Assembly: GCA_963931865.1 (NCBI GenBank)
Contig: OZ007512.1
Span: forward strand, 6,752,208 to 6,816,207
DNA from: Axinella damicornis
Lineage: Eukaryota > Porifera > Demospongiae > Axinellida > Axinellidae
Direction: 5' to 3'
DNA length: 64,000 nt
Shown here: piece after piece, positions 1 to 64,000 of the stretch
Numbering within the stretch: position 1 is the first letter of the stretch
How the letters are laid out: every line of letters starts with the position of its first letter
The notes under the pieces: model-generated
What the model saw: only the letters and a program-made list of their open reading frames with translations
The model's database searches: none
Told to the model about the DNA's origin: nothing
Position numbers and translations under genes: made by a program

Positions 1-521
1 CGTAAATGCAAAGGGACTGAAGACAAAATGACTGAACGTGAGGTGAGCTGTAAGGATCTAACTCCGTTAGTTTCTGGTCTCCGTGGTTGGTTCTGGCCGC
101 GCAAGAGTGTGCTTACAGCATGAAGCAAAGCGATAGTAGCCGAAAGCTCTGTGCCGACCGTCCATCTATCGCATAGACCCATAGCGCTAGTAGCCAAAAG
201 CTCTGTGCCGACCGTCCATCTATCGCATAGACCCATAGCGCTTACGCGCGAATACCTAGCTACTTCTCAACTGTTGATCTAGACTACAGACACATGAACA
301 TTCTCCCCTGATCTGTGTGAAATACAGTGACTTTTGATGTTCACAATGCTACGAACAAGCGGTTGAACAAACCGTGAACAGTGGGGCTTCCCAGGGCATG
401 TATCAAACATCAAAGGGATATACATGCCCTGGTCCAGGGAAATACATCAAAGGGAAATACATCACCCTTGTTGCTGTAGCGCGTATACAGTGACTACCGG
501 CACGTTTGATCCGCCCACGCA
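1..521. other. No gene seen; short direct repeat inside
   Basis: I see no exon here. Positions 132-242 hold two near-identical copies of a 54-bp unit containing 'gctctgtgccgaccgtcc'. This stretch lies outside the long duplication shared with the right end of the window, which begins at the minisatellite that follows. Confidence 0.6.
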
Positions 522-815
522 ACATGATCTCTTCCTGGGCCAGTGTCAGCTGTACTGTGGTTTACAAGTCACATGATCTCTTCCTGGGCCAGGGTCAGCT
601 GTACTGTGCTTTACAAGTCATATGATCTCTTCCTGGGCCAGGGTCAGCTGTACTGTGCTTTACAAGTCACATGATCTCTTCCTGGGCCAGTGTCAGCTGT
701 ACTGTGGTTTACAAGTCATATGATCTCTTCCTGGGCCAGTGTCAGCTGTACTGTGGTTTACAAGTCATATGATCTCTTCCTGGACCAGGGTCAGCTGTAC
801 TGTGCTTTACAGGTC
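522..815. repeat. 49-bp minisatellite, about 6 copies
   Basis: A 49-bp unit containing 'gatctcttcctgggccag' and 'tcagctgtactgtg' repeats head to tail, starting at 522, 571 and so on, with a few substitutions. About three copies of the same unit occur at 52808-52965. The array marks the left boundary of the long direct duplication shared by the two ends of the window. Confidence 0.9.
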
Positions 816-1239
816 ATCATCTATTCCACTCTCATACAACAAAGTGTGGTCTGGATTTGAGCATCAATAACATTGTGCACAGTGAGTCTTGCACTGTTCC
901 AATGAATCCACACACAGTGACACTGCAGTACACTTGTTGGTAGTTTCGGTGGAAGTCAGCATTCCTCAGCCACACTAACTACCATCTTTGTCATGTAATG
1001 TATGCTTTCATTAGGATGAGCCAATAGGTAGCTACCCATACGAGCAGTCAGGGAACGGGGCTGCATGGCTATAAGTATGAGGTGGCGTATGAGTCCAGTC
1101 AAGCATGAGAATTATGTCCGAAACATTCTGAAATGTAAGTTTGCCCAATCAGCAAATTACACTATCAGGAGTGTGGTTGCCGCTTGTCAACTTAGAAATT
1201 CAGGAATTTGAGATTGAAAGGAAAATGTCACTTATGTAC

Positions 1240-1370
1240 CTCTCCTGCCACAACTTTCTTCATCACCATGAATGGCGGGAAAACATCAGAAAATGGCTGT
1301 TGGTGTGTCAGAAGCTCCCAGAGAAATATTCCGTAAGAATATACATAGAGAGTGGATCTCTCAGCATCAT
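1240..1370 (-). pseudogene. Kinase C-lobe exon (helix F region), left copy
   Basis: On the minus strand a 131-nt exon between a 'ttttcag' acceptor and a 'gtacat' donor reads DAERSTLYVYSYGIFLWELL followed by THQQPFSD. This matches kinase subdomains IX-X (D-V-x-S-Y-G, W-E-L-L-T, x-P-F). The frame enters after one base of a codon and leaves in phase 0. The right copy at 53399-53529 differs here by only a few bases. The exon itself is intact, but it belongs to the left kinase copy, which has disabling changes in other exons, so I class it as part of a pseudogene. No later kinase exon could be placed with confidence. Confidence 0.65.
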
Positions 1371-1865
1371 CTGAAAACGACGAGATAAACAGATCGTAAT
1401 TACAATTTCAAGACAGGGCATCCCAGTACAATAATTTAATCAGGTTTTGACAATAAGCAGAGATGAATTTAATTGTGGGTCATTGTCAAGACTGGCACAC
1501 AATGTATGGGAGTGCACTGGTTCAGGATATTGGTGCAGTGTGCTCGGTTAGAGTGTGGCTACTCGGTGTCGTGTTTGCGAATAAGGTCCAGCACAACACA
1601 CAAACCTTGATTCTTCCCCTAGATACACTAATCGCTTCCTGCTTCCCTTTCATCCCAGATCGTGTCAGCCTTGTTTCCAGGCCGTAGGAGAAACGGCCTG
1701 GAAAATTTCACGAGTTCAAAATGTTACTTCTGCTGCCAGAGAGTTGGCAGTACCAGTCAGATAGCAGAATGTTGTCACATGACAACAGTAAACCGAATTG
1801 CATCATGTGTTGAAACATCACAGTAACGCCCATTCATCGCAATAGTCGATCGCTCAATCACACTC

Positions 1866-2762
1866 GAGTACATTGTATCAGCAGGAGGAAATATCAGAAG
1901 TATCACGTGGAGTTCATTATTAATTTTGAATGAGGTATGCAATTACCGTGATGTATACAGTTGAGCTCGTGGAAGTTGCCAGGCCGTTTCTCCTATGAGA
2001 ATGAGGCTAAGATTGTATAGCAAAGTAGCATCTTTACTGGGATGGAAGTTACTAGTACACACGGTGCTACAACTCAAGATCATTGGCAAAACAACATTGC
2101 TGGTACTAAATCCCAATAGCAGCCATAAGTGTGCACAGTGTCAAGGCTTTGATTTTCTATGAATTCTGTCCAGGACAGTATAAATCAACTCCCAATTACA
2201 GGTCATTACATGCATTTCCTAGTCTGTTTCCAAAATAACTGGCACTAAAACGTAATAGTAGCCGTACATGTGTACAGTGCCCAGGCTTCAAATTACTCCA
2301 GTGGTGGTCCATCAACTCCTAATTGGGGCGAGCCTGAGCGAGCCCCACACTAGCGTGACTTCATTGCGCTCTGCGTGTGTATGCTTGCTTGCTTGTCCGG
2401 TGGATCTTGCAATTACCGTAAATTTTAAATCAGCGAATTTCACTTGCACGTGCACAATAATATTCAAGTTCAATGAACTCGACGAACCGTCTAGCTACCT
2501 GTTCGACGAACGATGGTGACAACAAAGACGGAGACCACTCGTGGACATTGGCTAGAGCACCATGAACATTCTTCCTCCTTGGCGACACTGACAAAGACGG
2601 GGGCAGCGCGTTGACCTACACGTACCTTAGCCTCGAACCCAGGCATGGATTATCAAACAACTGCTCCTTGCATGCCCTGCGATATGCACTTCGCTCAGGC
2701 TCGCCCTCTAATGTCCTGCATTCCACTAGTCTCACAGTGTTATCAGCAATGTGATGTCCAGT
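1866..2762. other. Left-copy-only insertion, no gene seen
   Basis: About 0.9 kb here has no counterpart in the right duplicate, where sequence like position 1865 continues directly into sequence like 2763 (junction near 53999). Inside is an inverted pair around 'ccaggccgtttctcctatg' (near 1675-2010), suggesting foldback-element debris. I see no coding exon. Confidence 0.5.
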
Positions 2763-2778
2763 GTGTACTAACTCTCAC

Positions 2779-2865
2779 CTCTGGAGCCATCCATGCGTAT
2801 GTCCTAATGGCCATTGTTTGCTTGACAGTTTGGTCCAGTCTCCGAGCTGAGCCAAGGTCGCAGAT
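2779..2865 (-). pseudogene. Kinase DLG/APE exon, left copy
   Basis: An 87-nt minus-strand exon of 29 codons in phase 0-0, between 'tctgcttcag' and 'gtgagag', encodes ICDLGSARRL and ends in AWMAPE, the kinase activation segment. The DFG motif is DLG. In this copy the usual GTY before AWMAPE reads RTY because Gly is changed to Arg, while both right-hand copies keep GTY. That change, together with the broken catalytic-loop exon next to it, argues that this copy is dead. Confidence 0.7.
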
Positions 2866-3366
2866 CTGAAGCAGAAGAAATAGTGTAAGATCAGCCAGGG
2901 CTTTATACACATGGATATGGGACTGGGCAGGCACGGTCATCGTCAAAGGTGTTCTGTGATCGTACCGTCCGGTCACCCATTTGAGTCCCTGGGGAGAACA
3001 TTTGAATACTACATTATTTCCTGCATAGACCACACCTACGAGTACTCCTCTAAGACAAAAAAAAGCGAATAACAAAGCTTCGGGTGTTCCCACCATGGAC
3101 TTGCACAGGCGAGCGCACGGTGTTGACACGGAGCAGGTCTGATGGTTACTGTGCCCTCCCAGTCCCATACAATTATCTACAGGTAGTTTTTCCTGTGTAC
3201 ATTCACAGTGCATGTTGGTGCATGTTGACCCATAAACGGTGAGAGGGATAATAACTAATAAGAGCACTGGCAAAGTAATCGTTTCAAGCAGTACAGGTGA
3301 AGTACTGTGCACACATCCTGCAGGATGCAGCACAATTGTCTACCACACTCATCCTAACTTGATCAC

Positions 3367-3409
3367 CATTGCTTGACTTCAGATCTCTGGTTGTGAAGAT
3401 AGATCATGC
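3367..3409 (-). pseudogene. Kinase catalytic-loop exon, 14-nt deletion
   Basis: The minus strand still reads GMIYLHNQ after a 'ttctcag' acceptor. It then lacks 14 nt that are present in the right copy (55359-55415), removing the residues just before HRDLKSSN and shifting the frame. The donor is also changed from GTAAGT to GTGATC. About 220 bp downstream in gene order, which in the right copy hold a micro-exon, are missing as well. These are clear inactivating lesions. Confidence 0.8.
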
Positions 3410-3742
3410 CTGAGAATAAACAGAATAGCTTTATGTGCCACTGCAAATAAAGTAGATGCGGTGTCTATGTATTTTCTCAAAGTTTGCCTCAACCCCGTGT
3501 CCTCGCACTAGTGCGGTGCATAGAGACCACTAGAACACTAGACTACTACAGTACAAGATACTGTAATCAATAACATTATGCAGCTTCCCAAGCATTTCCC
3601 ATGTCCAGGGTTTGGTCACTTGCACGCAGCACGAAAGCTTGGACCACAGCAGGACCAAGCTTCCTATTTACAGCAATGCCATCCTCACTGTCTTGATACT
3701 ATTGCACAACGCTCCAGTCAATTCGTATCAGAAGCAAATGAC

Positions 3743-3836
3743 GCCACTTCCTTTGCCCATTGCAAACTCTGCATCAGGGAGGGTTGCATGTGCTTCTTGT
3801 GAACGCAATCTAAGATGAAGCCATTCTCAGCAAATT
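3743..3836 (-). pseudogene. Kinase hinge/helix D-E exon, donor lost
   Basis: After a 'cttcacag' acceptor the minus strand reads EFAENGFILDCVHKKH (first codon split) and on to QWAKEVA, matching the kinase hinge and helices D-E. In the right copy the exon ends in a GTTCAA donor. Here a deletion of roughly 80 bp has removed the exon's last bases and its donor, so it cannot join the next exon normally. Confidence 0.7.
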
Positions 3837-4076
3837 CTGTGAAGAAATTCAAAATGCATGCCCATTAGTTATCACTGCTAGTGAAAGATCAGTAGTACCA
3901 TGACTGGTTCTTATATTTATTGCCAACCATACTGTTCAGTAAAGCCTAAAGCAAGGTGGGTCATTTCCTGAAATCCTTGACGATAATACTGTGCAGAATT
4001 TACCCTCATAAGGGATTGGGTTTCAAAACGGATCACTTCAGTCTGTGTTTGTCTACGGCCTGGTGCGTTGGCAAAC

Positions 4077-4164
4077 CTGTGACAATGTAGCGTGAGGGTT
4101 TCTTCATGACCACTCCGCAGAACTGGATGATGGAGGAATGATTCAGTCGGCTGAGGATGCTAAC
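4077..4164 (-). pseudogene. Kinase helix C to beta5 exon, left copy
   Basis: An 88-nt exon between 'tctttag' and 'gtttgcc' reads VSILSRLNHSSIIQFCGVVM then KKPSRYIVT. This resembles the helix C to beta5 part of MLK/ZAK-type TKL kinases (x-I-L-S-x-L-x-H-x-x-I-I-Q-F-x-G-V). It begins in phase 0 and ends with one base of a split Glu codon. The right copy (56206-56293) has Val in place of one Ile. No glycine-loop or VAVK exon was recognised upstream of it in either copy. Confidence 0.7.
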
Positions 4165-4500
4165 CTAAAGAACGATAAACCAGCAAACGTAACCATGGTG
4201 CAACTATGAAGGGCTGGAATGACATGGATGACATCATAGGTTGCAAGGAAGCCAGATTCACACTGTCTGAATTATGGCCTTGTAATGTTATTTTCTGCAT
4301 TTATTATTGGCAACTTTTCCACACACTTCTCAGAGACAGCATTATCATCGGTTGTTGTTTGCAGATTCTCTTTCTAATGATGTCTTAAAACCACATTGCT
4401 TTCATCTGTGGCAGAGTGTGGTGCCTTTATGCCCTTTAACTGTGAAGAGTGGCGGTTTAGGCTAGTGACAATCTACGATCCTGTAATCACAAATGCCATA

Positions 4501-4876
4501 AGCTAAAAAGCTTTTTCTCGCCGTCAGTATACACTTACTTGCAATAACGCTCCTGCTTTGACTTGCTGTTGTTCTGCCCTCTCCAGCAATACAGTAAGTA
4601 GTGACGGTCCTACGCGTATGGCAAGACAACAGTTGAGTTTTTAGCAGCTGGTCGAACAGCGCAATAACCAGACAGCTAGCTCAGTTATCGGCTCCACCCA
4701 GTGCCTCCGCCCCTTCTTGCCTTGGTCAACGGTGAGCGTAATCATTACTGCTAACAGCCAGGGGCACTCTCGTGAGTTTTGTTGGACGCTGCGTGCCCTA
4801 GGCAACGCTAAAAGCTATGTACAGATGTCAATTTATGCTGTGGGGGAAGATTTCAATAAACTTGGACCCTAAAGAG
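4501..4876. mobile_element. Remnant of TTAA-flanked element, one end lost
   Basis: The right duplicate carries a complete 572-bp element (56633-57204) with ends CTCTTTAGGGTCC...GGACCCTAAAGAG between TTAA copies. Here the right end and its TTAA (4877-4880) are kept, but about 200 bp including the left terminal repeat are deleted. Confidence 0.65.
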
Positions 4877-4880
4877 TTAA

Positions 4881-6230
4881 TTAATTAATGTGCAAAGTCT
4901 CCCAACGTACACTGGACATGTCTTTGATGATTTCCTGCCTATCCACTCCAATCACGGGAACAAGGCACTTGAAACATTTTCGTAGAGCTTTGCACACCTG
5001 CAAAGGAGAACAATAAGAACACAGCTTTTCTCTACCATGTATATGAAACCCCTTTCTATCTGGGCCAGATAGTACTTTGTGCACAAGGGACTTGACTGAC
5101 ATTTCAAATGACCGACATTTCAAATGACCGAGTGCAGTTAGAGTCACAACTACGCATCAACGGGCTGATTATGGGATCTGTGCTTGATCACAAACTGCCA
5201 GTGGAGATCATCATATGGAGATCATCATATCCTTGTGCAAGGACTTCACAAGGAGGGATAACTGTATCTGATATCTGTTTCATCATATCTGTATGTTAGA
5301 ATTCTGAAACTGAAGCTTGCAATGGCACTATACCTAATGTACCTCAATAATAACCTCAGGGGTCATTTGCAACCGGCTTTAATGAGCTGAGAGAGATGTA
5401 AACCTGTTTAATGTGCAGCAGTGTTCTCACCAAGATTCTACAGGCAAAGGACTTACAAACATGTACATGTACATAGTTGAACAGTCTGGCTTCTAAAGGG
5501 GTGGGTGTTACATAATCTACTTGCCAGTCAAAGCCCTTGTTATGATACACACTACTCAGTGGGCAGGTACAAGAAATTTGCCAAAGGGAATAGGTACAGG
5601 AAGTCCAAAGGGCAGATTAGGAACCCCAAAGGTCACAGTGCCTTCTCTAGTGAGAACACAAAGCCTGACAATGTTAGCCAAGCTGACTTTAGTGGAATGG
5701 TCAATCGTGGTGTAAAGTCTTCAAAATAATGTGTTGTAAACATGCAATGCCAATACCGTACTCTCACAATAGAGCGCCCATGGGCGCTGCACATTAAATG
5801 CTTGCCGAACAGGGGGTGGGCACTCTTTCAAATGTTTCCACATTCAACCTCTAAAGAGTGCCCACCTTTGTTTACGTACACCACCAAGCACAAGTAGCAG
5901 CGAGCAGCAAGTGCATGTCCTCCCAGCACATCTACAATGCTGGAGTCACTAGCAATACCACCGCTCACCACGTCGTCTTCACTGCCATCAAGTGCTCGCT
6001 GAGGTCCAGCGTGGAGGTCCCGGTGCCTCGTCCGACTCTTCACAGGCAAGCCAACACACATAGACACCATAGGTATGGACACACAGACTAGTAGAGACTT
6101 TCTGCAAGCAAAGTTTCATACCTCAGATACGCTAAAACATCATGCACTCGATTGTCTGTCACATGAGGCACGAGGCTAGCGCGAGGGTGGGCGCTCATTT
6201 GAGTAAACTTTGACCCTATACAGGAAATTG
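4881..6230. other. Duplicated block with uncertain minus-strand exons
   Basis: On the minus strand, segments around 5020-5100 and 4915-4985 have exon-like borders ('ttgcag', 'gtagag') and read, for example, SLVHKVLSGPDRKGF and KALRKCFKCLVPVIGV. Their right-hand counterparts are at about 57270-57470. I recognise no family. They lie between the receptor TM7 exon and the kinase exons, so they could be linker or N-lobe exons of a fusion, or simply chance frames. The donor after the second segment is GGCAGG here but GTAGGA in the right copy. Confidence 0.25.
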
Positions 6231-6240
6231 AGCCAAAAGC

Positions 6241-6268
<28 letters not shown>
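6241..6268. repeat. Poly-G tract (28 G)
   Basis: An uninterrupted run of G just before the 46-bp minisatellite. The right duplicate has about 25 G at 58706-58730, in the same place relative to its array. The exact length may be unreliable in the assembly. Confidence 0.9.
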
Positions 6269-6272
<4 letters not shown>

Positions 6273-6334
6273 TTTCAAGGGTGGGTGATCTTTCGCGAGA
6301 GTACAGTATATACTAACCTTGCAATGAATGAAGG

Positions 6335-6722
6335 TAACCAGCACTAGCACAGACCCTTGCTAGCGGAGGGGTCTGGTGAATAACCAGCACTAGCACAGAC
6401 CTTTGCTAGTGGAGGGGTCTGGTTGAATAACCAGCACTAGCACAGACCTTTGCTAGTGGAGGGGTCTGGTGAATAACCAGCACTAGCACAGACCCTTGCT
6501 AGCGGAGGGGTCTGGTGAATAACCAGCACTAGCACAGACCTTTGCTAGTGGAGGGGTCTGGTGAATAACCAGCACTAGCACAGACCCTTGCTAGCGGAGG
6601 GGTCTGGTGAATAACCAGCACTAGCACAGACCCTTGCTAGTGGAGGGGTCTGGTGAATAACCAGCACTAGCACAGACCCTTGCTAGTGGAGGGGTCTGGT
6701 GAATAACCAGCACTATAGCACA
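6335..6722. repeat. 46-bp hairpin minisatellite, about 8 copies
   Basis: The 46-bp unit contains 'ataaccagcactagcacaga' followed by 'cccttgctagtggaggggtc'. Within each unit CAGACCC pairs with GGGTCTG, so every unit can fold. The same array in the right duplicate (58731-59967) has about 27 units. It lies in the intron or spacer between the TM7 exon and the kinase exons. Confidence 0.9.
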
Positions 6723-7113
6723 GGTCCACGCAATTTTGATCTAACAACAGTAATTTCATGCAATTGGTCAGTCACTGTTCAAAATTCAATCTTCTACTAA
6801 ACCAATCACTTTTGAACTGATGGTATCATGCCGAAAGTATTTCCTTCTCGTCAGTAGAATTCAAAATCTGGCTGGCCATTCTTTCCCCAACAATGCTGAC
6901 AACAGGAATGCAGCCGTGGGTCCATGCTAGGGTCGAGTTATAAAGAAAACAACAGCACAAAGGGTCTGGTGAATAATTATTCATCAGACCCTTCGTGCTG
7001 TTTTTTTTCTTGCTTGCCCCATCCCCGCACTGCTCAGTGAAGTGTCTAGAAACCAAACTGGCTGTGATATGCTTGGAATGCACTCAACACTTCCCTGATA
7101 ATAACAATCCTAC

Positions 7114-7155
7114 CTTTTCATTTCTCAGGACATGAAAGACAAAGAAGAAGAATCC
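7114..7155 (-). pseudogene. Adhesion-GPCR TM7 exon, left copy
   Basis: A 42-nt, 14-codon minus-strand exon reads GFFFFVFHVLRNEK and is followed by a GTAGGA donor. This is the end of TM7 and the start of the tail of adhesion (family B2) GPCRs, where (Q)GFFxFxFHxLxNExV is a hallmark. The acceptor has changed from CTGCAG in the right copy to CTGGAG here, losing the usual C at -3. It joins the TM6 exon in phase 0. I call it a pseudogene part because the left receptor copy also has a TM6 substitution and a frameshifted GAIN-like exon; splicing could still occur. Confidence 0.6.
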
Positions 7156-7553
7156 CTCCAGGGACGGTAGGGGGAGGGAAACATGAGCAACCTTCAACAT
7201 CTTACAGTCTGCTTATAACTCATCTAAAGTTGCAACCTCAGAGCAAAAAGCGAAAAAGTTGAAATGGAGGAGGCCACTTACAACATTTTCACTCAGAGTA
7301 TGCATGTCTAGTACAATTAGCACCACCTGGTTTATAAGTGGTGTGGTTGCAGGCTTTTAGCTTCCAGGCGCCTAAGATACCAAGCGCAACAGAATACAGA
7401 TAACTGGTGAGCATGAGCAATCTGCATGTATACATTTCAGACAGCAAGCAGAGATAGAGAAGACATTTAGTGTCAGTGAGGGTTGCAATAGCTAAAGGAG
7501 GTTTGTCATGGCTATTGGTTGCACCAGTCCAGCTGGGTTAGGCACAGAATGTC

Positions 7554-7793
7554 ATGTCAGTACAACTATTCAGCCCTTCCTTCTTTCCTGGTGCTCTTTG
7601 CTTTTTTCTTCTGCACATTCATTTGATGCTTTCTCAGCCTCGTTCCCCACTAACGCATGCCTCCTTGCCATTCAGCACTACTAACACACAATGCACCATC
7701 GAATACAAGTCCAACTGTTTATCCTGGTATATGCTTGCACCAGATGAATGGTATCAATACGACATCCAGCTACAGAAGTGTAACATGTCTTAG
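7554..7793 (+). other. 79-codon open frame, identical in both duplicates
   Basis: An ATG-started frame with a hydrophobic N-terminal stretch (FFPGALCFFLLHIHLML) is identical at 61412-61651. The surrounding DNA is also nearly identical, so this says little about selection. I recognise no family and do not claim a gene. Confidence 0.15.
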
Positions 7794-8313
7794 GGGAAAC
7801 TGCACTCCCGGTAGCCGCATTGCAACTGGTTGCAACTTGCTGGTCGCACAAGCTATAGGCATTGCAGCTCATTCCAATTAACACACGTCACATGAGACCA
7901 TGCTTGGTCGATCGAGTCAGCAATGGCACCTAAAGGGAAGACAAGAACATATTACAGTACTCACAACTTCGCAAGCACGGTGAATTTCGGCATGTGAGCG
8001 TCAGTGAACGACAGTGATCTCAGCTGTGTGGTCAGAGTCTTTGTGGGGCCTTAATAAGAGCTGTACGGGCAACGAACTTCGAAGAGAGCGACCGAGCAAT
8101 GACGGCCGGCAGTACTAGTGCTTGTATCTCCACCATCAAGGTGAGTTTCAGCACCAAAATTGTGTGGTGAGGACAGTGCATGACAGCGATCACGACGGTG
8201 TAGTCAGAATCTTTGCAGGCCATTCCTATATAAGTAATCAAACGCTACTTACTCACATGATTAATGCGGCACAATTTTCCCCCTACCAGGAGTGTATTAA
8301 TTACTGCATGACT
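7793..8313 (+). repeat. About 500-bp dispersed repeat with two ATG/donor segments
   Basis: A diverged relative lies at 35200-35712, inside intron 3 of the death-domain gene, and the duplicate copy is at 61651-62159. Each copy has two similar halves, each with an ATG, a short open stretch and a GT(G/A)A(G/A)T-like donor. In this copy the first reads MAPKGKTRTYYSTHNFAST and the second MTAGSTSACISTIK. It looks like a mobilised first exon or promoter, or a transposon end. No longer protein is encoded. Confidence 0.5.
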
Positions 8314-8431
8314 TGTGCCAGATTTAGGGTATGGGAGCGACAGATCGACATCGCTCGACTTCAACTTGACTAGTGTGGGGCTTCTTCACACCCACCCAAT
8401 CACTTACTGGCACACTGCACAATGTACGTAC

Positions 8432-8558
8432 CTGTAAGGAGTTGCACACAGTGGACAGCCATGCAAACACAGTTGCGTTTTCGTTCACAGCCAGCGAGCC
8501 AAACAGCCAGGTGATCCTGAGGAGTGGGAGTAGAATGATTGTTCTCTTGACTGCAGTT
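8432..8558 (-). pseudogene. Adhesion-GPCR TM6 exon, left copy
   Basis: A 127-nt minus-strand exon with acceptor 'ttctccag' and donor GTACGT reads TAVKRTIILLPLLRITWLFG and then SLAVNENATVFAWLSTVCNS LQ. TWLFGxLAVNxxxxVFxWLxxxxNSLQ is the TM6-ECL3-TM7 signature of adhesion GPCRs. It joins the TM7 exon in phase 0. The Gly of the LLG(I/L)TWLFG motif is Arg here but is kept in the right copy, which suggests decay of this one. TM1-TM5 exons were not confidently found in either copy. Confidence 0.7.
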
Positions 8559-8739
8559 CTGGAGAAGAGAGTTCCACAATAAGAAGAGAGGCTGAACAGC
8601 CTGTGGAATACTGGGATATAATTATGGCAGCTGCGCTAAGTACAGCCCAACGAACGGCTCCACCCATCAACCTGGCGCCACACTACCATGCAGCTTATAG
8701 CGTAACCTTCAATCTCGGGATGGAGGAAAGTTTTCTTAC

Positions 8740-8845
8740 TGGTACAGCCTTGCTTGTAATAAGGATCATGTTAGGGAAGTTGATGTATGCCTGGAGCATC
8801 TCCACAGTAATCAGAAAGGCAGTTGTGGTGTGAAGATGAGGCATC
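8740..8845 (-). other. Possible TM exon (TM3-like), uncertain
   Basis: Between 'ggatgcag' and GTAAGA the minus strand is open and reads HLHTTTAFLITVEMLQAYIN, which resembles the E-x-L-Q-x-Y segment of family-B TM3. The right copy (near 62571-62686) has a net one-base difference that shifts the frame. Its outgoing phase 0 does not fit the phase 2 entry of the TM6 exon, and TM4-TM5 would be missing between them. Treat as weak. Confidence 0.25.
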
Positions 8846-9206
8846 CTGCATCCCCGGGCCTGAGCCTGGGAACAAGGCTATACACTGGCGCCACCCCTTG
8901 GTGCCATAGTATTGTGAGCACATTCAAAATTATGTTTGATGACCTTCAACTATACCAGAAGGTGATATACATGTTTGTCTATCAACACACTCAAAATATG
9001 TGGAAACTTAATTTGGCTGATTGCTCAACCAGGCTAGAAATTTCAAAAGGTGACAGATCTTGCTAATAACTGGGGTTTTTTCACACCCCAATAATTTACC
9101 CACCTATATATAACACCTGTGAATGTATACCTCAGCTACATACGTATATTATACATACATGTACGCCCATGCAATATGACAGTACATCACCTCTACCAAC
9201 AGTTAC

Positions 9207-9349
9207 GTTATCAACTCTTGCACTTCTTCAGGTAGCGAATCTTTACTGAGAATGCTGCCGTTGCTCACCTGTGGCCCATTGATGTCCACAAGGACGGCAA
9301 AGATGTGAGGTGTGTGTGGTACACACGATACTGTTCCTGCTGTCCACAG
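9207..9349 (-). pseudogene. GPS/GAIN-like exon of receptor, left copy
   Basis: A 143-nt minus-strand exon (acceptor 'ttctacag', donor GTAACT) reads LWTAGTVSC, then HIFAVLVDINGPQ, and ends EEVQELIT. The C-x7-F-A-V-L-V-D pattern resembles the end of a GPCR proteolysis site, but the second Cys of C-x-C-x-H-L-T is absent. It lies upstream of the TM6/TM7 exons on the same strand. The right copy is at 63848-63990. A 30-nt segment at 9438-9467 (CIGTEYKLK) may be the preceding exon. The family call is tentative. Confidence 0.4.
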
Positions 9350-9779
9350 CTGTAGAAAGGAAGGAGGAGGACCAGTCACTGTAGAGTACAATGCAGCAGT
9401 AAGTCCATCGTATTGCAAGGCTAACTGGTGCCACTACCTTTAATTTGTACTCTGTGCCTATGCACATCTGAAAGTGTAGGCCAGTTGGATGGTCTGATCA
9501 AGCAAAACAAACATACAACAGACTTCTCAACCGGCATCTAGCCCTCGTCACTAGAACTTTCTACTTGGAAACTTTCCCAGCATGGAAAATGATTTGGTGT
9601 AGTAACTTAATATGGTACAGGGTTCTACCACTGGTCCTTGCAGAGCCATATACCATCAAAGCAGTTCCAGCAGTGATTGAAAGCTATGATTATATCAGAA
9701 AAACAGACACGCACTAAGTCTACTAATGTACCGCCCAACTGGAGTGCACTCATTCCAGTAAACTTGACAACGCACCCGC

Positions 9780-10250
9780 TCAGCATGAGCTCTCCCCCTT
9801 CCACTCCCCTCCCCTCATCACCCCTCCACTCCACTCACCTCATCTCCCATCTACCCCCTTCCCATCATCCCCATCCACTCCTCCCCCCTCATCACTCCTT
9901 CCACTCCACTCCCTTCATCCCCTTTCTGCTCCCCTCCTCTCATGCCCCTTCCACTCCCCTCCCCCATCACCCCTCCACTCCGCTCACCTCATCTCCCATC
10001 TACTCCCTTCCCATCATCCCCATCCACTCCTCTCCCCTCATCACTCCTTCCACTCCATCCCTTCATCCCCTTTCTGCTCACCTCCTCTCATCCCCCTTCC
10101 ACTCCCCTCCCCCCATCACCACTTCCACTCCCCTCTCCTCATCACCCTTCTCCCCTCCCCTCATCACCCTTCCACTCCCCACCCCTCATCCCTCCTTCCC
10201 CTTCCTTCATCCCTCCTTCCTCTCCCCTCACCTCATCCACCTTCTATTCC
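9780..10250. repeat. Pyrimidine-rich CCCCTCATC/CCACTCC tract
   Basis: About 470 bp of almost pure C/T on the + strand, made of irregular repeats such as 'cccctcatcacccctccact'. Long open frames here in both strands are by-products of composition. Such tracts can form triplex DNA. Confidence 0.85.
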
Positions 10251-10747
10251 GGGGGAAGGGGGAAGTGGAAGGGAGAGTAAGGGAAGTGGATGAGAGGACG
10301 GTACTACTGGCAAGCAAACCTTCATGATGCTGGCTGGATGCATTATTAAAGCTACATGATTGTTCTGCATGATGCTGTTGAAGTGCAACGACAGTGCTTC
10401 CTGACTACTTTGCCATGTCTGCCAATGACCCCTCTCTCTCCCCACAATAAATGTGTTTCGACACATAATATACGTATATGGCTTGACTTGGCTTCCTTCT
10501 CCCGTAGCTACTAGACCATGGAGCGCTTGCCTCTTGTAGTAGCATCCACTCATGCTGCTTTTCATCAGCAAGAACTTCACCGACCATACCAACCGGACAC
10601 TGCAGTAACAACATGGGACAAAGAAAGACACAGCAAGATAAAGATTCAGTCAGGACTGAAGATTGCTGGTTGACAAGCTGACACTGTATACTGTGGTATG
10701 AACTATTATTAGTAGTATGCATTACGTATTTGTGGTTACTATATTTA

Positions 10748-11199
10748 CAGCCCGTTTACACTACAGACCGAGAAGGGCGGATTCGCTCCGGTTCGACGCA
10801 GATCGATCTGGGAGGTGCATTTACACTACGCCGCCCGAGCGCTCCATGTACGTGCGATCCGGGGTCGAAGTTCATGATTAGTCACATGCCCGGACCGCAT
10901 TCTCACGAGACTAGTCATATTCGATATACAACACCATGACAACCCCTCGTCTCGAAACCGGACCCTTCGTGATCTGGTTCGGATACTATTGGCAACCGTC
11001 ACGCCCCCCCGTCCACGCCCTACCAACGAGTTCGATTCCGTTTACACTTGGGGTGGGAGCGCTCCGGGTCGAACCAGTTCGATGGAGTTTGGTGGTCCAG
11101 TACGGAGCGGATCGGGGCGGTTCGGTTCGTGTTTACATTACGAGATAATTCGAACCAGTTCGAGCTGGATCGATCCAGAGCGCTAGTGTAAACGGGCTG
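10748..11199. mobile_element. Foldback/MITE, ends CAGCCCGTTTACACTA
   Basis: The two ends are inverted copies (CAGCCCGTTTACACTA...TAGTGTAAACGGGCTG), and the interior contains many pairs around 'gatcgatc', 'ggttcgaac' and 'gagcgctcc'. It is 452 bp long with no coding capacity. I could not see a clear target duplication. Confidence 0.75.
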
Positions 11200-11423
11200 T
11201 TAGTCATTGTGCTGTATAACTGTAGTGTATGGCAAGTGATGTACCAGTTGAGTTCTTGCTGTCATACGTATTGTTCAAGTGATAAGACAATACCACAGTA
11301 TACCAACAAAGAAAACACAGTCATACAGATTTTTACCACCCAGTGAATCGTAACACTTTCCAACATGAATTTGCCGCATTGGTTTTGTACATACTTACAT
11401 TTTTGAAAAACAATGCAGCTTCA

Positions 11424-12029
11424 CCAAGGGCGCATCGAGCCGCCGAAGGCGGCGAGAGGGCATGCAACTTCCTATAGCGCACGTATAGACGGCATAGTGC
11501 TGAGTGTTACTAAAAATAATGTTTCCGGTTAAGCACATGAAATTGCATCCACGGTTCGGTTACGGACGTTCAACGGAACTTTTCCTTGGGCAAGGAAGAT
11601 GAGTGCTACCTATGTCGGTACAGCAACGCCATCCAAGCGATCTCTAGCCCAAGTACTTCTTTTAGTCCAGGTAGCTCTCCTACCAGTGTAGAAGGCCAAG
11701 ATTCGGAGATAGTATCGCCGGATGCAAACAACATTTGCCGCTCTTGACAACAGCACAACGGCTGTTGCGTAAGTTGGAGGGAGGGAATGATAGCATCGAA
11801 AGGAGCTCACGCTATATAGGTAGCTAGGTCCTCGTCAAAGACGATACAGACGGAATATCAGCCATCTCGGTCGTAGGTACAAAAAGTGACCGCACAAGGG
11901 GCGCGCGTCTACGGTTCACGTGTTTATACGGTCCAAATTTGAATTCTATATTTAGTATCACTCAGCATTTTGCCGTCTACGTACGTTGCATGCCCTCTCG
12001 CCGCCTTCGGCGGCTCGATGCGCCCTTGG
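11424..12029. mobile_element. 606-bp foldback element, 5-bp target repeat
   Basis: It starts CCAAGGGCGCATCGAGCC and ends with the inverted copy. The arms run on through GCCGAAGGCGGCGAGAGGGC. The element is flanked by CTTCA on both sides (11419-11423 and 12030-12034). There is no transposase, so it is non-autonomous. Confidence 0.8.
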
Positions 12030-12581
12030 CTTCACTTACTGATCTTTTGTTTAGGCTTTCCACAGCCGCATTTACAGGTCTTCCTGAGCTGTGTTCATCA
12101 CGTAAATCTGGCATCAGCAGAAGCAATTCCACAAACATACCGTGACATGTACCGTAGGCATCAGGTTCTAGGATGGTTTCCATGTCTGTTCGCTTGCTTG
12201 TTGTACGTCTGAAACTATCACAAGCACAGAATGACATCGCTTGGGTTGCCATGTCATCTGCAAGCAGGAGTCAGACTTCAGGGTTTGCAAAGGCCATAGC
12301 AAAGGCACTGCAGACATAGTCTGACCGAGAACAGAAATCCAGCAACATTGACACCTGCAGAGCAGCTATGGATGGCATCAAGAGAGTGAGACATCTACCC
12401 AAATATGGCAAGCAGACTTGACATTGAGTCCAGCTCTGAGATGAATGACCACTGCCGAAGGGAAGCTGATAAGTACAGAGCAGCTGAAAGGCGAGTAAAT
12501 GAGCCCCACCAGGAGACAGCTACAAGAAGGCAATTGAACATCAGGGCAATTATTGGGAGTAATTACTCCAAAACAGTTATA

Positions 12582-12858
12582 CCGTAGTCGCGCGTTATTA
12601 GCTCACTTATAGGCGCATATTCGCTGTTAGGTGCAGGTTCAACTCACGTCACAGGTACTCACTCTTAAGCGCTGCAGTCTTCTTCCAGAAACTCTGCCAT
12701 TTTCGATCATACGGTACGAAAACAGCTATAATTCGAATTGAAGCACACTTCCTATTCGAGGAATGTCATTACAATTATATTCGTTATTAGGGCTTATAGG
12801 CGCATATTTCCTTCCTGTGGAGTTATAGGCGCATGCGCCTAATAATGCGTGACTACGG
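12582..12858. mobile_element. 277-bp MITE between TA dinucleotides
   Basis: The ends CCGTAGTC(G/A)CGC(G/A)TTATTAG are inverted repeats, directly flanked by TA at 12580-12581 and 12859-12860. Inside, 'ttataggcgcat' recurs three or four times. TA target sites are typical of Tc1/mariner-type elements. Confidence 0.7.
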
Positions 12859-14060
12859 TACTGCATCTGCAGCTGTTGGACCAAACACTCAGACACACTG
12901 AGAGACTTGTTAATTTATTACAGGTCTTCATACCATGATACCATGTAGAGTTCTGAAAACCTACCCATACCAGCACGGGGCCACAGTTACCAAATTGCCA
13001 GACGCAATGCCACTTTAGTTGGTTGGTTGTTTCTCCCCTCAGGCAAAAAAGTACTCGGAGTGGCAATTTGGTACTTGCAGTGATTCTAGCCTTTTATGCC
13101 GTCAAAACCGCCTCCCTATCCCCCTCTAGGCCCTCTCGCTACCTCAAATTCAGCTCTGCGCACGGGCGCTGCACCACAGGCGTCCTCTTCGGGTGGACGT
13201 GGGCGCCCACAGCCCACTCGCTGCCTGTACCTTCAAGTGATGCGACCCAGCCAAGTGTTTTCTGACGTGATATACGCTCAGTGATGAGAGATCTGCCCCA
13301 CAACTGCAGAGCTTCTTGGTAGGAGGACGCGCTTCTTCCACGGCCTCGGATCGTCAACGCGCTCGTCAACCTTCATTGCACGTGTCCATTACTCGTGCAC
13401 CTCCGTATATCTTATTTCTTGGACCGTATACCTCCGTATACTACGAACACGTCATTATGACGTCATGGTTGGTTGTTGGTTCGCAGGTCAAGGCAAAAAG
13501 GGGGATTGCGTCGGCAAAAAAGTGAACGGTGGCCCCGTGCATACCAGTACACAAATTCCAGAGAACAATAATTATACTCTTAATGTGCCTAATCAGTACA
13601 CAATCAGTGGTAATTGACATAATGGATAGTATGTAAACATCTGTACCACTAGGAGTTCAAAGTTCAAAACCAACTTGAACCTTCCACTTGCAAGCTACGT
13701 GCAGTACCCGTTTTTAAAATGATGCATGTTTGTGGATCCATTTATACTACAATTGAAGCTCCGGAAGTCTTAAACGGAGCTCCAGAAGACTTAAACAAAG
13801 CTAAAAAGCATTGCTGGATACCTAGCCTTCAGTATCTGGAATAGTAGGTCACATCTGCCCATCATATATTGCGTCACAATTGGCAGAGTGGGATTAAAAC
13901 GTGTGTAGAATGCTGGATCACCGAAACTGTGAGTTAAAAGAATGTTCATCCTCTTTTTTGCTTGCACTATTGTGGTCATCTGGTAATCCAGCTTTTACAC
14001 ACACCCGGATATTACACAGTACAGCAGCAGACACTAAGCTGACCCGTTAGCACTCCTTAC

Positions 14061-14257
14061 CCGGCTAGATGTATCGGTGATGACATGGAGGTTGTCTTGA
14101 AGGGCATCTACGAGGTAAGGGATGATTTCCAATGAGGTTTCAAGATAGTCCACCCCAGGAGTCACGACGAGGGCACCCAGGATGTCCAGCAGTCTGCTAA
14201 ATTCATCGCCAGTCAGACCATACCATCGTCATTCAAAATGCTCTCTACCACCTTATC
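14061..14257 (-). pseudogene. GAIN-like exon with 5-bp frameshifting repeat
   Basis: Between 'ccctgtag' and GTAAGG the minus strand reads DKVVESILNDDG, then, one frame over, LTGDEFSRLLDILGALVV and on to LVDALQDNLHVITDTSSR. The shift coincides with a tandem ATGGT-ATGGT. Discounting one copy leaves exactly 64 codons in phase 0-0. The helical, Leu-rich pattern resembles GAIN subdomain A of adhesion GPCRs, which fits its place upstream of the GPS-like and TM exons on this strand. A further open segment at about 13800-13980 (AKKRMNILLTHSFGDPAFY) may be the next exon. Confidence 0.5.
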
Positions 14258-14900
14258 CTACAGGGAAACAAAACAGAATGTCTGGTGGTCAGTATTCATA
14301 CTCCACGGCACATGAAGTATGAATACTGCTTTCTGGTTTCCGTGCAATCAGTGATCGTCTCACTTTCGACGTGGAAAGGAAACGTAAGCTGGTGGCCCAT
14401 GCACACTAGTATCAACAGTGCCTCCTATACTGTAACAGGCTGGCCCGAATCAAACCTGCCAATGCCGCAGACTCATTCCCTTCACTGCCTTCTTCAGTCT
14501 ACTCGGAGTACTCCAGTAGACTCCGTTGCCTGTCAGGTTTCATAATGCACTTTTGACAATACGTTTTACATGTATATGATATTAACCCGTTTCTGAATGT
14601 AATATTGACTGATCATACTGATGCCCGGGCCTAGGCCCGGGTCGGCCCGGGTTTGGCTACGCCACTGCCTAGGTGATAGGAAAGTTGTTCCATATGTAGC
14701 CAGAATTCTCCAGACTCAAACCTGGAGCTCATAAACTAATTCAAAGGTTACAATCATGTACATGTTTTCCAAGGAGCTATATAGCTTGTGGGTTGTGCTT
14801 GATAAGGAAACCACAGACTGTCAAATATCTCCATACAGCCCTCCCAATGTGTTTATAGGAGTTTAACAGAAGTTAAACAATGTTAACTTTGGAGCGGTAT
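14258..14900. other. No gene seen
   Basis: This stretch includes a palindromic GC-rich motif (gcccgggcctaggcccgggt) at about 14622-14641. I see no convincing exon. Confidence 0.4.
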
Positions 14901-15089
14901 GCGCTGGTAGAATGGGTGGGGCTGTGCACGTGATAGTCACGTGACGGTCAGGTGATAAAGTCAGTTGCTTGCATTTCCCCGCGTGGCAGGAGGGCGAGTT
15001 TGGGCTGAAGGACAAATTCACATCAATATCAGGAAGCAACAAGTTACATACAAGTATTGCTGCGGCTACAGGTACGGGGAGAGCATGCG

Positions 15090-16350
15090 GTTCTCCACTG
15101 GCTGTGGGGAGAGCAGCAGCTCTCCACTGAGGGTAGAACAAGAGGTTCTCCACTGGCTGCTATAGGGTGGGGAGAGCAGTAGCTCTCCACTGGCTGCTAT
15201 AGGTGTGGGGAGAGCAGCAGCTCTCCACTGGCTGCTATAGGTGTGGGGAGAGCAGCAGCTCTCCACTGGCTGCTATAGGTGTGGGGAGAGCAGCAGATCT
15301 CCACTGGCGGCTATTTGTGCGGGGAGAGCAGCAGCTCTCCACTGGCTGCTATAGGTGTGGGGAGAGCAGCAGATCTCCACTGGCGGCTATTTGTGCGGGG
15401 AGAGCAGCAACTCTCCACTGGCGGCTATATATGTGAGGAGAACAGCAACTCTCCACTGGCTGCTATATGTTAGGGGAGAGCAGCAACTCTCCACTGGCTG
15501 CTATATGTTAGGGGAGAGCAGCAGCTCTCCACTGGCGGCTATTTGTTAGGGGAGAGCAGCAGCTCTCCACTGAGGGTAGAACAAGAGGTTCTCCACTGGC
15601 TGCTATAGGGTGGGGAGAGCAGCAGCTCTCCACTGGCTGCTATAGGTGTGGGGAGAGCAGCAGATCTCCACTGGCTGCTATAGGTGTGGGGAGAGCAGCA
15701 GATCTCCACTGGCGGCTATTTGTGCGGGGAGAGCAGCAGCTCTCCACTGGCTGCTATAGGTGTGGGGAGAGCAGCAGATCTCCACTGGCGGCTATTTGTG
15801 CGGGGAGAGCAGCAACTCTCCACTGGCGGCTATATATGTGAGGAGAACAGCAACTCTCCACTGGCTGCTATATGTTAGGGGAGAGCAGCAACTCTCCACT
15901 GGCTGCTATATGTTAGGGGAGAGCAGCAGCTCTCCACTGGCGGCTATTTGTGCAGGGAGAGCAGCAACTCTCCACTGGCTGCTATATGTTAGGGGAGAGC
16001 AGCAGCTCTCCACTGGCGGCTATTTGTTAGGGGAGAGCAGCAGCTCTCCACTGGCTGCTATATGTTAGGGGAGAGCAGCAGCTCTCCACTGGCGGCTATT
16101 TGTGCGGGGAGAGCAGCAACTCTCCACTGGCTGCTATATGTTAAGGGAGAGCAGCAGCTCTCCACTGGCGGCTATTTGTTAGGGGAGAGCAGCAGCTCTC
16201 CACGAGTGTGGGGAGAGCAAGCGGTTCTCCACTGACGGCTATATGGGCGGGGAGAGCAAGCGGCTCTCCGCTGGCTGCGATATGTACAGGGAGAGCCAAG
16301 CGGCTATCCCATGGCGGCTTTATGTGTGTGGAGAGCCTAGCGACTCTCCA
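15090..16350. repeat. 38-bp hairpin satellite array, about 33 copies
   Basis: The 38-bp unit contains GGAGAGCAGCAGCTCTCC, an inverted repeat, followed by 'actggctgctata'. The centre varies (AGCT, AACT, AGAT). A larger block repeats with a period of about 443 bp (15121 and 15564 begin alike). Because 38 is not a multiple of 3, several frames stay open, so the long frames here are artefacts. The array is bracketed by inverted TGGGGCTGTGCAC at 14917-14929 and 16369-16381, so it may be the inside of a transposon. Confidence 0.9.
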
Positions 16351-16381
16351 CTAGCGCTTTGTAAGTAGTGCACAGCCCCAA

Positions 16382-17406
16382 CACCATTACCGCAATTATA
16401 ACCAATCTATGATTGGTGATGTATGGTTATTGAAGCGAACAGAAGTTAACAAGGTGAATACAGTACTCGTGACAGCCAAGGAAACAACCACAGGAGACAC
16501 TATCTGCAGACACGAGACTAGGAGGGAACTGTAACCATCAGACCGGCTCCATCATCACCATCAAAGTTGTGAGCCATCCCCACGCCCGTTTGAATCCACC
16601 CGTTTGAATCCGTGGGTATTATTATTATTTCCACACCAACAGGCACCCTTTAAGCAGCAGAACTGCTGACAAAGCCAAATATGAAACTTCAACTGCTCCC
16701 ACCACAGACTGAAACAGGCAAGTGCAGAACAGTCTTACATGGAGAAGCACTGATGCCTGTCCAGTAGTATTTACAGGGACAGTTTTTCCACATCATTTGC
16801 TTATGGGCTGTCCACAACTGTGTTAGCAACAATTCCAGGCTTCAGAATCCAGACATTGTCATCCCAGCAGGGACACCAGGTTACCACCCAATAAATATCA
16901 AAAGAAGCACTTACTCATGTCTCAATGACGTCAGAGCTGGAATTCACACATACTGCAACGATCCAAGTTCCCAGTGTCAACCTCCTCACAGCCGTTGCCA
17001 GGCGGCTGTGGGCTAAGATTTGCAGAATCTAGAAGCAGAAGTAACAGAGCAAAGCAACACTGTCATTATTGTTAGGCCCACATGACGAAATGTCAACTCA
17101 GTGGTAAACACTTGCTTTGAAAATTGAACCGAATTTCGCAGGATACAAAATCCACACTGATCTCCCCAATCTGATGACTAAACGCTGCTGTTAGACACAA
17201 CATGCACAGCACTTATTAACACCATAAGTGGAACTCAGGAATCCAACCAAGCATTCCACATGTACACCATTCACCTGGATGCCTCCAGGGGCCAGTACTT
17301 AGTGCAGCTGATTAGGAAAGCGCCCAAATGTTGCGTGAACTAAACTGGTTTGAATCAGTTAGCTAGAATTAGCAACACAACAGATAAAAGGGGTTCACAT
17401 ATAAGA
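16382..17406. other. No gene seen
   Basis: About 1 kb without recognisable exon, repeat array or terminal repeat. Confidence 0.4.
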
Positions 17407-18267
17407 GGGCTTATGGAAAAGCAGGACTTGGATACGGACACGGACGTGGACACGGACATGGACACGGACACGGACATGGACACGGACACGGACACGGATT
17501 TGCTCAAAACCGCGGCCTGAATCTCTTTGCACGAATCAGTCAGTCTTTAGAGACCCGTTTTCTCCGGCTGTATACAATCGGTGGACTGGACTACTGGACT
17601 CACCCAAAATTCCATGAAACGCCCTTTTCAGTGAGAAGCTAAACGTCGTTACTTAGCCTATTAGTTCGCTTCCTATCCTGTTGTGGCTACTAGGCTTCGT
17701 TTCTTCGATTTCCGAGGTGAGCTATCCCGGAGTGTAGTCCGAGGTCAAAGGTCACGTGCATATTTAATGAGCTTCAACAATTAATTCTTGTGGGTTCTGT
17801 ACTGGCTTTGGGCTAGCCTCGTTCCCAGGCCTACCCGGACGCGGAAGAGCTTTGAGCATCCATGCTAGCTAGCTTTGAGCATCCATGCTAGCTAGCTTTG
17901 AGCATCCATGCTAGCTAGCTTTGAGCATCCATGACTCGACTGGAGGTCACACGCATTTGTTGGGAAGTCAAACTTTAATTGTGCTCCAGTTAGGATTGTC
18001 CGCCTGCTTGAAGGATTAGAAGAGCAGTTAGCACGTCATCACTGAGAAGAAACCAAACTCCAGCCTGCCTTCAAGTGTAGCTAACATGTTATCAATGACT
18101 AGTTTGAGCTCGCTTATTAAATATGCACGTGATCTTTGACCTTCGAAATCGAGGCAAGCGGGATCTCTAAAGACTGACTAGGCTGCGGTTTTGAGCAAAT
18201 CCGTGTCCATGTCTGTGTCCGTATCCATGTCCGTGTCCGTGTCCAAGTCCTGCTTTTCCATGAGCCC
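17407..18267. mobile_element. Mutator-like 861-bp foldback element
   Basis: It begins GGGCTTATGGAAAAGCAGGA and ends with the inverted copy (one mismatch). It is flanked by CATATAAGA and CATACAAGA (8 of 9 bases identical), which fits the 9-bp target duplications of Mutator-like elements. The arms continue as (GGACAC)n-type repeats. Inside are about four copies of a 24-bp unit (near 17849-17935) and one short TAGCCTCGTTCCCAGGC end. Its tips resemble those of the element at 60009-60595. It carries no transposase. Confidence 0.75.
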
Positions 18268-19805
18268 CATACAAGAGCCAAATAAGATTAACTTCAACTT
18301 CATACACTCATGTCCAAGATTGGAAAATACTTCAAGCTTGTTCCCATGGAAACGGCATTAATTTGGGCAACTGCAATAGCAGGGAACGAGAAAGGGGACC
18401 AGTGGGAACACGAAACTATTGCTATACGTTGCTATCGTGTTACGACTACTGTACAGCATTAGCTAGCTAACAACCCACCTGTCAACGTCCTACAAACAGT
18501 ACATGTTGGAGCTTCTGCTAAGATATCGGCTGCTGTCATATCAATTGCAAGTACAGCTCGACCGGTGGGGAGAATCTTGTCCTCATCAATACACTCTAGT
18601 CTCGCGGGCCAGCCTCTCGCCACACCCACTGCGGGGAGGCGAGAGGCTGGCCTGCGAGACTAAATACACTCAACAATGACGCTGTTCCTCGTGCAGTTAT
18701 TGGAGTTCTGGGAAGGCGATGAGTAAGTTTACCGACACGAATGCTATAGCTGCTTCATTGGCGAAGCTCTATAAAACAACGCAACCATCTGTGGCTCACT
18801 AGGTTCCAGGTAGGGGAGCTCAAGGCACAGTGCCCGATTCATGCCAGGAAGTAGCGCTGGGACAAATGTGAGCATCTCCTGTCGTTGTCGGGGCCCGGGC
18901 CTGGGGCAGGCAGATCGACCGCCCGGAGCCATGGAATCCAATGCCGATGACTGACAGAGCAGCGAGTAGAAAGATCTCGTGTTCCCTCATGTCGCCTGAC
19001 AAGTGGCGGTGAAACAGCAGGGAGATTTGGCTTCCTCGACAACAGACCAGACTTAGGGCAGTTTAGCTCCGCCTACTATTATTGCCGCAGTGCTAACGTA
19101 ATTATGGCCGACATAAAATTAACTAGAGGTGTTCATAGAACACATACCCCGCGCGGAACGTCTACAGGATACAGTGCAGCTACAATCGACGTGACATCTC
19201 TGCCGATCGCATCGAACAAGTGCTATCGCGTATACTGTGTTCGTGTATGGCCATATCCAAGGTGTGGGAGTGACCGCTTACCGTATATACAACAACATGC
19301 ATAATTATTGTGAAGTTGAAGAGGTGGGGCCAAACGTTACGAATAATAGGAAATAGCTGGAAAAACAGCCTAAACGAAGCGCCTTCACTTCAGTCAGGTA
19401 CACATAGAGCAGTTTTTTGCTATTTGCTATTGTTTGACTCCCTTTCGATGGTTTATGAGGGTCTATGTGGCAAAAGTTCAATTTTATTCGCCTGACAGAC
19501 AGACGACCGACGACTGACTGACTGACTGACGGACAAAACCGATTGCTTAACCCCGCTTCGCGCATGCGCGCGCTGGGTAATTACCATCCTATAGTCTCGC
19601 TTGGGCCAAGCCGCAACAGGAAAATTACGGACCAACCTGAATCCGTTCTTGAGGAATGATGGTGTCTTCAAATAATCAACTCCGTCAGGTGCATACCTAC
19701 ACAATCTGATATAGTAAAGCAATCACCTAGCTACATGCCCACTTTCAGTAACAGCGCAAACCATGATGCAAGGCAAAATTGATACTGCACTGAGTTACCT
19801 TTCAG
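18268..19805. other. No gene seen; small foldback inside
   Basis: A short palindromic element lies at 18597-18662 (TAGTCTCGC-GGCCAGCCTCTCGC and its inverse). I see no convincing exon in the rest. Confidence 0.4.
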
Positions 19806-20072
19806 GTGGAATACTGTAGCTTGGATGCTCTGGTGAAACAAAGGTCCTACACTCACTACATCACATCCTCCTTGATAAACACCCCAGAGGAACATGCGCC
19901 TGTAGTAGAAACATCCTATGGGAACGTTAACCTTAGTAGATCACTAATGCATCACCCCAGAACCTATAATCATTCCACAAGTCACCGTGACAACCTGAAT
20001 GCAGACTTCATCTGCCAAATAGCTATGTGTACCCAGCAATCAGCTGGAGTGGTTCTCGTGGCCTCGATGCAG
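19806..20072 (+). CDS. Candidate exon, function unknown
   Basis: An open segment of exactly 89 codons between a 'acctttcag' acceptor and GTACAT donor, in phase 0-0, reading VEYCSLDALVKQRSYTHYIT at its start. Composition and borders look exon-like, but no partner exons or family were recognised, and it may be a chance frame. Confidence 0.3.
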
Positions 20073-20380
20073 GTACATTGAGAATTATTCTTTTTACTTT
20101 AATGCAACATAGCTGCATACTGATCAGACTGTCGTTCTAGAAACATACACTACACAGATAAGAAAACTAAAGGAAGTCGTGGGTGTCCAAGGTGGAGTTT
20201 GCCGATTTTACAGGTCGAGTCCTTGAATGTGTTCGGACTGTGATACTGAAGCTCTACAACTTCAACAGGATGTCAGCTGCATATCTCAAGGTCTACGTAC
20301 CACTCAAGAAGAAACCTTTTCTAGTTGATTTTGCAGCACTATGATTATTATAGCACAATATAGCTATTCCCCCAGCAAAG

Positions 20381-20750
20381 TCAGTGAAATACCAGTGAGT
20401 CACAATCATGTACAAACAATTTTCTTGGCTTGTACAGAAGAATGTCATCAGCATAATTATAGGGGTGATTGTGCAACATCTGATATACTTCAGGAATATG
20501 TAGAATAGGAGAGGGCCGAGTATGGATCCTTAAGGGACCCTGCATGGAGCTGACTGGGGTTGAGCTCTGCTGCAATGCCGTCCAATACAACCCTCGATCT
20601 GTGTCCGGTTGGTGTGATAGTCACAGAACCATTGGAGAAGGGATCCAGTATAATGCCAGCGTTGGCTAGGGAGGATATAAATTTATCATGGGGCATTGAC
20701 AGTGAATACTGCTCAACTTGAGTGTGCTGTTCCATTTGTTCTTCTCCCAA
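20381..20750 (-). pseudogene. Decayed LINE reverse-transcriptase fragment
   Basis: In broken frames the minus strand reads HDKFISSLANAGI, RVVLDGI and finally NYADDILLYKP. These are the stretch before motif B and the YADD catalytic box of CR1/Jockey-type reverse transcriptases. Several frame changes separate the pieces. It is an old fragment of the same broad class as the intact element at 40.6-44.1 kb. Confidence 0.75.
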
Positions 20751-20799
20751 GTAACTAATATTCTGGTGACTTGATTGAGCGCATTTGATGCTGGCTGAC

Positions 20800-20842
20800 T
20801 AGTCTCGTTCCCAGACCCTCTGAGAGTCTGGGAACGAGACTA
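20800..20842. mobile_element. 43-bp palindromic mini-element, 9-bp target repeat
   Basis: TAGTCTCGTTCCCAGAC and its inverse surround a 9-base centre. The flanks are CTGGCTGAC on both sides. It is one of the smallest members of the TAGCCTCGTTCCCAGGC foldback family seen throughout the window. Confidence 0.8.
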
Positions 20843-21335
20843 CTGGCTGACTAATCCCATAGACAATTCTAGGTATGTATGAGACCAACTCGAGGCCTGA
20901 AGAAATATATATTATGCGCTTGGAAAACATTAGCTAAGTTAACCATAATTTTTCCGGGGCATTATCGATGGTGCACTGTTAGATTGCGAGGCTCAACTAC
21001 GAGTAGCTAGTCCGAATCTACCACAAAGTTTGTGACCGAGATGTAAATAACACAACATTTCGACCTGAGTGGGTCTTCCTCAACTGATTTGAAACAATTG
21101 TCATATTTGCATGGGAGCATAGAAGACTTTTGAGGATAGTATCCTCACCACTGGAATAATATCCTTTCTGATATAGCTACTGCTATATGCATACACAGCC
21201 ACTGACTGCATCCACAACAGCATGTCTTGCCACAATTCAATTTGTTTTTTGCCTGGACATTGCATGGCTTAGTTGCTGCTTTGTGCATGAATGACATCAT
21301 AATGCATGAATAAAAACTTAGCTTGATAATTTCAC

Positions 21336-21433
21336 TAGCCGCATTCCCAGGCCTCCATGCCCAGCATTTGTCACTTTTCGTGCTGCAAGCGACAAGAGCT
21401 GGCCATGGGCGTGGAGGCCTGGGAATGAGTCTA
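21336..21433. mobile_element. Small foldback element (TAGCCGCATTCCCAGGC)
   Basis: The ends TAGCCGCATTCCCAGGCCTC and GAGGCCTGGGAATGAGTCTA are inverted. It belongs to the same family as the elements at 20800 and 34297. The target duplication is unclear. Confidence 0.65.
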
Positions 21434-22327
21434 CAGTGATTTCAGTACAAGAATACTTGTATGAAGCTAATATTGCACAAACTGTTCCAATGTGCAACAT
21501 GTTGTGCTGCAGAAACTGACCACCTAGCAATTTCACTGCTGTGTAGGTGGTAATAACTATTCAATGGAATAAACTATAGCTTATCTGCACTTCATTTGCT
21601 GAAATTACAAGCGATTATGCAACATTAATTTTCCTTGTTCCACTTTTCTGTAAGCGAATAAACAAAGACTACTAATAATTTTATGGAGCTAGGAGCTAGC
21701 CCCTTCACAAGTAGATGAAAGTAACGTTATTATCATCACAACAACATTAATTTCCTTGTTCCACTTTTCTGTAAGCGAATGAACATGTACAAAGACTACT
21801 AGTAACTGGTGTAATAATTTTCATGATCATTATGGAGCTAGGAGTTAGCCCCTTCACAATAATTAGTAGATGAAAATATAGACACGGTAACGTGGGTGCC
21901 ATGTGTATGCAGATGTTTGGTGGGTTACGTGGTTTACAGACCATAATGTCATGCAGACAAACTGATAGAACAGATTTTGGGGGTACAGTAATTAATGGAT
22001 CCGGAACCCCTGCCTGGCATGGTATGGGAGCTAATAATTATATTTTGCCACCTTTGAAAGTCACTCAACTAGAGTAGGTACCTGTATCGCATAGCTGCAT
22101 GTATCAATGCTGAGTTTTGCAGCACGCTTTCACTACTTTTCAGTGGGATTTCATTCAGAATGCACTTATGCAGTCCTAAACCCCTGCAATGGAGAAGAAG
22201 GGTGTCATTAAGTTAAGCTGTCGGTCCGATATGCAAGGGACCTGGTTAAAAATAGACCCCTGCCATCTCCAGACCCATTTAGCCACCATTGTGGCAAACT
22301 CCTCGTAGGTACAGTAGCTAAAAGAAA
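21434..22327. other. No gene seen; local duplication
   Basis: About 80 bp around 'ttccttgttccacttttctg' occurs twice (near 21630-21720 and 21750-21870). No exon recognised. Confidence 0.4.
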
Positions 22328-22876
22328 TCACAACCTGTTGCCTAGGATCTCTGGGTGCACAGTCCCAAATATTATGTAGGGCTGTGTTACCACACAGTTA
22401 CACAGAGGCTGTGCATCTGCACTGTGAAAAATGTGCATCTGCACTAAAACCTGCACGCTCCCATAACAGACAGGATTGTTGCTGGTACTTTCTTCATCTC
22501 CCTCTTCATCCTCGGGAATTGGCAGTTGAAGGCGGAGGGAGAGGTTGACGAATGCTTTATCTGGTACTAGGAGCTCCCCTCTGCCTTGGCAACGTGCCTG
22601 TTGAATGCAGGTAGTGTTGTCGCATGCTTCACTGTCAGTTTCTATGAGTGTGCACATGTATCCGTCACTGAAGTTCCCCTCCCCGTTAAGCGGGTAACTA
22701 ACATCAATATTTTGAACTGGATATGCGGTTGTGAGAGTGAACAGCCGACCCGGAGAAAGCGACGGAGGATTCACGGCTATTATTCCTTCATTGCAGTTGT
22801 CCCCTTACAGGGCTGTTTCACCTTGAAGGGCAGCGAACAGCACCACCAAAAGCAACCAGTTTCCCTTTCCTACACC
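22328..22876 (-). pseudogene. Secreted/ectodomain-like ORF with in-frame stop
   Basis: A minus-strand frame entering at an acceptor ('ggcttcag', near 22876) encodes a hydrophobic signal-like segment GNWLLLVVLFAALQGETA. It meets an in-frame TAA (22805-22807) and then stays open for more than 155 codons with scattered Cys and N-glycosylation sites (NFSDG, NTTC, NLSL), ending near 22330. Splicing out the short stretch with the stop would change frame, so the stop is either a real nonsense change or an error. The strand matches the receptor exons to the left, so it could be part of a receptor ectodomain. Confidence 0.4.
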
Positions 22877-23479
22877 TGAAGCCAGTCGATCACCAATGCA
22901 AACACGCTTGTTGCCATGGCATTCCGGTAGTGAACATTATAAATTATATTGGACATTCAGAACTACCCATAAATTTCATCACAATTTCGCCAATTGAATG
23001 TTTTGCACCATTCAAACTATAGAGGATACACTGATGTTCAGGAAAAGCGACGATCAATGTCTAAAAGTTCACAAAACCCATAATTATAATTGGTAGTGGG
23101 AACAACATGCAGCCCCGCCCACCACAATTTCACTAATAGCAGCTGGGCAGGGCTGCATTGTTAGTGCATAATAAGTGAAAGAGTTTTGAATCAGCAAACA
23201 AACAACTTGTAGTATGGTGGAGAAACTATACATTTGCCTCTCTAAACAGAATTAATGATCGAGGTATCCCCTGCAGCTGGTTGGTTGCCATATCTGGAGG
23301 AGCATAAACTGTTGTGATGCAGGTTTTTCAAGTTGGGGTTGCTGCAACCTAACGCTCTGATGGTATACTCCAAACTGCTTCAGAAATTCACACGGAGTAC
23401 AAAGTCGACTAAAATTATCATGATTGCATTCTGGTTTCTGCTCCTGTATGCATGGTAGGGTAAGAACACTACTATATAC

Positions 23480-23565
23480 ATCCTGCGTTATTGGCCAAGT
23501 GGCTACAGTGTTGGACTGTGGAACTAGACGTCCCAGGTTCTAGCTATAGCCCATTAAGTTGTGTA
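23480..23565 (+). other. tRNA-like sequence, possible SINE head
   Basis: 'ggccaagtggctacagtgtt' followed by 'ggactgtggaact' and 'cccaggttctagct' resembles the A box, anticodon arm and B box of a tRNA gene, with several mismatches. A mature tRNA fold is not convincing. A tRNA-derived SINE is likelier. Confidence 0.35.
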
Positions 23566-23960
23566 GCAGCCATATATGGAGAACCCCATGCAAAGGCGTG
23601 CAATCACAACATTATACTTCCCCAGATAAGGCAACCAACCTGACCAATTATTGCAATAATTGCACATGGATGGAATCGACTTGCAATAGCCAATTAGTAG
23701 CTACTATTGCTGGCATTGAGAGAGCTTCAGATTTACCCAATATCACATGACTGCACCAATGAAGATGCCACGTATTTGGGAGGCAGCCTCAACCTAGCTC
23801 ATGCATTTCCCAGTGCAATAATTGTTCCAGTTATATTTATGTGGGTCAGTTATGTAAGTGCACTTCAGGTCACACTCCTGATGTGTCAGTATTATTACCT
23901 CATGCTTTAAAGTGCTCTTGTTGTCTCTGTGCAGCACCCCAGCATACACAGAGAGTTCAC

Positions 23961-24232
23961 CCTGACTGTACACAGCCATCTGTTGCACGTTTGACACATG
24001 TACATTTGCTGCTCCATGACACACCTTTTGGCCAATCTTCCCTGCACATCACTAGTAATCAGTGTGGCATTCTGCTGTAGGTGACAGCCTCCTGCAATGC
24101 CTAGGCAGTACGCAGTACTCCTTGATATCATAGCGGCGGTCGGACAGACCTCCTCCAGGATTCCCAGACTCTTCACATCTTGGAGATGAGACGCTGCATG
24201 ATCTAGTAATCCCATGCATGCACTCCTAACAT
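23961..24232 (-). CDS. Candidate Cys-rich exon, function unknown
   Basis: The minus strand is open from a 'catgctgcag' acceptor to GTGAAC: one base short of a codon, then 90 codons. It includes TAYCLGIAGGCHLQQNATLI and MYMCQTCNRWLC. It has about eight Cys and one N-glycosylation motif, so it would suit an extracellular domain. No family recognised and no adjoining exon proven. Confidence 0.3.
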
Positions 24233-24299
24233 CTGCAGCATGCAGCAAAAGTGCACATGTACATGTACAAAGTAACGAATATCCACCCACTGCACTGAT

Positions 24300-25530
24300 A
24301 TGGCACTAAGGCACGTTGTTCCTTGCTATTGTTCCTGCGTTAATGAAACTACTCATCAACAGCAACAGCAACAGCAAGATGATCGTTACAACAGCCAAAC
24401 AATGAACTGTCCCCTCTCTGACAATCTACTCTCAAAAGTCAGCTATATAGAGGCCGGTCACCTATCTGTTCCAATCCCATACTTCAGTGCCATCTCTCAT
24501 GCTCGCTTCCACTTCCACAGTGTAGTTCCTGGAATACTTATCCCGCCACACTGTATGTTGCACCTTGGTGCGTGGCACATAGTAGTGCTGAGTGCAAACC
24601 ATCACGGTAGGTATAATTGGTACCTGCATGGAATCAAACATGCATCATTACTCTGCATGCAGTTCATGCATGGTGACTGGACAATTAAAATATTTGTACG
24701 TAGTTATGGAGCACAGCTACATTCCAACACCTCAATTCAACATTCTGTAGGAATGCGTACTGTACCTATATAATTATGTACTGGCTGATCTATTGTAATG
24801 GTGCACCGATATTCATTTTTTCCGATACTACAGATACCAGTAGATCAACCTCCAAGTACTGACCAGTACCGATACTGATACCAGATGTAGGTACTGAAGC
24901 ATCAAAATGACAACGAAAAGTACATATTAAGTAAGAATACAAGTTTGCAGAGCATTAATGTTTTCAATGCACGAGGGCAATCTATAGCGGTCGAGGGCGA
25001 GATAATGCACGAGCTGAAGGCGAGTGCATTATCCACCCAAGACTGTTATTGTTGAACAGAAACGCTAGCATGGGTTGCATGCAAACGGAACGAGAAATTT
25101 TCCATGTGTATACAACCTGAATGAGGTTGGAATGGCATGGAGAAAGGCTACATGTAGAAGGAGGAGGTGGCATGGCCTGGAGACAAGGCTAGAAGAAGGG
25201 AGGTTGGAATGGCCTCTGGATGAGAATAGCAAATTGAATGGCCATGCCTGTAGACAGTACAATTCCATAGCTTACCAAAGAGGGCATTTGCCGTGCTGAT
25301 CTCTCTTGAATACACGTTCTCATAAATCTTAACTGCAGCCAACAGCCTGATAAAGAAGAATGTGCACGGTTTGATGCAAGTCAATCTACACACATCATCA
25401 AGAGATATTGTGCTCAGCAGAGCATGTACCCCATTATGGCCTAATGCCTTAATACAGCTGCATGACGAGATAGCAAGGGCCTACCAATTTTAATACAGTA
25501 ATGAACTAGCTTTCTCGTAAAACAGTGAAC
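24300..25530. other. No supported gene
   Basis: A + strand frame at 24300-24773 with a short Gln run is open for 157 codons, but it has no recognisable domain and I do not call it. A hairpin around 'gataatgcac' lies near 25000-25030. Confidence 0.35.
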
Positions 25531-26039
25531 TTGACACACACGGGAGGGAGGGAGGGAGAGAGGGAAAGGGGGGACGGTGGGAAGGAGGTATGGAGGTATG
25601 AATGCACCTACATGTATGCTTCTTGCATGTTGATGTAATGCCATGCTTGCAATGAGTTCCCATACCCGAGTCTCCACTGATGATAGGCAAAGCGTTCCAT
25701 GAGAGTATCAGCGTCCGGAAACTTCCCAAGACCAAAACAAAAGTGGCGTCCATCCCAGATTGTATTGTATTGTATATTGTATAAATGTTCTTTTAACAGG
25801 GTTGCTACTCAGCGAGCTGGTTTTCAGCAGCGCCCTGCATGTGTACAAATTACAAGCAAGAAATGCAACAAGAATAAAAGGGGCAGCAACAAAAGGAAAC
25901 AACTTTACATTACAGAGAAAACACAAGGCAAACATAACAAGCTACAATTATTGGTGCACAAAACAAATGAAAAGAGAGACAAAATGAAACAAGTATTATC
26001 ATAAGTAGTGAGATGACACGATAGTGCTTCACAGAATTC

Positions 26040-26215
26040 TTACATCAGTAGGTAGAAGGGAAGGAGAGGTTAAGGTGGGAGGGAGAGGTGGGGGAAGGTG
26101 GAGGGAGAAGGGGGAGGAAGGGGAGAGGAGGACAGGAGGGGGACAAGAGGAGGAGGAAGCGGAGAGAGAATGGGCGAGGAGAGGAGATGAAGGGAGAGGG
26201 AGAGGAGGATAAGAT
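26040..26215. repeat. Purine-rich GGGAGAGG tract
   Basis: About 170 bp almost entirely of A and G on the + strand. It lies next to the following minisatellite. Confidence 0.8.
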
Positions 26216-26240
26216 GGGTGTCAAATTAGGATATACAGAT

Positions 26241-26520
26241 GGAGTACCTCACAAGTGTCAGTGAGTCAGCTGATCACATGACCTACCTCACAGAGAGTCA
26301 GGGGGTCAACTGATCACATGACCTACTTCACAGAATGTGTCAGTGAGTCAGCTGATCACATGACCTACCTCACAGAATGTCAGTGAGTCAGCTGATCACA
26401 TGACCTACCTCACAGAGAGTGTCAGTGAGCCAGATGATCACATGACCTACCTCACAGAGACTGTCAGTGAGCCAGATGATCACATGACCTACCTCACAGA
26501 GAGTGTCAGTGAGTTGGTGT
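26241..26520. repeat. About 41-bp minisatellite, 7 copies
   Basis: The unit contains 'gatcacatgacctacctcac' followed by 'agtgtcagtgagtcagct'. Copies vary by small length differences. Confidence 0.85.
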
Positions 26521-28130
26521 TGGTTAACCCTTTAAACCCGATAGTACACTTTTGTGTACAATTTAGTAGTGTGAACTTCTAAGGCTTCTGTTTGTCGGGC
26601 AACGACGTCAAACGGCTTTATGCCGCTCCAGCTGATTGGTAAGTACTCTCCCGCTCTGTAAATACCGTAGTAAAGGCATGCTAAGATGTTGAGCGTTGTT
26701 GTGGGCAGCTGTTTGAGCAGCGCTGAGTCGGCCATTGATGGCCGTTCAAAGAGTACGAATAAAAAGGCTTATTCCGCCTTCGTTCTGTGGTTACCTGAAG
26801 TAGCGCTCACTTCGTGAGTCACTATTGGTCTCCCCCATCCAGCAGCAGAGTAAGCAGCAGCAGACTTCAGCTTCTTCCAAGAAAATGACCGCTTTAGTTC
26901 AGCATCTCAAACGTCGGCCCCGCACGCAACTAACTTAGTATTTCGCCCCGCCCAGTTCAACCCACTCTTTCCTGTCTAGATAAACTGTGAAAGTGTCATT
27001 AGTAATGACCACCCGGGGCATCCCCCCGAGCTTAGCCTACCAGCAAGTAGTTCTAGTGTGGTTTTACTGCAGCCAAATAGACCACAGTGGTGAGTAGTGT
27101 AAACCTATAATCTATTTCAGGTGTTAAAGAGTTAAGCTATCTCGCAGGAGGTAGGTCCCATCAGATACATGTATCTCTGTGGACATGAGCATGCTCTCTG
27201 CGATGTGTCGCGATATGACTGGGTGGTACCACCTGAGAGAGAGAGAGTGTGTGAGTGTGTGGGTGTGTGAGAGTGTGTGGGTGTGTGAGTGTGAGTGTGT
27301 GTAAGCATTAACATTGTGTGTGTGTTCAGTTATCAGGATGGGCTCTCGTGGCACCTTCGTGCATTGTACTGCAAGTTCCAGATGTATGAGAATGGATGCT
27401 GCAGAGAGACGTTATCTGGTGAAGGTTGGTCACCACCTATCGACAGCACGTCTGTCAACAGGTCAGTGCCTTCTGCAGTCACAGTGTAGCTCTGGCACCG
27501 TGCACCGTACCAATTTATGTCTGCAGTAAGCATGTGAATTGGACACCACCTGAGATGTTTCTGCACGCAATCTTGGGATGGAACTTACCACCAAACCTAC
27601 AGCCAGTGTGTCTCACTGTAACGCCCTCAAGTGCCGTTCGGGGAAGTGCGACTCAGCCATGACTCCACATGGCTGCTTACTACGTCGACAGCTGCTGGGG
27701 TCTCTTGGCCATTTTACTACTACCTAGCTGCTACTGGCAGGGCAGGCATTTTGACCGTCAGGCAAGGCCTGTGCCCTGCTAGGCCCTGCCGTAGATACGC
27801 CACTGGGGTCAACCTTGCATCCACATTAATGTCAAAACCTCAATAGAATACCTTCAAAAGCTATGCAGGACTTCAAAACAATCTACACTCGACAGTTGAA
27901 TGGAAAAAGCATTCAGTCCTACATGTAATGGCGGAATGCTGACCTCACCCTCATTCCAAAGCTTCAGAAGGAGCATGCCAAGTTCACAGAATCGCCTCCA
28001 ACTATCGTCGCCTCTTAGATCTTCACGCACCAGCCACTGCAGCCGTGACCTTTGAACCGCGGAGGCGCGCGCAACCGGAAGCGGGTTTAAATACTGAATT
28101 TGTAGCAAGTTTTGGCGGGAAGTCGGGATG
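26521..28130. other. No supported gene
   Basis: Contains a GT-rich microsatellite near 27230-27330. A short open segment near 27334-27424 (DGLSWHLRALYCKFQMYENG) has an acceptor-like border but no other support. Confidence 0.35.
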
Positions 28131-28365
28131 GCACACTCGTTAAGCACTTGCTTTGCAGCCTGGGGGTTGAGTGTTCGCCTCCCCAATAACCGAGTACGAG
28201 TCTGGGCCACTCCGTACATACCGGTTCTCGACTTCCCCGCCTAGCAGCTTGAGTACGCCGGTTCCCATCTGACCACCGAAGCTAAAGGTGTTCTGGTAGA
28301 AAGCAGGTTAGCCTCCTGTGATTCCAGACACGCCTATCCAACGCTCCTGAGGCTTACACTTCGGT
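28125..28365 (+). other. Possible tRNA-derived SINE
   Basis: 'gggatggcacactcgttaag' followed by 'cacttgctttgcagcctggg' and 'ggttgagtgttcgcctcccc' is spaced like A-box, anticodon-arm and B-box segments, then an unrelated tail. Low certainty. Confidence 0.3.
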
Positions 28366-28600
28366 ACGTGTCTGACCTGTCACGGAGGGATGGGTTGTTG
28401 CTAGGTTGTATTTTTTTCTTTCTTTTTCCCCCCTTTCTTTTTTTCTTTTGGGTGTGTGTTCATTCAGGGCTGCTAGAAGTTCATAGGCTTATTCTCTTTT
28501 TTTTCCCTTTACTTTTTCCCCCTTTTGGGGGTGTGTTCATTCGGGGCTGCTCACATTGCAATAATTAAATTAATTCACGGCTTATATTTATCGACACATG

Positions 28601-28666
28601 CATATCCCCCCCCCCCCCCCCCCCCCCCCCCACCACCACCACCACCACCACCACCACCACCACCAC
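28601..28666. repeat. Poly-C followed by (CAC)n
   Basis: A run of about 25 C passes into about 12 CAC units. Lengths may be unreliable. Confidence 0.9.
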
Positions 28667-29576
28667 CCCGCTATAAACAGTTACTGTAGACAGCTGTTCG
28701 GGTGTTCACACTATAGGAGATTTTCTATTCGGCTATAGCACGTTTACTCACATGCACTGATCATGCTTTACGGGTTGGCGCGGGGGCTCTCCATGTGTGT
28801 GGGCTCAACTATATCTGGCCCATGGGGAGTAAACACTGCACCTAATTCTCACTGCAGCAGTCATCACCTGAAGTGCATATTATAATGTACATTCATGATG
28901 AGAGTTGCATGCAATTGCAACTGCATGTTCCATATTCTCTACGTGCACTCACTCCAGCTCGGCACCCTGGCCTCGTTCCCAGGCTCGATCCCCCCCGTGC
29001 ATGTGGTGAAGAAAATATGGCGTGCGCAGGGGGAGGTGCCTGGGAACAAGGCTAGTGACCATCCACTTGGACCACCTTTGACCATGCACCCAAAGTTATC
29101 ACCATATAATATTATATGGTTGACCCAAACATTTATGTAGTGGAAGTCATGTGATATGCATGATTGAAGTTTGTGGTGTCAGTTGCTGGGTGATATGATC
29201 AGAATTGCTACTGCAACGGTCAGAATACCCCTCAGCAGAACCGCCAGCCTGGGAGAGAGGCAGATCAGAGCGGTCAATGTGGTTCACAGCGTTCAATCGG
29301 TAGGAGGCTAGGAGTGGGATATGAAGCTGGGATTTGCACCATCGTGATGAGCATAAATGGAGCATTCCAATGATGTCCATTTTGCTGTCGGTTGAATTTT
29401 GACCCAAACTCACAAAAATCCATGGGTTATAAGCCTTTGGCTGACTGTGATTTTTGACAAAAATGTGACCGAGATAAAAGTCACTTTAGGACATCATTTG
29501 AAAGCGCTGACCACAATGGCACAATCCCCAGCTTCACATCACATTCACATACCGAGTGCAACGTTTTCTTCTAAGT
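28667..29576. other. No gene seen up to the assembly gap
   Basis: A small foldback-family pair lies at about 28968-29054 (TGGCCTCGTTCCCAGGC...CCTGGGAACAAGGCTA). No exon recognised. Confidence 0.4.
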
Positions 29577-29776
29577 NNNNNNNNNNNNNNNNNNNNNNNN
29601 NNNNNNNNNNNNNNNNNNNNNNNNNNNNNNNNNNNNNNNNNNNNNNNNNNNNNNNNNNNNNNNNNNNNNNNNNNNNNNNNNNNNNNNNNNNNNNNNNNNN
29701 NNNNNNNNNNNNNNNNNNNNNNNNNNNNNNNNNNNNNNNNNNNNNNNNNNNNNNNNNNNNNNNNNNNNNNNNNNNN
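29577..29776. other. Assembly gap (200 N)
   Basis: Exactly 200 N, so a scaffold join of unknown true size. The 5' untranslated exon of the gene starting at 30114 could lie here or further upstream. Confidence 1.
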
Positions 29777-30113
29777 CAGCTGCTTTCCTTTGACATTGCA
29801 CACGACGGCTTGACGTCCTTACATGGCAGTACCAGTTCTCGGTCCCAGACCCCCTCTTATGTAAAGTGGTATATGGTTTGGCTTGCCTCATACCCATGCC
29901 TTCTCACCCAAGCATATACGTATGCTGCTAGCAGTACCAGTGAAAAACACTGGTACGAGGCTAGGATTAGACTAGTTGAGTAGGGCTCACTGCAGACTAG
30001 TACTTTACTATAGCAAAAGCTGCTTTACTTTAATGTTACTTTCTATGGCTTGACAAACATACACACACACTACCTCTCACACACTCACGTGCACACATCC
30101 TCACTTTCTACAG

Positions 30114-30285
30114 ATGCCGATCAGTGCGGAACAATGGCGTGCTGCCGTGGGCGCAGCTAATGCCTCACGTCGGCCCTGCCAACCTAAGCACAGGTTGCCG
30201 TGGGACGTGTTCATGCTCATTATCACAGCTCTACTGGTGTCCACACTGCTGCCTGGAGGTGGTGGGAGGGGAACAGGGAGCAGAA
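30114..30285 (+). CDS. Exon 1: leader with hydrophobic helix
   Basis: Encodes residues 1-57, starting MPISAEQWRAAVG. A basic stretch (SRRPCQPKHR) is followed by a hydrophobic run VFMLIITALLVSTLL that could act as a signal-anchor, then a Gly-rich end. It ends with one base (A) that pairs with TG of exon 2 to give Met58. The donor motif 'agcagaagtgagt' is repeated 200 bp on (near 30483), which could allow a longer alternative first exon only if stops between them are avoided. Confidence 0.75.
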
Positions 30286-33200
30286 GTGAGTTCTGGAATA
30301 ATTATGGTGAATATGGTCAGAGGTGGTCAGATGTGTTGGGATGGAATACTGCAGCCTACACTTCCAACTTCTGTCCTAAAGCAACACATTACAGTGCAGT
30401 ATCAGCCTGTGATGTGATATTGCATGAGTCAGGATTTGAAGTTGTATGGTATAGTGACACAACTTTGTGTAATCTTTTAGAGAGCAGAAGTGAGTACTGG
30501 AATAGTGTCTAGTGGTAGAACAGGGAGGCAGCTGCGACTAAGAAATGCCGACAACATTATACCTTGGCCTACTGAAAACAATATTGAAATCGAGGTGTGG
30601 TGTAGTTCGATAATTTGGACAGAGAGAAAAACCTTGCTTTTCAAAGCCTACTCTCATCTGTGAGGTACGTATGTACAAGTACTAATATGTTGCATTAAAA
30701 GACTGAAAGTGTTCCTATTTCACTCAAACTGTTCATATTAGTGACCACTGACTGACATACTGACAGACACAGCAATCACTCTACCCCTTGCTGTGCATGC
30801 TCATCCACAGGGTAATTATAATTGCCATGTTGTAACTATTAGTGGGCACAGTAGGTAGTGTAGCAGTGTTTCCTATGAATACGGCCATAACACTGTCACC
30901 ATCACAGAGGGGCAGCACCTGTAAACTTGTGACATCATGCCAAAATCATCAGTACAGCAATTATTTGTCGGATCTGTGACGAGCTGTTGGCCAAATCTAA
31001 TTCACATTACATCATTTCATTGGACGAATTAGATCACTCAAACTGAACTCAGAGCAGAGAATTGAGCATCGTACCGATTGTGTTTCACATGGTTCAGCAG
31101 AATACTGAGCATAATAGGACAGCAGTGCTGACACAGCACATTCAGATACATGTTAAATCACAGATGCTTGCATGCCTGCTATCTTATGAATATTATCTGC
31201 CCTACTCTCCCCGGCACCTGAGCCCCATGGACAGTTCCAACATCTATGTATGTCAGTAGCTACAGGGAAATTGACTAGCCTCATTCCCAGACTCCATACT
31301 CAGCATACACAGAATGCAAGGAATTGTAACAGTGACAATAGCTGATAGCCTGGGAACGAGGCTGAGATGTGGTCAGGTGTATCCCACAATTGTAACCAGT
31401 TCTGTGTCTGGGTGCTCAGAGCTACAACCAGAATAATGAGGGGGACTTCCCTTTCACACTGTATTTACTACGTACCCACCTGTGATATTAGTCTCCTCTC
31501 CCTCCTCTCCAGTGTCCAGGGGGAGGGGTGGTGGTGGGACTGGGGGGGAGCTGGCACCCTCCCTCCTCATTGCTCCCCGGAGGAGACTACTGCTCCTAGT
31601 GGCTGGAGACGTAGAGACAAACCCAGGACCTGGTTATGGTGAGTAACATAACACTGTAAGGATGCGTATACCAGGAAATTTATGGTGGTCATTATTTTTG
31701 GCGAAATGGACTGCAATGGCTCGGTACAAAATTTGGTGATTGGATGTAGCCTCATTCCCAGTACTACCCCGTTTTTTCTGTTCTTCAGTTTCCGTTGACA
31801 ATAATACACGGTTCCTCATCCGTGTATTATTGTCAACGGAAACCGAAGAACAGAAAAAACGGGGTAGGCCTGGGAACAAGGCTAGATTGGATGTATGACA
31901 TGAGATTGAGAAGGCAAGCCCAGGATGCTGACAATGTAATGAAATGGACAGTGGTGTCCGTTGCCATCATGTTTTCAGCAGCCCCACGATCAGCGAACAA
32001 CTAGTCCGTAAGAAGTAAAGAGGTCAGCAATGCCCAGGATGTGTTCACTGGCAGTGATGCATGGGGCTACTACCTATGAGGTTATGACCTATGTATACAT
32101 TCATCGAGCAGCCTGTATGTATGTGGTGCACCATCAGTGAAGTAGTAGGAGCTTCTCCACAGACATTTCTCAGCGAGGTTTGAAGGTACTTTGGGTAATT
32201 TCAAGGTGATCTTGCCGTGCTGTGTGCATCTGCATGGCCAGCCACTTTAATTTGGTGGTTTACTTATGAATTGCCAAGTCGCCAAATTGAAACAATCGCC
32301 AAATTTCCGGTATACGGTAGTTCACACCACTGAGTGTGGTTTCACACCCAGTATATTACAGTGAATTGTTTACATTAATTGAACTCACAATGTAAATGGG
32401 AATCCCAGGTCAGTGTAGTATGCTAACAATACCACCTGGCTAAATATATTAGCCTAGTACTCTATATGATTACAGTCTTTTTGCAACAAAATCACCAAAC
32501 ATATACCATGGATGCTTGTCAGAGATCAACTGCATACTTTGGCCTAGCTAGTTGGGCCTCATCATCAGTGCTAGTGTGCCTGTGGCATTGTTCACATGTA
32601 ACATTACCATGGCAACACACCTGGTACATCATCCTGGTATTGTTTGGTACATGATGTGGATGCTCACCTAATTGCATGCAGACAGATCAATGTTTGGCCT
32701 GGTTGAATCTCATTAGGTGGTGTAGTACTGAGCTGGCCAGCAGCTCCAGCATCAGAATTACTCAGAGGATCTGGGCTCACAAACCACCTCATGATTGAAA
32801 TCATGATGGGTTCTGGAGGGATAGTTCCAAGCTTTCAGAAATATATCAGTGGGATTCTTTAAGACATGACACACAATGAATATTCACTTACATGCATACA
32901 CGGCTCACTTTGTCTCTCAACACATGCTGTGGCTTAAACTGCAGAGGAAAACATTCTACGGAAGGAAGACAGAGAGATAAAATAATTTGTAACTTCAACT
33001 GAGAATAAGCTCACACAATTGGCGGCTCGATTACAGAACTAAAATGCAAGGTAGCAACTCCAACTAGAAACGAGGCCTCAACAAGCAACCGAGTGAATAA
33101 GTCCTCCTAGCTTCTGTTGTACCTGAAGGAGGCATTTTATAGCAGTTTAGTCAGTAATGTCCACTCCACATTCCAGTCCCACATTCCAGTCCCACATTCC

Positions 33201-36200
33201 AATCACACATTCCAGTCCCACATTCCAGTCTCACATTCCAGTCCCACATTCCAGTCTCACATTCCAGTCCCACAATCCAGTCCAGTGATCAGAGACACCC
33301 AATACTGCATGAGGGCACAGCACATGGCTTCACCTCGTGCACTATTATCCTCTCAACCACATCCTCATGCAACGTTTCACATAATGCATGAGTGTATGTG
33401 GTACTCTATTCATTCTGGTACTGAGAACTGTGCTATATTTTCCATGTAGCACTGTTGACGTGTAGCATTCATAACATTGCTATAAAATTTAAGGCTACAT
33501 GTAGGTACAAGAGTGGTCTGCCCCCCCCCCCCCCCCCCCCCCCCCCATTTGTAGGGTACCAGTATGTCTCCTATAACACATTGTATATTTGTGCAATCAT
33601 GCAATTTCTAATCCTTGATTTGGATTTTGGCCTTCAATGTTGTGTGTACTGATGCACATTGTAGAGTTAAAGTGATGGCTACTCTTGTACCTTCACTTTG
33701 CTTTAGGTTACTTGCATGCCTCGGATCTGGACGTGCTGGTGGAGGAGCTGTCTCCACTCCACAACAGGTGGGAGGAACTGGCTCATGCCCTACCACACTC
33801 ACTGGACCTGGAGGCCATCAGAGCCCACAGTCACTCTGGGAATGGGCTTCACGAGACACTGAGGAGGTGGTTGGATACTACATTTCCTCCTCGACATTGG
33901 GGTTACGTTATTCTTGCCCTCAGGAAGGTTGGCGAGGATTATGTAGCCAACAAACTGAAAGTAAAGTATGGTGAGTTAGCAACTACAGTGGCATCACTGA
34001 CACTGTTAGCATGTGGTAGCATGGGTAACTGTGGTGTGGAACTTTTTTGGCTGGGAAGAGTGTAATAGCACTCAGCTTCACCTTGCACTTCTTCACACTT
34101 CACAACTGAAGACTTGTGCAAGTATTCCCAAACACAACAGCTATTACCTAGCCTTCTTCCCAGACCCTCCCCCAGTGGGAAAAAGAATTGTTGTGCTGAT
34201 GGCAAACATCTGGGAGGTCTCCGCATTGTGCTTACTAGGCTATTAGTTGACATGTTGTAGGTACTCTACAAGACTTGTGGAGCACTTGAGCTAAGCTAGC
34301 CTCGTTCCCAGGCCGTCTGCCAGTCGCACGCGCACCGCATACGTGACCTTTGAACCCTTGTCAGATAGCTGGCAGAAGGCGCTAGGCCTGGTACCACTCC
34401 TACGTCATTTACAAGTTAAGTGGACACGGTTGTGACGTAGGTGGACACGGTTTCATGTAAAATGGCGGCGTGGCAGACGTTCACGGGCTAACTGCAGGTT
34501 TCCTAGCGAGTTATTGTTGGCTTTTACGCTACCGTGGTGGACTACTGGAGGCGTCAGGTAAGGAACTCCTTGTTGTACGGTTGTAGTAGCCTAGGTAACT
34601 ACAATAGCTTACATCTACAGTAGCTTACCAAGCGCTTGGTAAGACTTACGCCTGAGTAGTCAAACGTTAGTGCATGCTGTATTGCCGTTAGCGCTGAGTT
34701 GGCATCAAGTTGCTGTCTTCGTGGTATCAATATAAACTCGAAAGCATACGTGTAGTCGAGTTGCTTCATAACCGTGTCCACTTTGCTTGTAAATGACGTA
34801 GGAGTGGTACCAGGCCTTCTGCCAGCTATCTGACAAGGGTTCAAAGGTCACGTATGCGGTGCGCGCGCGACTGGCAGACGGCCTGGGAACGAGGCTAGAG
34901 CTAAGCAGCTGTTATGCTAACACCATTCCTTCAGTGGTTTCCACAAGTGGCTTGTTCTGATAGACCCAGCTGGAGGAGGTGCCATGCAGAACTAGTCAAC
35001 AGTGAGATCACAGAAGGAATGTGGTCTAACTGGCTTGTACTATCACCTGTGGCTGGCCCTGTCATAGTCAGCCTCATTCCCAGGCCACCTATGACACAAG
35101 CTGGGAGTGGAAGTCTAGGCTGTAGTGCTATTACGTAACAACCAGAATCTCCCTCACAAATGCAAAATCAACAGGACGTACTACTTTTTCTATATTTACG
35201 AGGGGCAACCGCACTCCTGGTAGCCGTTGCAACGCCGGCTGCGACTCGCCGTAGCGAAAGCTAAGTATCGCAGTTATTCCCAATTAACGCACATGCCACG
35301 TGGCGACCACGCTCAGTCGAAAGCAAGCAATGGCGACCAAAAGGAAGACACGAAATTATAACAGCACTTACAACCTTGCCAGCACGGTGAGTTTCGGTAT
35401 GTAACCGTCAGTGAACAACAGCGATTACGGCTGTGCCGTCAGAATCTTTGTGGGCCCTTCGTATGACTGTACTGGCAACCAACGTCGAAGAGAACGATCG
35501 AGCAATGGCGGCCGACGGCACGTCAAAAGCGCTTGTATCTCCATCACCAAGGTGAGTTTCGCCACAATTATTGTGTGGTTGTGTCACTGCATGATAGTGA
35601 TCACGATGGTGTAGTCAGAATCTCTGTAGACCTTTCCTGCGTGCTGTGAGGTTTGATTATTTATTTAGATTATTTACGCGGCACAATTTTCTCTATACCA
35701 GGAGTGTAACAAGTCATGTGCATGCATGACTGCTCACAACTTTTGATCGTATCAAGAACACTTGATGAACCTCAGACGTACTCTCTGACCCCACACACCT
35801 TGGGATCAGGGTCACTATTGACTGATCTACTGACTGATAGTGTAATAGTGTCAGTGGTGTAGCCAGGATGTGGAAATCGTCCAGGCACAGCATGTGTATG
35901 GGCATGGGGAGTCTGTTCAGCTTCTGCATAAAACACAGAAGTACAAAACACAAGCTCAGTGTAGGTAGGTAGGCCTGAGTTTGGCTACGATGTACCATAA
36001 CTACATTTGTAGCCTCATTCCCAAGTCTCCTCCTTCGGGAGAGCCTGGGAACGAGGCTACTAGATTGTTCGTGTGGCACTAATTTCACACAGTGTTGCAA
36101 CTATGAGTGATAAACGAATACAATGTATTTACGTGGGTCGCTGGTACTCTACGTCACAGTGAAAATTCCACTAAACAACACTGTTGACACGTGTGACTGA

Positions 36201-39200
36201 CTCACGGAGGAAGAGTTGGCAATCGAGTCGTGTCTATACTTTGTTTGTAACGATGTTTGGGTTGCAGCTGTTGGGGAAGGACAGTACAGTGGTCGGAGAT
36301 TTAAAGATTCCTTGTTTCTGCGTGTCTCAGAGACAATGAGCCACTGCGAAATCATCTATTACGTGACGTCAATGGGTGTGACTGGTGTTACAACACAACG
36401 ACTAGTGTATACCAGCTAGCTACAGTGAACTGAGTGGTACCATTCCAATGTACAGACAACAACATTCCATGAACTCAGTGGAGAAGATGCTCTATGAGGC
36501 AACCAGCAACTTAAGGGAAAGCTGGTGGGAATATCATTGAGTCAAGCAGCTCCTAAGAACAATACCTCATGGCAGACAGACTATACTCTTGTAAGGTCAA
36601 GAGTACCAAGCATACAATCTTCTGTATAGCTCAACTTTTCATATGCGGCCATATGAACCCAAAGGCCTGAGAGTCATGGGATCAGTGACCACGCACCAAC
36701 ATTCTCAACTCATTCAAGTTTTCGCAAAGAAAATAACCGATACGTACAGTATGCAGGGTATCGTAGACGGCATTTGCTAGCAGTTTGCAGTTGGATGCTG
36801 ATACAGTATAACAAACAAAATGCTGTGACGTAATGCATTGTGCAATTAGATTCATATGCCATGACTACTCTTGAGAGTATCTAGGTGGGCCTACACCATC
36901 ACAGAGGGACAGCACCTGTAAACATGTGACATCATGTCCAATTCATTGGCACACAAAGCCATAGTTCAGTGTCTGCACTGTGCTGAGCTGTAAGCGTAAC
37001 TACACTTGAGAGCATCTACGTTCCCCCCCCCCCCCCCCCCCCCCCCCCCAAAAGAAATGGTCAAGCCCATCTCTCACCTCTACACTGCTTCATTAACTGA
37101 GGCTGTAACACTTAAACTAGCAAAAGTATGCCATGGTCCTACTGAAACTTTGAGCTTGTGCAAGGTGAAGCAACATCGTAGTATTATGGACAATAGAAAA
37201 CAGCACTTACACTGACCAGTCCATGGTTAAAATGATTCCGGGGCTTCCATAGACTTCTCTTGTGGAGCCTGCAAAGTAGTAGACAGCAGTTGTATCAGTG
37301 TCTGGACACACTAACATCTGAAATAGCTAGTGACCTCTGATGGGAGGACTGAGCTCCAATTTGCTAGGTGTATCCCACCCAGGTTGACTTCACCAATCAG
37401 TACAGTATTCCAATTACAGGACACTAGACAGTATAACATTTCAAAAGTACCTCAACAGCTTCAACCTATGTATTAACATGTACATCTACGAGTAATGTGG
37501 TTTCATAATTATGTAACAAGATTTGTGCTACTGTGCTATATATGCTTACCACAATATCATAGTTAGTATTAGTGCTGGGTGATAGCTACTGAACTTCTAT
37601 GCCGTCATACCCATGATGTGTAGTAGACATATTGGCAACACAAAGCAATTCATCCGAGTGTTTTATTTATCTATTTGGTACTTCACATGAAGCTGTTGTA
37701 GGTACGCTAGTGGGAGCTACTACACGGCTCATGTACACATGTACGTAGTATACAAGTTAGTCAGTACATGTACCTATAGTGCACTTGTTCAAATAATTCA
37801 CCACTGATTGCCTTAATTGGCATACTGCCGACATGGGATAGTAGAAACTATATTGTGGGAATTGCACACTCTTACTGCCACAGACTCTTGGTAGATATAC
37901 TGGCATTCCTCCTGCAACCTGCTGCTACACTGCGCTGCGGGTATGTCATTTTGTCCTCTGATGCCTACTGAGCTACACCTGGCTGGGAACAAGACTATCA
38001 CTAGACACTGAGCCTACTGCAGGCCCGTAGCCAGCCACTAGTCTAGGGGGGTTCTACTGCCTAATATAGGGTTCTGATCGAGTGAGTGAATATGAGACAG
38101 CCACTCCAACTTTACCGGTAACAGCTTACAGAGCAGTAAGTACGTAACAGTCAGACCAGTGTATACCGGTAGCAGCCAGCTGGTAATAAGAATTAGACTA
38201 GCTAGGAATTGGGCGAGTCTGGGTTGTGAGTATAATAATGCGCCATGGAATGTACAGCTATTGTAGCATACTAATAATGAGTTTGGTACGTGTGTATCGG
38301 GGCCTAATAATGAATACTACTATAGTACCATTATAAAGAGCCACATTACCCCATAATAATTTAGTTGGGAGGTTTAGCATAGGAAATTTTCAGTCATTTT
38401 GCTACAAAATGGTGTTCCAAAAGGTTGAAATGCTTGTTACTTTTATCACAAGTTACTCATGCCTAGTGGAAACCTAGCAGCTTTCGGACGCTACTATCCC
38501 ATAATTTTAGGCCCTAGTGTGTAGCTACCTGATCTCTAGGAGATCCAGGATGTCATCACTCAGTGATATGACAACACACAATCGTACTGCAGTACACAAC
38601 TGATACGTACCTCACATGACCAAAAACAGTGAGCAATAGACCTGATAGAGTCTAGATCTGCATACTCCATTAATGAGGCCCAGTTCAAGTCTGTTTACAG
38701 CTGAAGCCCATACACGTGTACATGTCTTGTGAAGGGGAGGGACTTCACAATGGTTGAGCTGTATACAGTACTCATGTACTCAGTACTCATGTACTGTGAG
38801 GGAATTGTAAAAGGAAACACTCTGGTCACCCATCGTCCTACTGGGATAGAGCTTCCAGTTGGTGTAGCAAACAGCCTAAGCTACTGAAATGTAACAGGTT
38901 CAGTGAATGTTGCCACTATAGTAAAGCTCCTCAGCAAAGTCACACACAAGTGTGATGTGTGAATGTTACTAGAGGAATGTATTGCATTGTGGGGTGAACG
39001 AGAGTGACAGGCTAATAAACCCTACAAAAGAGTGTTTCACAAAAGGAACTGTAACACTGTCAGTCCATATAAGCCGTGCAGTATGCTGTTGATCCTGGTA
39101 CGTGAGTGAAATCAACACAGGTGAAATAACTAACTCTCACCTGATACAGTGTTACATGGTAGGCCCCATCGCTATGCGAAGTCATACTCCAGTACAATTT

Positions 39201-42200
39201 CCTGTCAACATGGGTCAGATTATGAGAGTTATGACAACTACAGGAGTCATAGGACCTAGGCCTTACAATTCACCCAGCTACTGCAAGGCAAGGTTTTCGT
39301 TGTCTGTCCAAATTAGACAAAGCCCCAAATCTTTGTTCACCTCACAATTCACCCAGTCACTGTACACGCACACGTCTACAGTATATGTATCCTTACACAA
39401 TTGACCAAATGAGGATTATGATCTCCCAATTAATGTTATTGCTTCCACTTCACAATTACCTCTACAAAGTGTCTTTAGTTCTTTGACAGGCTTCCTACTG
39501 TTCCAATGTCATTACTGCTGTGTGTGCATATGAACACTCTATTCCTACTATTGTCCCTTCACTTGCTATAGGTCTGTTGGAGGAGTCTGACCTTGATGAG
39601 GTAGCCAGTGAACTGCATGCAATCTCTCGGAACTGGGACATGCTAGGACGTAGGCTACTATACGTACATCATGACCGTCTGCACTCCATTCACACCCAGT
39701 ATCCACATGACAAACTACGCATGCGGGAGATGCTCAGTTACTGGTTGGAGCACTACCCCACCACCTGGAGTGACATTGTTGCAGTTCTGAGGTCATCAGG
39801 TGACTCTCAGCTGGCAGACGACCTGCACTCAAAGTACTGTTCCAGTGAGTTCACAACCACATAACAGTATTGCACTCCAATGAAATGTAATACAAGAAAA
39901 GATTGCACTTGAAGTGAAGTATTGCACACGGCCATGAATTGAGTGCAGTACAACACTGAGAGTGTAGTGTTGTATTGCACAATCACTAGGATTCTATTAT
40001 AGTGGAACCCCTTCCTAGCCTCGTACCCAGGCCTCCACAATTCTCTTCAGTCCCAGCAATACGAGTCATGGTTACACCCTTGCACCTGTAGTGAGCTGAT
40101 GTGTTGAATTCATCTTGCTCTTGGAATGTCATGTACGTGCCTCAGGATTTGATAAGCATTTGGAGAATATCTTTGCATCAGCACCTACTAGCTAGCTATA
40201 ATAGCTATAGTGCATTGGAAATCAGCTTTTCAGAAACTTTCAAATGAGATTGAAAGTGAATGTTGTCAGCTTGACATCACTGAATCTACCATTGAGTCAG
40301 CTAGTATACGCCAACAGAAGTGAGACCTGAGTACGATAGAAGCTGATACTTGTACAAAAGCAGTCAATTGTGTTCCTTGTGTTGCTAAGTGTTGCTAGCC
40401 CATGCACCTAATCAGATGATAGTTGGTTGTTGAGATGTTGTAAAGCATGTGTTGAGCACTGACATGAACTTTGCAATTATGGGATGTCACTGACCAATGA
40501 GTGCTGTAGCATAATGGACCACTTTGCATGTGTATGTACACATGCAGCTGTGGTTGTGAATATGACAGTGGTTCTGTAGCATTATACATATTATCACAAC
40601 ATGCACATAATGTAGCCTCGTCCCCATCAAGGATCACGTGAGTCATGTTCAGGGCTGTGTTTTTGCTGGTGTTCTTCTCCCGTTTTTTCCTCTCTGTGGC
40701 TACCACCGAGATGCCTAACCCGCCGTCCTTTGGACTTGGGGACTGCTCCGACCTGAATCCATCCTGCTGCGAACACTGCGTGCCGTTCTCATTGGTGCCG
40801 GGTGTACTTCGTCGTCTTCGACCCTCCATGGCCCCTGTGTCCTTTCTCAAGTGCAGTCTGTTGTTAAGTTTGTTGGTTTGTGGTGATATAGAGACCAACC
40901 CGGGCCCTGCATCTGATGCCTGTTACATTTGTAACAGTGTGGTCGCGGATAACCATCATGGGCTACTGTGTGAGGTGTGCTCTAATTGGAGCCATCGCAC
41001 TTGCGTCAACATGACTGTCGAAGAGTATTTCCACTGGGCTGCTATCGATGATGGCTGGATTTGCCCTACATGTGACAAGGAAGCCTTCCCTTTCCACAAC
41101 ATCTCTCATTTGTCATCCCTGTCATCCACGTCTATCAATTACCCCCCACCTCAATCCTCCACTTCTCGCTCACTTTCCATTTTGTCCTTCAATGCACGAA
41201 GCCTGTTGCCAAAAATGGACATTCTTAGGGCTGTTTGTTCCTGCGGCGGATATGATTTCATCACTGTCACTGAAACCTGGCTCTCAGCTGGTGTGCTTGA
41301 TCGAGAACTTTATTTACCTGGGTTTACTGTCATCCGCAGGGATCGTAATCGCCATGGTGGTGGAGTGGCCATCTATGTGTCTAATGCTTTCTCTGTCAGA
41401 CCCTTGGTTGACTCTGGTCTTCAACTTGAACTAATTTTTCTAGAATGTACCATCAAGTCCCACCTATATACTCTCGGAGTCTTCTACCGACCACCTGATG
41501 CCAGTGCTGGCTGCCTGACCAGCCTGTACAACTATGTGAGCTGCCTGCGTCACCAGAATCATTCCAACATGATTCTGTGTGGTGACTTTAACATCGATGT
41601 CTCAGCCACTCCTCTGGCTTCATGTACTTCCAGTAACCTACTCAACCAACTCTGCACTGATTTTTGCCTTTCCCAAGTTGTTTCCAAACCTACCAGAGTC
41701 ACCCCCACCTCTTCCACCACCATCGATCTGGTCTTGCTGTCTGCTCCTGAGTCCCTCATCTCCTCATCTGTTTTATCTCCAATTGGTACTAGTGACCACA
41801 ACTCTGTTTCTGTCACTCTTAAGCTACCATCCGATCACCGTGCCACCAGTCGACCCACAAGATCCATTTGGTTATATAAGAAGGCCAACATCAGCCTTGG
41901 CAAACAGCTTCTACTGAATCTACCGATAGCCAAAACCTCTGATGACATTGATGTTCTGTGGGACCGCTGGCACTCTCACTTCATGTCAGTGATGCATAAA
42001 TGCATTCCTAAGCGTACTGTGCCTGTCGACCGACCCACTCCCTGGATTGACCAAGATATCCAGCATGACATCAGGCTGCGTGAGCGCCTATACAAACGAT
42101 TTATGGTGTCCAAAAGTCAAGACTGGCTTGTTAAGTACAAATCTGTTCGTAACCAGGTCGTTGCCAAGATCCGTTCTGCCAAACAAGCCTTTTTCCAGAA

Positions 42201-45200
42201 ACTCTGTTCAAGCCGGAACTCTTCTAAGAAGTTCTGGTCCGCAATACGGTCTCTCAAACCCCGTAAAACTCTCCAGTCAATAGCCCTGTCTGCTGGCCCC
42301 ATCACTGCAACATCTGCCATGGACAAGGCTAATCTGCTGAATACCTTCTTTGCATCCTGCTTTAACCCTTTGGATGCTGGTCCCTCATACGACCCCATTA
42401 TCGTTCCTGAGGTGTTACCTCCTGACTTGGACATTACCCCTGACGAAGTTAGGGAGCACCTGTGTAGAATTAACTCTCATTCTGCCCTTGGTGCTGACCA
42501 GATTTCTGCCTGGATGCTAAGCACCTTCGCAGAAGAACTTGTCCCCTCCATCACAGCTATGTTTAACCACTCCTTGAAACTTGGAAAGATCCCACATGAA
42601 TGGAAACGCTCCAACATTGTCCCCATACCCAAGGAGGCCAATAAGTCTGAAGTTCGTTTCTATCGACCAATATCGTTACTCCCGATTATCAGCAAGATAC
42701 TCGAACGTCATATTCACTCTCTCTTGTTTAATCATTTATCATCCCACAACACCCTCTCTGCCAACCAATTTGGCTTCCGTCCTGGCCGAAGCACCATCAC
42801 TCCTCTGCTGATTGCTGTCCACAAGTGGCACCTAGCTTTGGAGAAACGTCAACAGATCGGCTGTGTGTTTTTTGATTTAAGAAAAGCATTTGATAGCGTC
42901 CCACACCAGGCCCTACTAAATAGGCTTTTCTCCCTGAATTTGCCCTTACACCTATTCTGTTGGCTGTCAAACTACCTGAACTCCAGGCTTCAACGTGTTG
43001 TTATCGGTGGTACTGAATCCTCATGGCTCCCCGTAAAATCTGGTGTTCCCCAGGGATCAATCTTAGGTCCCTTACTGTTCCTGGTTTTCATCAACGACTT
43101 ATTCAGTGTTCCCTTGTCAGAAGGGTCTACCATCATGGTTTATGCAGATGACATCCTGCTTTTCAAACCTCTATCATCCCCTTCTGATTTGTCTGCCCTC
43201 CAACTTGATGTTGACCACATTGGTACCTGGATTTCCACCAACTATCTCTCTATAAACGAAGTGAAGTCCAAATGTATGTTGATCTCCAGAAGCCGCTCTC
43301 GTCAATTGAACTTTGCTATACTCTTGAATGGCAGAGCACTTGAATGTGTCAAGCACTTCAAGTATCTCGGGCTCTGGATTTCAGACGATCTTTCCTGGTC
43401 CTGTCACATTGAAGCCGTCTGTTCCAAGGCTAGGCGTATGCTTGGCTTCATCTACCGATACTTTTCACCACACTGCAATGCCAGCACTATTCTCACCCTT
43501 TATAGGGCCCACATCCTTCCCACCCTCGACTATGCCTCCATAGTATGGGACCCCCACCTCAAGAAGGACCAGAAATTACTTGATTCCGTGCAACACTTTG
43601 CCTTGAAAATTGCTAGTCGCTCCTGGAACTCTAGCTCGGAAACCTTACACAGGCAGTTTGAAATGACACCACTCATCAAAAGACGACAATACTTTAAATT
43701 ACTGGTTACTTTTAAATTCCTTAAGGGTTTTTTATATTTTCCCGGTGGTTTTTTTGTACTTAGATTGACCCCTAACCTTAGAACCTCCCATTGTTTGCAA
43801 CTGATACAACCCTTTGCTAGGAGTTCTTCTTTTTATAATTCTTTTTTTGTTCAGTCAGTTTCTTTGTGGAATTCGTTGCCTGGTGCCACTGTTTGTAGTA
43901 ATAGTATTAGTACCTTTAAGACTAAAATTAGATCAGTTTACTTATAGTTTTTGGTTCCTGTTAGTTATTTGTGTCCCTTACTATGTACATGTACCTGTAT
44001 TATTATTGTTCACCATTATTTTTTGTGTTTTTGTTCCTTATCCTTTTCTTTTCGAAGTCCCCGTGCATTAGCCTCTGGCTATTGGGACCGACTGTACCAT
44101 TGATGGTCAGTTTCATTAAAAAAAAAAAAAAAAAAAAAAAAAAGGCCTCCGCGCAGATTTTATCTCGCATCCGTGGAGACATTTCTCCACGGCTGCGAGA
44201 TAAAATCTGGGTGGAGGCCTGGGGACGAGGCCTCACATAAATGTATGTGTTGCATATCACCAATAAATCATTGTCATTGCTGTGTAACCAAGCTATAGCT
44301 CACCAGTAAACTATTAGCATAAAGTGCACAGCTAGTTGTGCAACCTACTGTGTACAGTACCTGCAGAGAGGTTGCTACATGTCTGTTAGCTACACTAGTA
44401 CTCATGCATGAAGTGTTTACGCCAGAATTACACAAATGACCTCCACATCCTGGCTGGGTAGTGAGTCCTGAGGTTGAGCTTACTGGCTGATCCAGAACAA
44501 CAAGAGCAAGAAGTGGATTTCATTATAATTTTGCTGTGCATAAAGTTTTGAACTCAGGAAGACACCCGTAGCATGCACTGCATGACTGGCTGTTACCCAA
44601 TGATAAATGAATGTGTGAATCGACTGACACCCAGTTCACTGTATGTTTTAATTCAATGGTTGCATAACCTCAACTGATAGGCCTACTATCAAGGAAGTAT
44701 TAAGAGGAAGGATGTGGTGTCAAACGGAATCTGCATTTTGTCCAGCGTCCTTACTACAGTTACAAGAGCTCCTGCACATTTTAGTGGATGTTGTGTGGGG
44801 TTAGGGCTAAGCTCAGGCAATACTTCATGGCCAAGCCTTCTGCTTCACTAGTGTCTGGGCATGGGTACACAAAGTGTAGGAGGTCTTGCTGTGCCCCAAC
44901 TGAGTTTTGAGCCATCTAAACAAGCAATTTGATGGAGTAGCCATGAAATTTTGGAATATAGGATGTCTGAGATTATATCTGGCAGTACTGGCTTCTTGGG
45001 TGCCATAGCTCCAGCAGTTGCTGGGTCTGCCAGAGCTGTTCCGCTGCCCCTTGCCTTACACCATGGACACTTCGTTTTGAACACTGCTATAATGACACAT
45101 GTATGTTGAAGTGGTGGAAGACAGTGTACATGTTTGTAATTTCGCTACCAATTGATCCCGGTCTATAGAGCCTTCAGTACACCTGGCAAGGATAATTGCA

Positions 45201-48200
45201 CTAGTTTCTATAGCCCTCAGGCTGTATCAAGCCCCAGGAACTCATCTCATAATTCAAAATAATACGTGTCACAATTGCAATTTTGTTCACATTCAAGCTT
45301 GCCGACTGTCTTGTATTCTCATACAATTTCAGTGTTTCAAAGGACTAAGGGAGGTTAAAATGACCATCGTCATGTGAAAACTGGACACGTGGTGAGGTCA
45401 TTAGATCGGAGTTGGTGCATCATAACATTGCTATACCACGTTTCACCAGCAAGCTGCTCTTGCGTTACTAGAAACAAGTCATTGCAAGTCCAGCAGCCTA
45501 GCAACACAGTTTATGAGTACCTCTGAGAACAGAACAGGATTGGCTCACAAACACTTTCGGTCGCATGATGAATAATCATGCTTGGACACACATCCAGTAG
45601 TAAGCCACAGCTCAAACTGTTTTGAGTTGTGACTTACTACTGGACGTGTGTCCAAGCATGGCTATACATCACGCAACCAAAAGTGTTTGTGCAAGTGCCA
45701 GAACTGTTATAGTTATGGCACTAGCACTAGTATGCCCCACGCAGACTGGCTACCCCACTGGCGTGCTCTCATAGCAGCTAGTACATTGTCACAACCCACC
45801 TCCTCCTAAATATTTCACATGGTCAGGCACTGACAGTGTAGACTGAGTTGTGGCTAGTCCTGAGAGCTATACAAACATAAACATGCTGCAGTCCAGTTGT
45901 CCAAACAGTTGCCGTCCCGTAACTACTCATCAACTCACTCAGTCTGATCACTGGAAGAACCTGACTCTGGTCCTTAGCTGGGCTGTATACTCTGTGCAGC
46001 TGGTGACTTGAGATCCCTGTTGAGGGTTGTGGGTGGAGTTTCATTGCCACTCCTAGCTCCTAGATCCTATAAGGTTCAGAGTACATGGGTCATGTTGACA
46101 TCTTGTACTCTGTAACCTTACAATTACAACACACTACACCATCAGTGCCAGCACAATTAATAATTTGTGGCAAGCGTGATCTAGCCCCACATATGTAGAT
46201 GACTTTGCTGCAAATTTTCCATATCTTTATTTCGTACATCGTTGGGTGGCCAGGAGAGCCGAATTTATGGCCGGGGGCTACCCTGACACCACGTGCAGTC
46301 ATGCATGAGCCGTGAACAGTCACAACAAGGACAGAGGTCCGGGTACACGGACCTGTCTCTTCAATGCCTACAGCAACGCGGGCTACCACACAACACTGCA
46401 TGCCCTGGGCAAGAGCAATTTCATCTGTCGATGCCATCTATGGACAACTGTGCAGCGTGCATGCGAAATACAGATAGGTCAAGTGTGACATGCCAGCTAG
46501 CCTGACTCACAGTTCCTGTGTATGTACATGTTCCGCCAGCTTTGTGTGACTCATAGTATTCTGTGGTCAGACGTTGAGCTATTCTCAGCCACATAGTCAT
46601 GTGCATGCAAATGCTCACATTCTGCACACTTGCTCATATGCTCACCCCACAATGCAATGCATCCCCTTAGTAATAATTAATGTACCCAGAACCACTTGTG
46701 GCAACGAAAGTTTGAGCACATCAGGTTCTCCACCAGCTGTTGGCTACTAGCTATAGCGCAACCCTATTGTCAGTTACTCTCATGTACACAGTGAGACAAG
46801 TTCCCATGAATCCCACTGTTGACACTTGTTCCTCATGCAGCAGTGATCACAAAGCATGCAGTGACCGTTAGTGACTACTGCTTGTTGTGCTGAAACTAAT
46901 TTCACCATGGTACATTCAGCTACAGATGTCCACTGTACTCCTAAAGTGAGCACTGCTATTCTACCCTCACTTTAGGTCTGCTACAGGAGTCTCATCTGGA
47001 CGTTATAGTGAACGAGCTGAGTACCGCGAGTGCAAAATGGGAGAAGTTAGGGGAACAACTGGGAGTGACCCACTATCGCCTGGCTGCCATCCGCACTCAG
47101 TACTCTGAACCTGCTGACGGCATGAGGGAGTTGATCAAGCAGTGGCTGAAGCAAGACTATCGTTATGGCGCCAAAGGTCTCACCACCTGGAATCACATTG
47201 TTCTTGCTCTGAAGAGTCCTAATGTTGGGGAGTCACAGCTAGGAGACCATTTGAAACAAAAATATCTTCCAGGTGAATTACTTGACACATTCACTACTGC
47301 TGGGGTTCAGGTGACCTGAGTGATGGAATTGTGCTGTAGCTATACTGTGTGGTCTAATTTTGTTATTATGGTGACATAATATTACACAGTTAGTGAGACT
47401 GCTGAGAAGGCAAAAACGCAAAGCCTTTGAGAGGAAGAGCAGTGGTAATTTGGGGAACGTAGGGTAACTTGGAAGAAGCATGTGACTCCCATTGGCACCA
47501 ACTGATGGCCTCTTGCGAGCTTCCAATTGCATGTAGCTAGTATACATGCCATTCCAAGATTGTACAACACAATGTATTACTTCAGAACGTGCTCAAATGG
47601 CAATCAGTTGCTTCTTACATAACAAACCCTAATTGATTACAAGCTGTCACAGACCAACTAGGAGTGTTGCCGAACTGTAAACACAATCACTAAGTCATCT
47701 TACGTACTGGCTGAAAGTGCAAATGCAAGTGGTCTAGTGTACTGTACTGAAGTTACCCAATGATATTCACTGTGCCTCATACAACTCATACAGAGCAGCT
47801 GTAGTAGTCTTACTGTCTAAACTATGAGCACGACATGAGTACCAAGTCATCTTACATGTACATACTGCTGAAAGTGCAAATGCAAGTGGTCTAGTTGTAC
47901 TGAATGACCCAATGATATTCACAACATATCAAATATTCACAACGTCCTCTTGTGCCTATCATAGCTACAACTTATGCTGATCCTTTCCTGGCTCAGTGGA
48001 AGGGAAATTTGGTGTAGAGTATAGACAGTCCCAGCTCGAGACCTGCAGTGTTGTGTAACATGGCAGCATGTTCTGAATACTATAATAGCAGCTGCACACA
48101 GTTTGTAACTGTGGGCGTGGTTGTGTAGAAAGTATCAGTAGCCCGCTACTCCCTCCCCTTCAGTACTACCTCTACATGTTGACTACTTGCAATGTGTCCT

Positions 48201-51200
48201 GGTCTACACTACATGAAATGAGTTACTGATTTACCCGTACAGTTGCTGCTAGTGGTGCACGCAAGATACTGGAAGAAGCCCTCGAGAAAGGTTATGTTGA
48301 CTGCCACATCTGGAAGGTGCTAGTCATGGGAGTAGCTGGTAGCGGAAAGACTTCCTTAAAGCATCGCCTTTTTGGAGAAGAGCCTCCTAGCATTCGCCGA
48401 AGTACTGCATTAGCAGAAGCTACAATCCGAGCCATTTCACGAGTGATCGTTGGCACGGATATCACTGGCTGGTTTCGAGTCCCATACGATAAGCTTATGG
48501 AAATGCTTGGCAGAGCTCTTAAGGCTGGCATCCCAATGGAGGAAACGATAGCTTCATCTTCTGACACACCTGAGGCTGTTGCTCACGATCTGTCTCCAAA
48601 GGCAGATGCCAGTAAGCCTCCCAAGCCCCCCAGAAGACACAATCATCCAGGTAATTCTTCAAGAGCTTCTCCTCATAACATCTCTGCTTCTGCACGTACA
48701 CCAACAACACCTGCTGCCACACAAGTTAGTTCTGCAAAGATAGAGCTAGTTAGGCTTGTAGAGAAGTCTAAGGGCTCCAAACGGCTTCTTGAGCTTCAGT
48801 GGATCCACTTCATAGATAGTGGAGGACAGCCTCAATTCCACGAGGTCCTCCCAGCCTTCATTAGCAACACCACGGCCACCGTGTTTGTGATGAAGCTTTC
48901 TGAAAGGTTAGATGAGCATCCGACTATTGAATATTATGACGACAATGGCGAACTCTGCGGTAAGCCTAGTCGCTATGCACTTCGTAATGACCAGATGCTG
49001 CAACACTGCATTCGCACAGTGCTGTCGCGACCATCAACAAGGGAGGGGAAGTGCTCAAAAGTTGTCCTAGTTGGCACACACAGGGATCTTGAAGGCTCCA
49101 GTTCTGAATCCCGAGCAGAGAAGAACAGCAAATTAATTGACATGCTGGCATCATCATATCAAGAGCAGCTTGTTTATTACCGTCCTTTCTCAGAAGTCAT
49201 CTTTCCAGTGAATGCAAAGAATCCAGCTGAACTCGATCACAAGGTTTTTACAATGATTCGTGAGCAAGTGGAGGATAAGACAGGTACACCTCCTCCCTAC
49301 AGGGTTCCGATTGGATGGTTCCTGCTAGAGCAAGACATTACAAAGTCAGCAAAGGGAGGTGTAATCAGCAGGAAGGAATGTCTGGCCATTGCTGCCATCC
49401 TCAATATCAATGACAAAGCTCTTACAGCAGCACTAGAATACTTCCATGACCTAAACATCTTTCTGTACTATCCATCTGTCCTCCCAGAAGTTGTCTTTTC
49501 CAGCCCCCAAGTGCTACCAGATAAAGTCACAGAATTTGTTCACTTCAGCTTTAGTCTTCAAAGTGATAGTCCACCTCTAGCTGTAGAAGGCAAGTGGCTG
49601 CAGTTCCGAGACAAGGGCATAGTGACAGTTGACATGTTTCAGGATAAACGATTCTCAGCTCACTACATTCCAGACCTGTTCACTCCAGCAGATCTCATCA
49701 AACTATTCCAACAGCTACTGATTATATCTCCACTCTCTACCACCGAGTATTTCATGCCTTCCCTTCTCCAAATGAACACCCCAGAAGAAGTTAGAAAGCA
49801 GCTGCCTCCGCCATCGACCTGTGCTGCACCACTCCTCGTGCACTTCCCAGCTGGCTGTGCCCAGAATGGTGTGTTCTGTGCCCTAGTAGTATACGTGCTT
49901 TCCAAACGTCAATGGAAGGTGGCTTGTGGCCCTAAAGGTTCCCCACTTTGTGTCTCTCGCAGCTGTATTCGCTTTCAGCTTTCAGACACACCAGTTACTG
50001 TTGTTCTCGTTGACTCATTCAATTTTCTTGAAGTTCATGTGAAAGCTCCTGAAACCGAATACGACAGTGTTTGTCCTCGGATCCGTAAGGCCATATTCAG
50101 TGGACTGAAAGCAGCTGCTGACGTCCTGAGATACAACAACTCCACACCTGTAACTGCATTCCTCTGCAAGTGCTGCTCACCTCCACACACAGCCATCCCT
50201 GACGTCAAAGGTTGCTACCTGATGTGCACAAAGTGCACTGCGTATGCACCTCTCACCCAACAGCACAGAATCTGGCTGGATCAACTCGAACATCTTGTTG
50301 CCAAAGGTACATGGATTGTGCAGTAGCTAATAGCGCATACCACACTCATTTTTTGAGCTTGAACGTACCAGAAAACTAAGCACGCAAGTATTATATGCAC
50401 AGTACATAGTTGATTATAGTTTTGACAGAACTTCACCCTCCGTTTTTGTGCACCAGATTGTGATGTAGCTCCACCTGCTAAGCGGCCAAAACAGGACGCT
50501 GGAAATGCCATGACAAGTGAGTTATCAGTGTTGTCATTCATGTTCAAGTCGTAGATGCAACCACTTTAGAACGGGAACAGGTGTGAGTGTGTGATGGACA
50601 CCCCTTGTGGTGATAACCATGCAGGTGATACATGCTGTTAGGCTATAGCATGAGTCCTTGCCAATCAAGTACCGCTATGCAGTTTTGCTATCTGCATTAA
50701 AGGATTGGCGATAATTTGCTGCTTAACTGCCCAAGTGCGTTCAGGCCATTGCAACCCAATGCACCCTGTAGCAGCCAAATGAGCCCAGAAAATATCCATA
50801 AGCCCATGCATTAGAATTTATGCTGTTCTGCTTCTTAAGCTGTGTGCAGTATTAGGTAATGTGCTAATGCTCGACGTACTTTCACTAAGTCGTGCAACAG
50901 ACTACTGCACTCACCTAAGAAATACAATCATTTACTCTGTATTAATTAATTAGCTACTTGTGATCTTCCTGTTCATGCAGCTACAAGTGAAAGGCCAACT
51001 TTGACAAAGCTTCTAAACTTTCCAGTCAAGAGTGGAAGTCACATCAACATTCCTCAGCAAATCGGAATTAAGTACTTTCAGTTTGGAGTTCAACTTCTGA
51101 ATGATGAAACCGGAGAAGAGATCGAAGCGATTGCTTTAAAATATCGGGAAGAAGCAGAGGAGATTAACCTCAAAATTTTGAGGCTGTGGATCAGAGGCAA

Positions 51201-51297
51201 AGGGAAGCCTCTTCACTGGGACAGTTTGATCGAAGTCCTGAAAGCAATCGGACTAGGCACCCTTGCTAGTGACATCCAGGATGGGCTTCATCACTAG
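30114..51297 (+). CDS. 2A-leader, death-domain, ROCO-like GTPase gene (8 exons)
   Basis: Exons 30114-30285, 31513-31638, 33707-33970, 39572-39844, 46976-47272, 48243-50306, 50457-50516 and 50981-51297 join into one frame of 3,573 nt, giving 1,190 residues plus TAG. All seven introns are phase 1 with GT-AG ends; most donors are GTGAGT-like. Order: hydrophobic leader (about 31-47), 2A-like motif (89-97), death domains at about 101-187, 189-278 and 280-377, GTPase plus COR-like region (about 380-1065), basic linker (1066-1086), C-terminal death domain (about 1087-1190). Death domains and GTP-binding signalling ATPase/GTPase platforms act in innate immunity and cell death, so an intracellular sensor or adaptor role is a reasonable inference. 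The start is the first ATG after a 'tttctacag' acceptor-like border, so an untranslated exon upstream is likely. I do not know a named orthologue. Confidence 0.85.
31513..31638 (+). CDS. Exon 2: 2A-like ribosome-skipping motif
   Basis: A 126-nt phase 1-1 exon. After a Gly-rich stretch it reads RRRLLLLVAGDVETNPGP (residues 80-97). GD(V/I)ExNPGP preceded by a Leu-rich helix is the 2A consensus, at which ribosomes fail to form the Gly-Pro bond. The break would fall between Gly96 and Pro97. The leader (1-96) would be released and the rest would start with Pro. 2A-like motifs at the N-termini of NLR-type proteins are known from sea urchins, where they give dual targeting; that role here is inference. 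Confidence 0.85.
31747..31884. mobile_element. 138-bp foldback element, exact 9-bp target repeat
   Basis: TAGCCTCATTCCCAG at the left and CCTGGGAACAAGGCTA at the right, with long inverted arms around 'ccgttttttctgttcttc'. GATTGGATG flanks both sides. It lies in intron 2 of the death-domain gene. Confidence 0.85.
33155..33290. repeat. 13-bp minisatellite (cacattccagtcc)
   Basis: About ten head-to-tail copies with small changes, within intron 2. A + strand frame across it is a by-product. Confidence 0.85.
33521..33546. repeat. Poly-C tract
   Basis: About 26 C in intron 2, roughly 160 bp before the first death-domain exon. A similar run of about 26 C lies at 37024-37049 in intron 3. Confidence 0.9.
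33707..33970 (+). CDS. Exon 3: death domain 1
   Basis: Residues 101-187. It reads ASDLDVLVEELSPLHNRWEE near its start and GYVILALRKVG near its end. Six-helix death-fold spacing is visible: LxxLxxxWxxLA, then LxxWL, W, and ALRxxG. A whole domain in one phase 1-1 exon can be added or skipped without frame change. Confidence 0.85.
34297..34897. mobile_element. 601-bp foldback element, exact 9-bp target repeat
   Basis: TAGCCTCGTTCCCAGGCC and its inverse form the tips. The inverted arms are long (for example 'ccatttac...gtaaatg' around 'tgacgtaggagtggtacc'). The flanks are GAGCTAAGC on both sides. It is the largest member of this family here and sits in intron 3. Confidence 0.85.
35200..35712 (+). 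repeat. Diverged copy of the 500-bp ATG/donor repeat
   Basis: Homologous to 7793-8313 and 61651-62159. Its first half has ATG at 35330 and 19 codons (MATKRKTRNYNSTYNLAST) before a GTGAGT donor at 35387. Its second half has ATG at 35505 (MAADGTSKALVSPSP) before GTGAGT at 35552. It lies in intron 3 of the death-domain gene, in the same sense. Confidence 0.5.
35713..39571. other. Rest of intron 3, no exon seen
   Basis: It holds a small foldback element (36010-36059) and a poly-C run (37024-37049). A 60-bp dispersed repeat ('catcacagaggg' onward) near 36898 is also present near 30900. I see no further death-domain exon on the + strand. Confidence 0.5.
39572..39844 (+). CDS. Exon 4: death domain 2
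   Basis: Residues 189-278, beginning LLEESDLDEVASELHAISRN and ending ADDLHSKYCS. The pattern W-D-M-L-G-R-R-L, M-L-S-Y-W-L, TW-x-x-I-V-A-V-L-R is that of a death domain. Phase 1-1; donor GTGAGT. It is related to the domains in exons 3 and 5. Confidence 0.85.
40627..44143 (+). mobile_element. Full-length APE-type non-LTR retrotransposon
   Basis: 3,517 bp with a single intact ORF, a short 3' untranslated region and a 26-nt poly-A tail (44118-44143). It lies in intron 4, in the same sense as the gene. The 5' leader before the ATG is only 18 bp, so the element may be slightly 5'-truncated. No clear target duplication of its own is visible. The undamaged ORF suggests recent insertion. Confidence 0.9.
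40645..43947 (+). CDS. LINE polyprotein: 2A, PHD finger, APE endonuclease, RT
   Basis: 1,100 residues. A signal-like start (AVFLLVFFSRFFLSV) is followed by a 2A-like motif SLLLSLLVCGDIETNPGP ending at residue 88. Next come a PHD-type zinc finger (about 92-143: CYIC...CEVC..WSHRTC...WICPTC), an APE endonuclease (about 178-395, with FNARSL, TETWL, GDFNID, SDHNSV), then reverse transcriptase with D744 in FDLRKAFDSV, SGVPQGS at 799-805 and YADD at 833-836. The C-terminal part (about 930-1000) is typical of the CR1/L2/Jockey side of non-LTR elements. 2A motifs in such ORFs are known in several invertebrates. No stop or frameshift. Confidence 0.92.
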   Translation: MFRAVFLLVFFSRFFLSVATTEMPNPPSFGLGDCSDLNPSCCEHCVPFSLVPGVLRRLRPSMAPVSFLKCSLLLSLLVCGDIETNPGPASDACYICNSVVADNHHGLLCEVCSNWSHRTCVNMTVEEYFHWAAIDDGWICPTCDKEAFPFHNISHLSSLSSTSINYPPPQSSTSRSLSILSFNARSLLPKMDILRAVCSCGGYDFITVTETWLSAGVLDRELYLPGFTVIRRDRNRHGGGVAIYVSNAFSVRPLVDSGLQLELIFLECTIKSHLYTLGVFYRPPDASAGCLTSLYNYVSCLRHQNHSNMILCGDFNIDVSATPLASCTSSNLLNQLCTDFCLSQVVSKPTRVTPTSSTTIDLVLLSAPESLISSSVLSPIGTSDHNSVSVTLKLPSDHRATSRPTRSIWLYKKANISLGKQLLLNLPIAKTSDDIDVLWDRWHSHFMSVMHKCIPKRTVPVDRPTPWIDQDIQHDIRLRERLYKRFMVSKSQDWLVKYKSVRNQVVAKIRSAKQAFFQKLCSSRNSSKKFWSAIRSLKPRKTLQSIALSAGPITATSAMDKANLLNTFFASCFNPLDAGPSYDPIIVPEVLPPDLDITPDEVREHLCRINSHSALGADQISAWMLSTFAEELVPSITAMFNHSLKLGKIPHEWKRSNIVPIPKEANKSEVRFYRPISLLPIISKILERHIHSLLFNHLSSHNTLSANQFGFRPGRSTITPLLIAVHKWHLALEKRQQIGCVFFDLRKAFDSVPHQALLNRLFSLNLPLHLFCWLSNYLNSRLQRVVIGGTESSWLPVKSGVPQGSILGPLLFLVFINDLFSVPLSEGSTIMVYADDILLFKPLSSPSDLSALQLDVDHIGTWISTNYLSINEVKSKCMLISRSRSRQLNFAILLNGRALECVKHFKYLGLWISDDLSWSCHIEAVCSKARRMLGFIYRYFSPHCNASTILTLYRAHILPTLDYASIVWDPHLKKDQKLLDSVQHFALKIASRSWNSSSETLHRQFEMTPLIKRRQYFKLLVTFKFLKGFLYFPGGFFVLRLTPNLRTSHCLQLIQPFARSSSFYNSFFVQSVSLWNSLPGATVCSNSISTFKTKIRSVYL
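44234..46975. other. Rest of intron 4; one foldback
   Basis: No exon seen. An inverted pair of about 70 bp per arm lies at about 45546-45691 (CACAAACACTTTCGGT... and 'cttggacacacatccagtag'). Confidence 0.55.
46976..47272 (+). CDS. Exon 5: death domain 3
   Basis: Residues 280-377, from LLQESHLDVIVNELSTASAK to DHLKQKYLP. It keeps W-E-K-L-G-E-Q-L-G, L-I-K-Q-W-L and TW-N-H-I-V-L-A-L-K. Phase 1-1, donor GTGAAT. A 7-residue insertion before the TW motif distinguishes it from the other two. Confidence 0.85.
47273..48242. other. Intron 5 with a local repeat
   Basis: A stretch of about 90 bp around 'gctgaaagtgcaaatgcaag' occurs twice (near 47690 and 47855). Confidence 0.6.
48243..50306 (+). CDS. Exon 6: ROCO-like GTPase and COR-like region
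   Basis: Residues 378-1065. P-loop GVAGSGKT (407-414), switch II IDSGGQPQFHE with D569 and Q573, and base-recognition GTHRD (655-659), the same form as the THxD of Roc domains. The spacing between P-loop and DSGGQ is about 160 residues, much longer than usual. The extra part is low-complexity with a Pro/basic stretch (KPPKPPRRHNHPG). Downstream, PYRVPIGWFLLEQDI, ALEYFHDLNIFLYYP and SPQVLPDKVTEFVHF resemble the COR winged-helix. Near the end a Cys cluster (CKCC...CYLMCTKC) may bind zinc. There are no leucine-rich repeats and no kinase. If the intron after it is retained, the frame stops six codons later (GTWIVQ). Confidence 0.85.
50457..50516 (+). CDS. Exon 7: short basic linker
   Basis: A 60-nt phase 1-1 exon encoding CDVAPPAKRPKQDAGNAM. 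PAKRPKQD resembles a monopartite nuclear-localisation signal. Because the phase is symmetric it could be skipped without frame change. Acceptor 'tgcaccag', donor GTGAGT. Confidence 0.7.
50981..51297 (+). CDS. Exon 8: C-terminal death domain and stop
   Basis: Residues 1087-1190 then TAG. It reads YFQFGVQLLNDETGEEIEAI, then KILRLWIRGKGKPLHWDSLI and EVLKAIGLGTLASDIQDGL, with the late-helix pattern of death domains (L-x-x-W, W-x-x-L-I-x-x-L). It is more diverged from the other three than they are from one another. Confidence 0.8.
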
Positions 51298-51318
51298 CTA
51301 ACACCGATTCTCCCTATA

Positions 51319-51422
51319 GGCCAACTTTGACAAAGCTTCTCAACTTCCCAGTCAAGAGTGGAAGTCACATCAACATTCCTCAGCAAATCATACTTAAGTA
51401 CTTTCCGTTTGGAGTTCAACAG
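51319..51422 (+). pseudogene. Truncated duplicate of last exon's start
   Basis: Just after the stop codon, about 104 bp repeat the sequence of 50990-51093 (from 'ggccaactttgacaaagctt' to 'gtttggagttcaac') with few differences, behind a 'ccctatag' acceptor-like border. It stops mid-domain, so it cannot encode a full death domain. Confidence 0.85.
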
Positions 51423-52807
51423 TTCACACAAAAGTTATTATTTTACTATAGAAACCCTTACTTCACATACATTTTGTATGGCAATGTTGACTCTCATTGT
51501 CTCCACAAGCTTAAGTTTAGTCATTACTTCCATGATTCCGTCTGTAAAACTACATGTATTTTGTGATTGCTTCTTCACCATTGTGAACTCGTATTTTTAT
51601 GGCAACACTCCAAAAAATTTCTGACTGTTATTCACTGCTACAGTGGCACCGGTTTCCATGGTAGCATTGGTACTAAACCATGGTTTCCACATCAGAAGGA
51701 AGAAATTGATTTTCACTATGGCAATTTGCTGAACACACCTTATTGTGGATCTCCACTGAATCCCTGGTTTTACATCAAAGTTACCATGGAAACCACTAAA
51801 CACCCAGGGTGCTATTCTGGGACATGGGAAGGAGCACCCCAATTTTAACAGTGTACATAAAAATCTCATGCTATAGAGGTACATGTACTAGGGGTACATG
51901 CTACTATGATGCTAGGGTGTCCTCATGCTATAGAGGTACATGTACTAGGGGTACATGCTACTATGATGCTAGGGTGTCTTCCCATGTGGTCAATTCCCAC
52001 TTAGCTTTAATTGTCAATACCCACTTTGTCAACTTCTCACTTTGTCAATTCCTACTTCGTCAACATTGGGAATTGACATTGTTGTCCATGTCCAATGTCT
52101 TCTAAAAACTAGACCTACAAAAACAGTCAAGCTGTTGATGAAGACGAACAGTTGAAAGAGAATGTGTGTGGAAGCAACCAATATCTGTGGTGAATAGCAA
52201 TAAGCGTGCATGAGGACATCACGATGATGTCATCATGCACTCAATAACGATTGTATAAAGACATAAAGAAAAGTGTCAGGTTTGCACGATGAAACAAACT
52301 CGGTGACTAATCATTTGCAGATGTTGCCCAAGTATTCAGAACCACCAGAATACCTTAAAACTTGGTCTGGCTTGTGGAAAAATACGTTGTACGTGTGCAG
52401 GTAAATGTCAGCAGATCACAGATGATCGTATTATATCAGTATGTGGTAGCCACATATATAATTAGCTGGCAGGCACTGGGATCACAAAGTATGAAGGTTG
52501 TGCGAGTCACTGGTCCACGAAATACCCACTTGTTATACTCAAACACAGTGTCCACTCCAACCCCAGAACATCCAATCATCTGACTGACACACACACACAC
52601 ACACACCGTTTAAAATCTAACGATAGATTGCACACCTTAAATTTGGTTCCATCATCCAGCAGTGAGTCAACAGCTGTGCTAAATACGTCTCACACGTCCC
52701 AGGAATCGGTGGGTGCTATAATAACAGAAAGAGTGCCAGAAAGTCAAGCTCATATTTATATCATCCATATTATTATATACACCATGTGGGCCACAGTCGT
52801 GAAGGGT
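51423..52807. other. No gene seen; 58-bp tandem pair
   Basis: Two copies of a 58-bp unit ('tgctatagaggtacatgtac' onward) lie at about 51867-51983. No exon recognised before the right duplicate begins. Confidence 0.5.
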
Positions 52808-52965
52808 TGCTTTACAAGTCATATGATCTCTTCCTGGGCTAGGGTCAGATGTTATGTGCTTTACAAGTCATATGATCTCTTCCTGGGCCAGGGTCAGATA
52901 TAGTGTGGTTTACAAGTCATATGGTCTCTTCCTGGGCCAAGGCCCGCTGTACTGTGCTTTAGAAG
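52808..52965. repeat. 49-bp minisatellite, about 3 copies (right)
   Basis: Counterpart of 522-815 with fewer copies. It is the start of the right copy of the long duplication. Confidence 0.85.
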
Positions 52966-53398
52966 TCATCATCTATTCCACTCTCATACAAAAAAATGTG
53001 GTCTGGATTTGAGCATCAATAACATTGTGCACAGTGAGTCTTGCTAAGTCTACACTGTTCCAATGAATCCACACACAGTGACACTGCAGTACACTTGTTG
53101 GTAGTTTTTCGGTGGAAGTCAGCATTCCTCAACCACGTTTTTACTATCCGTGGTTATGAGTGCCTTTGTCATGTAATGTATGCTTTCATTACGATGAGCC
53201 AATAGGTAGTTGCCCATACGAGCAGTCAGGGAACGGGGCTGCAGGGCTATAAGTATGAGGTGGCGTATGAGTCCAGTCAAGCATGAGAATTACATCTGAA
53301 ATGTATGTTTGCCCAATCAGTGAGTTACACTATCAGGAGTGTGGTTGCCGCTTGTCAACACAGAAATTTAGGCTTGAAGGAAAACGTCACTTACGTAC

Positions 53399-56293
53399 CT
53401 CTCCTGCCACAACTTTATTCATCACCATGAATGGCGGGAAAACATCAGAAAATGGCTGTTGGTGTGTCAGAAGCTCCCAGAGAAATATTCCGTAAGAATA
53501 TACATAGAGAGTGGATCTCTCAGCATCATCTGAAAACGACGAGATAAACAGATTGTAACTACGTAATCAATTTCAATACAGGGCATCCCAGTACAACAGG
53601 TTTTGACAATGAAATTTAATTGTGGGTCATTGTCAAGACTTGCACACAATGTGTGTGAGTGTACTGGTTCAGGATATTTGTACAGTGTGCTTTGTTGGAG
53701 TGTGGCTACTCGGTATTGTGTTTGCGAATAAGGTCTAGCACAACACACAAACCTTGATTTCTTCCCTTAGATACACTAATCACATCCTGCTGCCCTTTCA
53801 TGATTGTGATAGCCTTGTTTCCAGGCGGTAGGGGAAACGGCCTGGAACTTACACGAATTCAAACTGTTACTTCTGCTGCCAGAGAATAGGCAGTACCAAT
53901 CACATTTTAACATGACAACAGTAAATCGCATTGCATCATGTGTTGAAATGCCACAGTCACGCCCATTCATCGCCATAGTTGATCGATCGCTCAATCGCAC
54001 TACTAACTCTCACCTCTGGAGCCATCCATGCATATGTCCCAATGGCCGTTGTTTGCTTGACAGTTTGGTCCAGTCTCCGAGCTGAGCCAAGGTCGCAGAT
54101 CTGAAGCAGAAGAAATAGTGTAAGATCAGCCAGGGCTTTATACACATGGATACGGGACTGGGCACGCACGGTCATAGTCAAAGGTGTTCTGTGATTGCAC
54201 CGTCCGGTCAACCATTTGAGTCCCTGGGGAGAACATTTGAATACTACATTATTTCCTGCATAGACCACACCTACGGGTACTCCTCTAAGACAAAAAAAGT
54301 GAACAACAAAACTTCAAGTGTTCCCACCATGGACTCGAATGGGCGAGCGCACGGTGTTGACACGGAGCAGGTCTGACGGTTACTGTGCCCTCCCAGTCCC
54401 ATACAATTATCTACAGGTAGTTTTTCCTGTGTACATTCACAGGGCATGTTGGTGCATGTTGACCCACAAAAGGTGAGAGGGATAATTACTACGTAATAAG
54501 AGCACTGGCAAAGTATCAAATGTGATTGTTTCAAGCAGTACAGGTAAAGGTCATGCTCCCTGTACACTCGCTCAATCGCACTACTAACTCTCACCTCTGG
54601 AGCCACCATGCATATGTCCCAATGGCCGTTGTTTGCTTGACAGTTTGGTCCAGTCTCCGAGCTGAGCCAAGGTCGCAGATCTGAAGCAGAAGAAATAGTG
54701 TAAGATCAGCCAGGGCTTTATACACATGGATATGGGACTGGGCAGGCAAGGTCATCGTCAAAGGTGTTCTGTGATCGCACCGTCCGGTCAACCATTTGAG
54801 TCCCTGGTTATTTCCTGCATAGACCACACCTACGGGTACTCCTCTAAGACAACAACAAAACTCCCACCATGGACTCGCACGGGCGAGCGCACTGTGTTGA
54901 CACGGAGCAGGTCTGACAGTTACGGTGCCCTCCCAGTCCCATACAATTACCTACAGGTAGTTATTCCTGTGTACATTCATGGTGCATGTTGGTGCATGTT
55001 GACCCATAAACGGTGAGAGGGATAATCACTGATAAGAGCACAGGCAAAGTGATTGTTTCAAGCAGTACAGGTAAAAGGTCATGCTCCCTTGCTCAGAAGT
55101 ACTGTGTAAACATCCTGCAGGATGCAGCACAAGTGTCTACCACACTCACCCTAATCATGCTCTGACTATTTGAATGTCAATAGTAGTTTCATACCTTCAC
55201 TTCAGCATGGATGTAAGGACGACTGCAAGGGAAAACAATGAGAAAGGCAGCTGCTATGTACATACATGAGACAAATATCCAGCACAGTTACGTACATGTA
55301 TATTTTTGCTCTCGTCCTTGTCTTCACAATAGAACACAGACACAACTTTTGTACTTACCATTGCTTGACTTCAGATCTCTGTGAATGATATCTTGGTTGT
55401 GAAGATAGATCATGCCTGAGAATAAACAGAGTAGCTTTTTAAGTGCCACTGCAAATAAAGTAGATGGGTGTCTACGTATTTTCTCAAAGTTTGCCTCAAC
55501 CCTGCTGTGTCCTCGCACTAGTGGGGTGCATAGAGACCACTCGAACACTAGACTACTACAGTACAAGATACTGTAATCAATAACATTACGTATGCAGCTT
55601 CCCAAGCATTTCCCATGTCCAGGGTTTGGTCACTTGCACGAAAGCTTGGACCACAGCAGCTAGTGATTCCCAACTTGCAGTATGTGGTCAAGCACAAGCA
55701 GTCCATTTAGAGCAATTAATGCCATCCCCACAGTTGGATGCTACTTGAGAATATTGCACAACGCTCCAGTCAATTCGTATCAGAAGCAAACGAAATACTG
55801 GCAAAACCTAATCATGCACCTCACACCACCATCTCATTCTTAACATTCATACTCTGTACTTTGAACCTTCTGCCACTTCCTTTGCCCATTGCAAACTCTG
55901 CGTCAGGGAGGGTTGCATGTGCTTCTTGTGAACGCAATCTAAGATGAAGCCATTCTCAGCAAATTCTGTGAAGAAATTCAAAATGCATGTCCATTAGTTA
56001 TCGCTGCTAGTGAAAGATCAGTAGTACCATGACTGGTTCATATATTTATTGCCAACCATACTGTTCAGTAAAGCGTAAAGCAAGGTGGGTCATTTTCTGA
56101 AATTCCTGACGATAATACTGTGCAGAATTTATGCTCATAAGGCATTGGGTTTCAAAACGGATCACTTCAGTCTGTGTTTGTCTACGGCCTGGTGCGTTGG
56201 CAAACCTGTGACAATGTAGCGTGAGGGTTTCTTCATGACCACTCCGCAGAACTGGATGACGGAGGAATGATTCAGTCGGCTGAGGATGCTAAC
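53399..56293 (-). CDS. TKL/MLK-like kinase domain exons (right copy)
   Basis: Minus-strand exons in gene order: 56206-56293 (VSILSRLNHSSVIQFCGVV, helix C to beta5); 55867-55965 (EFAENGFILDCV...QWAKEVAEG, helices D-E); 55359-55415 (MIYLHNQDIIHRDLKSSN, catalytic loop); 54014-54100 (ICDLGSARR...GTYAWMAPE, activation segment); 53399-53529 (VYSYGIFLWELL, helices F-G). The first three join cleanly in phase 1. HRDLKSSN and GTYAWMAPE are typical of TKL kinases such as MLK/ZAK. DFG reads DLG. The glycine loop and ATP-binding Lys exon were not found, and phases around the activation exon need extra small exons. It is a partial gene model, possibly a pseudogene. Confidence 0.6.
54580..55070 (-). repeat. 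Tandem duplicate of activation-segment exon, frameshifted
   Basis: The block from 53999 repeats with a period of about 581 bp. The second exon copy (54595-54680) lacks one base within AWMAPE, so it reads AWWLQR and is out of frame; the first copy (54014-54100) is intact. The left duplicate has only one copy, so this happened after or independently of the long duplication. Confidence 0.8.
55195..55222 (-). other. Candidate 28-nt kinase micro-exon
   Basis: Between 'cccttgcag' and GTATGA on the minus strand. In phase 0 at its end it reads RPYIHAEVK directly before ICDLGSAR, which suits kinase beta7-beta8. The catalytic-loop exon ends with one base, so a 29-nt exon would be required; with 28 nt the join shifts frame. 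Either one base has been lost, or the exon is not used. The left copy lacks this region entirely. Confidence 0.4.
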
Positions 56294-56632
56294 CTAAAGA
56301 ACGATAAACCAGCAAACGTAACCATGGTGCAACTATGAAGGGCTGGAATGACATGGATGACATCATAAGTCGCAATGAAGCCAGATTCACACTGTTTGAA
56401 TTATGGCCTTGCAATGTTATTTTCTACAATCAACTTTTCAGAGCATCAATAGCCACACACTTCTCAGAGACAGCATTATCATCGGTTGTTGTTTGCAGAT
56501 TCTCTTTCTAATGTCTTAAAACACATTGCTTTCATCTGTGGCAGAGTGTGGTGCCATTATGCCCTTTAACTGTGAAGAGTGGCGGTTTAGGCTAGTGACA
56601 ATCTACGATCCTGTAATCACAAATGCCATTAA

Positions 56633-57204
56633 CTCTTTAGGGTCCATAGCGCATAAACGCACAGAATTAGCGTTCTTTCATACTATGGCTTCCCGCTTCG
56701 TGGTGACGGACAGTCTTCGACTAGCACTGCTCCTGGAGACTTGCCAGAAGTCCCCATCTGTATAACTAAGGGCACCAAGCGTCTGGGCTGGCAGCTGCTA
56801 CGGGCAGAAACAAGTCTGCCATTGCAAGTGAATCGAACGGTAAAGCTAAAAAGCCTTATCTCGCCGTCAGTATACACGTACTTGCAACAACGCTCTTGCT
56901 TTGACTTGCTGTTGCTCTGCCCTCTCCAGCGACGGTCCTGCGCGTATGGCAAGACAGCAGTCGAGTTTTTAGCAGCTGGTCGAACAGTGCAATAACCAGA
57001 CAACTAGCTCAGTTATCGGCTCCACCCAGTGCCTCCGCCCCTTCCTGCCTTGGTCAACGGTCAGCGTAATCATTACTGCTAACAGCCAGGGGCACTCTCC
57101 TGAGTTTTGTTGGACGCTGCAGGCCCTAGGCAACGCTAAAAGCTGTGTACAGATGCCAATTTATGCTGTGGGGGAAGATTTCAATAAACTTGGACCCTAA
57201 AGAG
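56633..57204. mobile_element. 572-bp element flanked by TTAA
   Basis: Inverted ends CTCTTTAGGGTCCA and TGGACCCTAAAGAG are flanked by TTAA at 56629-56632 and 57205-57208. TTAA targets are used by piggyBac and Kolobok-type elements. No transposase is encoded, so it is non-autonomous. Confidence 0.75.
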
Positions 57205-58700
57205 TTAATTAATTAATGTGCAAAGTCTACCAACGTACATTGGACATGTCTTTGATGATTTCCTACCAATACACTCCAATCACGGGAACAAGGCACTTGA
57301 AACATTTTCTTACAGCTTTGCACACCTGCAAGGGAGAACAATAAGAACACAGCATTTCTCTACCTTGTATATGAAACCCCTTTCTATCTGGGCCAGATAG
57401 CACTTCGTGCACAAGAGACTTGGCTGACATTTCAAATGACTGAGTGTAGTTAGAGTCACAACTACGCATCAACGGGCTGATTATGGGATCTGTGCTTATT
57501 TCACAAACTGCCAGTGGAGATCATCACATGGAGATCATCATATCCTTGTGCAAGGACTTCACAAGGAGGGATAACTGTTTCTGATATCTGTTTCATCATA
57601 TCTGTAAGTTAGAATTCTGAAATTGAGGCTTGGAATGGCACTATAACTAATCTACCTCAATAATAACCTCAGGGGTCATTTGCAACTGGCTTACATGAGC
57701 TGAGAGAGACGTAAACCTGTTTAATGTGCAGCAGTGTTCTCACCAAGATTCTACAGGCAAAGCCACCTTCAGGGATATTTGCCAAAGTGCTGTTGTGTGC
57801 ACAAGGACTTACAAACATGTACATGTACACAGTTGAACAGTCTGGCTTCTAAAGGGGTGGGTGTCACATAATCTACTCGCCAGTCAAAGCCCTTGTTATG
57901 ATACACACTACTCAGTGGGCAGGTGCATGAAATTTGCCAAAGGGAATAGGTACAGGAAGTCCAAAGGGCAGATTAGGAACCCCAAAGGTCACAGAGCCTT
58001 CTCTAGTGAGAACACAAAGCCTGCATGGTTGTCAGTGACAATGTTAGCCAAGCTGACCATGCATTATATGCAACTTAGTGGAATGGTCAATCGTGGTGTA
58101 GTGTCTTCAAAATCATGTGTTGTAAACATGCTATGCCAATACCGTACTCTCACAATAGAGCGCCCATGGGTGCTGCACCTTAAATGCTTGCCGAACAGGG
58201 GGCGGCCACTCTTTCAAATGCTTCCGCTTTCAACCTCTAAAGAGTGCCCACCTTTGTTTACGTACACCACCAAGCACAACTAGCAGCGAGCAGCAAGTGC
58301 ATGTGCATCAGAGTCCTCCCAGCACATCTACAATGCTGGAGTCACTAGCATACCAATGCTCACCACGTCGTCTTCACTGCCATCAGGTGCTCGCTGAGGT
58401 CCAGCGTGGAGGTTCCGGGGCCTCGTCTGACTCTTCACAGGCAAGCCAACACACAGACACCATAGGTATGGACACACAGACTAATAGAGACTTTCTGCAA
58501 GCAAAGTTTCATACCTCAGATACGCCAGAACATCTGAAAACGAATGCACTCGATTGTCTGTCACATGAGGCACGAGGCTAGCACAAGGGTGGGCGCTCAT
58601 TTGAGTAATCATTGCAACGAATGAAGGTCCGGTGTTAATGTAGTATGCTGAAATGTTAGGACCTAATCACCACATGAGAGTAGTCAGACCCTTCCATGCA
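57205..58700. other. Uncertain minus-strand exon-like segments
   Basis: Segments near 57270-57330 and 57380-57470 (LVHEVLSGPDRKGF, KAVRKCFKCLVPVIGV) and near 57910-58010 (EGSVTFGVPNLPFGLPVPIP) have exon-like borders and are conserved with the left copy, but no family is evident. They lie between receptor TM7 and kinase exons. Left-right differences include frame-changing indels (for example 2 bp near 58470). Confidence 0.25.
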
Positions 58701-58730
58701 TAGTTGGGGGGGGGGGGGGGGGGGGGGGGG

Positions 58731-59967
58731 TTGCTAGTGGAGGGTCTGGTGAATAACCAGCACTAGTGCAGACCCTCGCTAGTGGAGGGGACTGGTGAAT
58801 AACCAGCACTAGCACAGACCCTTGCTAGTGGAGGGGTCTGGTGAATAACCAGCACTAGCACAGACCCTTGCTAGTGGAGGGGTCTGGTGAATAACCAGCA
58901 CTAGCACAGACCCTTGCTAGTGGAGGGATCTGGTGAATAACCAGCGCTAGCACAGACCCTTGCTAGTGGAGGGGTCTGGTGAATAACCAGCACTAGCACA
59001 GACCCTTGCTAGTGGAGGGGTCTGGTGAATAACCAGCACTAGCACAGACCCTTGCTAGTGGAGGGGTCTGGTGAATAACCAGCACTAGCACAGACCCTTG
59101 CTAGTGGAGGGGTCTGGTAAATAACCAGTGCTAGCACAGACCCTTGCTAGTGGAGGGATCTGGTGAACAACCAGCACTATAGCACAGACCCTTGCTAGTG
59201 GAGGGGTCTGGTGAATAACCAGCACTAGCACAGACCCTTGCTAGTGGAGGGGTCTGGTGAATAACCAGCACTAGCACAGACCCTTGCTAGTGGAGGGGTC
59301 TGGTGAATAACCAGCACTAGCACAGACCCTTGCTAGTGGAGAGGTCTGGTGAATAACCAGCACTAGCACAGACCCTTGCTAGTGGAGAGGTCTGGTGAAT
59401 AACCAGCACTAGCACAGACCCTTGCTAGTGGAGGGATCTGGTGAATAACCAGCACTAGCACAGACCCTTGCTAGTGGAGGGGTCTGGTGAATAACCAGCA
59501 CTAGCACAGACCCTTGCTAGTGGAGGGGTCTGGTGAATACCCAGCACTAGCACAGACCCTTGCTAGTGGAGGGATCTGGTGAATAACCAGCACTAGCACA
59601 GACCCTTGCTAGTGGAGGGGTCTGGTGAATAACCAGCACTAGCACAGACCCTTGCTAGTGGAGGGATCTGGTGAACAACCAGCACTATAGCACAGACCCT
59701 TGCTAGTGGAGGGGTCTGGTGAATAACCAGCACTAGCACAGACCCTTGCTAGTGGAGGGGTCTGGTGAATAACCAGCACTAGCACAGACCCTTGCTAGTG
59801 GAGGGGTCTGGTGAATAACCAGCACTAGCACAGAACCTCGCTAGTGGAGGGGTCGGGTGAATAACCAGCACTAGCACAGACCCTTGCTAGCGGAGGGGTC
59901 TGGTGAATAACCAGCACTAGCACAGACCCTTGCTAGTGGAGGGATCTGGTGAACAACCAGCACTATA
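58731..59967. repeat. 46-bp hairpin minisatellite, about 27 copies
   Basis: Same unit as at 6335-6722, preceded by a poly-G run (58706-58730). Many units are identical, with a few recurring variants ('gggatctgg', 'aacaaccagcactatagca'), which points to recent expansion by unequal exchange or slippage. Confidence 0.92.
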
Positions 59968-60008
59968 GCACAGATCCACGGAATTTTGATCTAACAACAG
60001 TAATTTCA

Positions 60009-60595
60009 GGGCAACTATGAAAGCAGGAACGGAATGGAATGCGGAACGGAACGCGGAACGGAAGTAAGATGCGGGCCGCGCGCTAAACTGGACTGGACTC
60101 ACCAAAAAATCTGTAAAATGCCTTTTTCAGTGTAGGACAGAAGCTAAGCATACTTATTTATTCACTAAGGTCGCTTGCATAGCCTGCTTTCGTGTCTTTC
60201 TCGAGTCGGTAGAGGTCAAAGGTCACGTGCATATTTAATGAGCTTCAGCAAAACGCGCTTCAGTCAGTCGCGGATGATAGAGGAATATTCTTTTGTTTTC
60301 TATGTTTCAGCTAAAGGCTGGAGTTCGATGTCTGCTGTAAATAAATGCTCTCCTAACCTTTTCATTGAACCTCATTAAATATGCACGTCACCTTTGACCT
60401 CTACCGACTCGAGGAAAGACACGAAAGCAGGCTATGCAAGCGACCTTAGTGAATAAATAAGTATGCTTAGCTTCTGTCCTGCACTGAAAAAGGCATTTTA
60501 CAGATTTTTGGGTGAGTCTAGCGCGCGGCCCGCATCTTACTTCCGTTCCGCGTTCCGTTCCGCGTTCCATTCCGTTCCTGCTTTCATAGTTGCCC
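60009..60595. mobile_element. 587-bp Mutator-like foldback, exact 9-bp target repeat
   Basis: It begins GGGCAACTATGAAAGCAGGA and ends with the inverse; the inverted arms cover most of its length. GTAATTTCA flanks both sides (60000-60008 and 60596-60604) and occurs once at the empty site in the left copy (6750-6758). The tips resemble those of 17407-18267. No coding capacity. Confidence 0.9.
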
Positions 60596-60965
60596 GTAAT
60601 TTCATGCAATTGGTCAGTCACTGTTCAAAATTCAATCTTCTACTAAACCAATCACTTTTGAACTGATGGCATCATGCCGAAAGTATTTCCTTCTCGTCAG
60701 TAGAATTCAAAATCTGGCTGGCCATTCTTTCCCCAACAATGCTGACAACAGGAATGCAGCCGTGGGTCCATGCTAGGGTCGAGTTATAAAGAAAACAACA
60801 GCACAAAGGGTCTGGTGAATAATTATTCATCAGACCCTTCGTGCTGCTGTTCTCTTGCTTGCCCCATCCCCTCCGCCACTGGTCAGTGAAGTGTCTAGAA
60901 ACCAAACTGGCTGTGATATGCTTGGAATGTACTAAACACTTCCCTGATAATAATAACAATCCTAC

Positions 60966-61007
60966 CTTTTCATTTCTCAGGACATGAAAGACAAAGAAGA
61001 AGAATCC
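60966..61007 (-). CDS. Adhesion-GPCR TM7 exon (right copy)
   Basis: GFFFFVFHVLRNEK in 14 codons between CTGCAG and GTAGGA, phase 0-0. It joins the TM6 exon at 62277-62403 in phase 0 to give NSLQ-GFFFFVFH, the adhesion-GPCR TM7 hallmark. Downstream on the same strand, about 4.7 kb away, are the kinase exons. Confidence 0.7.
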
Positions 61008-61650
61008 CTGCAGGGACGGTAGGGGGAGGGAAACATGAGCAACCTTCAACATCTTACAGTCTGCTTATAACTCATCTAAAGTTGCAACCTCAGAGCAAAA
61101 AGCGAAAAAGTTGAAATGGAGGAGGCCACTTACAACATTTTCACTCAGAGTATGCATGTCTTAGACTAGTACAATTAGCACCACCTGGTTTATAAGTGGT
61201 GTGGTTGCAGGCTTTTAGCTTCCAGGCGGCTAAGATACCAAGCGCAACAGAATACAGATAACTGGTGAGCATGAGCAATCTGCATGTATACATTTCAGAC
61301 AGCAAGCAGAGATAGAGAAGACATTTAGTGTCAGTGAGGGTCGCAATAGCTAAAGGAGGTTTGTCATGGCTATTGGTTGCACCAGTCCAGCTGGGTTAGG
61401 CACAGAATGTCATGTCAGTACAACTATTCAGCCCTTCCTTCTTTCCTGGTGCTCTTTGCTTTTTTCTTCTGCACATTCATTTGATGCTTTCTCAGCCTCG
61501 TTCCCCACTAACGCATGCCTCCTTGCCATTCAGCACTACTAACACACAATGCACCATCGAATACAAGTCCAACTGTTTATCCTGGTATATGCTTGCACCA
61601 GATGAATGGTATCAATACGACATCCAGCTACAGAAGTGTAACATGTCTTA

Positions 61651-62159
61651 GGGGAAACTGCACTCCCGGTAGCCGCATTGCAACCGGTTGCAACTTGCTG
61701 GTCGCACAAGCTATAGGCATTGCAGCTCATTCCAATTAACACACATGTCACATGAGACCATGCTTGGTCGATCGAGTCAGCAATGGCACCCAAAGGGAAG
61801 ACAAGAACATATTACAGTCCTCACAACTTCGCAAGCACGGTGAATTTCGGCATGTGAGCGTCAGTGAACGACAGTGATCTCAGCTGTGTGGTCAGAGTCT
61901 TTGTGGGGCCTTAATAAGAGCTGTACGGGCAACGAACTTCGAAGAGAGCGATCGAACAATGACGGCCGACAGTACTAGTGCTTGTATCTCCACCATCAAG
62001 GTGAGTTTCAGCACCAAAATTGTGTGGTGAGGACAGTGCATGACAGCGATCACGACAGTGTAGTCAGAATCTTTGCAGGACATTCCTAAGTAATTACTCA
62101 CATGATTTATGCGGCACAATTTTCCCCCTACCAGGAGTGTATTAATTACTGCATGACTT
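61651..62159 (+). repeat. 500-bp ATG/donor repeat (right duplicate)
   Basis: Counterpart of 7793-8313, nearly identical. See the diverged third copy at 35200-35712. Confidence 0.5.
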
Positions 62160-62276
62160 GTGCCAGATTTAGGGTATGGGAGCGACAGATCGACATCGCT
62201 CGACTTCAACTTGACTAGTGTGGGGCTTCTTCACACCCACCCAATTACTTACTGGCACACTGCACAATGTACGTAC

Positions 62277-62403
62277 CTGTAAGGAGTTGCACACAGTGGA
62301 CAGCCATGCAAACACAGTTGCGTTTTCGTTCACAGCCAGCGAGCCAAACAGCCAGGTGATCCCGAGGAGTGGGAGTAGAATGATTGTGCTCTTGACTGCA
62401 GTT
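62277..62403 (-). CDS. Adhesion-GPCR TM6 exon (right copy)
   Basis: 127 nt reading TIILLPLLGITWLFGSLAVN and ENATVFAWLSTVCNSLQ. It keeps the Gly of LLGITWLFG, which is Arg in the left copy. Acceptor 'ttctccag', donor GTACGT. TM1-TM5 were not recognised nearby, so this receptor may be incomplete or its other exons too diverged to see. Confidence 0.7.
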
Positions 62404-63046
62404 CTGGAGAAAAGAGTTCCACAATAAGAAGAGTGGCTGAACAGCCTATGGAATGCTGGGATATAATTATGGCAGCTGCGCTAAGTACAGCCCAACAAAA
62501 GGCTCCACCCTTCAACCTGGCGCCACACTACCAGCTTATAGCGTAACCTTCAATCTCGGGATGGAGGCAAAGTTTTGTTACTGGTACAGCCTTGCTTGTA
62601 ATAAGGATAATGTGTTAGGGAAGTTGTATGCCTGGAGCATCTCCACAGTAATCAGAAAGGCAGTTGTGGTGTGAAGATGAGGCATCCTGCATCCCCGGGC
62701 CTGAGCCTGGGAACAAGGCTATACACTGGCGCCACCCCTTGGTGCCATAGTATTGTGAGCATATTCAAAATTATGTTTGATGACCTTCAACTATACCAGA
62801 AGGTGATATATACATGTTTGTCTATCAACACACTCAAAATATGTGGAAACTTAATTTGGCTGATTGCTCAACCAGGCTAGAAATTTCAAAAGGTGACAGA
62901 TCTTGCTAATAACTGGGTTTTTTTCACACCCCAATAATTTACCCACCTATATAACACCTGTGAATGTATACCTCAGCTACATACGTATATTATACGTACA
63001 TGTACGCCCATGCAATATGACAGTACATCACCTCAACCAACAGTTA

Positions 63047-63844
63047 CTCTGGGGTATTAAGGCCAGGCAGAAATTATTTTGTGTACATTTTGTCTGAAAC
63101 ATATCGTACTACAACTCTGATATGAATGAATAAAACTGCACTTTTGTACAATTGTTCAATGTGTTGGACTTTTAGCTCACAATTGCTAATTGAATTAGTC
63201 ACGTGCCAAAGCACGTGCTCTTAGACACGCCCACTGAAGATGGACTGTCCAGACAGCTGTTGAGAGAACTGGACAGTGCAGCAGGATAGCAGGCAGGACA
63301 GCTATAGCCTCAAAAGAATGCTTACTCAGGATACTCAAGTTCTACCGAGTAGGGTTTTTCAATTCCACGAGTAAACAGAGATACAGCGAAAAATTCGTTT
63401 TTGTGTGTATTCTGTGCCGATACAATGCCGTCCTTAACACAAACTACACGGATAATCGACATCCTACTCGGTGAAATACAATAAATCATCAAGACACTTC
63501 ATTTCATACCGAAAGCAGTGCCCAAGCTAGCCGCTGCGCTCCTCCAGAATCGTCGCCACATAGGTCCTTAACCCGCGGCCATGATTGACTGATGTACTGC
63601 CGTTTGAACTCAACGCAGGAGCGACGGCACGGATTCACACAAGGAACTACCAAAGGTGATGACTACAACTAGCACAAAGCGAAGCTACAGCTATCGCTGA
63701 GAGAGACAAACTAGCAGACTTTACTTCGCTCAGTATTAAACACCGCCATTAGCTTTCTCCGTGCACTATTACGTAATTCCGTGTACTTTCCGTATAACGT
63801 TAATCGAATAATCCAGGCGCGCGCCTGGCCTTAGTGCCGCAGAG
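63047..63844. mobile_element. 798-bp TA-flanked non-autonomous DNA transposon
   Basis: The ends CTCTGGGGTATTAAGGCCAG and CTCTGCGGCACTAAGGCCAG (the right end, inverted) match at 18 of 20 bases, and TA lies on both sides (63045-63046, 63845-63846). The left duplicate has a single TA at 9204-9205 and no insertion. No transposase frame. It sits just inside the intron next to the GPS-like exon's donor. Confidence 0.88.
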
Positions 63845-63847
63845 TAC

Positions 63848-63990
63848 GTTATCAACTCTTGCACTTCTTCAGGTAGCGAATCTTTACTGAGAATGCTGCC
63901 ATCGCTCACCTGTGGCCCATTGATGTCCACAAGGACGGCAAAGATGTGAGGTGTGTGTGGTACACACGATACTGTTCCTGCTGTCCACAG
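63848..63990 (-). CDS. GPS/GAIN-like exon of receptor (right copy)
   Basis: Counterpart of 9207-9349, with one Asn-to-Asp change. The donor is altered from GTAACT to GTACTC by the element inserted next to it; GT is kept. The family assignment (GPS-like, one Cys missing) is tentative. Confidence 0.4.
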
Positions 63991-64000
63991 CTGTAGAAAG

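Follow-up and report, generated by a model that had tools for sequence, protein, structure and literature searches.

The window is a stretch of 64,000 nucleotides from the sponge Axinella damicornis, corresponding to C8:6752208-6816207 in a genome of 226 Mb and 120 contigs (C8 and similar labels denote contigs). Within it we model a gene of seven exons and 1170 amino acids whose product would comprise, in order, a leader, a 2A motif, three Death domains, a Roc-like GTPase and one further Death domain. The exon joins are a model built from splice-site consensus, phase and recurrence between copies; all six internal introns are phase 1 and feature consensus splice sites. The modelled features are as follows.

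30114-30285, + strand: exon 1, with the start codon, a basic N-region, a hydrophobic segment, a Gly-rich tail and a phase-1 donor
31513-31638, + strand: exon 2, with a Gly-rich linker, RRRLLLLVAG, the 2A octapeptide, a further two and a third codons and a donor
31608-31631, + strand: 2A octapeptide DVETNPGP, residues 90-97, an exact match at C8:6783815
33707-33970, + strand: exon 3, Death domain 1 (PF00531, E 9.8e-07), variable between copies
39572-39844, + strand: exon 4, Death domain 2 (PF00531, E 6e-06), splice sites modelled
46976-47272, + strand: exon 5, Death domain 3 (PF00531, E 2.4e-06), splice sites modelled
48243-50306, + strand: exon 6, Roc-like GTPase with GVAGSGKTSL, DSGGQ and GTHRD (Pfam Roc 21.7 bits, under the cut-off of 27)
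50981-51297, + strand: exon 7, fourth (C-terminal) Death domain with the stop codon (PF00531, 22.8 bits against a cut-off of 22.6), splice site modelled

The initial annotation had read exon 1 as a basic and hydrophobic leader and had placed exons 1 and 2 in frame with the Death domains and GTPase. Both readings hold: the leader lies at 30114-30285 (edges ctttctacag/ATG ... AGCAGAA/gtgagt), and the phase-1 modelled joins, including that to the Death exon at 33707, preserve the frame. Exon 2 (edges tcctctccag/TGTCC ... GGTTATG/gtgagt), which encodes RRRLLLLVAGDVETNPGP, had been described as ending with the 2A motif; the octapeptide is indeed there, but two and a third codons (Gly-Tyr-G) come after NPGP. 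The phase 1-1 character of exon 2 had also been taken as a hint of optional splicing. Because every internal intron is phase 1, this character does not single out exon 2 as alternatively spliced. The annotation further proposed a cytosolic Death-domain GTPase when skipping occurs and a membrane-targeted form when it does not; this follows the published interpretation of sea-urchin NLRs (PMC4981915) and is supported in part, namely in the maintained signal-like leader and the in-frame L-rich 2A ahead of the Death domains. All four Death exons exceed the curated PF00531 cut-off, the last of them barely. A segmental duplication is also present within the window itself.

The Roc assignment of the GTPase is tentative: the match of the window exon is below threshold, and 38 of the 45 aligned members of the exon family match Pfam Roc at E 0.01. 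Pfam COR was matched neither in the window exon nor among the Pfam families listed for those 45. A PDB sequence search with the single GTPase protein returned nothing at 0.1, and a search with the GTPase profile gave three weak matches only (E 0.22-0.57). Neither was informative. The predicted structure of the exon, with a mean pLDDT of 46, was unusable, and we therefore make no claim of a Roc-COR fold.

The main hydrophobic segment of the leader is located in exon 1 rather than in the RRRLLLLVAG tract of exon 2. Averaged over 19 residues, leader hydropathy peaks at 2.03 in residues 28-46 (about 30195-30251), relative to a maximum of 1.56 in the remainder of the protein, and the 15 residues ahead of this segment carry a net charge of +4. 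At about 27 residues, the basic N-region is longer than expected of a signal peptide that is cleaved. Hydropathy and the basic flank together suggest a putative signal that may engage endoplasmic reticulum (ER) targeting. Given one hydrophobic segment at the N-terminus, preceded by basic residues, the Death/GTPase part of an unskipped product would probably sit in the ER lumen, so the unskipped form may be inactive or simply discarded, as opposed to signalling from a membrane.

The 2A core, D(V/I)ExNPGP, is in frame inside the modelled coding sequence near the N-terminus, with Death domain 1 directly following it; the predicted skip point falls between 31628 and 31629. Exact codon-pattern sites across the genome number 143 for GAYGTNGARNNNAAYCCNGGNCC (DVExNPGP) and 66 for GAYATHGARNNNAAYCCNGGNCC (DIExNPGP), 209 in total. 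Reversed-pattern controls gave 1 and 0, respectively, and the motif is thus not a chance occurrence. Many of the 209 sites are clustered, and some lie within retroelement-type or tandem-repeat sequence. The hexapeptide preceding the Asp, LLLVAG, matches an L-rich class that ends in (A/S/C)G, an assignment made by eye and not with the published motif model. This ending belongs to an L-rich viral StopGo class, of which one motif-6 example is active in vitro (PMC12846837).

The window gene belongs to a tandem array. Twelve GTPase copies of 85-100% identity (85-93% relative to the window copy) share one strand of C8 in the interval 6.13-7.26 Mb, and an in-frame TAG is present in two of the 12. Eleven copies have leader exon 1, and all 11 also have the D(V/I)ExNPGP octapeptide and Death exon 1, the latter frameshifted in one (L016). 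In the 10 copies read, AG immediately precedes the ATG and exon 1 ends in a phase-1 donor. The variable x residue of the octapeptide is Ile in eight of the 11 (seven DVEINPGP and one DIEINPGP), a residue permitted by the motif and absent from the favoured viral residues named in PMC12846837.

Of the 12 array GTPases, 11 are preceded on their own strand by a listed 2A site no more than 25 kb away. Among the other 52 of 64 GTPase places entered from 71 matches, none has a listed 2A site within that distance upstream, a count that covers C9 and later contigs in part, 27 2A sites on later contigs lying outside the list. The 12th array copy (C8:6164559) shows no match to the leader, the 2A motif or Death domain 1 in the 8.5 kb of C8:6146000-6154500. 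Likewise, a partial close copy on C12, 90% identical over residues 138-551, has no listed 2A site within 40 kb upstream. Either the leader is thus dispensable or these two copies have decayed.

Comparison of the array copies indicates that the leader and 2A are under purifying selection, and that the residues just past NPGP and Death domain 1 vary freely. By pairwise Nei-Gojobori estimates with bootstrap, which are not tree-corrected and involve non-independent pairs, dN/dS across 10 of the 11 copies is 0.33 for exon 1, 0.24 (0.09-0.58) for exon 2 up to NPGP, and 0.32 (0.20-0.49) for the two together. The GTPase exon gave 0.23 (0.19-0.28) in nine of the 12 copies. Death exon 1, likewise in 10 of 11 copies, has a ratio of 1.27 (0.82-2.10) that is not significantly above 1 and is partly inflated by a low dS (0.09). 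The octapeptide of these 10 copies changes in amino acid only at x (T/I) and at V/I, and several of its codons have changed silently. Directly after NPGP, the 10 copies feature nine forms (GY, VTRY, TFY, LTSY, FTEY, DYVY, TLY, TDYY and DTFY), so protein-level constraint runs through the octapeptide and drops at the predicted skip point. Gene conversion between these close paralogues is likely.

Relatives of the leader extend beyond the array. Genome-wide, exon 1 has 22 matches: the 11 array copies, six on C4 and five on C2. Five of the C4 matches are 56-70% identical (at 7.84, 8.77, 8.55, 8.60 and 5.67 Mb) and the sixth is weak (E 0.84); those on C2 are short, partial and bunched at 16.547 Mb. 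Two C4 loci were read, the first being L039. It combines a 61% identical leader, a 74% identical 2A exon that retains DVETNPGP, and three Death exons at 46-52%, of which the two scanned both exceed the Pfam cut-off. It also contains a 44% counterpart of the C-terminal Death exon that by itself gives no Pfam match. A ZU5 domain occupies the middle in place of the array GTPase, of which the 9.8 kb examined showed no trace. The second C4 locus, L038, retains comparable pieces in a damaged state, together with a weak match to the GTPase (29%). Relative to the GTPase array, these loci indicate that the leader, 2A and three Death domains form a block that is associated with differing middles.

Other contigs, some perhaps of the same species, contributed 23 exon-1 relatives (20 read) and seven exon-2 relatives. 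All seven of the latter, one of them weak (E 0.006), contain the octapeptide as DVETNPGP, DIETNPGP or DVEINPGP. Among the 20 exon-1 relatives, similarity in the more diverged ones stops, as judged by eye, soon past the donor. The leader N-termini of C8 and C10 both start MP...WRA; we considered that they might share an origin and do not claim it, because the exon-1 search gave no C10 match, and a search with the C10 leader reached C8 across the 2A only (E 0.11 and 0.23).

Seven further 2A places were sampled, with the status of the 2A motif and downstream frames as one gene inferred from order and strand. At L020 (C14), the 2A is followed by a Death domain and then NACHT. At L019 (C4), a NACHT-LRR frame of 1124 residues (L027) begins about 3 kb after the 2A, and the exon between them is Death-like in appearance without a Pfam match. 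L022 (C4) pairs its 2A with a sub-threshold Death match, as does L025 (C8), whose leader resembles that of L024. The latter (C3) features a 2A, a Death-like stretch that Pfam does not match, and ankyrin repeats. At L021 (C10) and L026 (C8), no receptor domain was recognised within the 4 kb read for each. In addition, seven leaders on C10 have NACHT 10-18 kb downstream.

The wider association was counted over 146 of the 209 sites. Two tandem arrays (11 sites on C1 and 25 on C6), deliberately set aside, account for 36 of the remainder; the other 27 sites, outside the list, all come after C8:9191349 in contig order, and none is of the DVETNPGP type. Of the 146 sites, the number with a listed NACHT match within 25 kb is 24 for the same strand downstream, seven for the same strand upstream and zero for the opposite strand. 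These are lower bounds, as 103 of 243 NACHT candidates were scored. For the GTPase, 12 sites have a match downstream (one of these sites being the intronic element described below), with none upstream on the same strand or on the opposite strand. Random placement of the sites averaged about 1, with the sizes of some contigs approximate. Counted from the NACHT side, a 2A lies upstream of at least 23 of the 103 listed matches. Conversely, for 110 of the 146 sites no NACHT or GTPase is listed within 25 kb downstream, which tells against a general rule.

An additional 2A is present within the window gene itself. An intronic element at 40642-43947 contains CGDIETNPGP (40885-40907), followed by a PHD finger just under the cut-off, an endonuclease and a reverse transcriptase. 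Derivation of the leader 2A from this retroelement was considered and is not claimed, the stretch being too short for a test.

Overall, we favor as the probable explanation that the leader and L-rich 2A are shed co-translationally at NPG/P, leaving a likely cytosolic receptor of three Death domains, GTPase and Death domain that starts with Pro. The proposal begins from the exons, frame, octapeptide and domain order read from the sequence, with splicing modelled, and from the presence of the leader/2A/Death exon arrangement in 11 tandem copies. It also draws on comparison between copies, in which the amino acids of leader and 2A are conserved and the post-NPGP residues and Death domain 1 change. 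During translation, the emerging leader would engage the ER targeting machinery. The 2A would then stall the ribosome, releasing the leader in most rounds so that the receptor stays in the cytoplasm, and failed skips would send a leader-fused protein into the secretory route, either as a second form or to be discarded. The 2A would thus act as a co-translational device to "shed the address label" of a Death-domain receptor, with a majority of the product cytosolic and a minority sent to membranes.

Skipping and dual targeting are both predictions of this reading. As a luminal Death/GTPase protein is unlikely to signal, the chief role of the arrangement would be to keep the receptor in the cytoplasm, with the leader used during translation. 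Regulated dual targeting is possible, and it is less certain than the cytoplasmic-retention role. From its domains, the Death-domain receptor may have an immune role. A Pro-led N-degron on the released protein is an existing idea; it was dropped here because the residues after NPGP are not conserved.

Alternatively, skipping could be essentially complete, with no functional second form; the leader would either bring translation to the ER surface or constitute a small membrane peptide made one-for-one with the receptor. We regard this as rather unlikely, with some chance of being correct. The leader body is itself conserved, both in the dN/dS of exon 1 and in the relatives on other contigs, which would be needless for simple disposal, and a luminal Death/GTPase would make little sense. 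A working targeting signal, however, would show equal conservation.

Splicing might instead make the choice. Omission of exon 2, or of exons 1 and 2, would yield leader-fused or leaderless forms, and the 2A would be a mere backup. The symmetry of exon 2 means that its omission keeps the frame, but with every internal intron of the model in phase 1 it does not stand out, and omitting exon 2 alone would leave a receptor permanently fused to a hydrophobic segment. We consider a splicing switch improbable. We give still less weight to an inactive 2A with a leader that is simply a membrane anchor, as proposed for sponge transmembrane NLRs (PMC12909245). Transmembrane domains do occur in the published sponge NLR annotations of that source. 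Against an inactive motif, the invariant positions of the octapeptide survive silent codon change in the C8 copies, the octapeptide persists in L039 despite 39-54% divergence of the leader and Death exons, and it is kept ahead of Death- and NACHT-type genes at other loci. Finally, conservation as a mere product of recent tandem duplication and gene conversion would fit the closeness of the C8 GTPase copies and the segmental duplication in the window, but it is very improbable given that leader and 2A change silently while the adjacent Death domain 1 changes amino acids, and that the motif is kept in the diverged L039 and in relatives on other contigs.

If shedding of the leader at the 2A does take place, receptors annotated as membrane-bound from a hydrophobic leader would be mostly cytosolic, with a location that depends on translation. 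The many related 2A leaders would also provide a natural set for relating sequence to skipping efficiency. A broader conjecture, to which we assign a low probability, is that innate-immune receptors of this animal generally use a signal-plus-2A leader as a modular means of addressing (Roc-like GTPase, ZU5, NACHT, NACHT-LRR and ankyrin), with location set by the handling of Gly-Pro by the ribosome, and that such receptors read and guard translation termination or elongation. Were this true, a pathogen or stress that alters skipping would shift receptor location within one round of translation.

This kind of arrangement is already known. N-terminal 2A signal sequences have been described in NLRs of Strongylocentrotus purpuratus (SpNLR2A; Roulston et al. 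2016, PMC4981915), and in that report a sea-urchin 2A has about 80% recoding activity, with the reporter in the cytoplasm and a non-skipping mutant directed to the Golgi. The same logic leads us to predict a mostly cytosolic Death-GTPase, a released leader and a minor secretory-route form. Both systems place an N-terminal 2A octapeptide on a Death-domain receptor behind or within a hydrophobic, signal-like leader; the split between cytoplasm and exocytic route was shown with reporters for SpNLR2A (PMC4981915) and is only predicted for the window gene. Three features differ. Unlike SpNLR2A, in which the 26-residue 2A is itself the signal (PMC4981915), the window gene has its main hydrophobic segment some 50 residues ahead of NPGP, in an exon of its own. 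The sea-urchin receptors are of NACHT-LRR type, whereas the window receptor has a Roc-like GTPase and four Death domains; in this genome, NACHT frames follow 2A motifs elsewhere (L020 and L027). Moreover, the window leader block also fronts a ZU5-type gene at L039.

Likewise, the motif resembles motifs 2 and 6 of the L-rich StopGo/2A class (Li et al. 2026, PMC12846837) in that a hexapeptide ending in (A/S/C)G immediately precedes D(V/I)ExNPGP. Unlike those viral motifs, it occurs in cellular receptor-type genes, and the same paper describes StopGo as rare in cellular genes. The 2A of non-LTR retrotransposons, a category in PMC4981915, corresponds to the intronic element, where a 2A is ahead of the endonuclease and reverse transcriptase. 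That retroelement 2A, unlike the leader 2A, is located in an intron, and there is no sign that a retroelement gave rise to the leader.

No paper on sponge receptors with 2A leaders appeared among the literature matches listed, which cover few subscription journals. According to its citation in PMC12846837, the survey of Rao et al. 2025 (Cell Rep 44:115822) deals with 2A in viral and cellular proteomes, and its class A resembles motifs 6 and 2; this survey may overlap with our findings and already list similar receptors. Relative to the literature covered, the new elements are a signal carried on its own exon, receptors of GTPase and ZU5 type, the occurrence at several receptor-type loci of a single genome and the pattern of selection. 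They present the StopGo motif as recurrent and conserved within an array of receptor-type genes, encoded on modular exons, with constraint that stops at the predicted skip point, and found again ahead of other receptor-type genes of this genome.

Predicted 2A octapeptides, D(V/I)ExNPGP, were also located in a retroelement frame and in two tandem arrays:

Window 40642-43947: non-LTR retroelement frame with PHD (just below cut-off), endonuclease and RT; 2A at 40885-40907
C1:5419000-5425900 (L023): ~690-bp tandem units, 11 octapeptide sites among the matches listed
C6:9399400-9400900, array to ~9404022 (L028): ~128-bp tandem repeat, 25 exact octapeptide sites among the matches listed

The retroelement frame is open and lies inside an intron of the window gene, with its own 2A, CGDIETNPGP, close to the N-terminus. 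The units of the C1 array link a piece resembling, by eye, a retroviral-type aspartic protease with VKVKLLIVAGDVETNPGPISGERKH, the end of which matches the leader of L021, a 2A-led locus on C10. In the C6 array, LLLLAGDVEANPGPVRFPC is found in many units; the period is not a multiple of three.

Five short partial matches to the start of exon 1, the leader exon (23-28 residues, 67-83%), are clustered at C2:16547391-16547885, three with an internal TGA. L038 (C4:5658200-5668000), a diverged leader-2A-Death locus, lacks the usual start codon, contains a stop within a Death exon and is apparently a decayed copy. Among the matches listed, no 2A lies upstream of two close copies of the Roc-like GTPase exon, C8:6164559-6166643 and C12:12181685-12182923. 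The former has one in-frame TAG, with neither the leader nor the first Death exon found in the 8.5 kb covered; the latter is partial.

The window further contains duplicated and repeated sequence:

Window 656-9206 and 52808-63047, pieces on minus strand: segmental duplication, 87-97%
Window 58754-59925: repeat array between duplicated blocks, repeats ~46 bp apart

The duplicated blocks, ~52-54 kb apart, carry what we take, by eye, to be kinase-like and adhesion-GPCR-like pieces, and the block is perhaps the repeat unit of the C8 array.
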